A stretch of DNA of 62,632 nt from a virus. The position numbers and the translations under genes were made by a program. The stretch is taken from positions 1-62,632 of the IMG/VR virus record IMGVR_UViG_3300029319_009000; one strand, 5' to 3'. Below the pieces are notes generated by a model. It was not told the origin of the DNA. It ran no database searches and saw nothing but the letters and a program-made list of their open reading frames with translations. This document shows positions 1-62,632 of the stretch, piece after piece; position 1 is the first letter of the stretch; the number at the start of each line of letters is the position of its first letter.

Positions 1-152
1 TCAGCGTCAGCTTCTTCTTCGGCAGCGTCAGATTCCTCTTCGGCAGCCTCTTCTTCAGCCACTACTGCTTCAGCACAGTCTGCGGCTTCTTCTTCTTCAT
101 GGCATCCAATCATGCTAAACACTAGCATGGATGCAATAATCAAGTTTTTCAT
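1..152 (-). CDS. Small acidic lipoprotein, 3' end cut by window edge
   Basis: An unannotated reading frame starts at ATG 152-150 and runs off the left edge; about 50 codons are visible. A Shine-Dalgarno AAGGAG lies 8 bases before the ATG, just after the stop codon of the primase gene, so it looks like the next gene of the same transcript. The N-terminus is a short lipoprotein signal: Lys-3, a hydrophobic stretch, and a lipobox-like S-M-I-G-C with Cys at about residue 17. After the Cys come runs of Glu and Ala (EEEEAA, EEEAAEEE). The acidic low-complexity body gives no function. By position it could be an envelope protein such as a spanin or an exclusion factor, but that is a guess. The frame and lipobox are seen directly; the product is unknown. 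Confidence 0.7.
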   Translation of the reverse strand, partial: MKNLIIASMLVFSMIGCHEEEEAADCAEAVVAEEEAAEEESDAAEEEADA

Positions 153-166
153 TAAAAATTCTCCTT

Positions 167-1126
167 TTAAAAATTAAAGCTATTGATAAACTTTTGTAAG
201 TATGCGTCTTCCGACGACATTAGCCTTGCGGCTTTTTTCCTCTTCAGGAATTCCTTTTTCGGCATTTCGCCGACATCACTATACGGAAATACATCCACTT
301 TGTAAACCTCCGCATCATATTTTATTAAATTTTGTATAAGAAACGAAGCTTTCTCCTCGGCATCAGAATCTAAAGCTACATAAACTGGCGTGTCGTTCAA
401 AATAATGCTTTTAAACAATTTTGATTGTTCCTTTAAAGACGAACCCAATATGGGTACCGAATTCTTCCCAGCTACTATAGCATCAAATACACCCTCTGTC
501 AAGGTTAAATCTTCGCACCAGTCAATATATAGTTCATTAAAAATTATCTTACTCTTTGAAGTGGGAGGATTCATGTATTTTCTCCAATCATCTTGGTAAG
601 TTCTGCCAATAAAATAGTTACAGTCGCCATTCTCATTGAAAGAAGGGACGATAATTCTACCAGCATATTCACCACTGTTGCAGAATCCAATTTTCCAAAA
701 CAAAATGTCACTTTCATCAATCCCTCTTTTAAGCAGGTAGTTTTTTGCTGCCTTTGCCTGCAAGGTGTTATTCTTGTTGGCTAATGATACGAACTCTTCA
801 GGCAGATTTACAACAATTTCTTCTTCCAATTCTTCTTGGGGGAAAATGCTCTCAATGATTGAGTCAAACTCAAGGAGATCTATGCCATCAACCAACTCCC
901 GCCACTTGCTTTTATTCTCGTAAGTGCCGTATTTCTTTACCAATCGGTAAATATTGTTGCCCCTGTAATCACATATCCAACACTTAAACACATTTTTGTC
1001 TAAATTTACACTGAGTTTCTTTTTGTGGTGGTTGCACTTAGGACAATTGAAAAGATATTCTTGCCCTGTTCTGTTGTATCTTCCTAGGAAGTCTTTAAGA
1101 ACTGTTATCTTTTCGCTGCTTGACAA
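167..1126 (-). CDS. DNA primase (zinc ribbon plus Toprim)
   Basis: This is a 319-residue phage primase that makes RNA primers for lagging-strand synthesis. The N-terminus carries a zinc-binding ribbon with C28xxC31 and C49xxC52, as in the DnaG/T7 gp4 primase family. A GRIIVP segment near 156-161 precedes the Toprim domain, where E211 (in LTEGVFD) and D253/D255 (in ALDSDAE) match the metal-binding Glu and DxD. There is no helicase domain, so it is primase-only, like many T4-like phages that encode the helicase separately. Its start overlaps the 3' end of the RuvC-like gene by 32 bases, so the two are probably co-transcribed and translationally coupled. The small lipoprotein gene follows directly. 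Family is clear; the exact subfamily is not. Confidence 0.92.
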   Translation of the reverse strand: MSSSEKITVLKDFLGRYNRTGQEYLFNCPKCNHHKKKLSVNLDKNVFKCWICDYRGNNIYRLVKKYGTYENKSKWRELVDGIDLLEFDSIIESIFPQEELEEEIVVNLPEEFVSLANKNNTLQAKAAKNYLLKRGIDESDILFWKIGFCNSGEYAGRIIVPSFNENGDCNYFIGRTYQDDWRKYMNPPTSKSKIIFNELYIDWCEDLTLTEGVFDAIVAGKNSVPILGSSLKEQSKLFKSIILNDTPVYVALDSDAEEKASFLIQNLIKYDAEVYKVDVFPYSDVGEMPKKEFLKRKKAARLMSSEDAYLQKFINSFNF

Positions 1127-1634
1127 GTTCGCACCCTGCTTTTGCTATTACAATACTGTCGGCAATGTCGTAGTATTGAGGCTTAATATTGCCTGATTTT
1201 GTGTACTCTACTACAAAGTGAGGCTCGTTGTCAAGTAAAAACTGAACAACCACCTGTTTCGCCTTTTGACCCTTGGGGACAGTGATGCCGCACACCTTGC
1301 GAGCAGATGTGGCTGCTACATGTTCTGGTTTGAGTCCTAGCTCTCTGTAACAGAGGTAAGACACAACCCCGTTGAACGAGGATAGGGTTGATAATGTTTT
1401 GGCTGATGAGAAACCTGAGCGGAACATTTGAAGGGATTGCTCAATAAAAATGTGGGTTATGTTGTATTCTCGCTGAATATCCATTAATTCGCCTTGAACT
1501 TGGTTGTATTTAGCGAATATATCTTTGTACTTGTTTTTGTTTCTTAGATCTAATGCATATGTTTTTATTATAGAGCCATTGTCTATAATAGTTAGACCAA
1601 TAATACTAGTTGAAATATCTAATCCTAAAATCAT
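1095..1634 (-). CDS. RuvC-like Holliday-junction resolvase
   Basis: A 179-residue RNase H-fold nuclease that probably cuts branched DNA (Holliday junctions) during replication, recombination or packaging. The four acidic catalytic positions of RuvC are present with the right spacing: D6 in LGLDIS, E65 in IFIEQS, and D156/D159 in YDIADS. Length matches RuvC (about 170). The start is fixed because D6 is so close to the N-terminus. There is no Shine-Dalgarno. Instead a near-perfect sigma70 promoter puts the expected RNA start on the ATG itself, suggesting a leaderless message. An intrinsic terminator just upstream separates it from the virion unit, so RuvC and primase form a separate transcription unit. 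T4 uses the unrelated gp49 for this job. Confidence 0.9.
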   Translation of the reverse strand: MILGLDISTSIIGLTIIDNGSIIKTYALDLRNKNKYKDIFAKYNQVQGELMDIQREYNITHIFIEQSLQMFRSGFSSAKTLSTLSSFNGVVSYLCYRELGLKPEHVAATSARKVCGITVPKGQKAKQVVVQFLLDNEPHFVVEYTKSGNIKPQYYDIADSIVIAKAGCELVKQRKDNSS

Positions 1635-1640
1635 TTAGTT

Positions 1641-1669
1641 ATTATAGTAGATAAATTAGGGAATGTAAA
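1641..1669 (-). promoter_or_regulatory. Near-consensus sigma70 promoter for ruvC-primase
   Basis: On the minus strand TTTACA (1669-1664) is followed after exactly 17 bases by TATAAT (1646-1641). The gene's ATG (1634) is 6 bases beyond the -10, so transcription should start at or within a base or two of the start codon. It sits immediately after the terminator of the preceding unit, whose T-tract leads into the -35. This suggests host RNA polymerase reads this replication pair. Confidence 0.8.
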
Positions 1670-1670
1670 C

Positions 1671-1698
1671 AAAAAAAGCAGCCCCCGAAAGGGCTGCT
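1671..1698 (-). terminator. Intrinsic terminator of the 201-residue virion protein unit
   Basis: Bases 1677-1684 (AGCAGCCC) pair perfectly with 1691-1698 (GGGCTGCT) around a 6-base loop. On the minus strand the 8-bp GC-rich stem is followed directly by seven Ts (1677-1671; the first T overlaps the stem base). This is a textbook Rho-independent terminator ending the transcript of the gene at 1735-2340. The plus-strand direction has only a poor T-tract. Confidence 0.93.
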
Positions 1699-1734
1699 TC
1701 TTGTTTTGATGGTTTAGGAAATATTTATGCGATA

Positions 1735-2340
1735 TTACGCATTTCCTCCAAGGGTCGCAAATTCAACTGTGAATGTCACTGCACCAGCAGTATATGCGTT
1801 ATCCGACTCAGATGCCAACAATGTTACATGAACTTCGCCAGCAGCATCAAAATAAATTGCCTTAGAACCAACAAAAGCCAGCCTTGCATTTCCGCCGAGC
1901 AGCGTGTGCACTCCGTCTATTGTACTAGTTCCAGTACCTGCTGCCACAGAAGTTCCAGCGGTTGCTAATGAATCTGCATCAAGAGACACAATTTGCGCTC
2001 CCTCTGCGGCTGTACCTGCTTTGATACCAAGCGTCACTGCTCCAGCATTTCCGGGGGAATCATAAGCCAAGCCTGTGTGAACCTGCACTGAAACTTCTCT
2101 GATAACCGATTTTGCAGGTATGTGAATTGCACCAGACAAAACTTTTTGTCCATTTCCTGCGCCTGTTGTAACATCAACTTTTTTCGTTACAAAATTAAGT
2201 CCGTTAACATATTTTCCACTAGCATTAGTGTGTGATTGAATTCCTGTTACTGTCATATCGCCGCTAACTGTTGTAGCGCCAGTGATTGTTGTGGCCCCGT
2301 TTAATTCAACGGGTCCATTAAAAGGTAATTTATCTGCCAT
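1735..2340 (-). CDS. Virion protein, probable capsid/fibre decoration protein
   Basis: A 201-residue protein, rich in Thr, Gly, Ala and Val. Near the N-terminus it carries a repeated G-A-T-T-(I/V)-(T/S)-G pattern (residues about 15-33), typical of beta-rich phage fibre or decoration proteins. The rest has the alternating small/hydrophobic pattern of a beta-sandwich. I recognise no specific family. It is unusual among the virion genes in having its own transcription unit: a TTGACA-type promoter at 2503-2475, a 127-base leader, a good AGGAG ribosome site and a strong terminator at 1698-1671. That arrangement suggests a product needed in many copies, such as a head decoration protein or fibre subunit. 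The role is inference; the unit boundaries are read from sequence. Confidence 0.7.
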   Translation of the reverse strand: MADKLPFNGPVELNGATTITGATTVSGDMTVTGIQSHTNASGKYVNGLNFVTKKVDVTTGAGNGQKVLSGAIHIPAKSVIREVSVQVHTGLAYDSPGNAGAVTLGIKAGTAAEGAQIVSLDADSLATAGTSVAAGTGTSTIDGVHTLLGGNARLAFVGSKAIYFDAAGEVHVTLLASESDNAYTAGAVTFTVEFATLGGNA

Positions 2341-2383
2341 TTTATTATTTCTCCTATAGGTTTAAAATGTTTTATTTATTAAT

Positions 2384-2411
2384 TAACATGCATGTTAGGG
2401 TATAACCCAAC
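2384..2411. promoter_or_regulatory. Perfect 14-bp palindrome and imperfect inverted repeat in leader
   Basis: TAACATGCATGTTA (2384-2397) is a perfect 14-base palindrome. It overlaps a second inverted repeat, GTTAGGGTA/TAACCCAAC (2394-2411, one mismatch). Both lie in the untranslated leader of the 201-residue virion protein, between its promoter and its start codon. They could be an operator or an mRNA hairpin affecting translation or stability. Confidence 0.5.
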
Positions 2412-2473
2412 GAAATAAATAGTTTATAGTTTGCGAAAATGCCCTTTTACTTAGTCACACTTTAGCTTTGCTA

Positions 2474-3637
2474 TTATATATCAAGTTTTAATTTAAATGT
2501 CAAGTCTCTTTGTTCGGTTTTTTTAACTGGTGTGGCTAGCTTGGCTATAGCAATAAGATTTCTGTGTTCATCATAAATGCCAATCTTAGAAATGTAGGTT
2601 TCTTTGCTGAACATTGGCGGTTCGTCACCATAAGAAGAGCTTACAATATTCTTAATTTCAGCAGATGGGTCTTCTATATAATAACTTGACCCAGTTGTTT
2701 GAGACGCTTGTCCATAAGTGATATATGTTGGATTATTTGAGTGATTAATCATGCCTTTTGGGGCATTAGCAAACATTGTTACAACTTGTGTTCTTGTTGT
2801 GCCCCTAAAGTCCAATGACCAAGCAGATTTTTGACTTGGTATTGTTACGCCATCTTGTGCTCCGACACCAAAATAACGCCACGAAGGACTCAATAAGGTT
2901 GTGCCATTATATTTTTCGGTGTGGGTTCCACCTGATAGGTCCCACGATCCGGTCAAAATTAAGAAACCTTCGTTGTAGAGTGACACGCCAGCCACTGAGC
3001 CTGAACCGGGGCTTCCTTCTGGTCCTGTTTGGATTAGTTCTCCGTTTTGTCTTTCATCCTTAAGAGTTCCGATAAGAACACCAGAAACATAGAAATTAAG
3101 CTCTAATGATCCTTTTTTTATTTGAGAGCCATAGAAAATAGAGGGGATGCTAATCAGATTGACATCTTGCTCGCCCTTGTTCCAACCATCGCCCAAATCA
3201 GATGTATAAGCATAGTGTGGGCTGTTTGTTTTATAATAATTTGTAGTATTTTTAAGTGCTTCTATTTTATCCCTAGAAGTACCGTTGTAGTAATTTCTAG
3301 TAATACTGGCAGACATATTATATGAGCCAACTATGGTTTCCCCATAATCCATGTCATTAAAATCTGAATCGGTTACAGTTTTAAATGAGATTAAGGTTCC
3401 ATTTTTAACCAAAAAGGGGTGTATGAGTCCATCGCTTGGTCTATCAACATTATACTCATAAAGACTTAAGTTTCCAACCGGGACATGGTTTATGGGCTGT
3501 CCTTCTGATATGCTTCCGCTGCTAGATGGGTGAGCATTGTAATATACTTTTTCATCATATACATAAAAAGAAGTTTTTGGAAATGTTTTGATTGTATTTC
3601 TGATTACATCGTCTTGACCGAATGGGTAATATGGCAC
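2474..3637 (-). CDS. Virion protein, paralogue of the next gene upstream
   Basis: A 387-residue protein that I recognise only as a structural protein of T4-like marine phages. It starts with GTG (3637), with AGGAGG 8 bases upstream. Its C-terminal quarter has the pattern NNPTYITYG, then ISKIGIYDEHRNLIAIAKL, ending KLKLDI. The same order (NPTYIS, TTVGLYSADNELLAVAKV, RVRLDY) closes the 385-residue protein at 3654-4811. The two are therefore divergent tandem paralogues sharing at least the C-terminal domain. A predicted beta-rich body with several Gly/Ser-rich turns fits a baseplate, neck or fibre component. The downstream promoter at 2503-2475 lies inside its 3' end. Exact position in the particle is unknown. 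Confidence 0.75.
   Translation of the reverse strand: MPYYPFGQDDVIRNTIKTFPKTSFYVYDEKVYYNAHPSSSGSISEGQPINHVPVGNLSLYEYNVDRPSDGLIHPFLVKNGTLISFKTVTDSDFNDMDYGETIVGSYNMSASITRNYYNGTSRDKIEALKNTTNYYKTNSPHYAYTSDLGDGWNKGEQDVNLISIPSIFYGSQIKKGSLELNFYVSGVLIGTLKDERQNGELIQTGPEGSPGSGSVAGVSLYNEGFLILTGSWDLSGGTHTEKYNGTTLLSPSWRYFGVGAQDGVTIPSQKSAWSLDFRGTTRTQVVTMFANAPKGMINHSNNPTYITYGQASQTTGSSYYIEDPSAEIKNIVSSSYGDEPPMFSKETYISKIGIYDEHRNLIAIAKLATPVKKTEQRDLTFKLKLDI
2475..2503 (-). promoter_or_regulatory. Consensus sigma70-type promoter for the 201-residue virion protein
   Basis: Minus-strand TTGACA (2503-2498) is followed after 17 bases by TATATA (2480-2475); a TATAAT register (2478-2473) also exists at 19 bases. It overlaps the last codons and stop of the upstream 387-residue gene. 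Predicted RNA start is near 2467, giving a leader of about 127 bases. Confidence 0.7.
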
Positions 3638-3653
3638 AGGCGAAACCTCCTGC

Positions 3654-4811
3654 TTAATAGTCCAATCTAACCCTTAAGGTCAACTCTGTGTCTGGAGTTT
3701 TCTTAAGGGGTTCAGAAACTTTTGCTACCGCCAACAACTCATTATCAGCTGAATAAAGACCAACAGTTGTAATGTATGAGACTGGCTGATCTAGGCTGCT
3801 GTTTTTAACCCTGATTTGGCTTTGTGTGGCAGCGTCATTGCTAATATAGGTCGGGTTTGAACTGTAATTGAATTCACTGTGACCTGCTCTAGCAAAATAA
3901 ACCGTAGAATTTAGTTCTGTTGTGTTATTGAATGTAACGCTTTTAATTCTATTTCTAATCGCATCAGCAGACCCAGAGATTGATGATCCAGTCATAAAAT
4001 TTAATCCTGCGCCTCCGGCATCACCCGCAAATTTCTCAAGGGGATTGCCTAAACGAACGCTACCACTAGCGTTATTTATAATTCCTCCGTCTGCTTCATC
4101 TAGGAAAACAGAGCCAGATATAACAGCGACTCCTGCTTGATAAAAAATCAAGCCACAAGGGATGCCATGGTGGTGATACTTAAGTAATGGTGTTGTTCCG
4201 TGGAACAAATTTGATGCAGTAGCATATAAAATACCATATTCTCCTGCTGGGGAATTTACCTTGTAGCCTGTGGAGCCGCTCAAATCTCTAATTGAAAAAC
4301 TTTTCTCAAAGGTAGTCCCGTCAAAAGTGACAGCAGAATCTACGCCAAGCTGTAAATCGAAAGAACCTTTTTTGATCTCATCTTTTTGCAAAAGTCTAGC
4401 AAAATTTAAAAAATAACACTCTCTTAGCTTATCGCCACCCGAAAGGTCTCCGTCTTCATCAAACTCTCTAATGGAGCCTGTGTGGTCATGTCCTACCAAA
4501 AGCTGCGCCATTTGATTGTAAATATTGATTTTATCAGCGTTTTGTGTATTTGTCGAGGAGGACAAATTGGAGACGTTTGAGTACCCAACGGTGATATCGA
4601 AAATGTGGTTTGCAGAAGAACTTAAATAAGGATAATCATATACAGACTGAAACAGTCCGTGTGAGTAATTCTTAATGTTTGTCTCTGTGGTAGAACTTCC
4701 CTGATTGTAAGTACCAGAAACAATAGAACCAGTAATTGGAATTGATTCATGTAGTAATGTTCTTGTTGTTGTTACATCGTTATTTAAAAAACTTTTAAAA
4801 CTTGTTGCCAT
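3654..4811 (-). CDS. Virion protein, tandem paralogue
   Basis: A 385-residue structural protein, 16 bases upstream of its paralogue at 2474-3637 and 24 bases downstream of the 315-residue virion gene, so all three are probably in one message. It shares with its paralogue the C-terminal block NPTYIS, then TVGLYSADNELLAVAKV, and a final T-L-R-V-R-L-D-Y. The N-terminal half (T/S-rich, with GSIVSGTYNQGSSTT near residue 28) differs. A tandem pair with a conserved C-terminal and variable N-terminal part is common for proteins that form hetero-oligomers or attach different fibres. No enzymatic motif is visible. Assignment to the virion rests on context and composition. Confidence 0.75.
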   Translation of the reverse strand: MATSFKSFLNNDVTTTRTLLHESIPITGSIVSGTYNQGSSTTETNIKNYSHGLFQSVYDYPYLSSSANHIFDITVGYSNVSNLSSSTNTQNADKINIYNQMAQLLVGHDHTGSIREFDEDGDLSGGDKLRECYFLNFARLLQKDEIKKGSFDLQLGVDSAVTFDGTTFEKSFSIRDLSGSTGYKVNSPAGEYGILYATASNLFHGTTPLLKYHHHGIPCGLIFYQAGVAVISGSVFLDEADGGIINNASGSVRLGNPLEKFAGDAGGAGLNFMTGSSISGSADAIRNRIKSVTFNNTTELNSTVYFARAGHSEFNYSSNPTYISNDAATQSQIRVKNSSLDQPVSYITTVGLYSADNELLAVAKVSEPLKKTPDTELTLRVRLDY

Positions 4812-4835
4812 AGTATTTTACCTGTATTTTAGTTA

Positions 4836-5783
4836 TTATACTTTCTTCTTAAGGAAAGTAATTGGCACATCTAATCTGTACCCTGTTGTTGCACCAGTTA
4901 TCCTAACACTTGAATCGATTCTATAGAAGTTTTGAGCACCGGCAGAGTTAAAATTCAAAGAATCCTCAGTTCCCAAAAGTGTGAAAAGGTATGTGGAACT
5001 ATTCAGTTCAATTGAGGGGTTAATTCTAAATTGTATCCTTGTCCCCCTCGCCCCTTGAAGCGGGGTGTCCGAAGAACCATTGAGGGAAGTTACTAGTGCA
5101 GAATCAGTTCCAAAGCTATATGATGCTATGTTATCGTCATCTAAAAATGAATAAGCTTGTATTACACTTTGACTATCCGCAATTGATCCAAGCCTATTGT
5201 CAATCTCTACAATGTATTGCGTTTCTTTTAGTGTAGGATCAATTGTAAAATTCTTATTTACCGCATTGTTGTTTATCCCTTGATCAACCAATATTGACTT
5301 TGGATCAGTCTGATTTGTTGCTGTATCTGTATTGGAAAGAAATATCCCGTTGTTTTTTAAATTAAAATCTCCAAAAACTTTATTGTCCCCAGTGAACATT
5401 TGGTCTGTTTGAGAATCAACAGAAACAATGTAGCTATTGGCTGTGTCTGTTTGAGGACTAAGTGTTGTTCCTACCGTATTTTGATTTATCAACATCGAAG
5501 GCATGTAAAAAAGATTAGTCTTTGGAATGGATAACAATCTACTTTTCATTGTAGAAGTGTTATTTGTTAAAGCTTCGATAATTGGAGTTTTTAAAATTTC
5601 GATGTCAAAATAAGCAGAGCCATTCGCAGCGTCCAAATCATATTTTGAATAATCAATTTCATCATCTGCAAAGGCGTACTTTACAATCTTAAAAGACCCG
5701 TCTCCTCTTGCCAATCTTGCTCTGCCAGCGTCAGTAAGGACAGCATCCAAAATAATATCTCCACTGTTATCTAAAAAAGCCAT
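4836..5783 (-). CDS. Conserved virion protein
   Basis: A 315-residue protein opening with MAFLDNSGDIILDAVLTD, followed by GRARLARGDGSFKIVKYAFADDE. From memory this N-terminal block is common in structural proteins of T4-like and uncultured marine phages; I know no biochemical role for it. The first 60 residues resemble the opening of the 366-residue protein at 13776-14876 (a segment ending in a short G-K/R-G motif, then a Y-A-F-x-D-D-E/D pattern), so the two may share an N-terminal domain. The start has AGGAG 7 bases upstream. The 88-base gap upstream holds a CTATTTAT motif. Function in tail, neck or baseplate is inference. Confidence 0.75.
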   Translation of the reverse strand: MAFLDNSGDIILDAVLTDAGRARLARGDGSFKIVKYAFADDEIDYSKYDLDAANGSAYFDIEILKTPIIEALTNNTSTMKSRLLSIPKTNLFYMPSMLINQNTVGTTLSPQTDTANSYIVSVDSQTDQMFTGDNKVFGDFNLKNNGIFLSNTDTATNQTDPKSILVDQGINNNAVNKNFTIDPTLKETQYIVEIDNRLGSIADSQSVIQAYSFLDDDNIASYSFGTDSALVTSLNGSSDTPLQGARGTRIQFRINPSIELNSSTYLFTLLGTEDSLNFNSAGAQNFYRIDSSVRITGATTGYRLDVPITFLKKKV

Positions 5784-5871
5784 TTATTTTCTCCTAAAAT
5801 GTGTATATTGCCTTTATAATTAGTCTTTTGATATAAATAGTTAAGTTTTTTTGTTTAACTCATTTAAATTA

Positions 5872-8800
5872 TCATTCAAGGTCATCCGAAGTAATCTCTG
5901 GGTAATTGTATTCGACGAAACCATTATCACCACAAGATGGAATATTCTGATTTACGGTTTCTGTTCTCATTTTAAATTTGATATTTAAATCTACAGCTTT
6001 TCCAGTGTGTTTCGATTTAATCCTAAATTTAAATTCTTTAGAGTCATCCCCTGCCGCAAGATGTTGTTTAAAATTAAAAATTTTATCCTCCTTCTCTCCC
6101 AATACAATATTGTTGTTAATAGTTTCGACCGCAGAATCTGCATCTTTTAAACCTTTCCCACCGCTTATAGTAGACTCAGACATATTTAATGTATTTTGCA
6201 ATGGAGCTGGATCTATCTTTAGATATCTCTTAAAAGGTTTTGATTTTATTTGCTTTAACTCCTGTGGTGGTGTGTAAATAGAAATTACCGGATAAGCCAC
6301 ACCTGAGTTTTCTACCATTTCCACTTGATAAACGGGAGATGGGTTTGACGGATTTTCGTGTACATCTATAGATCTAAATAAATAATAATACTTTTTATTC
6401 TGCTCAATAGTATCTGTATATGAGCTTTGCTTTTTTGCATCTATTTTAATTCTTTGAAGTACAAGATTACCGACGGTATGCGGAGGTGTTTCCGTTTTGT
6501 AAATTTCATATCTTATCGGATGATCATCTGTTTTAAACATTAATCTTGGCTCAACATAATATTCAAGTGGATACTGCTTTCCCGGCGTGTAGGGAGCGGA
6601 GAAGGCGGATGCTTTTAAAATATCTCTACCTTGTGCTTTTCTAATGTCTAAAAATTTTGAATCGTCTTGTTCGAGCAACGGGACAGGGATCAGCTCTCTG
6701 TCTACTGATCCGGGATAAAAATTAATCTTAACCTTGTTTTGTTCGCCATTTAATGGTATTATATCCACCTCTGGTGGTGTTGGAGGTGCATCACTTATCG
6801 CCACCACTTTCTTGTGAATTGGTATTTCTACTAATTTAACGTCTGGTTCGCATATCACATCAAAAATTGCCAAATTCTCTTCATACATCTCTCCCATGGC
6901 ATATGTTCTTTGTGTAAAAAATACGTTCGAACCATATTTTTCATTTTTTGTTGGGTCTGCGGCGGAACCCTTCAATTGACCATTGTATACAAGATCAGCG
7001 CTTTCATCGCCGAAGTATTCAAAGTCGCGCTTGTTTGCAGTTTCAAGAATGCTTAAAAAATATTTCGCTTTCGGGGTCTGCGCTTGGAAAATTTCTATTG
7101 CATCGTCCTCTGCTGATTGTTGAAAGCCCGGAATATTGATCTCAGTTTCCGTACCAAACGTCGTGGATTCGCCTTCAGTAGTTTCTTCGAGGTTTTGTAA
7201 GCCAGTAGTAACAGTGTTATAGAGATCCGTGTCTTCTGGTATTGGAAGGTAACCGTAATTGTCTGTCCAAGGAGCATCTTTATAAAGATAATTTTCAAAT
7301 TGAAAGCCGTATTTTGTCCCAACAACTATTTGATACGCATATACAATATATTCGTACTTTTTACCATATTTCACTTGTGTATCAATGTATTTGATAATAT
7401 CATCATCTGTATCTTTCTTTACAAACCAAATATTTTGCAACACAGGACCCTGCGCCTCGTGGCTGGCTTCTTCAAGGACTGCTCTTTTTTCAATTCTATA
7501 AAATAGCGTTTCGTCGTATGCTTGTATGCCTTGGAGGATTTTGTCATAGTTTCTAAATCTCTCTTCTACACTTTCTGCATATTCATCACTAAAGTTAACG
7601 ATCTGACTATTCATAACTTGGGACGCGAGGGCGTTTGTATTTCCGGGAGCGCCACTTGAGTTCACAATATTAAAAAATACTTTAGAAGAGGCATTTGCTG
7701 TTACAGGATCCCAAACATATTCTTTCCACAATTGATTGTCTTCGGAGTTTTTGTCACTATAATATTTAAGATATTGATCGACCCATTCATTTAAATTAAA
7801 TTCTCTAACTAATTCTCCAAATCCGATGCTTCCGTCTGTTTCGTCGTCCCCGACAATCGGGGAATCCCCCACTGGAGTTGTTTCGCTGTCAATAACAAAT
7901 GTTGCCGTTGTTTCGGTTGGTTTGACATATTTTATAAATTGATTTTTACTAACGAGAGTATAAATGTTATTGGCACATATCTTTGCGCTTGTCTGACCCG
8001 TTGCGCCTTCGCCTAATTCGACATATTTATTATAACCTGTCGTGTCGTATGGGTCGTAATATCTCATCCCTCCCGGAATGGCATTATCAAGTTTAAATCC
8101 TATCACTTCTTCTTTACTGGGAAAGATATTAGTATTTTGCTTAGTGTAGTCAAAAAAATTAGATATTAAAGTTCCCATTAGCCTTTTTGTTATTCCGGGA
8201 TCATTAAAAACGTTACTAAACACATTTTTCTTATCTGTTCTAAATTCTATATCTATGTAAAAAGGGAATTGATTTTTTAAGGAGTCAAAAGCCATCACAT
8301 CTTCTTTTTTGATAGAATTAAAAAGAATATTAAAGTACTCTCGAATTCCGGCTTTTTGACTTAAAGGTTCATCACCACCGGCAGCAGGCGCAAGACCGGG
8401 TAATCCACAATTTAAAATTTTATAACCAAGATCTTCAAATTTAAACTTTGAAAAATCGTTCTCTGTATTTGGCTTTGCGCTTATTAATGTTTCGGCTGTT
8501 TCGCCAATTTGATTTTTCTGTATTCCAACATCATAAATTGATGGATAGAATGTCTCTGGTATTTCGTACAAACTATCTGAGCCGATAACATTCACTTCGC
8601 CTTGTTTAGTTGACTCTTCATAGTACCTTGAATAGTAATTATAAACAGGTGTTATCTCAACATACTCCTTAGTGCCGTCTTCGAAACCAGCAAATGTCAT
8701 CGCTTTGGACGACATTGGAAGATTCATTGCAAAATGGCTGTCAAAATACCTTCCTTCCCTATTCAAAACATTTGGGTTATAAATAGACTCGCCTGTTGTC

Positions 8801-10176
8801 GATATCGTTACATTTACATATTCCGGGTACCTATATGTTTTAAGGTCAAAATCATAGAAAGCATCTAAATTGCTTTTCACAATAGTTTGGTTAAAGGTAT
8901 ATAAGGAAAATGTTTCCCACATATTAGTTGCAACTTCTTTAAACAACTCAGTATATACATCATCACCCTCTTCTACGACTGTATCGTTCCAAGTTTGGAA
9001 GCCATGTAGTTCGTTAAATTTTCCTGCGGGGTCAAATATTGTCCCGGATTTTTTCAAAACACTATTGTGGTTCCAATTCAGGGGAACGTATTCAAATTCG
9101 CCAATGTCTACGTAGTCTGTTGGAGGAAAACGCAATTCTAAACCTGCTGGATCTGGTATTTGGTCTAGTAGGTATTCTAAACGCGGTATTTTTCCTTTTG
9201 GAATGCCGTTATCATCTAGGTCTTCATTGATTAGATCGGATTCCATCAGTAGAAAATCAGTTTCGATTCCTCCAGCTCCTCCGCCAGAGCCGACCTCTCC
9301 CTGTGCCTGTTCCATCAATTGTTGCAATTCATCGCAAGAGATTCCCAGACTCATGGCGAGGTCTGGGTCGCATTCAAAGACACCATCAGGGTCGCTGGCT
9401 GCTTGGCTTTCCATAGCTTCCATATTTTCCAATGCAGCTTGTACTAGTTTTAATTCACCCTTGAGAATCTCAATGATAGCTTTTATTTTAATAACCTCTG
9501 GTAGATCGTCTTTTGTTATGATATTGTCACCGTAGAAGGTCTGTTCATATTTCTTCTTAATGTCGCAGAACAAAGAAATCATTGAAAATCTATTTTGAAT
9601 TAAATCACCATCAGAAAACTGCAACAATACCCTTGTTGCCTTTCTTCGCATATCAAGGGTATCAGCGTATGAACCTGCTGGCCATATCTCTGGGTCATTG
9701 AAAAACTCAGTTGCTGGACCTGTAGACGTTACACAATAATTCTGTATTGAAGGTACTTGTTGTTTATAATTGGTTGGAAAAGAAATTGTGTTGCCTTGGG
9801 CGGTTTCGTCGCCTAGCCATGCGAAAGCCGGGGTATTGCTATCCTTAGCAGTGTAGTAATATGCCAAAGTCCCATCATTGTCAGGCGTATATCCCCAAAA
9901 TTTACCAATTGATTGGCGAAAAGGGTCTAATTCACTTCCTTTTTTTATATACAAACCGCCGAACGCGGATGCGGGAGCGTTTTGCACTCTAGTATCTGAC
10001 TTGAATACATGTTCAATATAAATGTTCTGTTTGTCGGCATCGGCAAAAGCCCAGTTGTTTCCATTTTTAATCAAAATTCCAGTCTTATCTGGGACTGGAT
10101 AATATATGTCACTATTATACAGCCGCTTTTGGATCGAATAATCATTTTGGAGTTCTTTGAGATACTTGCTTGTCAT
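5872..10176 (-). CDS. Giant virion protein with FN3-like C-terminal region
   Basis: A 1434-residue protein, one of six very large proteins in the virion block. An acidic stretch with many Glu/Asp and a GSGGGAGG linker lies near residues 290-300. The region from about 1130 to 1330 reads like fibronectin-type-III beta-sandwiches: PPTPPEVDI opens a strand series, and RYEIYKTETPP followed by TDTIEQNKKYYYLFRSID matches the typical Y-x-Y pattern of FN3 strands. FN3 and Ig-like domains on phage tails usually bind weakly to cell-surface sugars. The start has AAGGTAA upstream. No protease, lysozyme or depolymerase motif was seen. A tail, baseplate or neck location is inferred from the neighbours. Confidence 0.75.
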   Translation of the reverse strand: MTSKYLKELQNDYSIQKRLYNSDIYYPVPDKTGILIKNGNNWAFADADKQNIYIEHVFKSDTRVQNAPASAFGGLYIKKGSELDPFRQSIGKFWGYTPDNDGTLAYYYTAKDSNTPAFAWLGDETAQGNTISFPTNYKQQVPSIQNYCVTSTGPATEFFNDPEIWPAGSYADTLDMRRKATRVLLQFSDGDLIQNRFSMISLFCDIKKKYEQTFYGDNIITKDDLPEVIKIKAIIEILKGELKLVQAALENMEAMESQAASDPDGVFECDPDLAMSLGISCDELQQLMEQAQGEVGSGGGAGGIETDFLLMESDLINEDLDDNGIPKGKIPRLEYLLDQIPDPAGLELRFPPTDYVDIGEFEYVPLNWNHNSVLKKSGTIFDPAGKFNELHGFQTWNDTVVEEGDDVYTELFKEVATNMWETFSLYTFNQTIVKSNLDAFYDFDLKTYRYPEYVNVTISTTGESIYNPNVLNREGRYFDSHFAMNLPMSSKAMTFAGFEDGTKEYVEITPVYNYYSRYYEESTKQGEVNVIGSDSLYEIPETFYPSIYDVGIQKNQIGETAETLISAKPNTENDFSKFKFEDLGYKILNCGLPGLAPAAGGDEPLSQKAGIREYFNILFNSIKKEDVMAFDSLKNQFPFYIDIEFRTDKKNVFSNVFNDPGITKRLMGTLISNFFDYTKQNTNIFPSKEEVIGFKLDNAIPGGMRYYDPYDTTGYNKYVELGEGATGQTSAKICANNIYTLVSKNQFIKYVKPTETTATFVIDSETTPVGDSPIVGDDETDGSIGFGELVREFNLNEWVDQYLKYYSDKNSEDNQLWKEYVWDPVTANASSKVFFNIVNSSGAPGNTNALASQVMNSQIVNFSDEYAESVEERFRNYDKILQGIQAYDETLFYRIEKRAVLEEASHEAQGPVLQNIWFVKKDTDDDIIKYIDTQVKYGKKYEYIVYAYQIVVGTKYGFQFENYLYKDAPWTDNYGYLPIPEDTDLYNTVTTGLQNLEETTEGESTTFGTETEINIPGFQQSAEDDAIEIFQAQTPKAKYFLSILETANKRDFEYFGDESADLVYNGQLKGSAADPTKNEKYGSNVFFTQRTYAMGEMYEENLAIFDVICEPDVKLVEIPIHKKVVAISDAPPTPPEVDIIPLNGEQNKVKINFYPGSVDRELIPVPLLEQDDSKFLDIRKAQGRDILKASAFSAPYTPGKQYPLEYYVEPRLMFKTDDHPIRYEIYKTETPPHTVGNLVLQRIKIDAKKQSSYTDTIEQNKKYYYLFRSIDVHENPSNPSPVYQVEMVENSGVAYPVISIYTPPQELKQIKSKPFKRYLKIDPAPLQNTLNMSESTISGGKGLKDADSAVETINNNIVLGEKEDKIFNFKQHLAAGDDSKEFKFRIKSKHTGKAVDLNIKFKMRTETVNQNIPSCGDNGFVEYNYPEITSDDLE

Positions 10177-10203
10177 TTTCGTTTACCTTAAAATGCAACA
10201 CAT

Positions 10204-13200
10204 TTAATACAAATTATTATTTCCAGCACTTGTCATGTTATCTGTAGCTTGCCGCATCGGAGTCATTTGTCTGTTTTGATTTGTTTGTCTGTTTTGATTT
10301 GTTTGCCTGTTTTGCATCGGTGTTGCTCGATCTAGAGCCTCGGCAATTCCCATTGGCACCATTTGGGCTATAGATCTGTTTCTACTAAAACTCTCAGATC
10401 TTCTTCCAGTGTATCTAGGGACATTCATGATGCTGGGGTTTTGCATTTTGTTTCTTGTTGCCAATATAAGTCTCGTATTTCCATTGATGTATACTTGCAT
10501 ATCTCTTGGCTCTTCAACAACCCCGCTTACACTGTTCGCTTCACTATTATTATTTATTGCAAAATTAATAACAAAATGTTCATTGTAAATTGGCATATTT
10601 AAAAAATCATACTCTTTTATACCATAAAGTTCTTTTTGATATGGAATCATTCTGCACATAATATTACCACCACGCCCTGTGAGAACTTTCCAAGCATCAT
10701 TTGTCATTTCTTGCCATATTGGATTATTAATATCTGAATTATCATATCCTATTAAATATTCCACTTTAACAATCTTTTTGAAATTTAAAATAAAAAATGA
10801 CAGAAATTCTGGTGTTTGGTAGAAAACCTTATTTTTTTCAATTGGCTTTGAATCTGCAATCAAAAAATCTTTTGCATCCAAAGGAGAAACTCTTTCTTGG
10901 CTGACTTGGTATTCATAAGCCTCGGGTTTTCTAGCTTGAAGCTGGTTTTTTAAAGATTCAAACGATGGATTGTTCAGCTTTTTTTCATAATCCAAATGCA
11001 AAAACAGTGCTTTTACATGATTTGGCGCTCTTTTTAGGGGAGAGTTTGAATATTCATATAAGTTATCTTGCTTTCTTTTTTCGATCCAATCAGAAAATTC
11101 TCTATATACTTCTTTTGGGTTTGTGTAATAGTCCCACTTTGAAGATGAATCACTAAAAACATTAAAATACTTTTGCTGAATGATCGTTAAAAGCATAGTA
11201 GTTATATCTGCATTAGATTTTGAAATATCTTGCCCACTTTTTGTTTTAATCGATACTTGATTATTAGCCATTAAATAAGATGTGTCATATTTCATTTCAC
11301 TATTTATGTCTTTTCTGGCAAATTTGCTCCTAGTTCTGCCTCTAGCATCTTCATTGTTCACACTAGAATCAAAATCTTGTGTATTTAAAGCGTTGTATCT
11401 AACAATATTTAAAAAGGCATTGTTGGCTAAGTCAATATCTGAATTTAACGAACCATTGTTCAAGATTTTTTGTGATTTAGAATTATTAAAGTTAATTACA
11501 GATGGGCTTAAATATGCGTATTTTGTAAATCCTACTGAGTCTGCTGGATTCAATATGTTTTCGTCTTTGTGTATTGCTATATTTTTTTGCATATCATTAG
11601 TGTCAACAACTGCACTCGGCATTTCTGGGAATAGCCTTGATGTTTCTAAAGAAATCCTATTGTCATATTCAATCGCTGTTAATGTTTTTAGACCCACAGA
11701 AACATTAGCATCTTCTTTTGCAGTGTCGCCTAGAGACAAAAAATCGTATCCAGTTAAATGATCGATATTTGCATTTATCTTTGTTTTAAATTTATGATCA
11801 ATCGTATAACTTCTAGCCTTTCTAGAGTTTACATGCACAGATTCTACTCCTAATGAATCTGTGTTTTTTTGATATTTTATTGTAGAATTACGAACATTTA
11901 AAATTTTTCTATAAATATCTTCCATCGCCTTAAAGGCAATATCAACACCAGTTGGGTTTCCAAATTCAACAGAAGAAATTGTTGTTAAGAATGAAAACAA
12001 ATCAGCTTTTCTTTTATCACTTTTAAATGATACAAATTTTTGTAAAATATAAAAAAATTGATATATTTTATTATATGAAAATCCTGCTCCAAACATATTA
12101 TTTAATGTTGAAATTCCAGCTTGATTAAACCTATTTGTATTCGAATTAAATAAATTTTTACTTTTCTTACTGCATACAACATAATCGTTATAGCAATAAG
12201 AATCTACCTGATCATACAAGATTCTCTCTATACTTCTTAGCCTATCGTCTAGCCAAGTCGATATTGGATCGTCCATTGTTGCTTCTACAGAAAACACGTA
12301 CTCTCCACTTTTTGGAGTTCCAATATCTGTGCCAGTGTAACACTTTATGGCATTAGACAGGTAGTTATCTAAAAGTGGCAAATCTACATCTATCTCACTT
12401 ATCGAACCAACAGGGATAGAAGTTTGTGAATCTATCTGTGTTTTTGACAGCAGCCTTCCATTTTTTTGGTCCGTAGTGTTAACAACTAATTTAGCCTCGT
12501 CATTTTTTATCGGTTCGTTTAAGTCTATAGTGGGATGAGTTCTATTGTGTTCTAAAATTCTGTGCCTATAAATTTTAAGATCTTTTATTATTTTTTTATT
12601 TAAGATTTCATTTAGACCATTGCCACTATCGCCATGCATTAAATGATTAGCTAGACCGGGGAGATTTGTGTTTTGAGCTATCGCTTCAGCTAAATTAAAT
12701 GAAAAACTAAATCTAGTATTACCAGATCCATCCATACCAAGATACATTTCTCCAAAAACACTTTTACCTTTTGAACCAAACATAGAACTATCAACATGAG
12801 AATAATCAAAATCTATTTTTTTTATTTCTTCCAATTCCCTATAATCTTGTATTATATTGTTTGAAAGATATGATACAGTCAACTTTGGTCCCATATCTTT
12901 CCCCGGTTCACCAGCCATATATCCTATGTAACCATTTGGACCGGGGTTTTCTGGTCCATGATAGTGAACTGCGCCGTTCCAAATTGATGCAGAAGAATAG
13001 TCTTTTCCTATAACTCTCCCGGCACTGTCTTTTAAATCTGGGAATGGTATCTCGTTCCCATTTCTAACATCGGTATTATTAACGTAAAATACCTGATTAA
13101 TGCTTTTAACAGAACCATTCTGTATGACATTTTGACCTGTAATTTCTCCTAGCATCATTTTGTCAAAAATAACAGGTCTTTTGTTGCGGCGTCTCCCGGA

Positions 13201-13782
13201 TGCTCTACCTTCCCCCATCATTTCAGATTCATCTATATAGACATATGCAAAATATGCCAAATGATTTGTTTTAGTTCCCCCAGCAACTTCCTTTACGTGT
13301 GTTGTAAATTTATATGGAAAGCAATACGATTTTTGCCCTCCTCCATAATTTTTTACTTCTATAGTGTTATTGCTTATTTGATAATTCGATGGCTTATTGC
13401 CTTCATATTCTGTAGCTTGCTTAGTTATAAATGTTAGCCCTTCATATCTTTTAGCTTCTAAAAGACCACCAGACTTAATCCACTCAGTAGGATTAGAAGT
13501 TATCTCTTCTGTCAAAGAAGGGTCTGTGCTCTGAATTAGCCGTATTTTTCTATTTTTTGATTGATTATCATTAACCATAAAAGAGTAAGCTTCAAGAGAC
13601 CTTCCATCAAGCGGCACCTCAATCATTAATGTCAAATCAACTTGCATAACTTCAGAGTTATTAACTTCACTCAAAGTTGAATCTAAGCCAGTTTTTATAT
13701 ATGGATTATCAGATTTAAGGCTAGTATCCGCACCTTGTCTCATAACAATGCTTAAGAAATCAACTTTTGGTAACATCAACAT
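10204..13782 (-). CDS. Giant virion protein with Asn/Gln-rich repeat tail
   Basis: A 1192-residue structural protein with no domain that I recognise. It overlaps the end of the 366-residue gene upstream by 7 bases, implying translational coupling. The last 50 residues are low-complexity: three copies of the hexad RQTNQN (18-base units at 10267-10314) flanked by Met, Arg and Gln-rich sequence. Such a tail is likely disordered and could vary in copy number. The body is rich in Asn, Lys, Ser and Asp, with a typical mixed pattern for a large baseplate or tail-tube-associated protein. No membrane segment was seen. The role is unknown; its place between other virion genes is the only evidence. Confidence 0.7.
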   Translation of the reverse strand: MLMLPKVDFLSIVMRQGADTSLKSDNPYIKTGLDSTLSEVNNSEVMQVDLTLMIEVPLDGRSLEAYSFMVNDNQSKNRKIRLIQSTDPSLTEEITSNPTEWIKSGGLLEAKRYEGLTFITKQATEYEGNKPSNYQISNNTIEVKNYGGGQKSYCFPYKFTTHVKEVAGGTKTNHLAYFAYVYIDESEMMGEGRASGRRRNKRPVIFDKMMLGEITGQNVIQNGSVKSINQVFYVNNTDVRNGNEIPFPDLKDSAGRVIGKDYSSASIWNGAVHYHGPENPGPNGYIGYMAGEPGKDMGPKLTVSYLSNNIIQDYRELEEIKKIDFDYSHVDSSMFGSKGKSVFGEMYLGMDGSGNTRFSFSFNLAEAIAQNTNLPGLANHLMHGDSGNGLNEILNKKIIKDLKIYRHRILEHNRTHPTIDLNEPIKNDEAKLVVNTTDQKNGRLLSKTQIDSQTSIPVGSISEIDVDLPLLDNYLSNAIKCYTGTDIGTPKSGEYVFSVEATMDDPISTWLDDRLRSIERILYDQVDSYCYNDYVVCSKKSKNLFNSNTNRFNQAGISTLNNMFGAGFSYNKIYQFFYILQKFVSFKSDKRKADLFSFLTTISSVEFGNPTGVDIAFKAMEDIYRKILNVRNSTIKYQKNTDSLGVESVHVNSRKARSYTIDHKFKTKINANIDHLTGYDFLSLGDTAKEDANVSVGLKTLTAIEYDNRISLETSRLFPEMPSAVVDTNDMQKNIAIHKDENILNPADSVGFTKYAYLSPSVINFNNSKSQKILNNGSLNSDIDLANNAFLNIVRYNALNTQDFDSSVNNEDARGRTRSKFARKDINSEMKYDTSYLMANNQVSIKTKSGQDISKSNADITTMLLTIIQQKYFNVFSDSSSKWDYYTNPKEVYREFSDWIEKRKQDNLYEYSNSPLKRAPNHVKALFLHLDYEKKLNNPSFESLKNQLQARKPEAYEYQVSQERVSPLDAKDFLIADSKPIEKNKVFYQTPEFLSFFILNFKKIVKVEYLIGYDNSDINNPIWQEMTNDAWKVLTGRGGNIMCRMIPYQKELYGIKEYDFLNMPIYNEHFVINFAINNNSEANSVSGVVEEPRDMQVYINGNTRLILATRNKMQNPSIMNVPRYTGRRSESFSRNRSIAQMVPMGIAEALDRATPMQNRQTNQNRQTNQNRQMTPMRQATDNMTSAGNNNLY
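10267..10314 (-). repeat. Coding tandem repeat, 18-base unit, about 2.7 copies
   Basis: The unit TTTGTCTGTTTTGATTTG (plus strand) is repeated nearly exactly, the last copy with one T-to-C change. It encodes RQTNQN hexads at the C-terminus of the 1192-residue virion protein. Being in frame, it can gain or lose copies by slippage without a frameshift. Confidence 0.9.
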
Positions 13783-14876
13783 GGCTCCTTATCATCATTG
13801 CTTGGAGTGTCATAGACGCTCTGCATTTGTTGTGAAATAGTAATATTTTCTTGTATTTCTTCGTCAACCATAACATCTAAATAATATTCAACATTGCTGG
13901 TTGTCTGGGGTGATCCAAATTCCGGGTTATCAAATAAACTTTCATTGGCTTGTTCTTTTTTCATAAAATAGAGTGGTCTTAAATTTTCCGTAAGTCCGGG
14001 AGTGTTGGGGGTGATCCAGCCTGCACCTTCGATTACTTCATAAACTTCAATATCAAAATTTTCGTTTTCAAATATAGAGTTTAATTCTCCAACATCTACA
14101 AGAATGTGTTCTTTTTCTACTTTTATGTACGAGTTGTCTGGGAAAGTATATATATCTACACTAACGTCTTCTTGGCTTTCTGGTGCCGGAGCAGGCTTAA
14201 TTTTTATGTCATAAACTGCCTCGACATCTATTTGTGGTATTTGTAATAGACCTCCAGCTCCCGTATAAAGCTCTTGTCCATCCTCTGAGTTTAGGTTTGT
14301 TATCTCTCCGCTATGGAAGTTTAATTTCCAAGCTGGGGCTTTGGAAGTGTTATGTTCGCTCGTTCCCATGGGCAGACCCATGTTGTGGTAATTGTCAATG
14401 CTGGTTGGAGGCGCTTGCAAGATTTCATCTATTGTGTCGTCAACATTGAAGTGATAGATGATTAAGGACTGGTATGCTGTCCCTCCACCTTCGAGCGGTA
14501 TCTCTTTGAGGATCGGGGTGAGGTCATCCGCCTGTAAGAAACCATCGACCAGTTCTCCACTATCTAAAGAAAGAATCTGCTTTTCTTTGTTGATCCAAGA
14601 TTCAACACCAGCATAATTATATTGCACCTCTGTTCTAATTGCATTTCTAATCCTGTCAGAAGTATCTACAGAATTCTCTAATGCTGTAGAGGTAATGGAG
14701 TCCCCGTTGCCTTTTTTTGCCATTCCATTAGTTGACATATATTCGCTGTCATACACGACATCATCGTCAAAAAAAGCATAATAAGCAGGTTGAAATGTCC
14801 CACGAGACATTAAGCCCTTGCCATATTGTGTCATTTGCAGTTCTAAAACTTGTTCTTTTCTATCTAAAAATTTCAT
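13776..14876 (-). CDS. Conserved virion protein
   Basis: A 366-residue acidic protein. The N-terminus MKFLDRKEQVLELQMTQYGK, followed by G-L-M-S-R-G and then YYAFFDDDVVYD, is a pattern I associate with structural proteins of T4-like marine phages, and it resembles the opening of the 315-residue protein at 4836-5783. No enzyme motif is visible. There is no clear Shine-Dalgarno; a CTATTTAT motif lies only 6 bases before the ATG. The N-terminal motif argues for this start. It overlaps the downstream 1192-residue gene by 7 bases. The role in the particle is unknown. Confidence 0.72.
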   Translation of the reverse strand: MKFLDRKEQVLELQMTQYGKGLMSRGTFQPAYYAFFDDDVVYDSEYMSTNGMAKKGNGDSITSTALENSVDTSDRIRNAIRTEVQYNYAGVESWINKEKQILSLDSGELVDGFLQADDLTPILKEIPLEGGGTAYQSLIIYHFNVDDTIDEILQAPPTSIDNYHNMGLPMGTSEHNTSKAPAWKLNFHSGEITNLNSEDGQELYTGAGGLLQIPQIDVEAVYDIKIKPAPAPESQEDVSVDIYTFPDNSYIKVEKEHILVDVGELNSIFENENFDIEVYEVIEGAGWITPNTPGLTENLRPLYFMKKEQANESLFDNPEFGSPQTTSNVEYYLDVMVDEEIQENITISQQMQSVYDTPSNDDKEPC

Positions 14877-14915
14877 ATGTCATAAATAGCCGTTATTTTT
14901 CTTTTTATTAGTGAA

Positions 14916-17900
14916 TTATCGCTGCTTTTCTTGGTTTCCCTTTACGGAGGTAGTTGACCAGTTAACTTGATCTCTTTCTTTTACCTCTTGGCTCACTTCT
15001 CTTCTCTCACTTTCTTCATTTTTAATTCTATCTTCCAATCTTGGGTCATCTTGGTCTCTTGGGTCAAGTTTTGTCGGCTCAAAAGTAATTGAAGTCTCAA
15101 TTTTGCCCAATTCTACGAGCGAAAAGAAGTCATACGGCCAGTTGTAACTGTATGTTAGCTGCTTGCCAGACACACCAAGCTTTCCTTTTGGATCTAACTC
15201 TGACAAACCGAAGCCTTTGTTGTCATCTTGCGTCAAAGAAGCACCAAAGTAGTTGTTTTTACCTCTTTGCTTTACCTTGAACACCATCCATCTAATATCT
15301 TTCGGAAATATGGACGATCTTGTTGTATCATCGTCATCTTTGGCAGATAAAACCTTTGGATCGACGCCAAAAAACTCTAAATTTGGTCCAGTTAAGAAAG
15401 GATGCTCAATAATTGACTCTGATTCTTCTGCTACTAATGAAATATCCGGCATTAAGTTCTGCCAAATGTAAGAAAGATCTTGTTTTGTAAGTTTGTGATT
15501 AAAATCGAAGATATACATAACAAAAGGATCTACTTCTTTATTGTTAACAAAATCCAAGTGAGGAGGAATAACAAACTTTTTCATTTTTTGAATCATATCT
15601 GTAATAGAAGTTCTCTTAATATCCTCTGTGATTCCGGGGAAATCACCTTTTTTAACAGCCAAGCCTTCTTTTTCAAGGTTATTTAACTGAGTCGCAAACG
15701 CTTTCTTTGGAATATTTACTTTAGTTCCATCCGTATTGATTGGGATTGCAACAATCGCCTCACTAATCACTTTGCTTTCCGCTAATTGACCAACTCTTTT
15801 CTTTTTGATATCAAATCCGCAAACATCAGCTAAAGATCCAGTTGTAGGAATTGACAAAGTTCTATCTGCCCCCGCCCTGCCAGATACACTAATCTTTGCA
15901 GGACCACGATCTCCACCTGCGGTCCCTTTCGGCTCTGCTTCTGTGGCATTAGTTATTTGCTCAAATGGATTTTTAATTTGCAAGAAAATACCGGCGTTTT
16001 GCTCCGGTATTTGTCCAAAAGTTCTCCACATACCAGTTGTTAATTCTCTTTCGTTTCCATCGCCGTCTCTGTATGTATTCAATATATTGTGGTTTGAAAA
16101 ATCTAAAGTGGGACATTCAAACTTTGATTCAATAATCCAAACATCATTTTCTGTATTATCTGGTTCGACAATGCTGTTTGGCTTATAAGACACTGATCCG
16201 TCGTCTCCAAACACAGGAATGTAAGTTGTTTTCTTTTGTCCTGTTCTTTGGAAAAGATTAACGGAAGAATTAACCTGCATTTGATTTAAAAACGCAGAGG
16301 CATACTGCACCCTGTATGATGAATTCTCTAAAAATCTTCCATTTGAATTTTCTCCAAAATTAAGATACCTTGTCTCTATCTCGGCAGAGGACAAAATTTC
16401 TGATAGTGTGAACTTGTCAGAGTCTCCCGGCTCCATATCTCTTAATGCATGTGGTCTAAAAGCAACCCTAGCAACAGATGTCCCGTAAAAGTATGGAGGA
16501 GTGTATGGGGCTGGTGCTGGGTCCTGTAATGAATCGAGCTGTTTATCCTGATGTGTACCCATATCAGCGAAAGGATATCTAGGACTAAAGTTTGGTCCAT
16601 AATGCATGCCACGAGCGCCAACAGAAGATGTGTACTGTCTTAAGGAGGCGGGTCTGGAGGATGCAGTGATGTATGTGCTTACATTAAAAAGATTATCTGG
16701 TCCTTCATACATTTTGAAGCCATCTGTTTTTGACAGGACTACATCTAAGAAATATGTCGTGCCAGAAACCATGGTTTTAAAATCTTTTTCTGGTTTAGAT
16801 ACAAAAGTTGTGACCTGCTGATCTTCTAAAAAGAAATCAACTGTCTCTGCCATAAAATTACTCATGGCTAAATTATACCTACTATCAAATTCACCTTTCC
16901 AAGCAAAATTTGGAGTGGGTCTACTGTATCCAGCATTGCTATACCAAGATTTAAATTCTTCTGATCCAGATATATAGTTATCTGCTGCGCCAGAGCCGTA
17001 ATGCACCAGAGTGCTGTATCTTCTAGCCTGATTACTTTGTCCCAAGTCTGCATTCAAATAATTTGGCCATATGTGATACAAAGACGCATCGGGTCTATCT
17101 GCAAGATTTTGTATAGTATTAGGATTAAAAACTGGCAAATGCTTCTCCGGTGATATCAAAGCTTCAAATGGCAATCTATAATCTGGGTGAAAATGTGCGT
17201 ATCCTCCTGCTCTGAAGCCGTATGCAGAATTTATTGCCTGAATGCCTGACAAGGATGGGTCCAATGGTAGAGGTATTTTTTCTTCAATTGATCCTGTAAT
17301 TACCGGCCAATCAACAGCGATACCAGACTTAATGGTATTAAACATAATGCCCGGAGCAAAGAATGGCTGTATCAAAGAAGCTAACTGCTGAGTCTGTTGG
17401 TCACTATCAACGCTAGATTTATTATCGTAGTTTCCTGTCAAGTGAGGTCCATAAGAAGAAGAAAACAGTTGCCCAAGCTGAACTGTTCTTAGAGCAGGAT
17501 AAAATCCTTGGTATGGTAATAGCTTTTTAATTCCCTTACATTTAATCTTTATTTTTGAAGGGTTAAGCATTGTATTTTCTTTTGATACAGAGGTGTTAGT
17601 ATGATCATCAGCAAAGACATCAAAGTGCTTCATAAAATCTGTATGTGAGTAAATTCTATAGAACTCTTCATTAAGACTTGTGGCATTTTCGGAATCTGCA
17701 CTAGCTGTAATTGAAGTGCTAGCACCAATCAAATCTACAAACTTTCTATTTGCTGCTCCAAAGCCTTGCTTTAAATAGTATTCTATGTGATCAGAAATTC
17801 TAAACTCTGGGATTACCGTGAAATCTTTTCCTATTCTTCTAATATCATTTGAATAATCATCATAGGAATCAAACCAAGGATTTCTACTTGCTGTTATATT

Positions 17901-20900
17901 TGCTGTCCAATTAGGAATAAGGCTCATGTGTGCTATAGTATAATTTGACCCAGATTGATTTGGATCGTTACCAGACAAAGCGAAGTTCGGATATTCATAA
18001 CTAAGTGATGCACTAATTGGAGATGTTCCATTTAGCGTTGTTGAGTAAGATGTGTTTAGACCTTGGACTGGCACTCTGTACAAATTATAGATCCAATTGT
18101 TGTAAGAAAGCTCTCCGTTTAATGACTTTAATGATATGCTTGCTGGTAGGTTTAGCGAACCCTCACCTTTACCAGTAATTGTTGTTCCGCTAAGAAATCC
18201 GTCTGCACCAGTTGGGGCGATATCAACAACAGGATAGTGAGCATCTAAAGGCCAGCAACTTAAATCAATTACATTTTCATATGATGTGGTTTTAAATGTC
18301 CCTACATCAATCGGGCTTCCAAAAGCACTGGTGGCGAGTCCAATAGATCTAAGCCTGTCAATTGGGTTATCTCGCCAAAAAGTTCTTGCTTCTCCAGATG
18401 CTCTATTGAAATCATCAGATCCACTAGCCTCTCCATAATTTTCTCTCATTCTGGTTTTTGCCAAGAATGTGTAAGATTCTCTAGGATAAACAACTTCTTT
18501 ATATGTAAATGATGGAACCCACCTAATTGGGTTGGCTCCGGGCACTAAACCTCCATTTTCGTTATTGATATAAATTCTTTTTAGATCATCGTAAACTTGC
18601 TTTGCGTATTCTGGCTCGAATCCTAAGATATCAGTAAGGCTATCAAATACCCCTTGGACTCCAGCAGTGTTTGTCATAGTAAAGTAAGCTAAATTATTAG
18701 CATAACTGCTGTCAATAATGATTTCTTCTCCACCCGTCCCATCTTCTTTTTGGTAATTCCAAAGCATAACTTGGTGTCTTAGTGGCTTAAACTTGGAGCT
18801 TACTGGTGGCTCAATATAGGATACAAGTGTTTTTGGATAAAGAAATTGCTGCGTTCCTTGATCATTTGTTATTAATGTTTGTGTTTCTTTAACAACAGAT
18901 AATCTGTTGTTCTTTCTCATATCTTTTACAATTGGATTATCTGCTTGCCTTACTTGTTTCCAAGATGGAAAGCCACTAGCACCGTTTAAGTTAAGGTTAA
19001 TAGAGTTTAAAAGAAGACCCGTGCTAATTTCTGCGTTTGCTGCAAAAAGATCCGTAGAAGAAGTTGCTTCAATTAAGTTCGATCCAGTTGTTAAAGTTTT
19101 CAATATATTTGAATTTAAACCTACAAAATCAACTGGTATTATTTCTCCACTAGATTGATGTGCTCCAGTTATACTCGCACTAACAAATGTAATATCTGTT
19201 GATGCTAGCGATGCATTTGAATTGTTTGGTTGTTCGTATCCAAAAATAACATTTGTTGCAGAAGCCGTCACCCAAGAATACTGCATATCGCTTTGTGGGA
19301 TCATATGCTGAACAAAGGCGTTGTCATAGACTGTACCAGTTGAAAATACACCACCTGTTTCGACAATTCTTTTTGCTGCGTTTCTTTGGGTTTTGTGAAA
19401 CGAAGCAATACCTACTCCGTCAATTCCCGCTCCGCCAGAAAACTTTCCGTTTGATGCTGCGGCTGCTGCGCCTTCTATTGTATAGTTATCCACATTGCTA
19501 ACAATACTTGTATTTCCGCCAGAGCCTGCCGTATTTTGAGTTATTGTTAAGACATATGAATTTGTAGCATATGATACTGTTACCTTTGAAGCAATAGTGC
19601 TAGCCTCAATAGAAGTTTTTAAATTATCTAGACCATGCTGAGATCCGCCACGAGAAAAAAGTGTCGCACTGGTTGTTGATCCATCGCATGTAAATGTTGC
19701 AAATGCCCCGTCAGTAGTAACAATAGTCAATGATCTGCCTGCGGTGGGGGCATTAGTTGCTGTAATTGTTGTTGAAGCAGCGACTGATTGCCCTCCAAAG
19801 GGAGAGTGGTTTTTTAACATCTCTCTTAAAGGTGATCGAACGGCTAAGTTTCTATATGGTAAAGCGTTATATACGGAAAAAGTCTCAGATTCTGCATCTA
19901 AATAACCCGCTCCCATGGTATCTGGTCCACCCGGAGAGCTAAATCGATTTACAAAAATGTGTTTATTTGTCCCTCTATCTGGGACTGTTCTGTCATACAG
20001 TCCACTTATAGGTGCAGAAGCAACAGAAGAGGTGCTAATACCATCATTTTCTACAAAATATCTATTATTTATAGCACGATCTGGTATTTGTATGATTTCA
20101 TAATCATGTGAATAATTTCCTAAAGCTATTGTGCTTCCTAAATCATTTGTTGTTCCTGCTAAACCGGGATTGTTTGAACTAGTTATATTTTTAATATTTT
20201 TAATATTTACAGGACTTTTCGCTATGTGATCCCTAGAGTACCCTGCTCTTGGATATCCAGCAGCTATTGCAGATGGATTGTAAATTACAAAGTAGGTTTC
20301 TCCTAAGAGTTCAGTTGTTGTTGTATACCACCCCTCTTGCCTTGTTGTAGCGAGACCTATGTTTATACCCGTATGTCTATATTGATAGCCCCCAACATGT
20401 TGCTCTGTAAATGGACCCTGTGCGGGTATTTCTTTAGTCTCTAAATAATAATCTTGCAAATGTTGAGAGGTCTTAAAATAACCTGTTGGGTCTGTATTTT
20501 GACTTCCAACAGACGAAGTATAGAAAACTACTGGAGAGGTTAATCTCCCTGAGAATGCGGTTGTGCTATCTGTGCCTCTTTGGGTAGCGAATTCTGGCTT
20601 AAATTTATAATTTGGATTGACTTTTAAAGTATCATTAGTTATAACATCTTTTGCGAATGTAGTAGTATTTGTTTTTAGATTATTGTTTGTCAAAGGGGCA
20701 GTTTCTGCAAAGATAAATTGTCTTCTATTGAGATCTCTTCTTAAGCCAATTTTGTCTACACTAAGACGAGCTGGTGCGAATCTATTCCTATTATATGCTT
20801 GAACAGAAGCAGAAAATATTAACCCCTTACTGCTATCAACACCAGAGTCGCCGCTGGATAGTATTTCCTCCCTTTGTGCTCTGTATTTCCACCATTCAGT

Positions 20901-21362
20901 GTTGTCTTGTTGGTTACTATCAAACCCTCCAGAAAATACACCATTAGATGCCGCACTAGAAGCTCCTCCAATCGTATAATTGTTTAGATTGCTAGTCACA
21001 ATTGTATTTCCAGCAACGCCTGTTTTGTTTTGGGTTATAGTTATAACAAATGGACCGCCGCCAGAACCTGCGACTGCACTGACTGTGACTTTAGATGCGA
21101 TTGAGCTAGACTCAATAGATGTTTTTAAGTTGTCTAGTCCGTGCTTGGAGCCTCCCCTTGAAAACAATGTAGCGGTGGTAGCACTTCCATGACAAGTAAA
21201 TTCTTGTGATGATCCGTCAGAGGTTCTAATGGTAATTTTTGTTCCCGCCGTTGGAGCATTGGTAGCCGTAATGGTTGTTGATGCCCCAATGCCATTAGCG
21301 CTTGGAGGGGTCGGTGCATGTCTATATCTCCATCCTTGAGCTTTGTTTGATTTTCTACCCAT
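14916..21362 (-). CDS. 2148-residue virion protein with duplicated inserted domain
   Basis: This is the largest protein in the window. Two copies of a domain of about 120 residues occur near residues 27-150 and 524-645. Each begins with STTITATNAPTAG, contains ATLFSRGGS(K/Q)HGLDNLKTSI and ASKVTVS, and ends with NNYTI/DNYTI and SNGxFSGG. The domain is beta-rich and looks like an adhesin-type module inserted in a larger structural protein. A more distant relative appears in the 655-residue protein at 25015-26982. The C-terminal 150 residues are charged (KERDQ, NEESERR). It lies 2 bases from the 1216-residue gene, so the giants are co-translated from one message. A tail-fibre, baseplate or whisker-like role is likely; none is proven by motif. 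Confidence 0.75.
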   Translation of the reverse strand: MGRKSNKAQGWRYRHAPTPPSANGIGASTTITATNAPTAGTKITIRTSDGSSQEFTCHGSATTATLFSRGGSKHGLDNLKTSIESSSIASKVTVSAVAGSGGGPFVITITQNKTGVAGNTIVTSNLNNYTIGGASSAASNGVFSGGFDSNQQDNTEWWKYRAQREEILSSGDSGVDSSKGLIFSASVQAYNRNRFAPARLSVDKIGLRRDLNRRQFIFAETAPLTNNNLKTNTTTFAKDVITNDTLKVNPNYKFKPEFATQRGTDSTTAFSGRLTSPVVFYTSSVGSQNTDPTGYFKTSQHLQDYYLETKEIPAQGPFTEQHVGGYQYRHTGINIGLATTRQEGWYTTTTELLGETYFVIYNPSAIAAGYPRAGYSRDHIAKSPVNIKNIKNITSSNNPGLAGTTNDLGSTIALGNYSHDYEIIQIPDRAINNRYFVENDGISTSSVASAPISGLYDRTVPDRGTNKHIFVNRFSSPGGPDTMGAGYLDAESETFSVYNALPYRNLAVRSPLREMLKNHSPFGGQSVAASTTITATNAPTAGRSLTIVTTDGAFATFTCDGSTTSATLFSRGGSQHGLDNLKTSIEASTIASKVTVSYATNSYVLTITQNTAGSGGNTSIVSNVDNYTIEGAAAAASNGKFSGGAGIDGVGIASFHKTQRNAAKRIVETGGVFSTGTVYDNAFVQHMIPQSDMQYSWVTASATNVIFGYEQPNNSNASLASTDITFVSASITGAHQSSGEIIPVDFVGLNSNILKTLTTGSNLIEATSSTDLFAANAEISTGLLLNSINLNLNGASGFPSWKQVRQADNPIVKDMRKNNRLSVVKETQTLITNDQGTQQFLYPKTLVSYIEPPVSSKFKPLRHQVMLWNYQKEDGTGGEEIIIDSSYANNLAYFTMTNTAGVQGVFDSLTDILGFEPEYAKQVYDDLKRIYINNENGGLVPGANPIRWVPSFTYKEVVYPRESYTFLAKTRMRENYGEASGSDDFNRASGEARTFWRDNPIDRLRSIGLATSAFGSPIDVGTFKTTSYENVIDLSCWPLDAHYPVVDIAPTGADGFLSGTTITGKGEGSLNLPASISLKSLNGELSYNNWIYNLYRVPVQGLNTSYSTTLNGTSPISASLSYEYPNFALSGNDPNQSGSNYTIAHMSLIPNWTANITASRNPWFDSYDDYSNDIRRIGKDFTVIPEFRISDHIEYYLKQGFGAANRKFVDLIGASTSITASADSENATSLNEEFYRIYSHTDFMKHFDVFADDHTNTSVSKENTMLNPSKIKIKCKGIKKLLPYQGFYPALRTVQLGQLFSSSYGPHLTGNYDNKSSVDSDQQTQQLASLIQPFFAPGIMFNTIKSGIAVDWPVITGSIEEKIPLPLDPSLSGIQAINSAYGFRAGGYAHFHPDYRLPFEALISPEKHLPVFNPNTIQNLADRPDASLYHIWPNYLNADLGQSNQARRYSTLVHYGSGAADNYISGSEEFKSWYSNAGYSRPTPNFAWKGEFDSRYNLAMSNFMAETVDFFLEDQQVTTFVSKPEKDFKTMVSGTTYFLDVVLSKTDGFKMYEGPDNLFNVSTYITASSRPASLRQYTSSVGARGMHYGPNFSPRYPFADMGTHQDKQLDSLQDPAPAPYTPPYFYGTSVARVAFRPHALRDMEPGDSDKFTLSEILSSAEIETRYLNFGENSNGRFLENSSYRVQYASAFLNQMQVNSSVNLFQRTGQKKTTYIPVFGDDGSVSYKPNSIVEPDNTENDVWIIESKFECPTLDFSNHNILNTYRDGDGNERELTTGMWRTFGQIPEQNAGIFLQIKNPFEQITNATEAEPKGTAGGDRGPAKISVSGRAGADRTLSIPTTGSLADVCGFDIKKKRVGQLAESKVISEAIVAIPINTDGTKVNIPKKAFATQLNNLEKEGLAVKKGDFPGITEDIKRTSITDMIQKMKKFVIPPHLDFVNNKEVDPFVMYIFDFNHKLTKQDLSYIWQNLMPDISLVAEESESIIEHPFLTGPNLEFFGVDPKVLSAKDDDDTTRSSIFPKDIRWMVFKVKQRGKNNYFGASLTQDDNKGFGLSELDPKGKLGVSGKQLTYSYNWPYDFFSLVELGKIETSITFEPTKLDPRDQDDPRLEDRIKNEESERREVSQEVKERDQVNWSTTSVKGNQEKQR
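19430..19790 (-). repeat. Second copy of the 120-residue module inside the 2148-residue gene
   Basis: Encodes STTITATNAPTAG through SNGKFSGG. It matches the first copy (about 20930-21290) in order and in many identical residues, including an uninterrupted LFSRGGS and GLDNLKTSIE. Boundaries are approximate, set by where the similarity stops by eye. Confidence 0.8.
20930..21290 (-). repeat. First copy of the 120-residue module inside the 2148-residue gene
   Basis: Encodes STTITATNAPTAG through SNGVFSGG at residues about 27-150. The two copies differ mostly in the middle (SAVAGSGGGP here versus SYATNS in the other copy), so the duplication is old enough to have diverged but clearly recognisable. 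Confidence 0.8.
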
Positions 21363-21364
21363 TA

Positions 21365-24300
21365 TTATCCCCCACTGCCTTCCAATGTCCCTTCAATAAC
21401 ATCGAGTTTTTTTCCGGTAGATGGAAACTTGCTTTGATATTTTCCACCACGTTCAAGCATGTGGCTTTCAATAACATTTGTAGCATTTGCAATATTTGCA
21501 GAAATTGGTACTATTTCTTTAACCATTTCTGAAATTGAATTATCAAGCCACTTATAATAACTAAGATATTTTTCTAAATCTGGTACGTTTCCGATAGTAT
21601 TAAAGAAAATATTTCTTACTTTTTCTAATGATTTATAATTTATTCTATATCTATTAACTGGATTTCCCACTAAATTATCTAGCGAACTTGCTTCTTTTGA
21701 GGCATAAAAGAATTTTAAAATTTCCTCAGAAATATTATTGTACATACTTTTTTCTAATGCAAAAGAAAATTTTACTGGCAAAGTATTCTTTGTAAATGTT
21801 AAATCATCTGTTGTTGCTACCGTTATCATATTTGAATCGTTGATGTTTTCTGGTACTTGTTGGGTAAATGATTGTATGCTTTTGCGAACCAAAGCAGTGT
21901 TATCGTTTGCTTCAAAAAAATCACCTCTAGCATCATTATTTGAGTCAAGCAAATTACCAAGATCAATTTCCCACAACTGCCTTTTTGGATCCTGATTTAT
22001 TGTGTAGCTACTGTCCTTAACAACAAACCTCCCACTTCCGTCTGAGCTTGTTATCGTTTCAAATTCCCAGTTTAAAGCTAATGTATTTATTCTTGGGACC
22101 TCTATTTTTGGATCATACTTTGTGACAAATAAATAAGCATTTTTTTCAGGGTCTTGAATACCATACGATTTTGGATCTATAGCATGTCCTTTTAATTCTT
22201 CACTAGAAATATTATCTGCCCAATATCTACATGACGTAATCAATACATCGGATTTTTCCCTGATGGATCCCGTAAAGTTTGTTCTGTGCGCCCCTACATA
22301 CAGCTTTTTGTTTTGAGTCATAAAATTTAGACCAGCAGTATTTGAAATGGAACCTGTAGCCAAAAAGTGATTCAAAACAATATCGGATACCACGCTAAAT
22401 CCTTCAAATTCAACGTCGTACTTTGTCGGTGTCGCCCCGAGAATTGCACTCCCAACATTTGGATACCCCTCGGGTTTTACCCTTACGGCAAAATTCCATT
22501 TTGTATCTTGGTATTGATCAATATAAAAACTACTTGTAAGTTCTGGTAAAACACTATTATAACTTTTTAATACGAATTTAACAGCCTTAGATGACTCTTC
22601 TGACAACTTGCTTGTACTGAGCAGCGCATACACTTGAAAATTTGCATAATCATCTGAGTCCCACGTGGTGTCTTCCAAGTTGGATGCCCCCCAGTTTGCA
22701 GAGTGCATACCAAATAATGAAACTTCACTTGCGGGGAAATAGTATTTTTCAAAATTATTACTTCCAAAATCTGGTTTCTTTGGTAGAATTATTTCCGATT
22801 CGACTGTCATTGCCATACCGCGATCAAAACCAGTTGTCGGCTCATGACTTCCTGTTATAAATCCAAAACCATTTGACTCTCCAGCATTTTTATAAGAATA
22901 TACAGTGGCACCATGCTTATCTATATGATTAAAATCAACATATGATTTAATGATGTTTTTTTCTTCAAAATTATCTGTCAAAGTATATTCTGTATTATCA
23001 GCATACATATTAACCTTATAAATTTCATCTCCAACACCAAAGCATCTTATTAAATTTCTTATTGCTTTTGTAGTACCTTTTGATTTGTTTATATATGTTA
23101 AATTATTGTAGATGTTTTGATAGATGTAATTTTTTACATCATATAGTTTTTTCTCAAATTCCATTTTGTCATCACGGTGAGAAAGGGCTGCAACAACGTC
23201 TGTATCCGCAAATATTTCCGGCGCTATGAATCCAGCATCTACCAATAATTTTGATGCAAAGGGAGTTGGCTTTGCAAAATCCACATCATCACTTCCGCTT
23301 AAATATCTAACCTCTTTAATTTTCTTCATTTCTTCTATTTGTAGATGAAGAGTATCAAAATAGCTAGACATAATTTGAGTTAAAGCTTTTGTATTATTAC
23401 CTCCGTTAGCATCATCTTCTTGTATCCAAGATGGCAAACTATTGAACATCATTGCTGGGTTTCTATAATCCCACTCTCTACCATATTGCATTGCATTTGC
23501 TTTATATGTAATAACACTAGGGTTGTTGGGATATAAAATAGGATCTTTGAATTCTTTTTCAGCCGCCTCTGCCGTAACAATGGCGGATCCTGTAGATCTA
23601 CTAAAATATCCTTCCTCATCTATGTTTGTGGTCTCGTTGGCAGGCAAGTAATTTACATATGTACCATTAGATACGCGACCGGAATAATCTAAGATTGTTT
23701 GGTCTGCGCTTGTGATTCCAACTACTCCTTCGTTAAACTTAAAATAAAATCCCAAATTTGTATTTGCTGTATCAGTATTTGTTCCGGCACCAACTTGCGT
23801 GAACCAGTTTGTTCCAATTTGCTTTTCTGTTCTAGCGGTTTTCCAAAATCTAAATTCGTCGAAAGAGGCTGAAAGAGGACCATTGCCTTCCATACTTGTT
23901 CTGCCTTGGGCAATACTGGAGGCTTTGACATAATCTGTGGGAAAGGTCTTATAAGCATTGATGTAAGCATCAATTCCGCCGTTTGCTGTCCCTCTGACCT
24001 TCGATATTTCGGATCCTGTTAACTTATTATCAACTAAAACACCATTTAAGAATGTCTTAACACTTAATCCTTTGTCTGCGGTTTCATTTCCACTATTTTT
24101 TATTGTAATTGCAAAATGATTCCACACATCATTTACAGGCATGCCAAGAGCAGCTGCTGAATATATAGGCACTCTTTCTGCTCCGGCTGTGCCTGACATA
24201 TATGTTAGATGAAACCAAGAGGTATCAATTAGTGAGCCATCGGATGCGATCCTGTTTTCAATAAGTATTCGACCATATCTTTCACCGCCAAATTGTGTTA

Positions 24301-25015
24301 GAGCGGTACCGTCATCATTACAAACATCAAACAACGCCCTTGTTGAGATTTGTGTTTTATTATTCTTAAACCAAAACTCTATTGTATTACCCTTGGTTCC
24401 ATCAATAGTAATATTGCTCTCTCTGTTATTAGAGGTATCATAAAAGTTTGCTTTTTGTTCTGGTTTTTTGAAATCAATTGATTTATTTAATCCCTGATCG
24501 TATATCGGCAAAGATGCTTTGTTCGGTCCTCCCTTTACAGAGATATATTGGGGCGTTGTATGAGCATAATACAATTCTGATGTGGATGTTGCGGTATTGG
24601 CGATGAATTCTGCCGTGTCAGTTGCCTTTGGAGCGGGAGCAAAGTTTACAAATCCATTTGTTCTTGGATACTCATTTTCAAAAATGTAGTTGTCTAAATA
24701 AGATGAAGAAAGAGACCATTGGATCTTTTCTTTTTTGGAACCATCATATGGGTAGGTTTTGTATATTCTTTCAATAGATGTTTTGTAGTATTCTTCTGCC
24801 GATCCGTACTTTGCAAAGTTTTCTGGTCTTGCAAAATCAACCGTTGGCACTACCCTTTGCTTATTTTGTAGTTCTGCGCGGACATAACCTGCCGACTCTA
24901 TTTGGTCTCCAAGAGAGTCCATACTAGCAGAAGAGAGAAATTTTGATGGTCCTGTTCCTTGTGGGTTTTTTTTACCAAAAAGAGAACTTAAACTTTTATC
25001 ACCATATTGACCCAT
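21365..25015 (-). CDS. Giant virion protein with LamG/concanavalin-like lectin domain
   Basis: A 1216-residue protein. Residues about 205-400 read as a LamG/concanavalin-type jelly roll: GNTIEFWFKNN, then NDVWNHFAITIKNSG, a TFLNGVLVDNK hairpin and FDEFRFWKTARTEKQIG. This is the usual order in carbohydrate-binding LamG modules. A lectin domain on a tail-associated protein suggests contact with host glycans. The rest has no recognised domain; a region near 640-690 is Tyr/Asn/Lys-rich, and the C-terminus ends in a short Gly/Ser tail. It overlaps the 655-residue gene upstream by one base (TAATG). Candidate tail-fibre or receptor-binding component; the lectin assignment is from pattern recognition, not a search. 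Confidence 0.75.
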   Translation of the reverse strand: MGQYGDKSLSSLFGKKNPQGTGPSKFLSSASMDSLGDQIESAGYVRAELQNKQRVVPTVDFARPENFAKYGSAEEYYKTSIERIYKTYPYDGSKKEKIQWSLSSSYLDNYIFENEYPRTNGFVNFAPAPKATDTAEFIANTATSTSELYYAHTTPQYISVKGGPNKASLPIYDQGLNKSIDFKKPEQKANFYDTSNNRESNITIDGTKGNTIEFWFKNNKTQISTRALFDVCNDDGTALTQFGGERYGRILIENRIASDGSLIDTSWFHLTYMSGTAGAERVPIYSAAALGMPVNDVWNHFAITIKNSGNETADKGLSVKTFLNGVLVDNKLTGSEISKVRGTANGGIDAYINAYKTFPTDYVKASSIAQGRTSMEGNGPLSASFDEFRFWKTARTEKQIGTNWFTQVGAGTNTDTANTNLGFYFKFNEGVVGITSADQTILDYSGRVSNGTYVNYLPANETTNIDEEGYFSRSTGSAIVTAEAAEKEFKDPILYPNNPSVITYKANAMQYGREWDYRNPAMMFNSLPSWIQEDDANGGNNTKALTQIMSSYFDTLHLQIEEMKKIKEVRYLSGSDDVDFAKPTPFASKLLVDAGFIAPEIFADTDVVAALSHRDDKMEFEKKLYDVKNYIYQNIYNNLTYINKSKGTTKAIRNLIRCFGVGDEIYKVNMYADNTEYTLTDNFEEKNIIKSYVDFNHIDKHGATVYSYKNAGESNGFGFITGSHEPTTGFDRGMAMTVESEIILPKKPDFGSNNFEKYYFPASEVSLFGMHSANWGASNLEDTTWDSDDYANFQVYALLSTSKLSEESSKAVKFVLKSYNSVLPELTSSFYIDQYQDTKWNFAVRVKPEGYPNVGSAILGATPTKYDVEFEGFSVVSDIVLNHFLATGSISNTAGLNFMTQNKKLYVGAHRTNFTGSIREKSDVLITSCRYWADNISSEELKGHAIDPKSYGIQDPEKNAYLFVTKYDPKIEVPRINTLALNWEFETITSSDGSGRFVVKDSSYTINQDPKRQLWEIDLGNLLDSNNDARGDFFEANDNTALVRKSIQSFTQQVPENINDSNMITVATTDDLTFTKNTLPVKFSFALEKSMYNNISEEILKFFYASKEASSLDNLVGNPVNRYRINYKSLEKVRNIFFNTIGNVPDLEKYLSYYKWLDNSISEMVKEIVPISANIANATNVIESHMLERGGKYQSKFPSTGKKLDVIEGTLEGSGG

Positions 25016-26982
25016 TAATTATCAACCCTAAATTTAAATACCTCTGGCTGTTCTTCGTATCTACCGCTGATATAATATGACAACTTTATTCCATATGAAT
25101 ATCCAGCTTCTAACAAATCCATATCCAAATCAAAATAATTGCCAGAAATATCATAAGATAATCTTGTATATGACCCTGCCGATCCTGTTTGTTGCGGAGA
25201 TGTGGCAGAGCCTGTTCCATAAGAAATTACTTCTAAATCATCAACAATTCTAAACACTTTAAAATATGCATCTTCAATAATTTCATTTTCTATTTGATTA
25301 TTTGCGACAGTGTACATCGTTGGGTTCCAACCTTTTTCTCTAGCATACAATCTAAATCTAGCACTTTCACTGTTAGAATATGAATCTTTCATATTTGTTA
25401 TTTTGCTAACATATTCTGGAGTTGGGTTTGTGTTAAAATCATTAAAAGTTTTTACCGTTATTGCTGAACCTGTATGGAACTTGATTCCAGCGGCACCCCC
25501 ATTTGAGGTAGAATCTTGCCACACTGGGAATATTATTGATGGAGATGGAGCAGCATTGCTGTCGTTTGGAGTTGCTGGATATATTACGCTAGCTGTGTAA
25601 ATTCCTGTGCTTATTTTACCGCCCTCGATGGCAATTGCAGTATCTCCGTCTGCCTGACCTTTATTTCTGATGCTTAATCTTGCGGCATCTTCGGCTACAG
25701 CAGAATTGTCAGCATTACCAGAGTGAAATGTGACATATATCAAATTATTAGTCAAGTTTGGAATATCTTTCAATTGCCCTCTTACATAATTGTAAAAGTA
25801 TATTGTATTAACTTGATCATCTTGGCTGACTAGATTATTAGCCCCATAAAAATTTCCTGCTCTATCTTTTTCTGTTGAGTCCCACCTAGCTTCAAGGACT
25901 GGTCTTTTAAAAAAATACTCGCTAGATCTAGAGAAAAACTTCTTAGTGTAGTAAGACTTAAGTCCAGTTTCGAAACTTCCCGATAGCATAATTCCAAATC
26001 CATAATTTGGTATGCCTGTTCCGTTTTGAAAATTATTGCTAATTGAAAACTGATCTCCGACTGATCCTGTTATATCTATATTTCCTAATCCACCATTGTT
26101 GTTTCCAGCTAATCCTACATCGTCCATTGTCAACGTAACACTTTGGTTGTCTCCATCAGGTATAGTGGCTGTAATCCTCAATACGCCAGTAGCATTAATT
26201 GCGTCTTTAATTTTCGATGCTACAAGATTATTGGCTCCTAAACCACTTATTCCTATGATATTGCCAGAATTAGTCGCGGTTGATGAATCGAGGTGGTAAA
26301 CAAATGATGTCCCTTGAGAATCTGTCAGTGTGAATTCGGCATTATTATAATCGGCGGGAATGGAGCCTCCTTCGACGCATCTAAATGTTCCCGCTGCTTT
26401 TGCGCCGCCAGTTATCCAATCTTCCACCATGTCACTAACATTTATGGAAAGGTCTCCTGTTCCATCGGAAAAGGTGTCGGAGCTAACAGCAGGAGACAAA
26501 GAACTTTCAGCATAATCTCCACCTTCGTTCAGCCAGCTAGAATATCCCTCTGTGCTCAAGCCTTTTGATATCCAATTTGATCCCGGTATTACTTCATAGG
26601 TCTGATCAGTGTATTCGTCCATGTCCAATCCAGTACCCTCTTGCCAAGAACCAGATACCACCTTTGCCACTAATTTAAAATCTTTTGGCAACGTAGATGC
26701 ATGGGCAGCATTATATAAGTTCAAATGCCATGTAACATCTCCGCTGACTGGGATTTTTTCATTATTTCTGTCTGCTATAATCGGGTTCATGTCAAATTGG
26801 ATTAATATTCTTGATTTTTCTGATGAAAGCCCGGAAGAAGAGGAAGTTTGACCAGCGATATAAAAAGCCTCTAGCACATCTGCTGCGCCCATATTTGAGC
26901 CAGTGCCACGATATTGTAAGTTAGCCCTAAAGGCGTTTGTGATTGTATTGTCAGCACTGGCTGTATATCTATATAATCCCAT
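25015..26982 (-). CDS. Virion protein, DNRLRE-like with inserted adhesin module
   Basis: A 655-residue protein. The N-terminal 180 residues (ASADNTITNAF, then SRILIQFDMNPI, WHLNLYNA and VVSGSWQEGTG) follow the order of DNRLRE-type beta-sandwich domains found in extracellular proteins. After DWITGG the fold appears interrupted by about 120 residues (AEFTLTDSQGTSFVYHLDS through SNNFQNGTG) related to the module duplicated in the 2148-residue neighbour. It then resumes with PNYGFGIMLSGSFE. This looks like a domain inserted in a loop. The gene joins its neighbours with one-base overlaps at both ends. Likely an outer baseplate or fibre component; no enzyme signature. Confidence 0.72.
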   Translation of the reverse strand: MGLYRYTASADNTITNAFRANLQYRGTGSNMGAADVLEAFYIAGQTSSSSGLSSEKSRILIQFDMNPIIADRNNEKIPVSGDVTWHLNLYNAAHASTLPKDFKLVAKVVSGSWQEGTGLDMDEYTDQTYEVIPGSNWISKGLSTEGYSSWLNEGGDYAESSLSPAVSSDTFSDGTGDLSINVSDMVEDWITGGAKAAGTFRCVEGGSIPADYNNAEFTLTDSQGTSFVYHLDSSTATNSGNIIGISGLGANNLVASKIKDAINATGVLRITATIPDGDNQSVTLTMDDVGLAGNNNGGLGNIDITGSVGDQFSISNNFQNGTGIPNYGFGIMLSGSFETGLKSYYTKKFFSRSSEYFFKRPVLEARWDSTEKDRAGNFYGANNLVSQDDQVNTIYFYNYVRGQLKDIPNLTNNLIYVTFHSGNADNSAVAEDAARLSIRNKGQADGDTAIAIEGGKISTGIYTASVIYPATPNDSNAAPSPSIIFPVWQDSTSNGGAAGIKFHTGSAITVKTFNDFNTNPTPEYVSKITNMKDSYSNSESARFRLYAREKGWNPTMYTVANNQIENEIIEDAYFKVFRIVDDLEVISYGTGSATSPQQTGSAGSYTRLSYDISGNYFDLDMDLLEAGYSYGIKLSYYISGRYEEQPEVFKFRVDN

Positions 26983-28790
26983 TATCTAATAGTTCCTATA
27001 ATATCTGCGTCTGGGTACTTAACTTCAAAAATGACATCATCTTGTGCTAAAACCATTCTACCATCTGGCGAAGTGTTTGAATTTATATCATAAGAAAATG
27101 TTGAATATGCATCACCAATTTTTCTTTTAACAGAAATATTAACAACATCTAAAATTCCATCTACGTTTTTAAGAGTTCCAAAAATGTCACTAATTCTGAA
27201 TGGCTCTCCAATATCGTATTTTGTATTTAAATTTTCAAATTTGATTGCATCAATTGCTGTTTGCAGAACCTCGTACTTGTTTCTTTCTGGTGAGGCGACC
27301 AGATCGATTAATATTTCTAAATTTACTATTTTAGCATCCATTATATCAATAGTATCGTTAATCATTTTATAATTTGATAACCATGTTTTTAAATTGTTTT
27401 TTAAAGTAGTTGTAGATTCTACTAAATTTCCACTTTCATCTTCAGATATAATATACAGATTTAAATTTCTTTTGAAAGAATCTTTGTCCTGTACAATATT
27501 TGCTCTTTTTACTGCTCCAAATTTTGGTGGTAAGTTGTATACAACAACCTTGTAATCCTCGGCTGTAACTGCTCTATTTTGAGAAGAAAAAGATCCATAT
27601 GCCCTGTATTTTATTTCTTCGTTAGTCGGAGTAGAGATGCTTCCCAATATTGGTTTTTCGTTTTCAAACTCCAAAGATCCAATAACTTCTGCCATCTTTT
27701 GTTGCGATAATATATTATAATTTGCAAAAGAAAAATTCACATCAGAAACATTTACTAATGACCTAGTAGCTATGTTGTTCATATTAGTAGTATTTTTTCT
27801 ATAAGATATTGTTAATGTTGTATTTGCAGGGCTGATTCCCATTTTATCAGTTTTAATTAAATTAGTCGGATCAAAAGTCTCATCTGTTACATAATTTCTG
27901 CCATTGACCTGTAAAACTACCTTATTTGGGTCACTTATTAGTTCATTTGTTAAATTATCCTCAGAGCCATATCCAAATTGTAAATAATATTGATTGGCTA
28001 ATTGCTCAAATACAAATCTTCTTTGTACTTTTTTTGGCTTCATTATCATTGGAACCTTGTCACTATCAGAAGATTTGTTAATAATTGGCACGTATATTAT
28101 ATCTTGTGTTAAATAATCAACTTCATAATAAGAGTTGCCACTTGAATCTGTTACAGAAATGATTTCCGTAATATCTTGATCCGGGATTAATACCTTTTTA
28201 AATCTTTCATAAGACCCCACCGTTTCTGTTCTATTTCTTACTTGACCAGAAACAACCTTTCCATATGTTTTAATTGCCCAACTAGTAGGGACATTCGTTA
28301 TTGAATCCACGTTTGCAACAACTGTTTCATTACCAGCAACTGAAAAATCTACATCTTCGATTAGAGTAAAGACTGCTCCAGCAGCAGCGGTTGAGAACAC
28401 CGCTCCAGTTTTAAGTATTGGAGCATAATCCAAATCAGGTCCAGTTCCATTGAGCAAAGAAGGCACAATTATATAAAGAGTTACTTCGCCGGACGATGCA
28501 GGGACGCCTTTATACTTGTAGCCCATTTGTCTAGCTAATTTTATGATATTGTTTTGTTCAATGCTAGTTTCAATAAAGGACTCATTGACGTTATAATCCA
28601 TATAAAAGGATAACATATCTCCGACATAAGAAACAGTATCTAACATAATTGATCCAAAAGATGCTTCATTAAAATCTTGATATATATTTGGATAGTATCT
28701 TTTTACATGCGTAATAAGATCATCTCTAATACTTTGAAAATCTCTGCTAGTATAATTTATTGGTACTATATCTTTTTTTTGATTTGGCAA
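26982..28790 (-). CDS. Baseplate wedge protein, T4 gp6-like (J family)
   Basis: A 602-residue homologue of T4 gp6/phage Mu gp47/P2 J, which dimerises to form the inner iris of the baseplate of contractile tails. The N-terminus is diagnostic: INYTSRDFQSIRDDLI, then ASFGSIMLDTVSYVGDMLSFYMD and E-T-S-I-E-Q-N-N-I-I-K-L-A. Length matches T4 gp6 (660). The first codon is TTG (28790), supported by AGGAG 8 bases upstream; no better start lies nearby. It follows the gp25-like gene, the conserved order in T4-like phages. This is one of the two strongest markers that the window is from a myovirus. Confidence 0.93.
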   Translation of the reverse strand: MPNQKKDIVPINYTSRDFQSIRDDLITHVKRYYPNIYQDFNEASFGSIMLDTVSYVGDMLSFYMDYNVNESFIETSIEQNNIIKLARQMGYKYKGVPASSGEVTLYIIVPSLLNGTGPDLDYAPILKTGAVFSTAAAGAVFTLIEDVDFSVAGNETVVANVDSITNVPTSWAIKTYGKVVSGQVRNRTETVGSYERFKKVLIPDQDITEIISVTDSSGNSYYEVDYLTQDIIYVPIINKSSDSDKVPMIMKPKKVQRRFVFEQLANQYYLQFGYGSEDNLTNELISDPNKVVLQVNGRNYVTDETFDPTNLIKTDKMGISPANTTLTISYRKNTTNMNNIATRSLVNVSDVNFSFANYNILSQQKMAEVIGSLEFENEKPILGSISTPTNEEIKYRAYGSFSSQNRAVTAEDYKVVVYNLPPKFGAVKRANIVQDKDSFKRNLNLYIISEDESGNLVESTTTLKNNLKTWLSNYKMINDTIDIMDAKIVNLEILIDLVASPERNKYEVLQTAIDAIKFENLNTKYDIGEPFRISDIFGTLKNVDGILDVVNISVKRKIGDAYSTFSYDINSNTSPDGRMVLAQDDVIFEVKYPDADIIGTIR

Positions 28791-28840
28791 ATCTTTTTCT
28801 CCTCTACTTTAAGTAGTTAATTGTTTTTAATTTTTACCCT

Positions 28841-29245
28841 CTATCCAACAGAGACAACCAATGTGTCAGAAACGCCAAAGCTTCGTATTGTATAATCTAT
28901 CTTTATAAACATTTTATTTTGCATCGTTGAGTCAGGGTTTTCCACTAGCATATCTCCAAACCTTATTTTTACATCTCGTATGTTTACAAACGGCATATAT
29001 TTCGAAACTTGTTGCCTTATGTCTATTTTAATATTTTTTACAACTTGTGGACCAACATTTTGAAACAGATATTTATTGAGACCTACCCCAAATTCTGGGT
29101 CCATTACTCTTTCTCCGGGGGCAGTCAATAGTAAGCACTTAAGGTTCTGAGATACCGATTCTGACAATGTGACGTTCATTGCGAATCCAAATTTATTATC
29201 AGAAACCAATGGCAGCTTTGGTGAAACTGTATAAGTATAAGCCAT
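28841..29245 (-). CDS. Baseplate wedge protein, gp25/GPW family
   Basis: A 134-residue protein of the GPW/gp25 family, which links the baseplate to the sheath and starts sheath polymerisation. The family signature is clear: N-x-x-L-S-E-S-V-S-Q-N-L-K-C-L-L-L-T, then PGERVMDPEFGVGLNKYLF. Length matches T4 gp25 (132). A GGAGGGAG ribosome site precedes the ATG. It lies directly upstream of the gp6-like gene with a 50-base gap. Despite the historic lysozyme label, no catalytic role is expected. Confidence 0.95.
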   Translation of the reverse strand: MAYTYTVSPKLPLVSDNKFGFAMNVTLSESVSQNLKCLLLTAPGERVMDPEFGVGLNKYLFQNVGPQVVKNIKIDIRQQVSKYMPFVNIRDVKIRFGDMLVENPDSTMQNKMFIKIDYTIRSFGVSDTLVVSVG

Positions 29246-29260
29246 TTTTATCTCCCTCCA

Positions 29261-32200
29261 TTAAGATATGGTTTTATAAATAGATTTTACATTAACAATA
29301 GTTTGCATATTTGATACAAGAAGATTTTTTGTTTGCACATAATTTTCCTTGTTCAATAAACTAGTTGTTCTTAAGCCAGAAATAGCATTAAAGTGAACCA
29401 TGTTTTCTGGCGAAAAGCAATTCTTTATCAAAGCATTATATTGATTACTATTAATTAGATCGTTATTAAGATCTTTAAAATATGTATCCTCGGGGTTCCC
29501 CTTTGCGAAAGCGCCATGGAAATCACTCCAACTCATCGCTTTATTGAGATCCTGCTCAACATTAAAAATTGGAATTACCATCGAGTAATCGCTGTTAGAT
29601 CCATCATACTCATAAGTCGTACCAACGTCGTCACCGAATTGTTCATTCGCCTCCATTTTACCGCTCGGGTACTCCGAGCTAGCTGCAATTTTGATAAAAT
29701 CTATGTCTTTCCCGTCTACACATATAATTGATTTTTGCAAAGCAAGTTGTTTTTTTGAAGAAATATAAAAATTATTTGATGAACCTAGAGTGCCTTTACC
29801 GCCCGGACTTTGGTAATTTAAAAATAGTTCTTTTGCCCTCGCCTTTATGTCTCCTTCCATAGTCTTGTCGTCTTTACTATAGGCAACGCCAAAGCAAAGT
29901 CTTGCGCCAATACGAACCGGACCCTCACATATATTTATTAAAGAGCCTTGGGAAATCATCTTTGATGTAAATATATCATTTAATTCGTCAAGATGCTCCT
30001 TGTTTAGAGTTCCTCTCAAGTAAAGTTTATCAACATAGTCCGCCTTTGCAGTGAGATAAAAATAATTTTGTATAAAAAACATTCCATTTCTAAACTTTGC
30101 ATACCTGCCATCTGCAAATAAGCTGTATGGCTCATTAGACGTATCTGTAAACGCCTTTTTTCCTATTAAGTCAGAATTTCCCCAACTGGTGCTTATTGCA
30201 TTAAAAAGATTATATGATCCAGCATGCTTATGTACCTCAAGTCCTTCATTTCTACTATATATAAAATTCTCTGTTTGAAGCCAATTTTTAGATTTCTTAA
30301 GATTGCTTGGCACTTGATTCATTGCACTGTTAAAAGCATTAAGTACGCTTTTGTAATTTGTTTCAATATAATAATCAAACGCTCTTGTAGATCCAGTGTA
30401 TTCTTTTATTTGGTAAGACATCCTTTTTTTTATAAAATCATAAGTATTATTGGCATGGGTTTGATATCCGCTTGGTAAGCCTTGGAGCATCTTTTCTTTA
30501 ATATATGAACTTACAAATTCTGGAAAGAGTTCTTCCAAAGTTTGCTCGACGCCCCCTGCCTTGAACTCAAAAACTTCATAAAATGGCATAATCATTGCTA
30601 AATATTCTACTATATGAAGTCTAGCATAAGTGTAGAAAATACCATTTAACATAGAATACTGTTTTGGTCCTATCGTCGAAGTGTCGTTTGGATTATCATA
30701 TTCTGCCGCATCGAAATATTTAGTACATTCTTTTTTTGCTTGTTCATAATTTAAAATATTGTCAAAGTTGTTACTCAGGGCTTGAGAATATGCATTTAGA
30801 ACATTGGTCTGGTCTCCTTGCCAAGCATACCCCACTTTTCTGGCATATCTTTCTATCATGACTTGAAAAATAGTTCTAAAAAAGAAGTCTTGGGCTGTAT
30901 CTAAAAGTTCAATAAATACACCGTATGGCACAGGAGATCCATCTGATGATTTTTTGCTTCCGTCCGTCGCCCAATTTGAATTATTTTTAAAATAATTGTC
31001 TATCATTGCGTAAAAAGCTGCTTGGTTTTGAGAAAGCTTCAGAACATTTTGTGAAAAATTATAATTTTCATTATTATCTATCAATGTTTGAACGTAACTT
31101 GGAAGTTCTGGGTTTTTGAAATAGTAATATACCCCCTGCCCCGTGTACTTTGTCTTTGCAGAATCATATATGTAATTTTCTCCGTTCGGTCTAAGCCTAT
31201 ATGTAGGTCTTTGGTTGTCATACGCATCATCAACTAGTTTTTTATTGTGTTTGTACCCTGTTGCTGTTCCGTGATTCTCGGATGTGAATACTGGCGTGTA
31301 TGCGATTAATAAATTATCCGTATAAGAATCAGCTACTTGTTCTAAATTGGATTGGTATTCACTGCCAGAGATAATTAATTCGCTTTCAATCATTCCCGTT
31401 GTTTTTGCAGGACCAAGCAATGTAGATGCCATAGAATCGTTGCTTTTTTCTTGTCCCCCCAGCTTACCATTAATGCTGTTTAAAAGACCTTTTTCTCCAG
31501 TTTCAGGGTTATTATATAATTTTAGACTTACATTAGAACACTGATCATCTATTAATGTTATTAATTCTTGATACATTTCTACGTTTGATCCAAATTCTTT
31601 TTGATATATAGAATCGTATGCTTCCGGGTTTGGACACTTATTTTTCATAATATCTTTTAATTTTTCTGCAACGCTTACGCAATAATCTGAATCTAACGCT
31701 TTTTCTTTCATTTTTTCTTCTACTTTTGCTATTGCTTGAGGAGTTGTCTCTTCGCCCAAACAAACAAAAAGGTTAGACACTTTTGATTGAGTATTTATTG
31801 AATCGAAAATTGTTGGAAATTGTTGTTGCGTGTACTTACGAATTGATTCAAGCACGACTATTGAAGAAGATCCACGCAGAAGAGCCAACATTTCTACAGG
31901 AGAAATCATTGACGATACTCCATCTAAGTACTGCCTTGGTAATGTAAGCATGTCTGAGGGTATGAAAACTCCACATCTTAAAAATTTCTCTACAATAAAT
32001 TTATCATAACTTTCAGGCGATACTTTTATTGATTCTTGTATAATTGCATTACAATTTTCTGCCCCATAGTCTTTGACTAACAAATCTGCTGGTGAGGGGT
32101 TTAATGCGTCTGACTTTTTCTCCGCCAGTGTTTCATCATCGTCGTCGCCCTCTACTTGGCTTATCAAATATGCTGCGACTCCAATGACACCTAAAGTTGC

Positions 32201-34054
32201 TGCCCCAGCAAGCAAAGCCTGACAGTTTAGTTGAAGAAAGACTTTTATAAGAGAATATATCAGGCTGTCTTTGGCTTCTTTTACAATATTCTTTCCAGCG
32301 TCTTTTATTCCCTGTAAGAGATTGAATGTGGGCATTGCCCAGTCTTTGAATGATAGATCAAACAGCTCTTTCCAGCTATCTCCGTCACCAACTATTCCAA
32401 ATAGCCATGCCCAGCCCCAATCGCCAAGGTCGTCGAATTGACCGGAACCACCGGGACCATCAGGTATGCCAGCTAATGGGGGTACGCTACCTCCCTCGTC
32501 TTCAATATCATCATTGCTTTTTTCTATAAGTTCACATATAAAAGTAATAAAATTTGCTACATCTGCCCCATACATAAATTGAGAATTTCTTAACTCCATA
32601 GATTTAAGCTTAAACGCTTCTAAAGATTTACTAGAACTGTAGCAGTTAAAGCCTAGACTGTTTTCCCCTTCTCCATCAAGTATTAATCCAAACTGTTGTG
32701 CCATTGACCCTAAAAATAAAGCCGCGCTTATGGCAATACCAAGCTGTTCTTGTTGTACTGGGGTTAAAAGGGGCTTTTCTTCAACTGGAACCACCTCTAT
32801 TACTGGTACTGGGTCTATGCAATACTCTTCAGACAAAAAATCTGTTAGAACTGGTTCTGGTAAGGAACATAGCTTTTGGTGATTTAAAAACAAATGCCCA
32901 AACCTTGGCTCGTTAAAAGGGTAGCTAGTTTTAACCAAACTTAAACCAGTAGATAATGTTGTTTTTTCGCCAGAGTTGTTGTAATAATATACTGCTAGTA
33001 AATTATAATTTCCATCATTTGAAAAACAAATCTCTATTTTTTTATATTTTGGATCAGCAGTGCATGCATCTTCTGAGGCAGCTTGGTTTGATGTCGAGCC
33101 CAGATCAATACCATTTGCTTCTAATAAAAACTTTATTTTATTGATTCCCTCACCCTGCTTTTGCATCTCATTTATAAAATCAAAGTTAGTGACTTTAATG
33201 TTTGATTGTACATATTTTTTATATAGATCTATTAAGCATTGGAATATATCGTCTCTTATTCCATTTAAGTCCTCGATGCTGTTCGCTGGAATGGTAATAC
33301 AATAATTATCATCAACTGATTCAGGCTCTGCGGGTATATTTCTCTCTTTCAGCCACTCAATGTATATAGCAGGTATTGTTACTAGCATCATCAATTGAGA
33401 TCCGGGTCTCGTACTGAGGTAATATTCTTTCACATAACAGCTTTGTAAGCCTTGTTTAAAACCATTTTGGGAGTATACAGTTCCCGCCCCCGACCCCGCA
33501 CTATAATTAAGGTCAAAATACTCATACATATAAGCAATTGCCTCTGTTTTTGCCTCATCCTTTTTGTCCTCCAATGTCCCATCATCTATACATGTATACG
33601 GCAAAGTTACAGTGAACCACCACTCTCCATTCCCGGAGTGGTAGTAGGGAGATGTGCTGTTCATCCAAGTTTTGGAAGGAGCTAGAGCTTCCTCTAAAGC
33701 CGTTAGTGTTTTCAGGCTAACATCTGATTTTGGGAGTATTGGCTTTATAAGCAGAGAGTCTTTTACTAAATGCTGCGTCAAAACATAGCCTATAGTTTGA
33801 CCATACCTAACGTATGACCAGACACTATTTCCCGTAACCCATTCCCTGAGCATTGTGACAGATTCACCTTCCGTGATAGTGCTCTTAACGGCAGATGATA
33901 AAGAGGGTTTTTCATATAAATTAACAACTTCAAGTGGGGTTACATCCTCCACCGAACCTACAATATCTTGCCCCTCTTCATCGTATTTTTTGGGAATTGT
34001 GGAGACTGTGTGAGTTGCTCCATTTATGTTTTCGTAGTTTAAGTTCTGTGTCAT
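29261..34054 (-). CDS. Giant baseplate-associated protein with SH3 domain and hydrophobic segment
   Basis: A 1597-residue protein upstream of gp25. Residues about 45-115 form a bacterial SH3-type domain (VVNLYEKPSLSSAVKSTI, then WSYVRYGQTIGYVLTQHL), which commonly binds peptidoglycan or peptides. Near residues 610-632 a strongly hydrophobic, Ala/Gly/Val-rich segment could cross a membrane; it is followed by an acidic run (GDDDDE). In baseplate proteins such a segment may be exposed only during injection. No lysozyme motif was seen. Its place next to gp25 and the hub/spike-like genes suggests a baseplate hub, wedge or tape-measure-linked role, but I cannot match it to a T4 protein. The start has TAGGAT upstream. 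Confidence 0.7.
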   Translation of the reverse strand: MTQNLNYENINGATHTVSTIPKKYDEEGQDIVGSVEDVTPLEVVNLYEKPSLSSAVKSTITEGESVTMLREWVTGNSVWSYVRYGQTIGYVLTQHLVKDSLLIKPILPKSDVSLKTLTALEEALAPSKTWMNSTSPYYHSGNGEWWFTVTLPYTCIDDGTLEDKKDEAKTEAIAYMYEYFDLNYSAGSGAGTVYSQNGFKQGLQSCYVKEYYLSTRPGSQLMMLVTIPAIYIEWLKERNIPAEPESVDDNYCITIPANSIEDLNGIRDDIFQCLIDLYKKYVQSNIKVTNFDFINEMQKQGEGINKIKFLLEANGIDLGSTSNQAASEDACTADPKYKKIEICFSNDGNYNLLAVYYYNNSGEKTTLSTGLSLVKTSYPFNEPRFGHLFLNHQKLCSLPEPVLTDFLSEEYCIDPVPVIEVVPVEEKPLLTPVQQEQLGIAISAALFLGSMAQQFGLILDGEGENSLGFNCYSSSKSLEAFKLKSMELRNSQFMYGADVANFITFICELIEKSNDDIEDEGGSVPPLAGIPDGPGGSGQFDDLGDWGWAWLFGIVGDGDSWKELFDLSFKDWAMPTFNLLQGIKDAGKNIVKEAKDSLIYSLIKVFLQLNCQALLAGAATLGVIGVAAYLISQVEGDDDDETLAEKKSDALNPSPADLLVKDYGAENCNAIIQESIKVSPESYDKFIVEKFLRCGVFIPSDMLTLPRQYLDGVSSMISPVEMLALLRGSSSIVVLESIRKYTQQQFPTIFDSINTQSKVSNLFVCLGEETTPQAIAKVEEKMKEKALDSDYCVSVAEKLKDIMKNKCPNPEAYDSIYQKEFGSNVEMYQELITLIDDQCSNVSLKLYNNPETGEKGLLNSINGKLGGQEKSNDSMASTLLGPAKTTGMIESELIISGSEYQSNLEQVADSYTDNLLIAYTPVFTSENHGTATGYKHNKKLVDDAYDNQRPTYRLRPNGENYIYDSAKTKYTGQGVYYYFKNPELPSYVQTLIDNNENYNFSQNVLKLSQNQAAFYAMIDNYFKNNSNWATDGSKKSSDGSPVPYGVFIELLDTAQDFFFRTIFQVMIERYARKVGYAWQGDQTNVLNAYSQALSNNFDNILNYEQAKKECTKYFDAAEYDNPNDTSTIGPKQYSMLNGIFYTYARLHIVEYLAMIMPFYEVFEFKAGGVEQTLEELFPEFVSSYIKEKMLQGLPSGYQTHANNTYDFIKKRMSYQIKEYTGSTRAFDYYIETNYKSVLNAFNSAMNQVPSNLKKSKNWLQTENFIYSRNEGLEVHKHAGSYNLFNAISTSWGNSDLIGKKAFTDTSNEPYSLFADGRYAKFRNGMFFIQNYFYLTAKADYVDKLYLRGTLNKEHLDELNDIFTSKMISQGSLINICEGPVRIGARLCFGVAYSKDDKTMEGDIKARAKELFLNYQSPGGKGTLGSSNNFYISSKKQLALQKSIICVDGKDIDFIKIAASSEYPSGKMEANEQFGDDVGTTYEYDGSNSDYSMVIPIFNVEQDLNKAMSWSDFHGAFAKGNPEDTYFKDLNNDLINSNQYNALIKNCFSPENMVHFNAISGLRTTSLLNKENYVQTKNLLVSNMQTIVNVKSIYKTIS

Positions 34055-34071
34055 TTGTAAATCCTAAAATT

Positions 34072-35007
34072 CTAGTTAGTCTTATTGAATCTACTTAATA
34101 TATACTTAGATCCACCCGCAGTTAAATAGTCTGCATCTGTAAACGTCATGTTCATTATTACTGCCAAATGCATTGGAATATCCATAATACCTAGTTGTGC
34201 GGCATCTGCTGCTGCGGCTGCTGCCAGTTCTACTGAGGGGGCTGCGACTCCGGGTCCAGCGGGTGAAGCGGTTATGTGTGTGTGGGCTGCCAATGTTGCG
34301 TCGAGCGCGAGTTGTTTTTGTGCAAGAGAGTCTATTGCATTTGCCAATTCTCCAATGTGAGCTTGAATTTCTTGCAAACAATGTACCAAATTATTACCCT
34401 TTACCATTGGCTGTAGTCCGTATTTTATGTTACCAGCTATTAAATCAATCCCGTTAATTCTTGTAATTTTCCCGCCCAGTGAATTATTTTTATCAGTTGC
34501 AGTAACTAATTTAATACCCTCCCTAGCGATAACACGGACTGCATCGGCTTTTATTCCAATTGCTGATTTTCCGGTTGATCTTCTTACTCCGGTGGCTGAT
34601 TTAATACTAAAATATTCATCTATATCCGCTTTTTGGCTTATATAAATTCTTGCGGCGTCTTTTTCGAAGTCATTATCAACATAATTATCGTCCCCTGCCT
34701 CATCTTTCATCGGCTTACCATTGAAGCTTCTCCCCACAACTATATCAATTGCTCCGGCTCCAGTGTGACCCATACTTCCGTAACCTGAATTCAAACCAGC
34801 ATTTCTGTCCCTCCCCATGACAATCCATTGATTATTTTTTGGCTGTCCTTCTGCCAAGATTACTTCATTGGGGGCTTTTCTGTAGTTTGGAACTGGTTCT
34901 ATTAAATTATCACCTAAAATTCCTCCAGTAGAAACGGCTTCTTCCTGTGTAATATTGTTTAGCTTATCTTGTATATTTTTTGGGAATTTACTTATATCAT
35001 AACTCAC
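34072..35007 (-). CDS. Probable baseplate hub/spike protein
   Basis: A 311-residue protein. The middle (ARIYISQKADIDEYFSIK, then GKSAIGIKADAVRVIAREGIKLVTA) has the repeating short-strand pattern of beta-prism/needle spike domains like the T4 gp5 C-terminus. This is followed by a helical segment (residues about 205-245) and an Ala-rich part (AAAAAADAAQ). It starts with GTG (35007) behind AGAGG. The partner upstream (35033-35830) looks like an OB-fold protein, so the two could be the split halves of a gp5-like spike. No lysozyme domain is present. Assignment is by fold pattern and context and needs structural prediction. Confidence 0.6.
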   Translation of the reverse strand: MSYDISKFPKNIQDKLNNITQEEAVSTGGILGDNLIEPVPNYRKAPNEVILAEGQPKNNQWIVMGRDRNAGLNSGYGSMGHTGAGAIDIVVGRSFNGKPMKDEAGDDNYVDNDFEKDAARIYISQKADIDEYFSIKSATGVRRSTGKSAIGIKADAVRVIAREGIKLVTATDKNNSLGGKITRINGIDLIAGNIKYGLQPMVKGNNLVHCLQEIQAHIGELANAIDSLAQKQLALDATLAAHTHITASPAGPGVAAPSVELAAAAAADAAQLGIMDIPMHLAVIMNMTFTDADYLTAGGSKYILSRFNKTN

Positions 35008-35032
35008 TTTATCAGCCTCTCTTTTTGCACAC

Positions 35033-35830
35033 TTATGTATAGACTACTGGTGTTGCGACTTGTCCCTGCTCATTGGGGTTTGGATCATTATGTTGACCAG
35101 CAGCGGGTATGGTAGAAGTTTCATCTCCCACCTGTATTCCCGCTACTGGACCGAAATTTGAAGATGCATTACCCACTATCCTAGTTGTCGAAGGATACAG
35201 ACCATGATCAGAATTTAGCGGTCCTATGTAACATCCCCCCTGCTGGGTTACTCTGTTTGTAAAGTCAACAATAACTATGTCACCAATTTTCGGTAATCCA
35301 GTTCCCCTTGTTTGCGAAGAGAATCCGACAAACTTAGGGTACATACTAATAATATTATTATCTATGCTATGCCTATCCAGTTCGGAGTTTAATGAAATTT
35401 CATTTTTTTCTTTTGGTTTAGCTGCTGTTTTGGGGATGGGTAGATGCGGGTGCAATTCTGGTATTCTGACTCTTATAACAAATTGAGTAGACTTTGCGGA
35501 GGTAGGGGAGTTTGTTGCCGTGTGGATTCTCTCTAGGTCGCTTTTGCTTCCAGCTTGTTCGCTTCCTTTAGAATCAACCCGCAACACAACACCTCGATAT
35601 GGACCAGATATTGCAATAATAGGACTTCTTCGCTCGGAAGCTTTTCTTGCTTGAACAAAAAAATTTGGCTGCATGCCCATTTCTTGCATGTGTTCAAATG
35701 AGTCAGATGTTGATATAAAATTATTCAAAACTCCATATGGAATATTTAAGTTATCATACTCAGACTTGTCTCCTATCTCATCTACACTTAGTCCCACTGA
35801 GCCCGTTACTTTCTGATTGTTTCCAGTCAT
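35033..35830 (-). CDS. Probable baseplate spike/hub protein with OB-like domain
   Basis: A 265-residue protein. The segment RRSPIIAISGPYRGVVLRVD, then FVIRVRIPELHPHLPIP, and later GLPKIGDIVIVDFTNRVTQQGGCYIGPL matches the strand order of the gp5/VgrG-like OB-fold. In that fold P-x-x-G-D-x-V-x-V-x-F and a following G-Y/C-Y-I-G are typical. The C-terminus is a Pro/Asn/Gln-rich tail. It overlaps the upstream 94-residue gene (stop and start share TAATG). With the 311-residue neighbour it probably forms the central spike. Inference from pattern and location. Confidence 0.62.
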   Translation of the reverse strand: MTGNNQKVTGSVGLSVDEIGDKSEYDNLNIPYGVLNNFISTSDSFEHMQEMGMQPNFFVQARKASERRSPIIAISGPYRGVVLRVDSKGSEQAGSKSDLERIHTATNSPTSAKSTQFVIRVRIPELHPHLPIPKTAAKPKEKNEISLNSELDRHSIDNNIISMYPKFVGFSSQTRGTGLPKIGDIVIVDFTNRVTQQGGCYIGPLNSDHGLYPSTTRIVGNASSNFGPVAGIQVGDETSTIPAAGQHNDPNPNEQGQVATPVVYT

Positions 35831-36114
35831 TATCCCGTCTCCTTAATCAAGTCAAACAATTCTTCCTTGTCTTTGGTGCTCAATTCTTCAGATCCATCCG
35901 TCTTTTTCTGAAGGAGTGCACTGACCTTAACGAGTTGTTCGTTTGATCTTTGTAGGGTTTCAACATATTTAGCAGCAACAACGCCGACTTTTTCCTTGCG
36001 TTCGTCGTCTTTTTTCATGTATTCCATCAACTCCATCAATAGAGTTGTAGTAATAGCCCTGTCACTTCTTATGTTTTTGATTGCTTCGTCAATATAGGAT
36101 TCTAAATCTTTCAT
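35830..36114 (-). CDS. Small hypothetical phage protein
   Basis: A 94-residue, mostly helical, charged protein (many Lys/Glu; segments ERKEKVGVVAAKYVETLQ and DKEELFDLIKETG), likely a coiled coil. No known domain. The upstream 20-base gap holds an AT-only 9-bp inverted repeat that contains the sigma-factor stop codon, and there is no Shine-Dalgarno, so initiation may depend on coupling. Coding status is supported by tight packing between genes and a TAATG junction with the next gene. Confidence 0.65.
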   Translation of the reverse strand: MKDLESYIDEAIKNIRSDRAITTTLLMELMEYMKKDDERKEKVGVVAAKYVETLQRSNEQLVKVSALLQKKTDGSEELSTKDKEELFDLIKETG

Positions 36115-36117
36115 AAT

Positions 36118-36140
36118 ATATAATTAGTGCTTAATTATAT
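36118..36140 (-). repeat. AT-rich inverted repeat at the sigma-factor stop
   Basis: ATATAATTA (36118-36126) pairs with TAATTATAT (36132-36140) around a 5-base loop. It spans the stop codon of the gp55-like gene and sits just before the ATG of the 94-residue gene, which lacks a ribosome site. It could be a weak hairpin affecting translation or RNA processing. Confidence 0.45.
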
Positions 36141-36815
36141 TTCTCCACGATTCCATTTCTTTTTAAATACCCTATATCTAACTCTCATTTTGTTTAAATT
36201 ATTAACGACTTGTTTTGTGTTTAAGCCTGTAATCTCTCTGATGTAAAAGTAGATTGCTTTTTTATTGTAGATGTCGATGCAATCTGGTGAAGACAATAGC
36301 ATGCGAATTGCTTCATACACTTTTTCTTCATTAGGCTTCATTGTAATTGCCTTTTCCCAATGATTTATTTCTTTCCACAGATGAGTCCAAAATTCTTTTT
36401 CTACCCTCTTAGAATAATATTCGTTTTCAACTGTTAATTTTGATAAATCTATGTTTTTTGGCAGGTCGTCTATCTGCACTTCTCTTTGATTGCTTTGATT
36501 TGTTTTTCTTACCTTGTGAATAAACCAGTTCTTTGTAATTACTGAGAAGTATGAAAAGGCTTTGGATCCTTTATTTGGATCGTATTTATCCAAAATAGTT
36601 GTAAGCCAAATTTTACACTCGTCCTTGAGGACATCGATGTTTGGAAGGTTTGTAAACCTGTAGGTATAAATAATCTTGTCCACCATCTCGCTGAAGGCTG
36701 GCTCGATGTATTCTATGTAAAGCTCTGTTCTTATTTTAATATCGTCAGTTCTTGCATACTGTACGATTGCATCTTCGTGGACTTGTGTGAAATATAGGTT
36801 CTTTTTTTTAGTCAT
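36135..36815 (-). CDS. Late-transcription sigma factor, T4 gp55-like
   Basis: A 226-residue divergent sigma70-family protein. The central block DKYDPNKGSKAFSYFSVITK, followed by NWFIHKVRK, is the region 2-like core of gp55-family late sigma factors, where the K/R-rich end binds the -10 element. The remainder includes a helical C-terminal part (VNNLNKMRVRYRVFKKKW). In T4 this factor recognises TATAAATA and needs gp33 and the gp45 clamp; neither is in this window. One base separates it from the upstream gene's stop, and no clear Shine-Dalgarno is present. Its presence implies a dedicated late promoter class, which I could not identify convincingly. Confidence 0.85.
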   Translation of the reverse strand: MTKKKNLYFTQVHEDAIVQYARTDDIKIRTELYIEYIEPAFSEMVDKIIYTYRFTNLPNIDVLKDECKIWLTTILDKYDPNKGSKAFSYFSVITKNWFIHKVRKTNQSNQREVQIDDLPKNIDLSKLTVENEYYSKRVEKEFWTHLWKEINHWEKAITMKPNEEKVYEAIRMLLSSPDCIDIYNKKAIYFYIREITGLNTKQVVNNLNKMRVRYRVFKKKWNRGEI

Positions 36816-36816
36816 A

Positions 36817-37125
36817 TTATTCTAAATCTATCTCTTGTACATTATCCGACCTCTCTTCTACTAGATTGTATATGTCGCTAAATTCTTTTATATGTTCTGT
36901 TATTTGCCTAGAGTGGATAATTAATTCTTTAATAGTTGGCTCACCATAATACATTTCCATTTCATAAAGACTTTGTACATGCATCTGGTATGAGGAAAGA
37001 TCCTCAATAAGGTTACCCATATTGTCTGATACTATCAATAAATTGCCGAGCATTTTCCTTATGTACCACAAAAGCAGCAAATTTGCTCCGACTGATAGTA
37101 TCAATAAAAATATAAGTAAGCTCAT
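36817..37125 (-). CDS. Small membrane-anchored hypothetical protein
   Basis: A 102-residue protein with one N-terminal membrane segment (residues 3-22: LLIFLLILSVGANLLLLWYI) followed by a helical, acidic cytoplasmic or periplasmic part. Similar short membrane proteins occur in T4-like phages of marine bacteria next to the late sigma gene, as I recall. It overlaps the upstream zinc-ribbon gene by 4 bases (ATGA), and AGGGAAG serves as its ribosome site. Function unknown. Confidence 0.7.
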   Translation of the reverse strand: MSLLIFLLILSVGANLLLLWYIRKMLGNLLIVSDNMGNLIEDLSSYQMHVQSLYEMEMYYGEPTIKELIIHSRQITEHIKEFSDIYNLVEERSDNVQEIDLE

Positions 37126-37361
37126 TTATATTCTTCCCTTGCCTCTTTTTTGTCTGCCCTCAATTGTTCTTTGGCATCCTCAATGTGTTGCTTTACAATT
37201 TTTCCAGCAGAATTTGTTTTAAGGTATGTAGGCATTGACGGAACCCTTGTTAGACCACCGTCTGCGCCACATACTTTGCAGGTAGTTTCTATGCTACTCA
37301 TTGAATGAAATGCTTCAAAATGCTCATCACATTCTTCACAATAATAACAATAAGTCGGCAT
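37122..37361 (-). CDS. FmdB-type zinc-ribbon protein
   Basis: A 79-residue protein. The N-terminal 40 residues are a zinc ribbon of the FmdB regulatory-protein family: MPTYCYYCEECDEHFEAF with C8/C11, then C28/C31 in CKVCGADGG. The C-terminal half is Lys/Glu-rich and helical. In bacteria these are small, poorly characterised regulators or metal carriers; T4-like phages carry similar ones. GAGGAG lies 4 bases before the ATG. The zinc site is clear; the role is unknown. Confidence 0.8.
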   Translation of the reverse strand: MPTYCYYCEECDEHFEAFHSMSSIETTCKVCGADGGLTRVPSMPTYLKTNSAGKIVKQHIEDAKEQLRADKKEAREEYK

Positions 37362-37362
37362 A

Positions 37363-37566
37363 TTACTCCTCTATTCCCCCTACCTCTTCAACACCCATCT
37401 TTACTAGCGGGGGATTTTTAACAAAAAGCTCTGCTTCGCCGTCCTCAGTTTCTGCTGCCGCAACAAACTCAAAACCTTTGAGGACTGGGACAATATCTGA
37501 TTGTTCCAAGAGGCTTTTTTGAAGAGCCATCATTACGGCTCCAACTGCTTGATCTGATAAATTCAT
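37363..37566 (-). CDS. Small conserved hypothetical phage protein
   Basis: The frame is open upstream to 37587, but the better start is ATG 37566: AAGGAG lies 8 bases before it, while the upstream ATG lies in the end of gmd without a ribosome site. This gives 67 residues beginning MNLSDQAVGAVMMALQKSLL. It has a short amphipathic helix then a strand-rich acidic part (FEFVAAAETEDGEAELFV). It overlaps the gmd 3' end by 4 bases. It looks like a small virion-assembly or regulatory protein; no function is known to me. Confidence 0.7.
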   Translation of the reverse strand: MNLSDQAVGAVMMALQKSLLEQSDIVPVLKGFEFVAAAETEDGEAELFVKNPPLVKMGVEEVGGIEE

Positions 37567-38537
37567 TGTTTTAACTCCTTTTGCCATTTTTCTATCATTT
37601 CTTCTAACATTGTCTCAAATGTATATTCTGGTTTCCATCCTAAAATTTCTCTTGCCTTACTAGAATCACCTTTTAAATATTTTAATTCTTCAGGTCTCAT
37701 AAATTTTGGATTTTGCACAACATAATCTTTGTAATTCATTCCTAGTTTTTGAAATACAACTTCGCACAATTGTCTAACCGAATGAGTTTCACCTGTTGCA
37801 ACAATAAACTCGTCTGGTGTTTTGTGATTAATGATCTTGTGCATTGCCCGAACATAGTCCTTTGAATGACCCCAGTCTCTGTAGGAGTCCATATTACCAA
37901 GCTCAAGCTTATCTTGCATTCCGTTTTTAATCATTACAGCCGCTTTAACAACCTTGTTAGTGACAAAGTTTGTCCCTCTTCTAGGAGACTCATGATTAAA
38001 CAAAATTCCATTGCAAGCATGAAGACCATAAGCTGCCCTATAGTGCCTGACCAAATTAAAACCCATGACCTTTGCACACCCATATGGGCTGACCGGTGTC
38101 ATTGGTGTTGTCAACCTCTGAATTCCATCGTCGTCTACAGAATTCCCAAACATTTCAGAAGAACTAGCTTGATAGAATTTTGCCTCTGGGCATGTATCTT
38201 TATACACTTCTAATATATTTAAAACACCCAGAGCATTTGTTTGTATTGTAAATGATGGCATATCAAAACTAACCCTTACATGACTCATCGCAGCCAGATT
38301 ATATATTTCATCAGGTTTAACTTGATTGAAGATTCTATACAGCGATGGAACATCTAACATGTCTCCATAAAAAGTATAGACATCATCCGATATGTGATTG
38401 ACTCTAGAATTTTGATTTTCTGCTACGGAGTGTCTCCTCACAACTCCATAGACATCATATCCAAGGGATAAAAGGTGTTCAGACAAATAGCTACCATCTT
38501 GACCGTTTATACCAGTTATTAAAGCTTTTTTTCCCAT
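37563..38537 (-). CDS. gmd: GDP-mannose 4,6-dehydratase
   Basis: A 324-residue short-chain dehydrogenase that converts GDP-D-mannose to GDP-4-keto-6-deoxy-D-mannose, using bound NADP. The N-terminus TGINGQDGSYLSEHLL is the Gmd nucleotide-binding signature. The catalytic triad is visible as S/T near SSSEMFG (125-131) and Y152xxxK156 in SPYGCAK. RRGTNFVTNK and E-L-G-N-M-D-S-Y-R-D-W-G-H are family hallmarks. It is the last gene of the glycan island. No GDP-fucose synthase is in this window, so the keto sugar probably goes to the DegT aminotransferase two genes upstream (GDP-perosamine-type product). SD AAGGAA. Confidence 0.95.
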   Translation of the reverse strand: MGKKALITGINGQDGSYLSEHLLSLGYDVYGVVRRHSVAENQNSRVNHISDDVYTFYGDMLDVPSLYRIFNQVKPDEIYNLAAMSHVRVSFDMPSFTIQTNALGVLNILEVYKDTCPEAKFYQASSSEMFGNSVDDDGIQRLTTPMTPVSPYGCAKVMGFNLVRHYRAAYGLHACNGILFNHESPRRGTNFVTNKVVKAAVMIKNGMQDKLELGNMDSYRDWGHSKDYVRAMHKIINHKTPDEFIVATGETHSVRQLCEVVFQKLGMNYKDYVVQNPKFMRPEELKYLKGDSSKAREILGWKPEYTFETMLEEMIEKWQKELKQ

Positions 38538-39254
38538 TTATTTTCCTTGTTTTTTGCAAACAAAAATAATCCTATGATCTTTTTCAGTTGCTGTGCTGTT
38601 AAAATCTCTGAAATTATATATGCCTTCTACACTAACATTGTTTTGCTTCATTAATTCAATCAATAATTTAGGAGACCACAAAGTAGTAAATATTTCAACT
38701 TCCTTTTCATCATATGATATCACAGTTTTACACAAAGATTCAATTAAATTTATATTAGTTTTATAAATTATTTTTTTGTCACCTACAAGCTTTTCTGAAT
38801 ATGCGTGTGGCTTATCTATAGAACAAGCTATACTATTCCAGCAATCAAATATAATTTTCCCTTCTTCTTCTAGCATGTTTGCACAATCTTCAAAGAAGCA
38901 AGACAATTCTTTTAAGTTATCAATGTGATTAACGATATTGAACATTGCTATGGCTGCGTCATATTTTTTATTTTTTTTAAAATGATCTTTAAGAGATTCA
39001 CAGTGAAAAGATAAATTTTTTGTTTTGTTATATTTTTCTCTTGCTTTGTCAATCATGCCACAAGATATATCTATTCCCGTAATAGATCTCTTTTGATTGC
39101 TCGCTAATATACTTGAGTGCACACCGGTTCCACATCCAATATCTAATATTTCTATTCTTTTTCCCAAAACAGATTCAATAAATTTACACTCTCTATCGTA
39201 ATCTTTGGAAGAATATAAGAAATCATAGTCATTCGACACTTTATTGTAGTCCAT
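38538..39254 (-). CDS. SAM-dependent methyltransferase, likely sugar N-methyltransferase
   Basis: A 238-residue class-I methyltransferase. Motif I is ILDIGCGTGVHS (residues about 35-46), followed by GIDIS for the acidic loop and a later IIFDCWN strand. The overall pattern (DYDFLYSSKDYDRECKFIESVL at the start and an E-F-T-T-L-W-S-like block near the end) resembles small methyltransferases acting on amino sugars in nucleotide-sugar pathways. Sitting between gmd and a DegT aminotransferase (14-base overlap with the latter), it probably N-methylates the 4-amino sugar. O-methylation or lipid substrates are not excluded. Confidence 0.8.
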   Translation of the reverse strand: MDYNKVSNDYDFLYSSKDYDRECKFIESVLGKRIEILDIGCGTGVHSSILASNQKRSITGIDISCGMIDKAREKYNKTKNLSFHCESLKDHFKKNKKYDAAIAMFNIVNHIDNLKELSCFFEDCANMLEEEGKIIFDCWNSIACSIDKPHAYSEKLVGDKKIIYKTNINLIESLCKTVISYDEKEVEIFTTLWSPKLLIELMKQNNVSVEGIYNFRDFNSTATEKDHRIIFVCKKQGK

Positions 39255-40350
39255 AATAGTCTCTTATTGTTTTGCAAACATATTCAACCTTTTCGTTGTC
39301 CATGGAGGGATACGAAGGAAGACATATGCCATTCTTGTACAACTTAACAGAAGTTTGCATATCGCCATCTAAGTACCCACGACTATCATCTAATTTTGAA
39401 AAACAAGGCTGCAAATGCAGAGGATAAAAAAATGTTCTAGTTTCTATATTGTTTTTTTCCATATGATCCATAAGCCCTTGCCTTCCATTGCTGTCTGTTA
39501 TGGCAACTCGGAAAGGAACATGATTTGATCCTTTTTCTGGCTGGTGAATCTTTATTTTTTCTATATCTTGTAAATTATTTTTGTATATTTCTAATATCTC
39601 TAGTTTACGATCTATGATTTGCGGAAGCTTACCAAACTGGGCGATCCCTATAGCAGCCTGTATATCTGTTATTCTAAAATTAAATCCAATTTCTGGGTGT
39701 ATAAATGAGCCTCGATTTATCCTTCCTTGGTTCCGAATGTATAACAATTTTTCGTATGTTTTTTCATCATTGGTGCAAACAAATCCCCCCTCACCTGTAG
39801 TAATTGTTTTGTCTGCAAAAAAAGAAAAGCTTCCAACATGACCCAAGCTTCCGCAGTGATCTCCCTGCCAGTTTACACCGATGGCTTGAGCTGCATCTTC
39901 TACTATTTTTAAGCCATTTTTTTCTGAAAATTCTTTTATTTTTTTCATATTTGCACTTGTACCATATATGTGTACAGGCATAATCGCTTTGGTTTTTTCA
40001 GAGATTTGTCTTTGGGCTTTTTCTAGATCTATGTGGAATGTTTCCTCCTCAACATCCACAAATACAGGTGTGGCTCCAGTCATTATAACAGAATTAGCAG
40101 ATGCAATAAAAGTAAAATTAGGAACTAAAACTTCGTCTCCGGGTCCAATGTTCAAAGATCTTAAAGCCATATACAAAGAGAGTGTTCCATTGTTTGCAAA
40201 AACACCGTATTTGCACCCGATTAAATCCAGTAATTTATCTGAGAATTCTTTGCATAACTTTCCTTCAGTTATCCACTTTGTATCAAAACATTGCTGTATT
40301 GCTTGATACTCTTCCTGCCCTATTGATGGTTCAAATTGAGAAACTCTCAT
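39241..40350 (-). CDS. DegT/DnrJ/EryC1 sugar aminotransferase, perosamine-synthase-like
   Basis: A 369-residue PLP enzyme that puts an amino group on a nucleotide keto-sugar. PLP lysine K181 sits in SFFADKTITTGEGG; the acidic ring-nitrogen contact is in EDAAQA (151-156); G-x-A-N-N-G-T-L-S-L at the start is the phosphate-binding loop. Pairing with Gmd suggests GDP-4-keto-6-deoxymannose as substrate and GDP-perosamine as product, as for Per/RfbE. Because a UDP-sugar 4,6-dehydratase is also in the island, a UDP-keto-sugar substrate is an alternative. AGAGG precedes the ATG. Confidence 0.88.
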   Translation of the reverse strand: MRVSQFEPSIGQEEYQAIQQCFDTKWITEGKLCKEFSDKLLDLIGCKYGVFANNGTLSLYMALRSLNIGPGDEVLVPNFTFIASANSVIMTGATPVFVDVEEETFHIDLEKAQRQISEKTKAIMPVHIYGTSANMKKIKEFSEKNGLKIVEDAAQAIGVNWQGDHCGSLGHVGSFSFFADKTITTGEGGFVCTNDEKTYEKLLYIRNQGRINRGSFIHPEIGFNFRITDIQAAIGIAQFGKLPQIIDRKLEILEIYKNNLQDIEKIKIHQPEKGSNHVPFRVAITDSNGRQGLMDHMEKNNIETRTFFYPLHLQPCFSKLDDSRGYLDGDMQTSVKLYKNGICLPSYPSMDNEKVEYVCKTIRDYYGLQ

Positions 40351-40353
40351 ATT

Positions 40354-41001
40354 TTATGCACCTCTTTTATTATAATACGACCCAACAGTAAACGACTTTC
40401 CTGTTGTTGCTGAAGTTTTTGAATACTTTTCATCGTACTTACTTACTGGCAATACTCTGAAGTCTATTGAAACTCTGGTTGTACCTGTCGTATTTATTTT
40501 GTTTCCGTGGCGAAGGGTGCCTCCACTAAACTGAAATATGTCTCCGTGTTTCATTGTGATTGGTTTATAGTCGCCAGCCATTGGTGCACTCTCCACCCAA
40601 ACTGCGTTTGTATCGTAACAGTCTGTTAGTGGTAAAATAAAATTATGCTCTCCTTGGGGGTGATTGTACCCTTCTTGTGTGTCAACATGAAACTCTGGTG
40701 TTGCCCAATTATTAACTAAGTGAACCCTTAGTGTTGGCATTTTTTGAAAAACAAAATCTTCACCAACTATTGGAAATATCACTTCTTCAATAATATTGTT
40801 GTATATACTTAAAAGACTTCCCTCTGATCTAAGATTTTGATAGAATCTATCATGCAAAATAGTGTCAGAGTTGTTACTCATATCAAATTTATCAAACGAA
40901 TATTCTTTGTGAAGATTGTCCAAACTGTTAGTGGTTTGAAATACCTTTTGCATCTCTTCGTACAATCCATACGCTTTTGCATTAAAATTGTGTATCTTCA
41001 T
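40354..41001 (-). CDS. 2-oxoglutarate/Fe(II) dioxygenase-like, StrG-type
   Basis: A 215-residue double-stranded beta-helix enzyme. The facial triad is visible: H105xD107 in EFHVDTQ and H165 in GGTLRHG, with R176 in TTRVSIDFRV as the likely 2-oxoglutarate anchor. The block MPTLRVHLVNN, then LPLTDCYDTNAVWVES, resembles StrG-type proteins of aminoglycoside and polysaccharide clusters as I recall. It could hydroxylate a sugar or glycan intermediate. It overlaps the cupin gene upstream by 4 bases and lies 3 bases before the aminotransferase, consistent with a joint pathway. The chemistry is inference. Confidence 0.78.
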   Translation of the reverse strand: MKIHNFNAKAYGLYEEMQKVFQTTNSLDNLHKEYSFDKFDMSNNSDTILHDRFYQNLRSEGSLLSIYNNIIEEVIFPIVGEDFVFQKMPTLRVHLVNNWATPEFHVDTQEGYNHPQGEHNFILPLTDCYDTNAVWVESAPMAGDYKPITMKHGDIFQFSGGTLRHGNKINTTGTTRVSIDFRVLPVSKYDEKYSKTSATTGKSFTVGSYYNKRGA

Positions 41002-41420
41002 TTGGCACTCTCATCAATATCCTTCTTGTCTTTTAGCATACCATAATAAGGACCATTTTTAAACTCATAAAGCCTAGTATCGTCCTCCAAGACCTCAAAG
41101 CAGTGCCCAGCATTAAAAGCTACAACACAGTCGCCAGATTTCAATACATGATCTGAGTATAGCGTGTCATCGATGTCATAGAATTTTGCGTGTATTTTTC
41201 CGTCTAAAATAACCCACGCTTCTTGTGTTTGAACAGTGTTTCTCTCTAGTGGAAGATGCTTGTGAGGTTTGAAAAAATCTGTTTTTTTTAATTTTTTACA
41301 TGATGCTTGCAAGCATTCTGTTTCTGGTGATAGGTCTTTTCTTTTTTCTTCTATAGAGTCATATTCGTTTATTACATACAATAATATACTTTTGTCAACT
41401 TTTGAAAAAAACTTTTTCAT
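40998..41420 (-). CDS. WbuC-like cupin protein
   Basis: A 140-residue small beta-barrel. The line KPHKHLPLERNTVQTQEAWV (51-70) with H53, H55 and E67, and the later GHCFEVLEDDTRLYEFKNGPY with H106, match WbuC-type cupins found in O-antigen clusters. Those proteins carry a metal site but their reaction is unknown to me; isomerisation or a scaffold role has been suggested for similar cupins. It overlaps the GT10 gene upstream by 4 bases and the dioxygenase downstream by 4 bases. Assignment by pattern; role unknown. Confidence 0.8.
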   Translation of the reverse strand: MKKFFSKVDKSILLYVINEYDSIEEKRKDLSPETECLQASCKKLKKTDFFKPHKHLPLERNTVQTQEAWVILDGKIHAKFYDIDDTLYSDHVLKSGDCVVAFNAGHCFEVLEDDTRLYEFKNGPYYGMLKDKKDIDESAK

Positions 41421-42292
41421 TTATTTATCACCCTCTCTAGTACAGGCCACATATTGTACCTATCTAGTATTAATTTTCTTGCTTTTCTAATATCATCAAT
41501 CCTAGATTCATAATCATCTTGTTCAATAAATTTGGCAACATCCTCAACTACCTGCTGGTGATCCTTTGTTATATCAATTTTTAAAAATGATTTTTTTGGA
41601 AAGTATTTTTCTAAGTCAGCACCACCCCAATATATGGGAACACACCACCTTAATATTGCATCTGTAAATTGAGTTCCAAAAAAGTCTCTTGCTATATCTT
41701 GGTTATCAAAAGCTAATGTGTATTTATACGAATCTAAAGCATTTGTTTTATCATTGTTATCTAGCTCTTTATTAGCATACCTAATTGGTCCATATAAATC
41801 TAGCAAATTTGGACACAAAGACATAAACTTTCCCAAAAAGTCGTGCCTTAAAACATGACCATAAGTCATTCTCTTATCGCTCTGAACACAACTTAGTATA
41901 TCACTTTTTTTTGGTGGGGTTTGTTCTTTTTTTAACTGATCATATGTAAGACCGATGCCTCCGCTGGACTTATTAGGATACCACCACTTAGTCCACAATA
42001 TATTTGTCCCATCCCAAAATGAATTTCTACTGACTTGGCTTGGAGGATAGAATTGTTGTATTTGTGGCGTCATGGCTTCTCTAGAAAAATATAATATTTT
42101 TTCTTTTTCAAACCTTTGAATTAGATGTGGATCGCACTGATCTTGGACTACCACATAGTCCGCCTCGTTTTCATCTACGGTATATGTTATATTTGACCAC
42201 ACACCACTATCGTTTGGAGATTGCTTAATGTAGTCTTGTACCATCTGTTCTGATGTGAGACCCCAATTTGGGGCAAAGTATATTTTTTTCAT
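41417..42292 (-). CDS. GT10 alpha-1,3-fucosyltransferase-like glycosyltransferase
   Basis: A 291-residue GT-B enzyme of the GT10 family. The donor-binding motif is Y189KYTLAFDNQ, followed by F-G-T-Q-F-T-D-A-I-L-R-W-C-V-P-I-Y-W-G-G (205-224), which corresponds to the family YVTEKxxDAxxxGxVPIYWG block. GT10 enzymes normally transfer L-fucose from GDP-fucose. No GDP-fucose synthase is in this window, so the donor may be another GDP-6-deoxy sugar made by Gmd plus the aminotransferase, or host GDP-fucose. The Y/V-T-E-K part is replaced by F-F-G-T-Q, which may reflect altered donor choice. Ribosome site is weak. Confidence 0.85.
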   Translation of the reverse strand: MKKIYFAPNWGLTSEQMVQDYIKQSPNDSGVWSNITYTVDENEADYVVVQDQCDPHLIQRFEKEKILYFSREAMTPQIQQFYPPSQVSRNSFWDGTNILWTKWWYPNKSSGGIGLTYDQLKKEQTPPKKSDILSCVQSDKRMTYGHVLRHDFLGKFMSLCPNLLDLYGPIRYANKELDNNDKTNALDSYKYTLAFDNQDIARDFFGTQFTDAILRWCVPIYWGGADLEKYFPKKSFLKIDITKDHQQVVEDVAKFIEQDDYESRIDDIRKARKLILDRYNMWPVLERVINK

Positions 42293-42318
42293 TTTTATTT
42301 ATTTAATTTGGTATTAAA

Positions 42319-43116
42319 TTACTCATATAGTCTATAATGTGAGTAAGTGTTATTTAATTCAATCTCTTTTTGACCAACAAATCTATCCCATATTCTGCGG
42401 TCTTTTGTTCCGGGTGAAGGATTTAGGTCCTTTCCCCACCAACTCCTTGTTATTTTCCAATCCCTTGGCATGCAATACTTAGATATCTTAATATCAACAT
42501 CTAAAGAATTTAAATAATTCATCCAAGTATTTTCAGTATTATGAGATCTTTTAGTTTCATAAAAGTGATTATAAAATTGACAAACTTTATCAATTTTTTT
42601 ACTATCAGAAAAACACAAAATGTCGCTTGCACTACCCAAGAATACTTGACATATCCAAAGAAATTGTGTTTTTTCTATTTCATTACAAAATAAACCATTA
42701 TAGTAGATAATGTCTGGTCTACTCATAACAACTACATCATATTCAAAGTCATTATTTTTTTCATGCTCTTTTTTTAATTCATTAACCTTGTACTTGCTAT
42801 ATTGAGAGTATAGTACGCCCTCCTCACATTGATTATGAAATATAGTTTTATTAGGATTTTTAATATCTTGCTCTTCAACTAGCATATTTACCGGCTTATA
42901 TATCGATTTTATTTTATCTATATCGATTGGACAGTTGTCTACTTTTAGATATCCATCATGCCAAGTTGGGGTTTGAGGCTCTAAATAATTCCAAGTATGT
43001 ATAAACACATCACATTCATACTTGTCTTTTAAATTATTTTTTAAAAAGCTAAACGACTGATGCGTGAAGCCATAACTCCTCATATGACCAAAAAATAAAA
43101 AAGCTAATTTTTTCAT
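42319..43116 (-). CDS. Putative glycosyltransferase
   Basis: A 265-residue protein starting MKKLAFLFFGHMRSYGFTHQ, followed by CDVFIHTWNYLEPQTP. This opening (hydrophobic strand, G-H-x-R, then D-V-F-I-H-T-W) is what I know from putative glycosyltransferases in capsule and O-antigen clusters. VVMSRPDIIYY (around 140) supplies a D-x-D-like acidic strand end and is typical for that group. No characterised family member comes to mind. It overlaps the GDPD-like gene by 4 bases. Function as a glycosyltransferase is likely but not proven. Confidence 0.65.
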   Translation of the reverse strand: MKKLAFLFFGHMRSYGFTHQSFSFLKNNLKDKYECDVFIHTWNYLEPQTPTWHDGYLKVDNCPIDIDKIKSIYKPVNMLVEEQDIKNPNKTIFHNQCEEGVLYSQYSKYKVNELKKEHEKNNDFEYDVVVMSRPDIIYYNGLFCNEIEKTQFLWICQVFLGSASDILCFSDSKKIDKVCQFYNHFYETKRSHNTENTWMNYLNSLDVDIKISKYCMPRDWKITRSWWGKDLNPSPGTKDRRIWDRFVGQKEIELNNTYSHYRLYE

Positions 43117-43559
43117 ATTATGTAATCTTCTATGCCCAAAATAAAGTCAGAACAAACTCCCGCCACACAGCTCTTTATTTGCCAATTTGCTCTTTCGGGC
43201 ATAACACATATAGAGTTTTCAGTCAAGTACTTTCCGGGATAAGTCCAAATATACCCATCACTTGTGAGCGTAGCATCATCTGTATTATGAAAAAAGCATC
43301 TTACATTATTTTTCATTAGGAATTGTAAGGCTTCTATGTTTTTACAATGACACCAAAATTTATCATTTTTTAGAAAGCTTAAATCTACTAAATGCTCAGG
43401 CATATCATGACCTAAGTATAACTTATTTTCTATTAGCCAAACATCAATTTCTACATCAAAGCCTTCTTTTAGTGCCTCCACAATGTAAGATGGATGATTC
43501 TCGTATCTTTGATTTGGACCTTTAATGTTGCCTCGATGAGATATTGATTTAAACTTCAT
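43113..43559 (-). CDS. Glycerophosphodiester phosphodiesterase-like protein (short)
   Basis: A 148-residue protein with the N-terminal GDPD signature: HRGN at residues 8-11, E21 in YENHPSYI, EIDVW at about 37-41 and LYLGHDMP at about 48-55. These supply the H/E/D/H set of the TIM-barrel active site. True GDPD enzymes are about 240 residues or longer; this is a short variant lacking the C-terminal half of the barrel, so activity is doubtful. Similar short forms appear in surface-polysaccharide clusters as I recall. It overlaps the cupin gene upstream by 11 bases and the putative glycosyltransferase by 4. Confidence 0.75.
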   Translation of the reverse strand: MKFKSISHRGNIKGPNQRYENHPSYIVEALKEGFDVEIDVWLIENKLYLGHDMPEHLVDLSFLKNDKFWCHCKNIEALQFLMKNNVRCFFHNTDDATLTSDGYIWTYPGKYLTENSICVMPERANWQIKSCVAGVCSDFILGIEDYII

Positions 43560-43869
43560 ATTTGTCCCCCGGAACTGATGGAGACTTTATGCAAATCACT
43601 TCACAGTCTTCAAGAAAAACTGGGTCTGCTACTTCTCCCGGATAAACAATGAATATGTCACCAGCTACTAATTCTTCATTGCACATTTTCATCCGACCTC
43701 TTATGAGTAAATTAATTTCTGTCCCTATTTTGTGCATATGCTTTTGCCAAATTTCTCCCTTTGGGTGAACCTTGTAGCAAACTTCAAAATCTTCACTTTT
43801 AAAAGCAGTTGGTTCGAAATTACCCACAAACCAGCCTGCCTTCATGTTTTCTATTCTAAGTTTTTTCAT
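43549..43869 (-). CDS. Small cupin protein
   Basis: The best start is ATG 43869; the frame extends to a TTG at 43887 that has no ribosome site. This gives a 106-residue cupin: EVCYKVHPKGEIWQKHMHKIGTE with the H-x-H/E metal set, G-R-M-K-M, then L-V-A-G-D-I-F-I-V-Y-P-G-E. It lies 58 bases downstream of the RuBisCO-like gene and overlaps the GDPD-like gene by 11 bases. Because cupins often isomerise, epimerise or hydrolyse sugar derivatives, it may act on the product of the RuBisCO-like enzyme. That coupling is inference from order only. Confidence 0.75.
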   Translation of the reverse strand: MKKLRIENMKAGWFVGNFEPTAFKSEDFEVCYKVHPKGEIWQKHMHKIGTEINLLIRGRMKMCNEELVAGDIFIVYPGEVADPVFLEDCEVICIKSPSVPGDKYEV

Positions 43870-43927
43870 GACTTTATATCGCTCCAATCTACATCAAAAA
43901 ATTTTATGCTCAATTGAACGGTGTTCA

Positions 43928-45115
43928 TTAAATCTTTCCCCATTTCTCAATTGCTTGATAATATTCTTCTCCGTATTCTTTATCAATACTTTGGCGCATA
44001 GCTTTTGCCCCGCCAAGAGATCCTCCGGGGTGTCCATGTATCGCACCGCCCACATTAGCCATGTAATCAACTCCAAACCTTTCGTTAATTGCATCGATCA
44101 AACCGGGATGCATTCCGCAACTAAGTGCTGGCAATACTCCATGATTAGTTAAAATATCAAGGGTTGCCTTTAAGTCTTCCTCATTATCGGACAGATACCC
44201 TCCCCACATTCCAGCATGAATAAAATCCACACCCATAAGACCAGCTAGATCACACAATACATCCCAAGCTATATTAAAGTCATGGTTTTTGTTAGTTAGA
44301 ATTTTATCTCCGCTTTTTTGAAAGTGTACAAACAATGGAAGGTCCAATTCTCTAATTGACTTATACACCCCAAGCCCACTCCAAAAGTTAATATGAACAG
44401 CATTACCGCCAAGTTCATGCACCCTTTTAACCCTATCAATGACGTGCATAGCGTCAGAGTTTATACAAACAGCATAAACAACATTCTTATCCTTAAGATA
44501 ATCCATTATCATAGGTACCCTAACTTCAATTGGACAGATGGCAGGATTAGCCATGATTTCATCTTCTTTAATGAAGTTAACTCCTCCTTCAACCATCTGC
44601 TTAACCATTTCAAGCAATACCTCTGGGGTTACTCCGATTTTTGGCTTTACAATGCCTCCAAACAAAGGCTTGTCATGACATTTAGTAAACTCTCTAATTC
44701 CACTAATTCCAAACTTAGGACCAAGGAAGTATTTTTCTTTTACTGTTTCTGGTATGTCAAGCTTTAAAAGTTGGCATTTTTCAAAGATATCAATATCTAA
44801 TTGACCGCCCATAAGCTGACATAGCAGATGTGATATGCCGTCTGTTTCAAAGTCTGTATTTACAATCGGAAAGGCTATCGTTACTTTTCCTTCTGTTAGT
44901 TTTTCTAGCTCTTCTTCATCACCAACTATCATGCAGGAATGATTTTCAAAAAGTTCATCTGTTTCCCACGAATTTCTAACATTTGGATTCCCCACAGATT
45001 GACCAACAGCTAATCCCCATGCAGCATCACGAAGTGTTGTCTTAGATTTAATATTATAATCGGCAATAATATACTTGTTTTTATCTAGATTTTCATTTTT
45101 TCTAAAAAGATTCAC
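43928..45115 (-). CDS. RuBisCO-like protein (form IV-type), inside a glycan island
   Basis: A 395-residue member of the RuBisCO large-subunit family. Kept: K157 and K159 in GIVKPKIG, the carbamate/metal set K183, D185 and E186 in FIKEDE, H264 and H300 (RuBisCO H294 and H327), S332 in SCGMHPG and the phosphate-loop segment GGAIHGHPGG. Lost: loop-6 K334 is Y307 (GGYLSD), N123 is Gly (LMGGQL) and R295 is Phe (VHFQ). These changes exclude normal CO2 fixation and put it among RuBisCO-like proteins, whose known members act as enolases, isomerases or transcarboxylase/decarboxylases on sugar-like phosphates. GTG start (45115) with AAGGAG. It overlaps the nucleotidyltransferase gene by 1 base. The substrate is unknown. 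Confidence 0.92.
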   Translation of the reverse strand: MNLFRKNENLDKNKYIIADYNIKSKTTLRDAAWGLAVGQSVGNPNVRNSWETDELFENHSCMIVGDEEELEKLTEGKVTIAFPIVNTDFETDGISHLLCQLMGGQLDIDIFEKCQLLKLDIPETVKEKYFLGPKFGISGIREFTKCHDKPLFGGIVKPKIGVTPEVLLEMVKQMVEGGVNFIKEDEIMANPAICPIEVRVPMIMDYLKDKNVVYAVCINSDAMHVIDRVKRVHELGGNAVHINFWSGLGVYKSIRELDLPLFVHFQKSGDKILTNKNHDFNIAWDVLCDLAGLMGVDFIHAGMWGGYLSDNEEDLKATLDILTNHGVLPALSCGMHPGLIDAINERFGVDYMANVGGAIHGHPGGSLGGAKAMRQSIDKEYGEEYYQAIEKWGKI

Positions 45116-45852
45116 TAGTTATTCTCCTTATCTTTTTCCAATAGAATTAGGAAGTCTTCAAGCTCTTCCGGTGTTCCCATGCCTCTCCACTCGTAGACTG
45201 GATATGGTATTACTTTACCATTTTCTACATGTATTAATTCATTATAAACTGGACAGACGTAAAATTCATTATTAAATCTAATATTTTTTCTGATCATTGA
45301 TTTAGCATTTTCAACATATGACGCTCCTGTCTTCCAATAATACACACCAACAGTCGCCAAATTACTAATAACTTGTTTTTCAGCAACTTGAGTTACATTC
45401 TTAGTATTATAGTTTATTTTTGCGTATGAATATTTTGGACTATCAGACAGGAAATATGGGATAGCACCATCGCACTCTTGTTTTCTGACAAAATTTATAA
45501 AATGATTACCATCCCAATCTATCCACTGGTCTGAATTGCAAATAAGTAATTCTTGATCATTATCAATAAATTCTTCCGCTAGAAGGGCTGTACAGGCCGC
45601 ACCTTCGGTTAAGCCATCAGTCAAAACTATTTCTACATCGGGCTTTAAATCTCTTAATTCTTTTTCAAAATATGGATATTTTTCAAGGTGTCCTTTTTGT
45701 AAAATAAAAATATATTTTCCTTCTAAATTAATATTATCTACGACTCTTTTGATCATAGGTATACCATCAACTAAAATTAGAGGCTTTGGTCTCTCAAAGC
45801 CTTCTTTCGCAAATCTACTTCCGGCTCCCGCCATTGGTATTAAAATATTCAT
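45115..45852 (-). CDS. Sugar-phosphate nucleotidyltransferase
   Basis: A 245-residue GT-A-fold nucleotidyltransferase that joins a sugar-1-phosphate to a nucleotide. The signature is IPMAGAGSRFAKEGF, followed by R-P-K-P-L-I (residues 5-25); LICNSDQWIDWDG (near 128-140) carries the metal-binding acidic pair. The ending (P-V-Y-E-W-R-G-M-G-T-P-E-E-L) matches dTDP/CDP/UDP-sugar pyrophosphorylase-like enzymes in surface-glycan clusters. It directly abuts the RuBisCO-like gene (1-base overlap), so it probably activates a sugar made by it or for it. Nucleotide and sugar specificity cannot be read. SD AAGGAA. Confidence 0.88.
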   Translation of the reverse strand: MNILIPMAGAGSRFAKEGFERPKPLILVDGIPMIKRVVDNINLEGKYIFILQKGHLEKYPYFEKELRDLKPDVEIVLTDGLTEGAACTALLAEEFIDNDQELLICNSDQWIDWDGNHFINFVRKQECDGAIPYFLSDSPKYSYAKINYNTKNVTQVAEKQVISNLATVGVYYWKTGASYVENAKSMIRKNIRFNNEFYVCPVYNELIHVENGKVIPYPVYEWRGMGTPEELEDFLILLEKDKENN

Positions 45853-45862
45853 ATTATATTCC

Positions 45863-46723
45863 TTAAATCATTTCTAAAATTTCTTCTATGGTGAATTTAT
45901 CTGCTTCGGAAGAATCTTTGCCATCTTCTAGTATTTTTTCATGAAGATTTTCTCCGGGCTGAAGCCCTATTTCTTTAATTTTCAATTGTTTTCCGGGTGG
46001 TAAGTATTTTTCTGCCATGGCTTGAAGAAGGTCTCCAACGCTCATTGATTTCATTTCTGGTACGTATGGGCTGCAATTAGATGCTTTGTTCATGCACTCA
46101 AATATTAGATCTACTGCCTGATTTACTGTCCAAAAATATCTTGTCGCAGACGGGTCTGTAACGATAACCTCCCTACCTTCTTGAAGAAGTTTTTTCCATT
46201 TACATAGCACTGAACCTGTTGAGTATAGCACATTTCCATATCTCAATATTCTATATTTAATATTAGGATAATTTCTTTCAAATTGCAAGAACATTCTTTC
46301 CATTAAATACTTTGTTGCCCCGTATACTCCATTTACTTGCGCTGCCTTGTCTGTGCTAATTCCAACTACAAACTCTATATTGTTTTTGGATGACTGCTCT
46401 AATATATTTAAAGATCCCAAAATATTAGACCTTACGCACTCTCTTGTCTGAACCTCTGATATTCCTACATGCTTAAAAGCCGCTAAATGAAATATCCCTG
46501 TAACACCCTTCATTGCCTGATGCACGTCGAAAGGATCGCATATATCTCCTGTGTATATTTCTACAGTTGGAAATTCTTGCTTTAACTCAATTAATTTACC
46601 CTCATCTCGTGCAAGAACAACTACAGAGCCGCCAGAATTAATAATTCTTCGGATTAATTCTGCTCCAAGAAAACCACTTCCTCCAGTTACCAAATACCGA
46701 TTGCCTTTTTCAATATTTATCAA
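45863..46723 (-). CDS. CapD/PseB-like nucleotide-sugar 4,6-dehydratase
   Basis: A 286-residue extended short-chain dehydrogenase. The N-terminus has the NAD(P) loop TGGSGFLGAEL. The catalytic part is VGISTDKAAQVNGVYGATK, where the S-T-D-K-A replaces the usual S/T-Y-xxx-K environment, as in UDP-GlcNAc inverting 4,6-dehydratases (PseB, FlaA1, CapD). The later RYGNVLYSTGSV and VTDPSATRYF are also typical. The first codon is TTG (46723) with AAGGGTG upstream. It probably makes a UDP-4-keto-6-deoxy hexose, giving the island a second keto-sugar besides the Gmd product. Confidence 0.9.
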   Translation of the reverse strand: MINIEKGNRYLVTGGSGFLGAELIRRIINSGGSVVVLARDEGKLIELKQEFPTVEIYTGDICDPFDVHQAMKGVTGIFHLAAFKHVGISEVQTRECVRSNILGSLNILEQSSKNNIEFVVGISTDKAAQVNGVYGATKYLMERMFLQFERNYPNIKYRILRYGNVLYSTGSVLCKWKKLLQEGREVIVTDPSATRYFWTVNQAVDLIFECMNKASNCSPYVPEMKSMSVGDLLQAMAEKYLPPGKQLKIKEIGLQPGENLHEKILEDGKDSSEADKFTIEEILEMI

Positions 46724-46744
46724 TTTATTTCACCCTTTATTGTA

Positions 46745-47527
46745 TTATTTCCTTCCAGAATCACTGCCATCTAAGTGCGATATAATTTTTTCATCATGGC
46801 TTGACCCATAGTTGTATATGCCCCATTTCTTATGGGCACTGTCAAAACCCAAAATAGAGATGTCTTTTTTATAAAAGAGATTTAAATTATATTCAACTAT
46901 TCCAGTTATTCCATCTCTATTAATTGCAGCATATTTTACCCAATCTTTTTTAAATTTATCAACTCTTAGAATATGTGGATGTGTCGCTATGCAGTCCGTT
47001 TTCATAAAATAATGATCGTTAATGTTTTGCTCTTCAACATATGTTTCCCAAAAATCCTCATCCCCAACTTCTGGGTTGTCAATATGAGCCAACTGATTTT
47101 TTCTTTTATTAAATCTAACAAAATTTATCTCGTCTGTTTTGTGCATGGCTGTTAAAAGCTTTGCAGTATCTATATTTCTTAAGAAATTCCAATCATGCTC
47201 ACAAAAAAGGACATATGGAGTAGTGCTTGAGTAAACAGCCCTAACATAGTTATCTCTTAAACCTGTATTAAGAAATCCGCTGTGCCTACATTCTTTAATT
47301 TCTATGTTCTCTATTTTTTTAAGATTCTTTATATATTCTTTGTGGTTAACATTGTCAATGTCGCTATCACAATAAACAATAAATTTGCACTCATTAATAT
47401 TGGAAAATCTTTTTCTTATAGATGATATGGTTGATTCAATGACCGCAACAGAAGGTGCAGACGGAAGAACGTGTGTTGTTATTACAACCGTTAAAAGATC
47501 TTTAAGTTTTTGGTTGTTGGCTCTCAC
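46745..47527 (-). CDS. Putative GT-A glycosyltransferase
   Basis: A 260-residue protein beginning with LTVVITTHVLPSAPSVAVIE, then a strand FIVYCDSDID and TPYVLFCEHDWNFL; the order is that of GT-A (GT2-like) enzymes, with C-D-S-D and E-H-D as possible metal-binding acids. The C-terminus (WGIYNYGSSHDEKIIS) has no homologue that I recognise. It overlaps the 3' end of the large fused glycosyltransferase gene by 26 bases. Probably transfers a sugar in the island pathway; donor unknown. Confidence 0.65.
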   Translation of the reverse strand: MRANNQKLKDLLTVVITTHVLPSAPSVAVIESTISSIRKRFSNINECKFIVYCDSDIDNVNHKEYIKNLKKIENIEIKECRHSGFLNTGLRDNYVRAVYSSTTPYVLFCEHDWNFLRNIDTAKLLTAMHKTDEINFVRFNKRKNQLAHIDNPEVGDEDFWETYVEEQNINDHYFMKTDCIATHPHILRVDKFKKDWVKYAAINRDGITGIVEYNLNLFYKKDISILGFDSAHKKWGIYNYGSSHDEKIISHLDGSDSGRK

Positions 47528-49517
47528 TTCCTATCTCACAAATCATTCTAACATCAACTTTGTCTTTATCTTCGTTTCTGTTAATTTTCATCTTTTTTAC
47601 AACTTCTATACCAGCAAATTTTACACCAAAAAGATAAAAATGTTTAGAAGGATTGTGAATAATTTCATGTCTAGTGTCCGAATAATGCTTCTCTTCTTCG
47701 TTGTGGCAAGAAATGTCTGTACTTAAATATCCTATATTTTTTTTGTGTAAAAAATCTATATCTCTGCAATCTCTTAGCCCATATGCACTAAGGACTGCGC
47801 TTGAATCTACGCAAAAATCGCCTTTATCTTGTCTATTATCAACGATGTTTTTGTATGTTCTAAAGAAGTCATCAAACTTGTTTGTTTCTGACCAAACTCT
47901 ATAATTTAACATGTGTACACTATTTTGATTATATATACTAGATGCTATTCTCCAAGTTTCCGCTTGTGTATCATTGATGTGAACAGAGTGTTTTCCGTTG
48001 CCACATAGTTCTCTTATATTTTCTTTTAAAACATCTAAATTTGACCTATTTTCCTCTTCGACCAAAAGAGTTGCGACAACATTTCCTTCGGTAAAACAAT
48101 ATGATTTTTTTTCAATTACTCCGGGTAGACCCTGCTCTTTTGTACCAATCCAAGGTTCACCATAGTATAGGTTGTGTATGTAATTTTTTTGACCTTGATC
48201 TGTTAATTCAACAGACTTTTCATAAACAACATTTACACTTTCGTTGATCAAATCTTTGATTTTTTGAATATCGACATCATGGGATGGAAACAAACTTATA
48301 GTATAAAGATTATCTTTATTTCTGCAAAATTCTAATGCCATTTCATCGGCATAATCTCTTCTAAGACCTTCTTTAACAATGTCCTTTTTATTTAAAAAAT
48401 AATTTGCTGTGCAATCTATCTGTCCTTTTGAAATGTCAGATTCTTCAGATAAAACATTTTTACCTAATGCGATGCAAGATGCGATTCTATGAGCACCATT
48501 AATTGCTAATCCCTTAATTGTTGGAATTTTGCCATGAGATTCTTCAAAGCCATTGTCTTTTAGAGACTGTATGGTCTCTTCAAAGGATTCTAAAAAGTCT
48601 TTCTGTCCATCTTTGGGAGGATCTTTTTCTACAAAACCATTCCAAACTTCCAAATGATGAAGATATAAATCTTTTGCAAAATCTGATTGATTGTTGTTTA
48701 ATATGCTCTTTGCATAAATTGTCTTTGCTGCAATATCAAATCTGTTAAATCTAAGAAAATCACTTGCTTTTTTATAATCTTGTAGCGGCTTATATTTTTC
48801 TTTTGATCTAATTTCCTTTTCTAATTTGACCTGATATGTGTTGTCAACCTTGTGATCGTTTAGTGGATTTACAAGATTGTATGCATATAGCATGTCTTTC
48901 ACATAATGACTTTTATAAGAAGACATCTCTAACATTGGAAACATAAAAGCAAGATCCCAAGCCATTCTGTAAAAGTTTCCTTCTGTATCTAAGAAATCTT
49001 CTTTTTTAATTTTGCTCCAAAGAAAATATTTAAATGTCCTCAAGTGAGAAGAGCACCACTCTGATTCTCTAAAGGCGTTATTTCTAATAACACTCTCGGG
49101 GATTTGTCTTGCAAACTTTCCCCTTTGCTTAGATGGATATTCAATGTAACTTCCATATGTCATCCAGCATTTTTTTTGATTGTAAATGTCATTAAGTTTT
49201 GTTAAAACATCAGCACTAGCAAACCAATCATCTCCATCAAGTGTTACAATAATGTCTTCTTGTTTGGGATTAGAATATTCAATTCCATCATAAATGTTTT
49301 TTAAAGCAAAAGACTTTTCTTCTCTGTTTATTAAAACAAAGTTGTCTTTTCCCTCTATTTCTTTTTCAATAATCTCTCTTGTCGAGTCTGTCGATATATC
49401 ATTCAACAATATGCACTGATAATTTTTATATTTTTGTGCCATCACAGACCTGATGCATAATTTGATATATTTTTCTACATTATAAAATGGTATGATTATT
49501 TTAAAGTGATTCTCCAA
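47502..49517 (-). CDS. Multidomain glycosyltransferase (GT2 plus ParB-like and unknown C-terminal domains)
   Basis: A 671-residue protein. Residues 1-220 form a GT2 domain: FKIIIPFYNVEKYIKLCIRS, then VTLDGDDWF with the metal D-x-D-D at 94-97. The middle (around 335-360) has GLAINGAHRIASCIALGK, the G-x-H-R-x-x-A signature of ParB/sulfiredoxin-type nucleotide-binding domains. The C-terminal part (around 560-600) reads VDSSAVLSAYGLRDCRDIDF, a block I associate with nucleotidyltransferase-like proteins in surface-glycan clusters, with acidic D-S-S and D-I-D. Start is TTG (49517) with GGAG upstream. The fusion of transferase and ParB-like module is unusual; function beyond glycosyl transfer is unclear. 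Confidence 0.78.
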   Translation of the reverse strand: MENHFKIIIPFYNVEKYIKLCIRSVMAQKYKNYQCILLNDISTDSTREIIEKEIEGKDNFVLINREEKSFALKNIYDGIEYSNPKQEDIIVTLDGDDWFASADVLTKLNDIYNQKKCWMTYGSYIEYPSKQRGKFARQIPESVIRNNAFRESEWCSSHLRTFKYFLWSKIKKEDFLDTEGNFYRMAWDLAFMFPMLEMSSYKSHYVKDMLYAYNLVNPLNDHKVDNTYQVKLEKEIRSKEKYKPLQDYKKASDFLRFNRFDIAAKTIYAKSILNNNQSDFAKDLYLHHLEVWNGFVEKDPPKDGQKDFLESFEETIQSLKDNGFEESHGKIPTIKGLAINGAHRIASCIALGKNVLSEESDISKGQIDCTANYFLNKKDIVKEGLRRDYADEMALEFCRNKDNLYTISLFPSHDVDIQKIKDLINESVNVVYEKSVELTDQGQKNYIHNLYYGEPWIGTKEQGLPGVIEKKSYCFTEGNVVATLLVEEENRSNLDVLKENIRELCGNGKHSVHINDTQAETWRIASSIYNQNSVHMLNYRVWSETNKFDDFFRTYKNIVDNRQDKGDFCVDSSAVLSAYGLRDCRDIDFLHKKNIGYLSTDISCHNEEEKHYSDTRHEIIHNPSKHFYLFGVKFAGIEVVKKMKINRNEDKDKVDVRMICEIGSESQQPKT

Positions 49518-49520
49518 AGC

Positions 49521-50369
49521 CTATTCTCCTAGATACTTCAATACAATCTCAGGTATTTGTAATCTTTTTTCTTTCATTTTGTCGATGAGAGGTTTCCCCT
49601 TTAATGTGAACCACTCTTCGCTTGTTGCTCCAATTTTACTATTTGTAATAACTTTACAATCTAACATCCTTGCTTCAACAACAATCCTCGAAAGAGTCTC
49701 TAGCGTTTTTGGAAAGAATACCAGTGATTTATTCTTGTTCAATCTTGTTAAAAATTCTTGGTGCCCACAAGGCATAATCTTATCTATTTTAAGTCCTTTT
49801 GCCTTGCAATACATGATGCATCCTTCCAAGTTTTTATTTGGAATATTTGAGTACATTACAGAGCACACATCTTCTTTTTGGTCTTGTGGAATTATAATTT
49901 TCTCTAAGTGATCTAGTAATTCTTCTGACCATAAATTACCAGAAACACTGATAACATTGCCAGTTTTAATATTTTTCTCCACCACCTGCATGTGAAGCTT
50001 AGACTGACAAACAACCACCTTTGCTTTGCTGTAAAAGTCTCTATTGATTATTTGATCTTCTGGTGCCAAGTAATCTTCAAATGGAGACGGATCTCTTGTT
50101 CTGAGATACTTGTGGTCGTGCTCATAGATTATGTAAGAATAGTTTTCTTTGATATAATCTTTTACTTCTTCCGTTAGGGCAACAAAATTAGCAATAATTA
50201 TTTTTGCTTCTTTGTCAGGTAGGTTTTGAATGGTTAATCCACGGGTATGGTATTTTTTTACATCATTACCCTTATTTATTAATAACTTAATTAACTCTTC
50301 GTTATTTAGTTCTCCCCCCCCACTGATTCCATCCTCAACAAAGAAGTCGGCTAAAAAAGCGATTTTCAT
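49521..50369 (-). CDS. GT-B glycosyltransferase (short GT4-like)
   Basis: A 282-residue protein with the Rossmann-type opening MKIAFLADFFVEDGISGGGE, typical of GT4/GT-B enzymes (G-G-G-E lies in the acceptor loop). The C-terminal domain has LVFFPKTLETLSRIVVEARM, where E-T-x-x-R-x-x-x-E-A is the family donor-site motif with the E at the usual place. It is shorter than average (about 360) and contains no membrane segment. Position between two nucleotidyl and two GT4 genes supports a role in building the glycan. Confidence 0.78.
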   Translation of the reverse strand: MKIAFLADFFVEDGISGGGELNNEELIKLLINKGNDVKKYHTRGLTIQNLPDKEAKIIIANFVALTEEVKDYIKENYSYIIYEHDHKYLRTRDPSPFEDYLAPEDQIINRDFYSKAKVVVCQSKLHMQVVEKNIKTGNVISVSGNLWSEELLDHLEKIIIPQDQKEDVCSVMYSNIPNKNLEGCIMYCKAKGLKIDKIMPCGHQEFLTRLNKNKSLVFFPKTLETLSRIVVEARMLDCKVITNSKIGATSEEWFTLKGKPLIDKMKEKRLQIPEIVLKYLGE

Positions 50370-50828
50370 TTACTTTTCCTTATACATTCGGACATTTGTC
50401 CCAACTAGACCATCTACTAGGTCGCTAGAACTTTGAACTTTTCCGCCGCCAACACCCCAAATGAGATGGACGCCAAGTTCTTCTGCGACTGGAATTTCGG
50501 GGATATTGTCAGATGTTCTATCTCCTCCGTTGGCAAAAGCTACTTTGAAGTTGGGCCACAATGCACGAACTTGACGAAGCAAATCACAAGCAGAGTTGTC
50601 ATCATCATCAAAAGCCATAGCCTTAGAAACGCCTCGGGTGCCTTGGACCATCTCTACTCTTTCTGAGTGGGGCATGAAGATATACCCTTTCTTTCTCATT
50701 AGCCATTCATCAGAATTAACTCCGACTATAACTATTTCTGCCATCTTTGCTGATTCTTGAATCATTCGAAGGTGACCAACATGCATAGGATCGAATCCAC
50801 CGCTCAAAACCACAACATCGTAATACAT
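50370..50828 (-). CDS. Cytidylyltransferase-like protein (first paralogue)
   Basis: A 152-residue HIGH-type nucleotidyltransferase. The signature GGFDPMHVGH is at 10-19; NSDEWLMRKKG follows. FANGGDRT (around 98-105) and QSSSDLV near 135-141 match the later nucleotide-binding motifs of glycerol-phosphate and ADP/GDP-heptose nucleotidyltransferases. It probably activates a phosphorylated sugar or alditol for the island. A second, more degenerate copy lies at 58403-58870. SD CAGGTG. Confidence 0.82.
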   Translation of the reverse strand: MYYDVVVLSGGFDPMHVGHLRMIQESAKMAEIVIVGVNSDEWLMRKKGYIFMPHSERVEMVQGTRGVSKAMAFDDDDNSACDLLRQVRALWPNFKVAFANGGDRTSDNIPEIPVAEELGVHLIWGVGGGKVQSSSDLVDGLVGTNVRMYKEK

Positions 50829-52153
50829 TACTCAAACACCTGTTCCTCTAAAGACTGGATCCATTTATCTAAATCCTCTTTCTCTTTTTCAGATTCATAT
50901 ACAGCATCCGCAAATTGTTTATATTGATTTTCATTTGTAAACTTTGCCCTAATATATTTATCCAGTTCTTTTGCTGTTTTTTTATACACACTAGGATTTT
51001 CGTATACATCTCTGATGGCAGTTTTATAACTTTTTTCAACAGGATAAGCCCATAAACAATTTTCTTCGATGACACCTTTCCAAACCGCTTGAGGTTGAAC
51101 CTTTCCCAATTGATGGTTCACTTTTGCAAAATAAGGAATCATTTTTTTATTAGATTTTTTACCCTTTTTTGTTTTTTCTGGTGCATAAAGAAAATCTACT
51201 TGACCGCTCCATCCCATAGCAATAACAGGAATTTTGTGATATGCAGCTTCAAATATTGGCAATCCAAAACCTTCTCCGTGAGCGAGATTTATAAACCCTT
51301 TAATGCTCGAATGTTGATAGAGACCATTCATTTCTTCTTCTGTCATATCTCCATGAACAAGATATACTTTGCACTTCATTCCCTGCAACCTTTCAGAACT
51401 TAAAAGGTTTTGTAATCTTTCAATGGAAAAAGTTTTATCAATATTGGATGTATTCGATATCGACGCCTTAACAATAAGACCGACATCTTCATTGTCTTTG
51501 AACTCCTCTACAAACCATCCAATAGTCGATTCAAGGTTCTTTCTGGGGCTCCACTGGGCAACGGTTAAAAAATTAAATTTAGTTTTAAATTTGTAATCAA
51601 ATTTCACCGAATTTGTTTCTTTAACTGGATAATTTACAGTTATGACCTCTGGGTGGCTTGGATTTTCTTTGTCCAACTTTAAATGTTCTACAACTTCTCC
51701 TTGTTGATTTTTAATTTCATAAGCAGTATCGTAAAATACATCTTTTGCATGGTTAGAGACAACAATAATTTTATCCATCTCTATACATTTTTGGATCCAT
51801 ACAGGAGAAGCGATATTTGTTTCGATACCAGCGGTATAGCCTACATTATATGCAGCTAATTCCCTATCCCACTCATTTGGGATTGTCACTTGCAAAGACA
51901 TGTCATACTTTTGTGGTCCGGGAATATTTTGTAGTTGAGACTCACGGATAATTGTTTTTTCTATGATAGAGTCGATCCACCTTCTTTCTTCAGTGTCTTC
52001 CCAAGTCCAACTTAATTTACCCCAGTTAGTTGGAATTACAAATATATCAAACCTTTCTTCGTGCTCTCTTAAAGACCTAAGAGCAAAGCGAGCTTGCTCT
52101 CCATACCCAGACCTACTTAGCACTGGTCCTTTTAATAAAATTCTTTTTCTCAT
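50828..52153 (-). CDS. GT4 glycosyltransferase
   Basis: The frame is open from TTG 52174, but the better start is ATG 52153 (MRKRILLKGPVLSRSGYGE), with GGAG 5 bases upstream and an ATGA overlap with the previous gene's stop. The 441-residue product is a GT-B enzyme: S-R-S-G-Y-G-E-Q-A-R in the acceptor loop, FNFLTVAQWSPRKNLES at the domain junction, and HGEGFGLPIFEAAYHKIPVI at the donor site (E-G-F-G-x-P-x-x-E). It belongs to the retaining GT4 family. Donor is unknown. Confidence 0.88.
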   Translation of the reverse strand: MRKRILLKGPVLSRSGYGEQARFALRSLREHEERFDIFVIPTNWGKLSWTWEDTEERRWIDSIIEKTIIRESQLQNIPGPQKYDMSLQVTIPNEWDRELAAYNVGYTAGIETNIASPVWIQKCIEMDKIIVVSNHAKDVFYDTAYEIKNQQGEVVEHLKLDKENPSHPEVITVNYPVKETNSVKFDYKFKTKFNFLTVAQWSPRKNLESTIGWFVEEFKDNEDVGLIVKASISNTSNIDKTFSIERLQNLLSSERLQGMKCKVYLVHGDMTEEEMNGLYQHSSIKGFINLAHGEGFGLPIFEAAYHKIPVIAMGWSGQVDFLYAPEKTKKGKKSNKKMIPYFAKVNHQLGKVQPQAVWKGVIEENCLWAYPVEKSYKTAIRDVYENPSVYKKTAKELDKYIRAKFTNENQYKQFADAVYESEKEKEDLDKWIQSLEEQVFE

Positions 52154-53421
52154 TGTATCTCCGTAACACTCCAAGGTTTGTAATTTTTTCTAGTATCCCA
52201 AGATCCATGCTTCTCGTGGACTCCTAACATTAAGTCAACCCAAGTTTTCTCAAAGTTTTCAAAACCATAATTATTTTCAACATGAAGCCTTCCTTTTTTG
52301 CCAATCTCTTGTCTCTCTTCTCTTGTCATGTTATGTACTTTAAGAAGAGCATCAACAAAATCTTCTTCTGAAATTCTATCTTCATAAATGTATGGTACTT
52401 GTTGCGACCCGATGAGTGATTTAGAGCTAGGCTCTATACCTACGCCAAACCACTCTTTGCCATCTGTTACCTGCTCTTGTAGTCCCCCAGTCATGGTAAC
52501 AATAATTGGCGTACCACATGAAAGAGCCTCAAGTGTCCCAAGACCAAACCCTTCGGCATCAGAAATATTTACAACTACATCCGAAATATTGTACATTGCT
52601 GCCAAGTTATGTGGTGGCACTTTTTCCCTAGATAAGAGAACTTGACCTTTATCTAACCCAAAATCGCGCAAGATCATATTAAGATCTTGCCCATAAGGAT
52701 CCGCAGGATCTGTGTGCATAAGCAAGACACACTTCTTTGCTTTCTCTTCGCCGAGCTTATCTAAGAATTTAGAATACCAATGAATAAGAGTTCCACTCTG
52801 TTTTCTTTTTGCATTACGATTATTCCACATAATCACAAATTTATCGTCAGATTTAAAATATTTTTCACGTAATTCTTTTCTTTTCTCATCACTATCTAGT
52901 GGCTTAAATATACTAGAATCAACTGCATGTGGCATATAAAGTGCCTCAACATCACTTGTAGTCTGCTGTACAATATCATGCGTTACTTTTGAGATACAAG
53001 CGATGCAATCATTTGAATCATAAAACTTTTTATTATATTTTGGAGCAGGATGATTGTCCCAAACATGATAGTATACCATTGGCACTAGCGGTCTAATCTC
53101 ATTTTCCATTGACCACAACCACTCGTAAAATCTTGGATCGGTCATAAACCATAAAATGTCTGGTTTTTGAGTTCTGATTAGAGATCTAATTATTTCTTGG
53201 CTACCATAACTATCTACTGGCTGGATTAGCCAGTCTTCGCCATATGGGTCTATTTTAGAAATTTCGTAATTGTGATGTTTAATTGCACCCGCTAAAGAAA
53301 ATATTTGAAACTTTCCTGTTTTCAATAGAGCTTCGCATACATATTTTGTTTGAGTTCCGACACCCGAAGGGGAGAGAGGGTGGTCACTAATGGTAAGTAC
53401 CTTAATTTTTTTTTCTGTCAT
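52150..53421 (-). CDS. GT4 glycosyltransferase
   Basis: A 423-residue GT-B enzyme. ISDHPLSPSGVGTQTKYV is the acceptor-side loop (residues about 12-29). The donor site reads ISDAEGFGLGTLEALSCGTP, the E-G-F-G-x-x-x-L-E-A signature of retaining GT4. IMWNNRNAKRKQSG marks the domain junction. It is the first gene of the island in transcription order after the nuclease/protease genes and overlaps both neighbours by 4 bases. Likely adds a sugar to the growing glycan; specificity cannot be read. Confidence 0.88.
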   Translation of the reverse strand: MTEKKIKVLTISDHPLSPSGVGTQTKYVCEALLKTGKFQIFSLAGAIKHHNYEISKIDPYGEDWLIQPVDSYGSQEIIRSLIRTQKPDILWFMTDPRFYEWLWSMENEIRPLVPMVYYHVWDNHPAPKYNKKFYDSNDCIACISKVTHDIVQQTTSDVEALYMPHAVDSSIFKPLDSDEKRKELREKYFKSDDKFVIMWNNRNAKRKQSGTLIHWYSKFLDKLGEEKAKKCVLLMHTDPADPYGQDLNMILRDFGLDKGQVLLSREKVPPHNLAAMYNISDVVVNISDAEGFGLGTLEALSCGTPIIVTMTGGLQEQVTDGKEWFGVGIEPSSKSLIGSQQVPYIYEDRISEEDFVDALLKVHNMTREERQEIGKKGRLHVENNYGFENFEKTWVDLMLGVHEKHGSWDTRKNYKPWSVTEIQ

Positions 53422-54191
53422 GGGCAGTGTTCCGTTCTGTGAAATTCACACTTACTACAAGCAAGTCTGTTTTTAATAAAATTCTTATTTTCAATATTAT
53501 AAACAGCCTTTTTCAAAAAGTTAAGAGCATTTTCAGTCTTTTTTGGACCGCTTGTTACACGGAAGATCTCAACCCTGTCTTTCTTGGCTGTTCTTTTAAG
53601 TAGTGCAAAATGAGTTTCTACCATTTTTGGGTCAACATTGTGTTTCTTTGCCCAGAAATGCTTGTAAAAAGTAAGCTGGTAGGTCATCATAGGGTCAGAA
53701 CGCTTCCTAGCATCCCACCCCCAAGAACAAGTTTTCCAATCAATCACATGATACTTGCCGTCAGGGGTCTTAATGATCAAGTCAATAAACCCTTTAAACT
53801 TTTCAATCTCTTTTGGCTGGAAGAATTCAATCATTTCCATCAAATCTTCCTCTGCTTCGACAACTTCATAGTCTCCAAAGTGGTCTTGTAATGCAGGAAG
53901 CACTTCGTCAAGGATAGGAGGACCTTGATCTTTCATTTTTTCTACTAAATCGCCCGTTTTTTCGACGTTTTCGGGCAAATTATCAAGGATTTCCTTGAAT
54001 TTTAGTTGAAAAAAGGACTTTTTGTCTTTCAAACCCTCGGTAAGCATCTTTTCACAAGAGTCATGCATCGCATTACCAAAGGCCGTAAAAGCATTACCTT
54101 GGAAGCCTTTTACCTTATCTAAGTTCATTAATTTGTGATAAAAGGGGCAAAAGTTCCAGTTTTTTGCCTCTGAGAAGCTAATGTGCGTCAT
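53418..54191 (-). CDS. PD-(D/E)xK nuclease with Cas4/AddB-type Fe-S cysteines
   Basis: A 257-residue RecB-family nuclease. H43, D137 (GFIDLII), and D151/K153 (VIDWKT) form the PD-(D/E)xK active site. Four cysteines, C15 near the start and C245/C248/C256 at the end (ACSKCEFHRTEHC), match the single-N-terminal-plus-three-C-terminal pattern of Cas4, AddB and RecB-like nucleases that bind a 4Fe-4S cluster. It probably processes DNA ends during recombination or replication. It is not beside CRISPR genes. It lies between the glycan island and the metalloprotease gene and shares a 4-base overlap with the first GT gene. GGAG precedes the ATG. Confidence 0.88.
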   Translation of the reverse strand: MTHISFSEAKNWNFCPFYHKLMNLDKVKGFQGNAFTAFGNAMHDSCEKMLTEGLKDKKSFFQLKFKEILDNLPENVEKTGDLVEKMKDQGPPILDEVLPALQDHFGDYEVVEAEEDLMEMIEFFQPKEIEKFKGFIDLIIKTPDGKYHVIDWKTCSWGWDARKRSDPMMTYQLTFYKHFWAKKHNVDPKMVETHFALLKRTAKKDRVEIFRVTSGPKKTENALNFLKKAVYNIENKNFIKNRLACSKCEFHRTEHCP

Positions 54192-54193
54192 TA

Positions 54194-54895
54194 TTACTCC
54201 GTATTTGCTAAAGTTTCAAGCTTATTATACAATACGGGACAAATTTTTGCAAGGTAATTGTGATCTTTAAATAAAAAATATGCCTCAAATCCTCGGGCGA
54301 AGTATTCTCTTACAGAAGTGGCTGCATACGGGGAGTAAAACAAGCCATTGATATAATTTGCTAATTTTTTGTAGCCTATTTGATTACTAAAGAAGTCATC
54401 TAGTTTGGCATCATAATCTAATTCGTGAAAATTATTTTTCAACTCTGTACACTCCTCACCATTTGCTTTGAGGATTTGATATAGTCTCTCTCTTTTACCT
54501 AGAAATTCATTTTGAAGCCTGCCATCTCCATATATATGATTTGCGTACTTTTCTTCTACTGCGTGAGCAATTTCGTGCACAATATCATCAGCCATATCTT
54601 TGGCGTTATCTTGTACATTAATTACATAAATTGCACCATCTTCATAAGCAGCATTAAATCTTTTTTCGTGAAATTCCTTAAAATCTCCGACATAGATCAC
54701 ATCTACGCCAGAGGCTAGGTAAGGAGGCACACTTTTTTGTACAATATCGATTACTTGTCTAATATTACTGTGCCCGTCTAAGAAAAACAATTCAGGGCTA
54801 ATGTAGATAGGAATTGAATTAAACAAAAAATGTTCTTTAGAATTGTTTCTAGTTTTACTAGAGGACTTATTGATATATTCTTTAAGGCTGCTCAT
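54194..54895 (-). CDS. Zinc metalloprotease-like, anthrax lethal-factor (ATLF)-type
   Basis: A 233-residue protein with the zinc motif H107-E108-I-A-H111 in DDIVHEIAHAV. A downstream helix S-V-R-E-Y-F-A-R-G-F-E-A-Y-F (195-207) has E197 and E204; the E-Y-F-A-x-x-F-x-x-Y pattern is like the third zinc ligand helix of the ATLF peptidases. There is no signal peptide, so it acts in the host cytoplasm or in the particle. Targets are unknown; processing of a phage protein or attack on a host factor are both possible. It overlaps the next gene by 14 bases. Confidence 0.72.
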   Translation of the reverse strand: MSSLKEYINKSSSKTRNNSKEHFLFNSIPIYISPELFFLDGHSNIRQVIDIVQKSVPPYLASGVDVIYVGDFKEFHEKRFNAAYEDGAIYVINVQDNAKDMADDIVHEIAHAVEEKYANHIYGDGRLQNEFLGKRERLYQILKANGEECTELKNNFHELDYDAKLDDFFSNQIGYKKLANYINGLFYSPYAATSVREYFARGFEAYFLFKDHNYLAKICPVLYNKLETLANTE

Positions 54896-55193
54896 CTTCT
54901 TTTGTTTTGTTTAGTTCCTCTTCAACAAGTCTTTCACCAACCTCCACATCCACCATTGCTTGCTGATATCCTCGAATCCAGTTTTCTTCTGCTACAGTCA
55001 AAACAAACTCAGGGAACTCCTGCGCCATAGTATTAACAATCATTTCCACAGTCACTTCATCGTTATCTGGTTTTTCTTTTTTTCCAACATATTCAATTAA
55101 AAAAGTTTTTAATTCATTTTCTTTTTCCACTGTCTGCTGCGAAACTTCTTCAAATTTGCTTAAATCAATTTCATTAAAGTTAATCTCGTTCAT
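54882..55193 (-). CDS. Small acidic hypothetical protein
   Basis: A 103-residue, Glu-rich, helical protein (FEEVSQQTVEKENELKTFLI and VEEELNKTKEDEQP). No known domain or signal. It is the first protein gene downstream of the tRNA pair, with AAGGAG 6 bases before its ATG (55193), so the strong tRNA promoter may drive it too. It shares 14 bases with the metalloprotease gene. Function unknown; I infer early expression from the promoter. Confidence 0.65.
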   Translation of the reverse strand: MNEINFNEIDLSKFEEVSQQTVEKENELKTFLIEYVGKKEKPDNDEVTVEMIVNTMAQEFPEFVLTVAEENWIRGYQQAMVDVEVGERLVEEELNKTKEDEQP

Positions 55194-55208
55194 TACTTTC
55201 TCCTTATT

Positions 55209-55285
55209 TGGTGGGCCCGCTCGGACTCGAACCGAGGACTAATCGCTTATGAGGCGACTGCTCTAACCAACTGAACTACAGGCCC
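55209..55285 (-). tRNA. tRNA with CAT anticodon (Met or Ile2)
   Basis: The 77-base gene folds as a standard cloverleaf: acceptor GGGCCTG/CGGGCCC, T8/A9, D-stem GTTC/GAGC, anticodon stem GTCGC/GCGAT with loop CTCATAA, T-arm CTCGG-TTCGAGT-CCGAG, discriminator A and encoded CCA (55211-55209). The CAT anticodon could be elongator Met or, with lysidine, Ile2 for ATA codons. It is not initiator tRNA (G1-C72 pair present). Confidence 0.92.
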
Positions 55286-55289
55286 GCAG

Positions 55290-55363
55290 TTGGCGATATG
55301 GGAGTTGAACCCATCTCTAGGATGCTTATAAGACACCCCCTGACTACCAGCCAGCCATCGCCA
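55290..55363 (-). tRNA. tRNA-Ile (TAT anticodon), slightly unusual
   Basis: Acceptor TGGCGAT/ATCGCCA, D-stem CTGG/TCAG, anticodon loop CTTATAA (TAT, for ATA), T-arm ATGGG-TTCAACT-CCCAT, discriminator A. CCA is not encoded. Odd points: positions 8-9 are GG instead of TA, an extra base follows the D-stem, and the anticodon stem can form 6 pairs. ATA is common in this AT-rich genome. Anticodon assignment assumes the 7-base loop. Confidence 0.75.
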
Positions 55364-55377
55364 CTAACTATAGCACA

Positions 55378-55406
55378 AATATAAAATATTATTAAAGTTT
55401 TGTCAA
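55378..55406 (-). promoter_or_regulatory. Consensus sigma70 promoter for the tRNA pair
   Basis: Minus-strand TTGACA (55406-55401) is followed after exactly 17 bases by TATATT (55383-55378). RNA start near 55371 would leave about 8 bases before the first tRNA. It lies in the 50-base gap after PhoH. It may also drive the 54882-55193 gene and onward. Confidence 0.88.
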
Positions 55407-55413
55407 CAAAAAA

Positions 55414-56721
55414 TTATAAAATCTTTGCTGCTAGAGTGGCAACCTTTGACCGTTCGCCCTTTTGGAGAGTAATGTGACCTGATATGTCGTGCTCTTTAAA
55501 TTTTTCAACAGCGTAGGTTAAGCCGTTGGAAGTCTCGTCAATGTAAATATTGTCTATTTGCTCGATATCACCAGTAAGAATTATTTTTGTTCCTTCCCCA
55601 ACACGGGTGAGAATAGTTTTAAGTTCGTGTCTTGTGAGGTTTTGTGCTTCATCAATAATAATGAAGGCGTTTGTGATAGAACGCCCCCGGATGTATGTGA
55701 TAGCTTCTATTTCGATGATGCCCTTTTCAAAGTACATTTTGACTGTATCCCTATCATTTCCTAGTAAAAACTCTAAATTATCTTTGATGGGCATCAGCCA
55801 TGGATCCATCTTCTCCTCTAGTGTTCCGGGTAGGAAGCCGATATCTTTGCCAAGTGGTTGGATTGGACGAGATACAATAAGCTTTTTATATTCATTATCG
55901 TCTCCTAATACTTGCTCTAATCCTGCTGCTACGGCTAGTAGAGTTTTACCAGAACCAGCTTGTCCGATAAGCGAAACTACTTCAACATCTGGGTCCATTA
56001 GAAGCTCCAATGCAAAAGATTGTTCCTTATTTCTGGCATCGATACCCCAGACATTTTCCATCTTATACATCTTTACAAGTGGATCGCTGTAGTTGTAAAA
56101 TCTAGCCAAAGCAGTTTTCTTGTCGTTTGAGTTGGATACCAGCATCACATATTGGTTTGGTTGTAGCTTTATTTCTTCTTTATCAGCGAATATTTCTTCA
56201 CCAGCATAGAATGAGTCAACAACTTGTTCATCGACAAGGTATTTTGATAGCCCTGTAAATACCTCGTCTTTGTTTTCAACTGTATCGTGTGCTACATAAT
56301 CTTCGCATAATAACCCAAGCGAATCACATTTAACACGCATATTAATATCTTGCGAGACAACAATAACTTTTTTTCTTTTATATTTTGCTTTTTCGGTCAG
56401 AGCAGTAGCTATGATTTGATTATCTGGTACGCTTAAGTCAAAGTCGTGGGGAAGACCTTCCGTTTCGTAGTGTTGTACAAAAAGTTTTCCTTTACCTTCT
56501 CCTAGTGAAACACCTTTGAAAAGACTACCCTTTGTTCTGTATACATCTAAAATACGAATAACATAACGGGCATTAAATCCTGCTCCGTCTTGTCTGGCTT
56601 TGTTTTTATCTATTTCATCTAAAACTTTAAGTGGAATGATGATGTCGTTTTCTTCAAACTGTTTCAAGCAGTTAGGATCGGATAGGAAAACGCAGGTGTC
56701 TAAGACAAATGTTTTTTTCAC
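55414..56721 (-). CDS. PhoH-family PIN-ATPase
   Basis: The frame is open to ATG 56727, but GAGG lies only 1 base before it. GTG 56721 is 7 bases from that site and gives MKKTFVLDTCVFL, so I use it (435 residues). The N-terminal PIN domain has the VLDTCVFL opening and later SVPDNQIIATAL and VVSQDINMRVK acidic positions. The C-terminal PhoH ATPase has Walker A GQAGSGKT (about 253-260) and Walker B FIIIDEAQN (357-358 D-E). PhoH is common in phages of marine bacteria; the PIN fusion resembles toxin-antitoxin PhoH2-like RNA helicase/RNases. Role probably in RNA turnover. Divergent from the plus-strand protease gene, 70 bases away. Confidence 0.92.
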   Translation of the reverse strand: MKKTFVLDTCVFLSDPNCLKQFEENDIIIPLKVLDEIDKNKARQDGAGFNARYVIRILDVYRTKGSLFKGVSLGEGKGKLFVQHYETEGLPHDFDLSVPDNQIIATALTEKAKYKRKKVIVVSQDINMRVKCDSLGLLCEDYVAHDTVENKDEVFTGLSKYLVDEQVVDSFYAGEEIFADKEEIKLQPNQYVMLVSNSNDKKTALARFYNYSDPLVKMYKMENVWGIDARNKEQSFALELLMDPDVEVVSLIGQAGSGKTLLAVAAGLEQVLGDDNEYKKLIVSRPIQPLGKDIGFLPGTLEEKMDPWLMPIKDNLEFLLGNDRDTVKMYFEKGIIEIEAITYIRGRSITNAFIIIDEAQNLTRHELKTILTRVGEGTKIILTGDIEQIDNIYIDETSNGLTYAVEKFKEHDISGHITLQKGERSKVATLAAKIL

Positions 56722-56791
56722 AGGCATACCTCGTATAGTAATTACTCAGAGAAAATATTAAAGTTTAAACTTTTTTGAAACTAGTTAAGAT

Positions 56792-57619
56792 ATGCGAAAG
56801 AAACTTACACTATTAGCCTTTTTATTATCATTAACTATTTTTTTGCCATCCTGTGTTTCGACTAATTTTGGATTTCATATCCCAGAAGACTCTAGGGATC
56901 AATTTGTAAGAATAATCCAACAAGCATATGTTAGTATATGCGCGGAAGAAGGGTGTGTAACCAATCCTTTGAGATCTAGTGGGTCTGGTGCGATAGTTGC
57001 AGAAAGCACAAAAGGATCATACATTTTAACTGCTGGTCATGTCTGTGAATTAGAAATTGAAAATATTGTGCGAACACCAGAAATGCTAAAAGCGATAAAT
57101 GGTATTGAAGTGCACATGTCAATAGTGAATTTATCTCAATCAAAATATAAAGCACAGATAGTATCTATTGACAATAATAGTGATTTATGCTTACTTTTTT
57201 CTAAAAATTACTGGAATGAAAAAGGTCCTGCTAAAATAGCTGATTCTCCCGTATTTGAAGGAGAAAGAGTCTATAATGTCGCAGCGCCGGTTGGCATATT
57301 TTATGAAGATGTTGTTCCGTTACTAGAAGGGTTTTATATGGGAAAGGATGGTTTGAAAGCTTATTATTCAATCCCTGCTATGGGTGGAAGCTCTGGTTCT
57401 CCAATATTTAATATCAGGGGTCACTTAGTGGGAATGATTCATTCTGTCAATGTTGCATTTCCTATGGTGTCTGTATCACCAACACAAAAAGAATTAAAAA
57501 AATTCCTTGAATCAAATATAAAGGCTCACAAAAAAGAACTAGCATACCTAGAAAGAGAAATGCGTTCCAAGAGAGATATTGAGCCTCTTTGGAAATTTTT
57601 AGGTTTAGATAGGATTTAG
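56792..57619 (+). CDS. Trypsin-like serine protease, lipoprotein
   Basis: A 275-residue protein on the plus strand. The N-terminus has a lipoprotein signal: R2-K-K4, a hydrophobic core and lipobox L-P-S-C with Cys21. The body is a trypsin-like fold: H83 in TAGHVC, D131 in NNSDLCLL and S201 in GGSSGSPIF form the catalytic triad. Three or more Cys in the first 60 residues may form disulfides, consistent with a periplasmic location. No Shine-Dalgarno precedes the ATG; TTAAGATATG is shared in part with the other plus-strand genes. The stop codon abuts tRNA-Leu on the other strand without a gap. It could process an envelope protein during infection or block superinfection; the target is unknown. 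Confidence 0.88.
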   Translation: MRKKLTLLAFLLSLTIFLPSCVSTNFGFHIPEDSRDQFVRIIQQAYVSICAEEGCVTNPLRSSGSGAIVAESTKGSYILTAGHVCELEIENIVRTPEMLKAINGIEVHMSIVNLSQSKYKAQIVSIDNNSDLCLLFSKNYWNEKGPAKIADSPVFEGERVYNVAAPVGIFYEDVVPLLEGFYMGKDGLKAYYSIPAMGGSSGSPIFNIRGHLVGMIHSVNVAFPMVSVSPTQKELKKFLESNIKAHKKELAYLEREMRSKRDIEPLWKFLGLDRI

Positions 57620-57702
57620 TGTCGGAAGGGGGACTCGAACCCCCACGCTCTAGGAGCAACAGATTTTAAGTCTGTCGTGTCTACCAATTCCACCACTCCG
57701 AC
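57620..57702 (-). tRNA. tRNA-Leu (TAA)
   Basis: An 83-base class-II tRNA: acceptor GTCGGAG/TTCCGAC with discriminator A, anticodon loop CTTAAAA (TAA) on stem ACAGA/TCTGT, long variable arm TGCTCCTAGAGCG and T-arm GGGGG-TTCGAGT-CCCCC. CCA is not encoded. It decodes TTA, a preferred AT-rich Leu codon. Its 3' end touches the stop codon of the plus-strand protease gene. Confidence 0.96.
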
Positions 57703-57718
57703 ATTTTAATCTATACAT

Positions 57719-57748
57719 TTTATAACATTACTGTTACATCTTTGTCAA
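57719..57748 (-). promoter_or_regulatory. Sigma70-type promoter for tRNA-Leu
   Basis: Minus-strand TTGACA (57748-57743) with TATAAA (57724-57719) after 18 bases, or TTATAA after 17. RNA start near 57712 is about 10 bases before the tRNA. The -35 is half of an inverted repeat TTGTCA-N12-TGACAA (57742-57765) that points toward the divergent TonB-like gene. Confidence 0.75.
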
Positions 57749-57765
57749 GGTTTATCTTATGACAA
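57742..57765. promoter_or_regulatory. Inverted repeat TTGTCA-N12-TGACAA between divergent units
   Basis: The two arms (57742-57747, 57760-57765) are perfectly complementary. The left arm overlaps the -35 of the tRNA-Leu promoter. The right arm lies next to a possible plus-strand -35/-10 pair (TTATGA, 17 bases, TATAGA) in front of the TonB-like gene. This could be an operator for both. Confidence 0.45.
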
Positions 57766-57786
57766 TAGCAAAAAATAAGTATAGAT

Positions 57787-58419
57787 ATGAAAAAGATAAA
57801 AAGATTTTTTATGTCTCTGCTGATAGCCTTTGCTGGCTTCTTTGGTGTAATGTTTTTTATTGTTGCCCTCAACGAAAAAAGTTTGGACAAGGATAAGAAA
57901 CCAGAACAAAAACAAACTGTCTTCAAGGTTGAGAAGGTTAAAAAACCACCAGTCAAGCCGAAAAAGAAAAAGAAGAAGGAAAGAGTAAAAAAGGCTGCGA
58001 AAGCCAAAGCACCCAAGCCAGTTATACCATCCACACTTGTGGGAGCATCCTTTGATATACCTTCCCTAGAAATAAAGGATATTGTTAGTAATGATCTACT
58101 TGGCGAGGTAGAGAACGCAAAAGATTTACTTATGACTGCTGGATCTGTCGATACAAAGCCGAGACCAAACATTTCCAATAAACCTCCTTCCTATCCTAGA
58201 CAAGCAGCGAGAGACGGTATTACAGGTAAAATAACTTTGAAAATATTGTTGAGTAAAGAAGGTAGGGTTCTAAAAAGCCGTGTTACAAAGTCTATGCCCA
58301 AGAGTGTTTTTGATGATGCTGCCCTGAAAGCAGTTGCTAACTGGACCTTTGAGCCAGCGATGTATAAGGGTCAACCTGTGAAGATTTGGATAGACCAAGA
58401 AGTTATTTTTGAGATTTGA
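57787..58419 (+). CDS. TonB-like C-terminal domain protein, membrane-anchored
   Basis: A 210-residue plus-strand protein. Residues 7-28 are a single membrane anchor after K2-K-I-K-R. Residues 38-85 are Lys/Pro-rich (KPPVKPKKKKKKERVKKAAK), like the periplasm-spanning part of TonB. Residues about 128-210 form a TonB/TolA-type C-terminal domain: Y-P-R-Q-A-A-R-D-G-I-T-G-K-I-T-L-K-I-L, then AALKAVANWTFEPA. Its N-terminus lacks the S-x-x-x-H of classic TonB that couples to ExbB/D, so it may be a decoy or adaptor. No Shine-Dalgarno; start context TATAGATATG. It ends in a 17-base convergent overlap with the cytidylyltransferase gene. Confidence 0.85.
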   Translation: MKKIKRFFMSLLIAFAGFFGVMFFIVALNEKSLDKDKKPEQKQTVFKVEKVKKPPVKPKKKKKKERVKKAAKAKAPKPVIPSTLVGASFDIPSLEIKDIVSNDLLGEVENAKDLLMTAGSVDTKPRPNISNKPPSYPRQAARDGITGKITLKILLSKEGRVLKSRVTKSMPKSVFDDAALKAVANWTFEPAMYKGQPVKIWIDQEVIFEI

Positions 58420-58870
58420 GATTTTTTAGTTCTTTGTTTGCATGATTGATTATAGATTTTTGAGCAGCAACTAGTATATCATCATCGATATGTTTTGCAG
58501 TATCTCCTAAATTAAAAACAGGCTCAATCCCAAGATAGCCACATACTTGCAATTCTTCTTTTGGTAGTGACAAACTTGTGGCAGAGCCTCCATTCCCAAA
58601 ATATGTAGGTCGAGTTTCAAACAGGGCGTAAGTCACATCTCCCTCAGAATCATCAAAAGCTATAACTTTAGAAACATATTTACATTCTTCTAAAATACTT
58701 TTTCTAGTCTCAAAATCAAATAAAAGATGACCCTTATTTTTCATAACCCATTCATCACTATTTAAGGCAACAATTACTTTGCCATAATTGCTAGCATCTT
58801 TCAATAGTAGCAAATGACCGAAATGAAGTGGGTTGAAAGCACCGCTTATAAGAATCGTTTTCTCACTCAT
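58403..58870 (-). CDS. Cytidylyltransferase-like protein (second, divergent paralogue)
   Basis: A 155-residue protein with GAFNPLHFGH (10-19), NSDEWVMKNKGHLLF and VSKVIAFDD, clearly paralogous to the 152-residue protein at 50370-50828. Here FGNGGSATS replaces the usual N-G-G-D-R, and the S-S-S motif is missing (HIDDDILVAAQKS), so catalysis may be lost or altered. It is the last gene of the ClpP operon (ATGA overlap) and overlaps the TonB-like gene end from the other strand by 17 bases. It could be a regulatory or degenerate copy. Confidence 0.8.
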   Translation of the reverse strand: MSEKTILISGAFNPLHFGHLLLLKDASNYGKVIVALNSDEWVMKNKGHLLFDFETRKSILEECKYVSKVIAFDDSEGDVTYALFETRPTYFGNGGSATSLSLPKEELQVCGYLGIEPVFNLGDTAKHIDDDILVAAQKSIINHANKELKNLKSQK

Positions 58871-59493
58871 GGTGTAATAATATCATCAACAAGACCATAT
58901 TTTAAGCAGGTCTTGGCATCCCACCAGAGATCCCTCTTAAGGATATCTTTGATTTTTGATTTAGGTATATTTGTATGCTCTTCGTAGATTCCGATGATTT
59001 TCTTCATAAGAAGCTCACTGTTTTTCATATCATCTTTCATCTCCTCAAATTTACCCCACATGCCGGATGAAAGCTGATGAATTAACATAAAAGCATGTTC
59101 GTGGATATATCTTTCTTCAGCAACAACGCTCATAATGGTAGCGGCAGAAGCAGCGCATCCATCAATAACAGACACAACTGGAACTGGACATGTTTTAATG
59201 TAATCAACAGACCCAAAACCCGCAAACACAGAACCCCCATAAGAATTAATATGTAACCTTAGCTTGGGTGGGGCTGGAATGTTGTAAACTTTTTGTATGT
59301 TTGCCAGCTTGTTCCCAGTTGTATGTATAAGTTTATTTAATTGCAAGTTATCTTGTCTAGTAACGCCAGAATAAAAATAAATTTTATTATGCTCGACAGA
59401 AACCCCACTATCGTCGCCAGAGGATGCCATCATTAAAGGTCCCTCGCTATCATGTTTTTTATCTTTTATTTTCATATTCCAATAATCTTCCAT
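58867..59493 (-). CDS. ClpP-like protease
   Basis: Start is ATG 59493 with AGAGG 6 bases before it; the longer frame reads into tRNA-Arg and is an artefact. The 208-residue product has the ClpP triad S116 (DGCAASA), H139 (FMLIHQ) and D188 (LKRDLWW), and the oligomer signature HINSYGGSVFAG. Residues 1-40 are variable and longer than in typical ClpP. Such phage ClpP proteases have been proposed to cut capsid precursors or to redirect host Clp. It shares an operon with the tubulin-like gene. No Clp ATPase is in the window. Confidence 0.93.
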   Translation of the reverse strand: MEDYWNMKIKDKKHDSEGPLMMASSGDDSGVSVEHNKIYFYSGVTRQDNLQLNKLIHTTGNKLANIQKVYNIPAPPKLRLHINSYGGSVFAGFGSVDYIKTCPVPVVSVIDGCAASAATIMSVVAEERYIHEHAFMLIHQLSSGMWGKFEEMKDDMKNSELLMKKIIGIYEEHTNIPKSKIKDILKRDLWWDAKTCLKYGLVDDIITP

Positions 59494-59509
59494 TAAAACC
59501 TCTTTTGTA

Positions 59510-59586
<77 letters not shown>

Positions 59587-59943
59587 TTAAAGCTTAATAT
59601 TTTTCATCAAATGATCCCCAGCCTTTCGCATGTCAGTTTCTAGTTTATGCAAATAAGCAGCAATCAATATAAATCTAGCAACAAAATTTATTTCTTCTTT
59701 TGATAAAACAGTTCTGAATTCTTTGCCATCTTTATTTTTATGACTGAAAATAAAGTTAAAATAATATTGTTCTGTTTGAATTCCAGCTTGTTTAGCTAAT
59801 TCTTGGTAGGATGGATGACAGGACTTACATTCATTAACCCAGACATTAGAGTTTTTCCTAACTTGAGAGTAGTCTTGTGCCTGTGCCAAAGAAGTTGCAA
59901 ATAGAATAGAAATAAAAATTGCTTTTGTCGTAATACTCTTCAT
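59587..59943 (-). CDS. Secreted c-type cytochrome-like protein
   Basis: The frame runs to a TTG at 59961, but ATG 59943 gives the cleaner signal peptide [20 protein letters not shown], cut near AQA. The mature part begins QDYSQVR, then [15 protein letters not shown] with the single haem motif C39xxC42H43. The surrounding W-x-x-E-C-x-S-C-H-x-x-Y pattern resembles di-haem cytochrome (DHC-type) proteins, though only one motif is present. A possible axial Met occurs near the C-terminus. 118 residues. It lies between the tubulin-like gene and tRNA-Arg in one operon. A phage-borne haem protein could alter electron flow in the host periplasm, but haem binding is unproven. Confidence 0.75.
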
Positions 59944-59964
59944 AAAGAATATAATACACAATTT

Positions 59965-61116
59965 TTATTTAAGTTTCAAGAACTTTTTTAATTCTTCAAT
60001 TCTTTTTTTCGGAGATTTGAGACCACCAACGATTGTATAGGCGACAAGCTTGTCCCTTTCTGGGTCTTCATATATGCCTCGGTGTACAATTGCGCCGCCT
60101 GTCAAAGCAGCCAAGGTATCAAAGCCGTATTCAATATTGTCCATAAGACCGGGGACGGTTTCATACAATACAGTGCCTCCAACAATAACTGATGCTGCAC
60201 CCTGTGCTGTTGTTAAATCAAAGCCCCCAGCAAGAAGTGTTTTTTCTAGGTTATTTTTTAAGGCAGCAGACAAACTAGTTTCGCTTTCTGCATTCTTAAC
60301 TGTTGTTGCGCCAAAGATCATGCAACCAGATGTCTTCATAATACTGTTGTAATCTGCGGAATCAAACGCTGTATAGTTTGAATCTTTATTTGACAGCAAA
60401 TTAAAAATGTGAAAAAGACCTGCAACTGTATTGTTTAGTGTTGGCCAGAACTGCTTAACTGTCAATTTCGGATATAGCTTTTTAATTTTATCATTATCAA
60501 CAATAACCAAAGGAGCAAACTCTTTTTTGTCTGCTGCTTTGCACAAGTCATTCATTCTGTTATAAGAATTGTTAGCTACAACTGGTGAGGCGCATTCTCC
60601 TGTTGTTGGGAGGGATGCAATAACGCCAACTCTCTCATTTGGATTATCGACACCAATGTATGTAAAATATTTTTTTGCAACCTTAAGCAATTGCATGACA
60701 CTACCGCCGCCAGTTCCACCGCCAACACCAACACAGATCATAATTCTGTCAATATCATTGCCAAAGATCTCTTTAAATTTATTAAAAATCTCTTGGCTTC
60801 TATTTTCAAATGCTTTTTGAGAAAATGAATGGTCTTTGCCTGCGCCTTGAGATCCCTCAAATTCCAAATGGTGTTTATGTCTGTCTGGCAATTCCAAGAA
60901 ATTAAGATCAGACTGAGCCAAGTTAAAGCAAACTGTTTTGGTATAGCCAAGATCATAAAATGCTTTTGCAATACGACCACCACCTTGACCAGACCCAACG
61001 ATACCATATGTTAGGGATCCACCGGCATCATCAAGGAGTTCATCTTTTTGAGACTCCTCAATCTCATCCACATCGAGGTCTTCAATATCTAAGGTAGGTA
61101 AATTTAAATCACTCAT
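59965..61116 (-). CDS. Tubulin/FtsZ-superfamily GTPase, CetZ-like
   Basis: A 383-residue phage tubulin. After a 35-residue acidic N-terminal extension comes the first nucleotide loop GSGQGGGRIA (41-50), closer to CetZ than to FtsZ. The tubulin signature GVGGGTGGGS is at 130-139. Later IASLPTTGE, VIVDNDK and a C-terminal domain ending LKKFLKLK fit the fold. No clear T7-loop catalytic Asp pair was found, so hydrolysis may differ. Phage tubulins such as PhuZ and TubZ centre the phage nucleus or segregate DNA. Here it sits in an ATGA-linked operon between a lytic transglycosylase and a haem-motif protein. AGGAG lies 7 bases before ATG. Confidence 0.9.
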   Translation of the reverse strand: MSDLNLPTLDIEDLDVDEIEESQKDELLDDAGGSLTYGIVGSGQGGGRIAKAFYDLGYTKTVCFNLAQSDLNFLELPDRHKHHLEFEGSQGAGKDHSFSQKAFENRSQEIFNKFKEIFGNDIDRIMICVGVGGGTGGGSVMQLLKVAKKYFTYIGVDNPNERVGVIASLPTTGECASPVVANNSYNRMNDLCKAADKKEFAPLVIVDNDKIKKLYPKLTVKQFWPTLNNTVAGLFHIFNLLSNKDSNYTAFDSADYNSIMKTSGCMIFGATTVKNAESETSLSAALKNNLEKTLLAGGFDLTTAQGAASVIVGGTVLYETVPGLMDNIEYGFDTLAALTGGAIVHRGIYEDPERDKLVAYTIVGGLKSPKKRIEELKKFLKLK

Positions 61117-61658
61117 TTGTAATCTCCTATAATTTTTAACGACATGATTAAGTAGTCAAAAATACTGTTATTTTTATATTTGCCTTTTTCTTTTCGGTAG
61201 GCTCTATCAAATTTTCTTTCCCATTTTAACACAGCTTTTGCATATTTTAAACCTTGCTTATTTTTATTTTCTCCTTTACACCGATATCCAGCGTTATAAC
61301 CACATAAAGCTATAGTTTTATTTCTTTTTGAATATTTATAATACCAAAAATTAAGAATTTTGGCTCCAACTTCTATCGATGTCTCTGGGTCTTTTAATTC
61401 GTCGCAAGTTAAATTTCTGTCTTTATTTGAAAACTTTTTTGAATATTTTGGAAGTACTTGCATAATGCCGCATGCATTAGAATAACTTTTAGCAGCAGGT
61501 GTCCATCTGCTCTCAACTGTTCCAACAGCTACAATCAGGGATGGCTTAATTTTGTTTACTTCTGATTCATAAACTATAGTATCTGAATATTCACATATGA
61601 TACCGGCATTATGCAAATTCATAGACAACGCTGTCAGACATACTAATAATGAATTCAT
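61113..61658 (-). CDS. Lytic transglycosylase (SLT family)
   Basis: A 181-residue secreted or virion-linked enzyme that cleaves peptidoglycan glycan strands. After a short hydrophobic N-terminus (SLLVCLTALSMNL) the SLT domain shows E49 as catalytic Glu in VGTVESRW, then NACGIMQVLPKY and CGYNAGYRC with the G-Y-N-A-G motif. Four or more Cys suggest disulfides in the periplasm. ATGA overlaps at both ends tie it to the YkuK-like and tubulin-like genes. It may be the endolysin-like or DNA-entry lysozyme of this phage. Confidence 0.9.
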   Translation of the reverse strand: MNSLLVCLTALSMNLHNAGIICEYSDTIVYESEVNKIKPSLIVAVGTVESRWTPAAKSYSNACGIMQVLPKYSKKFSNKDRNLTCDELKDPETSIEVGAKILNFWYYKYSKRNKTIALCGYNAGYRCKGENKNKQGLKYAKAVLKWERKFDRAYRKEKGKYKNNSIFDYLIMSLKIIGDYK

Positions 61659-62137
61659 TTCGAATGCCTATCGGCTATGGAAGCTGCCGCAAAAGCATCT
61701 GGCTTGACCCTACATTCATACCCAGAACCTTTAACATAACCTATTAACATGTTTGCCAAATGACTGGTGCCTTCGTTATTTTCTTGTGGGCTAATATCTA
61801 AATGTAATTCTAATTTTGCATTTGGAACTAACTTTATAATATCATTTGCCAAATTAATGGTTTTCTCAGCTTCTTTAATCATTCTAATACTAAGTTCGGG
61901 GAATTGTTTTTTATTTAATTTAGTCTTGGTAAAGAAATATCTACCACCTTTTTGTTTATCTGCTCCGTATAAACAAATAGCAGTAGAGAATATACATTTA
62001 TTCTTTATAAAAAAAGAATCAGTACCAATATAAACAGTACCATTTTGCTTGCTATGCTCTTTAATTTGTAGTATAATAGTATTATAATCTACTTTTGTTT
62101 TAGATCCTGTATTCCAATTTGTATTTGAATTAAGCAT
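61655..62137 (-). CDS. RNase H-like YkuK/DUF458-family protein
   Basis: A 160-residue protein with the YkuK-type opening V-Y-I-G-T-D-S-F-F (residues about 35-43), a later ELHLDISPQEN and a terminal D-A-F-A-A-A-S-I-A-D. These provide acidic positions of a RNase H-like fold. Its biological role is not known. It is the first gene of the operon with the lytic transglycosylase and tubulin-like GTPase. A promoter TTGACA-N17-TACCCT lies upstream (62196-62168), overlapping the start of the divergent regulator gene. Confidence 0.8.
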   Translation of the reverse strand: MLNSNTNWNTGSKTKVDYNTIILQIKEHSKQNGTVYIGTDSFFIKNKCIFSTAICLYGADKQKGGRYFFTKTKLNKKQFPELSIRMIKEAEKTINLANDIIKLVPNAKLELHLDISPQENNEGTSHLANMLIGYVKGSGYECRVKPDAFAAASIADRHSK

Positions 62138-62167
62138 TTAAAATAACTAGTTGTAGTTTGTTTAAAC

Positions 62168-62196
62168 AGGGTAGCATATATTTTAAGTTATGTCAA
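62168..62196 (-). promoter_or_regulatory. Promoter candidate for the YkuK-SLT-tubulin operon
   Basis: Minus-strand TTGACA (62196-62191), 17 bases, then TACCCT (62173-62168), a weak -10. The -35 falls on the start codon region of the divergent Fis-like gene, so one regulator bound here could act on both. Confidence 0.55.
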
Positions 62197-62522
62197 ATAA
62201 AAAATACAAAAGCATTACTATAGCGTTAAGATCAAAAGGGAAATCTTGCGAGGAATTTGAAAACATGCTGTCATCACTCTCTATAGAAGAAGTACTAGCT
62301 TTGAAATTAGAATTGTCATCGAAAATGACAAATGGTAAATTATTTGGATTTCCTATTTTAAAAGGACTCCAGCACATTATTAGAGAGGCTGCTCTTTTAT
62401 TTGCCCACTCAGCAGGCAAAACAAACAATGAGGCTGCTTCAATTTTAGGAATTACCAACTGGCAATATAGACAGCTGATGAAGAAATATAAAATAAGAGA
62501 ATTTTTTAAAAAAAGCGATTGA
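62190..62522 (+). CDS. Fis-like helix-turn-helix protein
   Basis: A 110-residue plus-strand protein. The C-terminal 40 residues have the Fis-type HTH (A-L-L-F-A-H-S-A-G-K-T-N-N-E-A-A-S-I-L-G, then ITNWQYRQLMKKYKIREFF) similar to the end of NtrC-type regulators and Fis. The N-terminal part (MSNKKYKSITIALRSKGKS, then a Leu/Glu-rich helix) has no clear match. No Shine-Dalgarno; start context TTAAGTTATG. A divergent promoter sits across its start codon. It probably regulates its own and the neighbouring operon. Confidence 0.75.
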   Translation: MSNKKYKSITIALRSKGKSCEEFENMLSSLSIEEVLALKLELSSKMTNGKLFGFPILKGLQHIIREAALLFAHSAGKTNNEAASILGITNWQYRQLMKKYKIREFFKKSD

Positions 62523-62546
62523 CATATTCTCAGAATTGTGTATAGT
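62519..62546 (+). promoter_or_regulatory. Consensus-like sigma70 promoter at window end
   Basis: TTGACA (62519-62524) overlaps the stop codon of the regulator gene, then 16 bases and TATAGT (62541-62546). RNA start near 62552. The transcript runs off the window; no terminator or protein frame is seen in the remaining 80 bases. Confidence 0.75.
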
Positions 62547-62572
62547 TAGTTCATATCACTTAGTTAAAAGGT

Positions 62573-62624
62573 GTGTTGAATTGTGATATATTAATTTAAC
62601 AACAAGTAGGTCGTCCTTCAACGC
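62573..62624 (+). ncRNA. Possible structured RNA leader or gene, incomplete
   Basis: Downstream of the promoter at 62519-62546, GTGTTGAA (62573-62580) pairs with TTCAACGC (62617-62624) over 8 bp enclosing a 36-base loop. No Shine-Dalgarno or reading frame longer than a few codons follows, so the RNA may be structured or be a leader of a gene outside the window. Confidence 0.3.
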
Positions 62625-62632
62625 CCTTTACG

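What the first reader, a model, noticed from the sequence alone, without database searches (positions are those of the whole stretch)
43928..45115. RuBisCO-like enzyme carried by a phage inside a glycan-building island
The protein is a clear RuBisCO large-subunit family member. It keeps the carbamate/metal residues (K183, D185, E186), K157/K159, both active-site His and the phosphate loop, but loop-6 K334 is Tyr, N123 is Gly and R295 is Phe. That predicts an Mg-dependent enolase, isomerase or decarboxylase-type reaction on a sugar-like phosphate, not carbon fixation. It is sandwiched between a nucleotidyltransferase (1-base overlap) and a cupin, suggesting an unknown route to an activated sugar. 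I do not recall a RuBisCO-like protein as part of phage glycan synthesis.
Basis: partly seen in the sequence, partly recalled or inferred. Interest (0 to 1): 0.88.

Follow-up and report, generated by a model that had tools for sequence, protein, structure and literature searches.

The report
RuBisCO-like enzyme in phage sugar cassette
A relative of the CO2-fixing enzyme RuBisCO that has lost the residues needed to fix CO2 is carried by hundreds of aquatic phage sequences in a small gene set that appears to make an activated sugar for surface decoration, a role not reported for this enzyme family in the papers I could search.

Summary
The gene is real. It lies on the minus strand (43928-45115, 395 aa, GTG start) in a T4-like myophage fragment. 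It belongs to a distinct RuBisCO-like clade, separated with 100/100 support from forms I, II and III, MtnW and OiaX. Relatives were found in 351 viral contigs but in only 22 cellular genome contigs. All 112 clade members examined keep the carbamate/Mg triad, K175, K177 and P1 phosphate-loop residues. All replace K334 by Tyr, N123 by Gly, E60 by Gly and H294 by Gln, so carboxylation is not expected. The gene belongs to a conserved cassette: nucleotidyltransferase (84/91 viral loci), short GDPD-like metalloprotein (79/91) and cupin (65/91), often with a GT-A-like transferase. The same four genes are contiguous in Azospirillum and Elusimicrobia. In related phage cassettes without it, the nucleotidyltransferase goes with RpiB, a phosphomannomutase-like or other HAD enzyme, or RibB. 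Best reading: a non-carboxylating enolase/isomerase that prepares a phosphorylated keto-sugar for nucleotide activation and transfer to a surface glycan. Substrate, nucleotide and product are unknown. The clade may be the uncharacterised marine 'IV-GOS' group; this could not be tested.

The parts
43928..45115 (-). RuBisCO-like protein (RLP), 395 aa, GTG start
   Evidence: Pfam PF00016 111.8 bits; own clade at 100/100 support; active-site map
45115..45852 (-). NTP transferase (nucleotidyltransferase), 1-base overlap with the RLP
   Evidence: PF00483 E 4.8e-11; family profile hits 4evw E 2.7e-35; present in 84/91 viral and 19/22 cellular RLP loci
43549..43887 (-). Small cupin (phrog_24762); the start is probably the internal ATG near 43869
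   Evidence: PHROG E 8.4e-35; present in 65/91 viral loci
43113..43559 (-). Short GDPD-like metalloprotein (phrog_34507), 148 aa, with motif HR..EN..ExD..GHD
   Evidence: Profile vs GDPD 7e0v E 5e-4; AF2 pLDDT 96 but no PDB fold match at E<=0.001; present in 79/91 viral loci; longer GDPD-like ORFs lie near the RLP in L027 and L028
42319..43116 (-). GT-A-like putative transferase (GT6 family here)
   Evidence: AF2 model (mean pLDDT 72) matches GT-A folds, best E 6e-6; present in 37/91 viral loci
45863..46723 (-). PseB/CapD-like SDR dehydratase (Polysacc_synt_2), wider island
   Evidence: PF02719 E 9e-65
41417..42292 (-). GT10 fucosyltransferase-like, wider island
   Evidence: PF00852 E 1.3e-10
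37563..38537 (-). GDP-mannose 4,6-dehydratase-like, wider island
   Evidence: TIGR01472 364 bits, below its equivalog cut-off of 415
39241..40350 (-). DegT-type sugar aminotransferase (LegC/PseC-like), wider island
   Evidence: TIGR04181 E 6e-86, below cut-off
47502..49517 (-). GT2 glycosyltransferase, wider island
   Evidence: PF00535 E 5.8e-21
36135..36815 (-). Late sigma-factor-like protein, synteny anchor next to the island
   Evidence: phrog_234 E 6e-4; syntenic in L036, L037, L038, L040, L003 and L192

Best explanation
The RLP is the precursor-preparing enzyme of a mobile nucleotide-sugar cassette. Using a carbamylated Lys183, Mg2+ held by Asp185/Glu186, and Lys157/Lys159, it would pull a proton next to the carbonyl of a monophosphorylated ketose, form an enediolate and reprotonate it elsewhere (isomerisation or epimerisation), with no CO2 step because loop-6 Lys334 is Tyr. 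The product phosphate would go to the adjacent NTP transferase, giving an NDP-activated keto-sugar or polyol-like unit, and a GT-A-like or LicD-like transferase would place it on a surface glycan. The cupin and the GDPD-like protein act on the same unit in steps not known. Shown by sequence: clade, retained and lost residues, cassette, alternative enzymes in the same setting. Inferred: all catalysis, the substrate class, the order of steps, and whether the glycan decorates the host or the virion.
For: (1) Carbamate/metal triad, K175, K177, S379, G381 and G403 are invariant in 112/112 clade members and G404 in 111; carboxylation residues are lost. (2) NTP transferase in 84/91 viral and 19/22 cellular loci, typically abutting or overlapping neighbouring genes. 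(3) Contiguous GDPD-like, RLP, cupin, NTP genes in Azospirillum (L030) and Elusimicrobia (L029), deep in the clade. (4) Alternative enzymes: the NTP family is fused to RpiB in cyanophage Bellamy (385 aa, PF02502 E 4e-32) and in 30 viral loci, none with RLP; 29 of these 30 keep the cupin and most keep the GDPD-like gene. It is fused to RibB in S-SKS1 (PF00926 E 5e-65) and to HAD_2 in S-CAM9 and B23. Among 80 cupin-defined viral loci, 55 have RLP; of the 25 without it, 24 carry a phosphomannomutase-like or other HAD enzyme, while only 5 of the 55 do. RpiB and RibB act on ribulose 5-phosphate-type ketoses through enediols (established knowledge). (5) In Legionella the minimal RLP+NTP pair lies beside a LicD gene.
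Against: No biochemistry. N123G is shared with the decarboxylase OiaX, so a decarboxylation is open. H294, kept in MtnW, OiaX and all RuBisCOs sampled, is Gln. The nucleotide, sugar and role of the cupin and GDPD-like protein are unknown. Most alternative enzymes in cupin-defined loci are HAD enzymes, so they indicate precursor supply, not isomerisation as such. Loci are related to one another, so counts are not independent events. The RpiB set was fetched with a query that already holds the fusion, so RpiB presence there is by construction; what is informative is the rest of the cassette and the absence of RLP.
Confidence: 0.6

Rival explanations
1. The RLP is a decarboxylase (OiaX-like) acting on a 3-oxo sugar-acid phosphate, giving the ketose phosphate that the NTP transferase then activates.
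For: N123 is Gly in both OiaX and this clade; in the careful tree the nearest neighbour of the clade is the OiaX/four-carbon-acid group, with weak support 82/53.
Against: NCBIfam OiaX model scores 131 bits against a cut-off of 700. OiaX keeps K334 and R295 and has Ala at K177; this clade has Tyr, Lys and Lys. No sugar-acid kinase or dehydrogenase was identified among the cassette genes.
Confidence: 0.2
2. It is part of methionine/MTA salvage, like the RLP-plus-cupin pair of the MTA-isoprenoid shunt (Rlp1 and methylsulfurylase) or MtnW.
For: A RLP with an adjacent-numbered cupin gene is the arrangement in Rhodopseudomonas palustris (RPA2169/RPA2170; PMC5893883); MtnW is the best PDB match by sequence.
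Against: MtnW model 146 bits against a cut-off of 514; the MtnW sequences have Lys at N123 and the clade has Gly; separate clade at 100/100. The constant partner is an NTP transferase inside glycan islands, and no mtnA/mtnP was identified among the window ORFs scanned. DeepYkr Rlp1 itself was not knowingly in the tree.
Confidence: 0.06
3. The RLP acts after activation, on an NDP-sugar or a phosphodiester-linked intermediate made with the GDPD-like protein, not on the free sugar phosphate.
For: The GDPD-like protein and LicD neighbours point to phosphodiester chemistry.
Against: The alternative enzymes in related cassettes (RpiB, phosphomannomutase-like, other HAD, RibB) are mostly sugar-phosphate-type enzymes, and P1 phosphate-loop residues are kept.
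Confidence: 0.1
4. It is a true RuBisCO that boosts host carbon fixation during infection.
For: Family membership only.
Against: K334, N123, E60 and H294 are all replaced in 112/112 members; it falls outside forms I-III; no phosphoribulokinase or other Calvin-cycle gene was identified in the window.
Confidence: 0.01

Closest known systems
MtnW, DK-MTP-1-P enolase (form IV-YkrW)
   Same: RuBisCO superfamily, Lys/Asp/Glu carbamate-metal triad, P1 phosphate-loop residues, non-carboxylating; best PDB sequence match
   Different: Separate clade; MtnW has Lys at position 123 and keeps H294, here Gly and Gln; K177 is present here and absent there; glycan cassette instead of methionine salvage
Rlp1 of R. 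rubrum/R. palustris (DeepYkr), MTRu-1-P 1,3-isomerase, paired with a cupin
   Same: Non-carboxylating RLP paired with a cupin; isomerisation of a ketose monophosphate is the working model here
   Different: No methionine-salvage partners found; constant partner is an NTP transferase; not knowingly included in the tree
OiaX, 3-oxo-isoapionate-4-phosphate decarboxylase
   Same: Gly at position 123; nearest group in the tree (weak support)
   Different: Far below the OiaX model cut-off; K334, R295 and K177 differ; anabolic setting instead of apiose catabolism
IV-GOS / new Global Ocean Sampling RuBisCO homologues (Yooseph 2007 PMC1821046; group name in PMC10173188)
   Same: Environmental, largely marine, outside forms I-III; Yooseph lists N123, H327 and others as poorly conserved
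   Different: Sequences not available here, so identity is untested; no host, neighbours or role given in the text read
NTP-RpiB, NTP-RibB and HAD-NTP fusion proteins of cyanophages (Bellamy gp206, S-SKS1, S-CAM9, B23)
   Same: Same NTP family; Bellamy and B23 also share GDPD-like and GT6-like neighbours, Bellamy the cupin
   Different: RLP absent; a different sugar-phosphate-type enzyme is joined to the NTP domain

Membership tests
RuBisCO superfamily / RuBisCO-like protein (form IV in the wide sense) | RuBisCO large-subunit catalytic domain over the curated cut-off | tested here: met
   PF00016 111.8 bits vs 30.1
RuBisCO superfamily / RuBisCO-like protein (form IV in the wide sense) | Carbamate Lys plus Asp/Glu metal ligands kept, carboxylation residues lost | tested here: met
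   K201/D203/E204 kept and K334/N123/E60 replaced in 112/112
Carboxylating RuBisCO (forms I-III) | K334, N123, E60, H294 present | tested here: not met
   Y307, G104, G38, Q266
Carboxylating RuBisCO (forms I-III) | Placement inside form I, II or III | tested here: not met
   Own clade at 100/100 support
MtnW (YkrW) | NCBIfam equivalog cut-off (TIGR03332, 513.6 bits) | tested here: not met
   145.9 bits
MtnW (YkrW) | Lys at the N123 position, as in the MtnW sequences sampled | tested here: not met
   Gly in 112/112
OiaX | NCBIfam equivalog cut-off (NF042437, 700 bits) | tested here: not met
   131.5 bits
DeepYkr Rlp1 (MTA-isoprenoid shunt) | Placement with Rlp1 | not tested
   No labelled Rlp1 sequence was in hand; two other-IV sequences that join MtnW lie outside the clade
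DeepYkr Rlp1 (MTA-isoprenoid shunt) | mtnA/mtnP in the genome | tested here: inconclusive
   None identified among window ORFs scanned, but the record is a 62.6 kb fragment and was not searched for them specifically
IV-GOS clade | Placement with the GOS-only sequences of 2007 | not testable with these tools
   Sequences not held; Tabita 2007 not held
GDPD superfamily (short partner) | HR / E / ExD / HD metal-site residues | tested here: met
   H8 R9 E20 N21 E37 D39 H51 invariant in 27
GDPD superfamily (short partner) | Significant fold match to a solved GDPD | tested here: inconclusive
   TM 0.51 to 2pz0 but E 0.09; nothing at E<=0.001

The most novel reading that the evidence does not exclude
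The clade catalyses a RuBisCO-superfamily reaction not yet described, making a ketose phosphate that is turned into a novel nucleotide-activated unit for surface glycans: a glycan-building role for the superfamily, spread mainly by phages and possibly explaining the orphan marine IV-GOS group.
Probability: 0.5. Interest if true: 0.85.

Novelty: new variant of a known kind. Interest (0 to 1): 0.74.

Why it matters
Known RuBisCO-like proteins serve methionine salvage, apiose catabolism and a few other catabolic routes. A clade with its own invariant active site, tied to a nucleotidyltransferase in glycan islands and far more often met in viral contigs than in cellular genomes in these searches, would add an anabolic role and a likely new sugar nucleotide. 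It would also show how phages may build surface modules by exchanging one precursor enzyme in a constant cassette. Azospirillum and Legionella isolates carry it, so it is testable at the bench.

Tried and rejected
No isolated phage with the RLP was found (tblastn in 50,697 records). Plasmid RLPs among the best hits are at most 31% identical and, where annotated, mostly OiaX, MtnW or unnamed RuBisCO-family genes. Fold search of the GDPD-like model gave no significant match. Pfam gave nothing credible for the GDPD-like family and nothing for the GT6 proteins tried. A first tree mislabelled L103 and L108 as cellular and held a long branch (L034); it was replaced by a careful tree. An early label 'RpiB' for the C-terminal domain of some NTP proteins was wrong: those are small HAD phosphatase-like domains. 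Simple ORF calling missed cassette genes in GC-rich loci; tblastn repaired this. Literature searches for RLP with nucleotidyltransferase and polysaccharide, for viral RuBisCO with nucleotide sugars, and for cyanophage RpiB with nucleotidyltransferase returned nothing. No structure model of the RLP itself was made, because both jobs went to partner proteins.

Full report
Observation. The ORF at 43928-45115 is on the minus strand, 395 aa, GTG start. It matches RuBisCO_large at 111.8 bits (cut-off 30.1), and its relatives outside the clade, such as MtnW, OiaX and form III proteins, are at about 30% identity or less. The next gene upstream in the transcript, a nucleotidyltransferase, overlaps it by one base; a cupin, a 148-aa protein and a GT-A-like protein follow. 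The window is a 62.6 kb IMG/VR virus record with baseplate wedge, late-sigma-like, primase, RuvC-like, PhoH and ClpP genes.

Residues. On an alignment with forms I, II and III, OiaX, MtnW and 112 clade members, the clade keeps K175, K177, K201, D203, E204, S379, G381 and G403 in all members, G404 in 111, and H327 in 80 of 112. It replaces E60 by Gly, T65 by Asn, N123 by Gly, H294 by Gln, K334 by Tyr and G380 by Cys in all 112. R295 is Lys (86) or Ser (25) with one Arg, and H298 is mostly Asp or Ala. So the metal site and P1 phosphate-loop residues are kept, the CO2-handling loop-6 lysine is gone and the P2 site is rebuilt: a monophosphorylated substrate is the natural guess. Three residues in the P2/H327 region co-vary as K/D/H (77) or S/A/Q (25), which suggests two substrate subtypes.

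Clade and spread. In a careful IQ-TREE run 32 clade members form one side of a branch at 100/100 against forms I, II, III, MtnW, OiaX and other RLPs. With the clade profile, members identified score about 350-660 bits (the 349-bit one is a 290-aa fragment) and other RuBisCO-family proteins at most about 250. An alignment-based scan found relatives in 351 viral contigs, of which the best 80 were kept at 58-75% identity; the scan threshold alone does not prove that every one of the 351 is in the clade. A genome-collection scan found 22 loci: SAR11, Legionella, Azospirillum, Elusimicrobia, Verrucomicrobia, Patescibacteria, DPANN archaea and others. That scan relied on two conserved peptides, so divergent members may be missed. 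In samples only 1 of 398 genomes of the Legionella phylum, 1 of 82 of the Azospirillum family, 1 of 289 of the Verrucomicrobia sample and 2 of 247 of the SAR11 family sample had it, the centre genome included each time, and 4 of 22 in the Legionella genus. No isolated phage has it. Eleven of twenty larger contigs carrying it have a Terminase_6N gene. Some of the cellular contigs are short and could be viral; others (L016, 232 kb; L026, 167 kb; the Legionella isolates) are not easily explained so.

Cassette. Counting same-strand neighbours within 3 kb by tblastn, 91 viral RLP loci have the NTP transferase in 84, the GDPD-like gene in 79, the cupin in 65 and GT6 in 37; 22 cellular loci have NTP in 19 and GDPD-like in 13, and two of the three without NTP are short contigs. 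Genes abut or overlap; median gaps to the commonest neighbours are -1 to -11. Azospirillum oleiclasticum and an Elusimicrobia MAG carry GDPD-like, RLP, cupin, NTP in one row. In L027 and L028 a longer GDPD-like ORF lies near RLP and NTP. In Legionella only RLP and NTP remain, beside a divergent LicD gene.

Alternative enzymes. Isolated cyanophages lack the RLP but carry the NTP, cupin and GDPD-like families in varying sets. There the NTP domain is fused to RpiB (Bellamy gp206; the same domain order in 30 viral contigs fetched with it, none with RLP), to RibB (S-SKS1) or to a HAD_2 domain (S-CAM9, B23). Among 80 viral loci defined by the cupin alone, 55 have RLP. Of the 25 without it, 24 have a phosphomannomutase-like protein (7) or another HAD domain, free or fused to NTP (17); of the 55 with RLP, only 5 do (with the label 'RpiB' there to be read as small HAD). 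So RLP and these enzymes tend to exclude each other in one cassette, which suggests that RLP supplies the phosphorylated precursor for the nucleotidyltransferase.

Mechanism. RpiB and RibB work on ribulose 5-phosphate-type ketoses through enediols (established knowledge), and known RLPs (MtnW; Rlp1, PMC5893883) enolise or isomerise phosphorylated keto compounds; with the kept carbamate/Mg/K175/K177 set this favours an isomerase- or enolase-type step. The HAD alternatives say only 'precursor supply'. Decarboxylation as in OiaX remains possible. Nucleotide, sugar, acceptor, and the jobs of the cupin and the GDPD-like protein are unknown.

Chimaera. The late-sigma-like gene near the island is 52-62% identical and placed a few kb downstream in L036, L037, L038, L040, L003 and L192, and G+C of the island (34%) is close to the rest (37%). 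This makes it very unlikely that the island belongs to another DNA molecule.

Known or new. Yooseph et al. 2007 (PMC1821046) report 65 ocean RuBisCO homologues outside all known forms; a later review names an IV-GOS group (PMC10173188). I found no paper in the searched library that links a RuBisCO-like protein to glycan synthesis or to phages in this way; subscription papers were mostly out of reach.

Noticed in passing
window 59965-61116 (-): Tubulin/FtsZ-like GTPase (PF00091 E 7.6e-9, TubZ-like C-terminal domain E 5.5e-5) in a T4-like phage fragment.
   Followed up: no
window 56792-57619 (+): Trypsin-like protease with a lipoprotein-like signal sequence, on the strand opposite to the long run of neighbouring genes.
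   Followed up: no
RLP clade, residues K267/D270/H300 (window numbering): Two subtypes by P2-site residues: K/D/H (77) and S/A/Q (25), likely two substrates.
   Followed up: partly
L020-L024, L026 (SAR11 contigs): Two NTP transferase genes flank the RLP, one on each side.
   Followed up: no
L186-L190 (cyanophages): NTP transferase fused to RpiB, RibB or HAD domains; Bellamy also has a protein with two NTP domains.
   Followed up: partly
window 43113-43559 (-): The 148-aa GDPD-like protein gives a very confident model (pLDDT 96) with no significant PDB fold match: a possible compact barrel of a new kind.
   Followed up: partly
window 50370-50828 (-) and 58403-58870 (-): A cytidylyltransferase-like protein (PF01467) and a second, similar-looking gene outside the island.
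   Followed up: no
window 40998-41420 (-): WbuC-like cupin (TIGR04366, below cut-off), a second cupin in the island.
   Followed up: no
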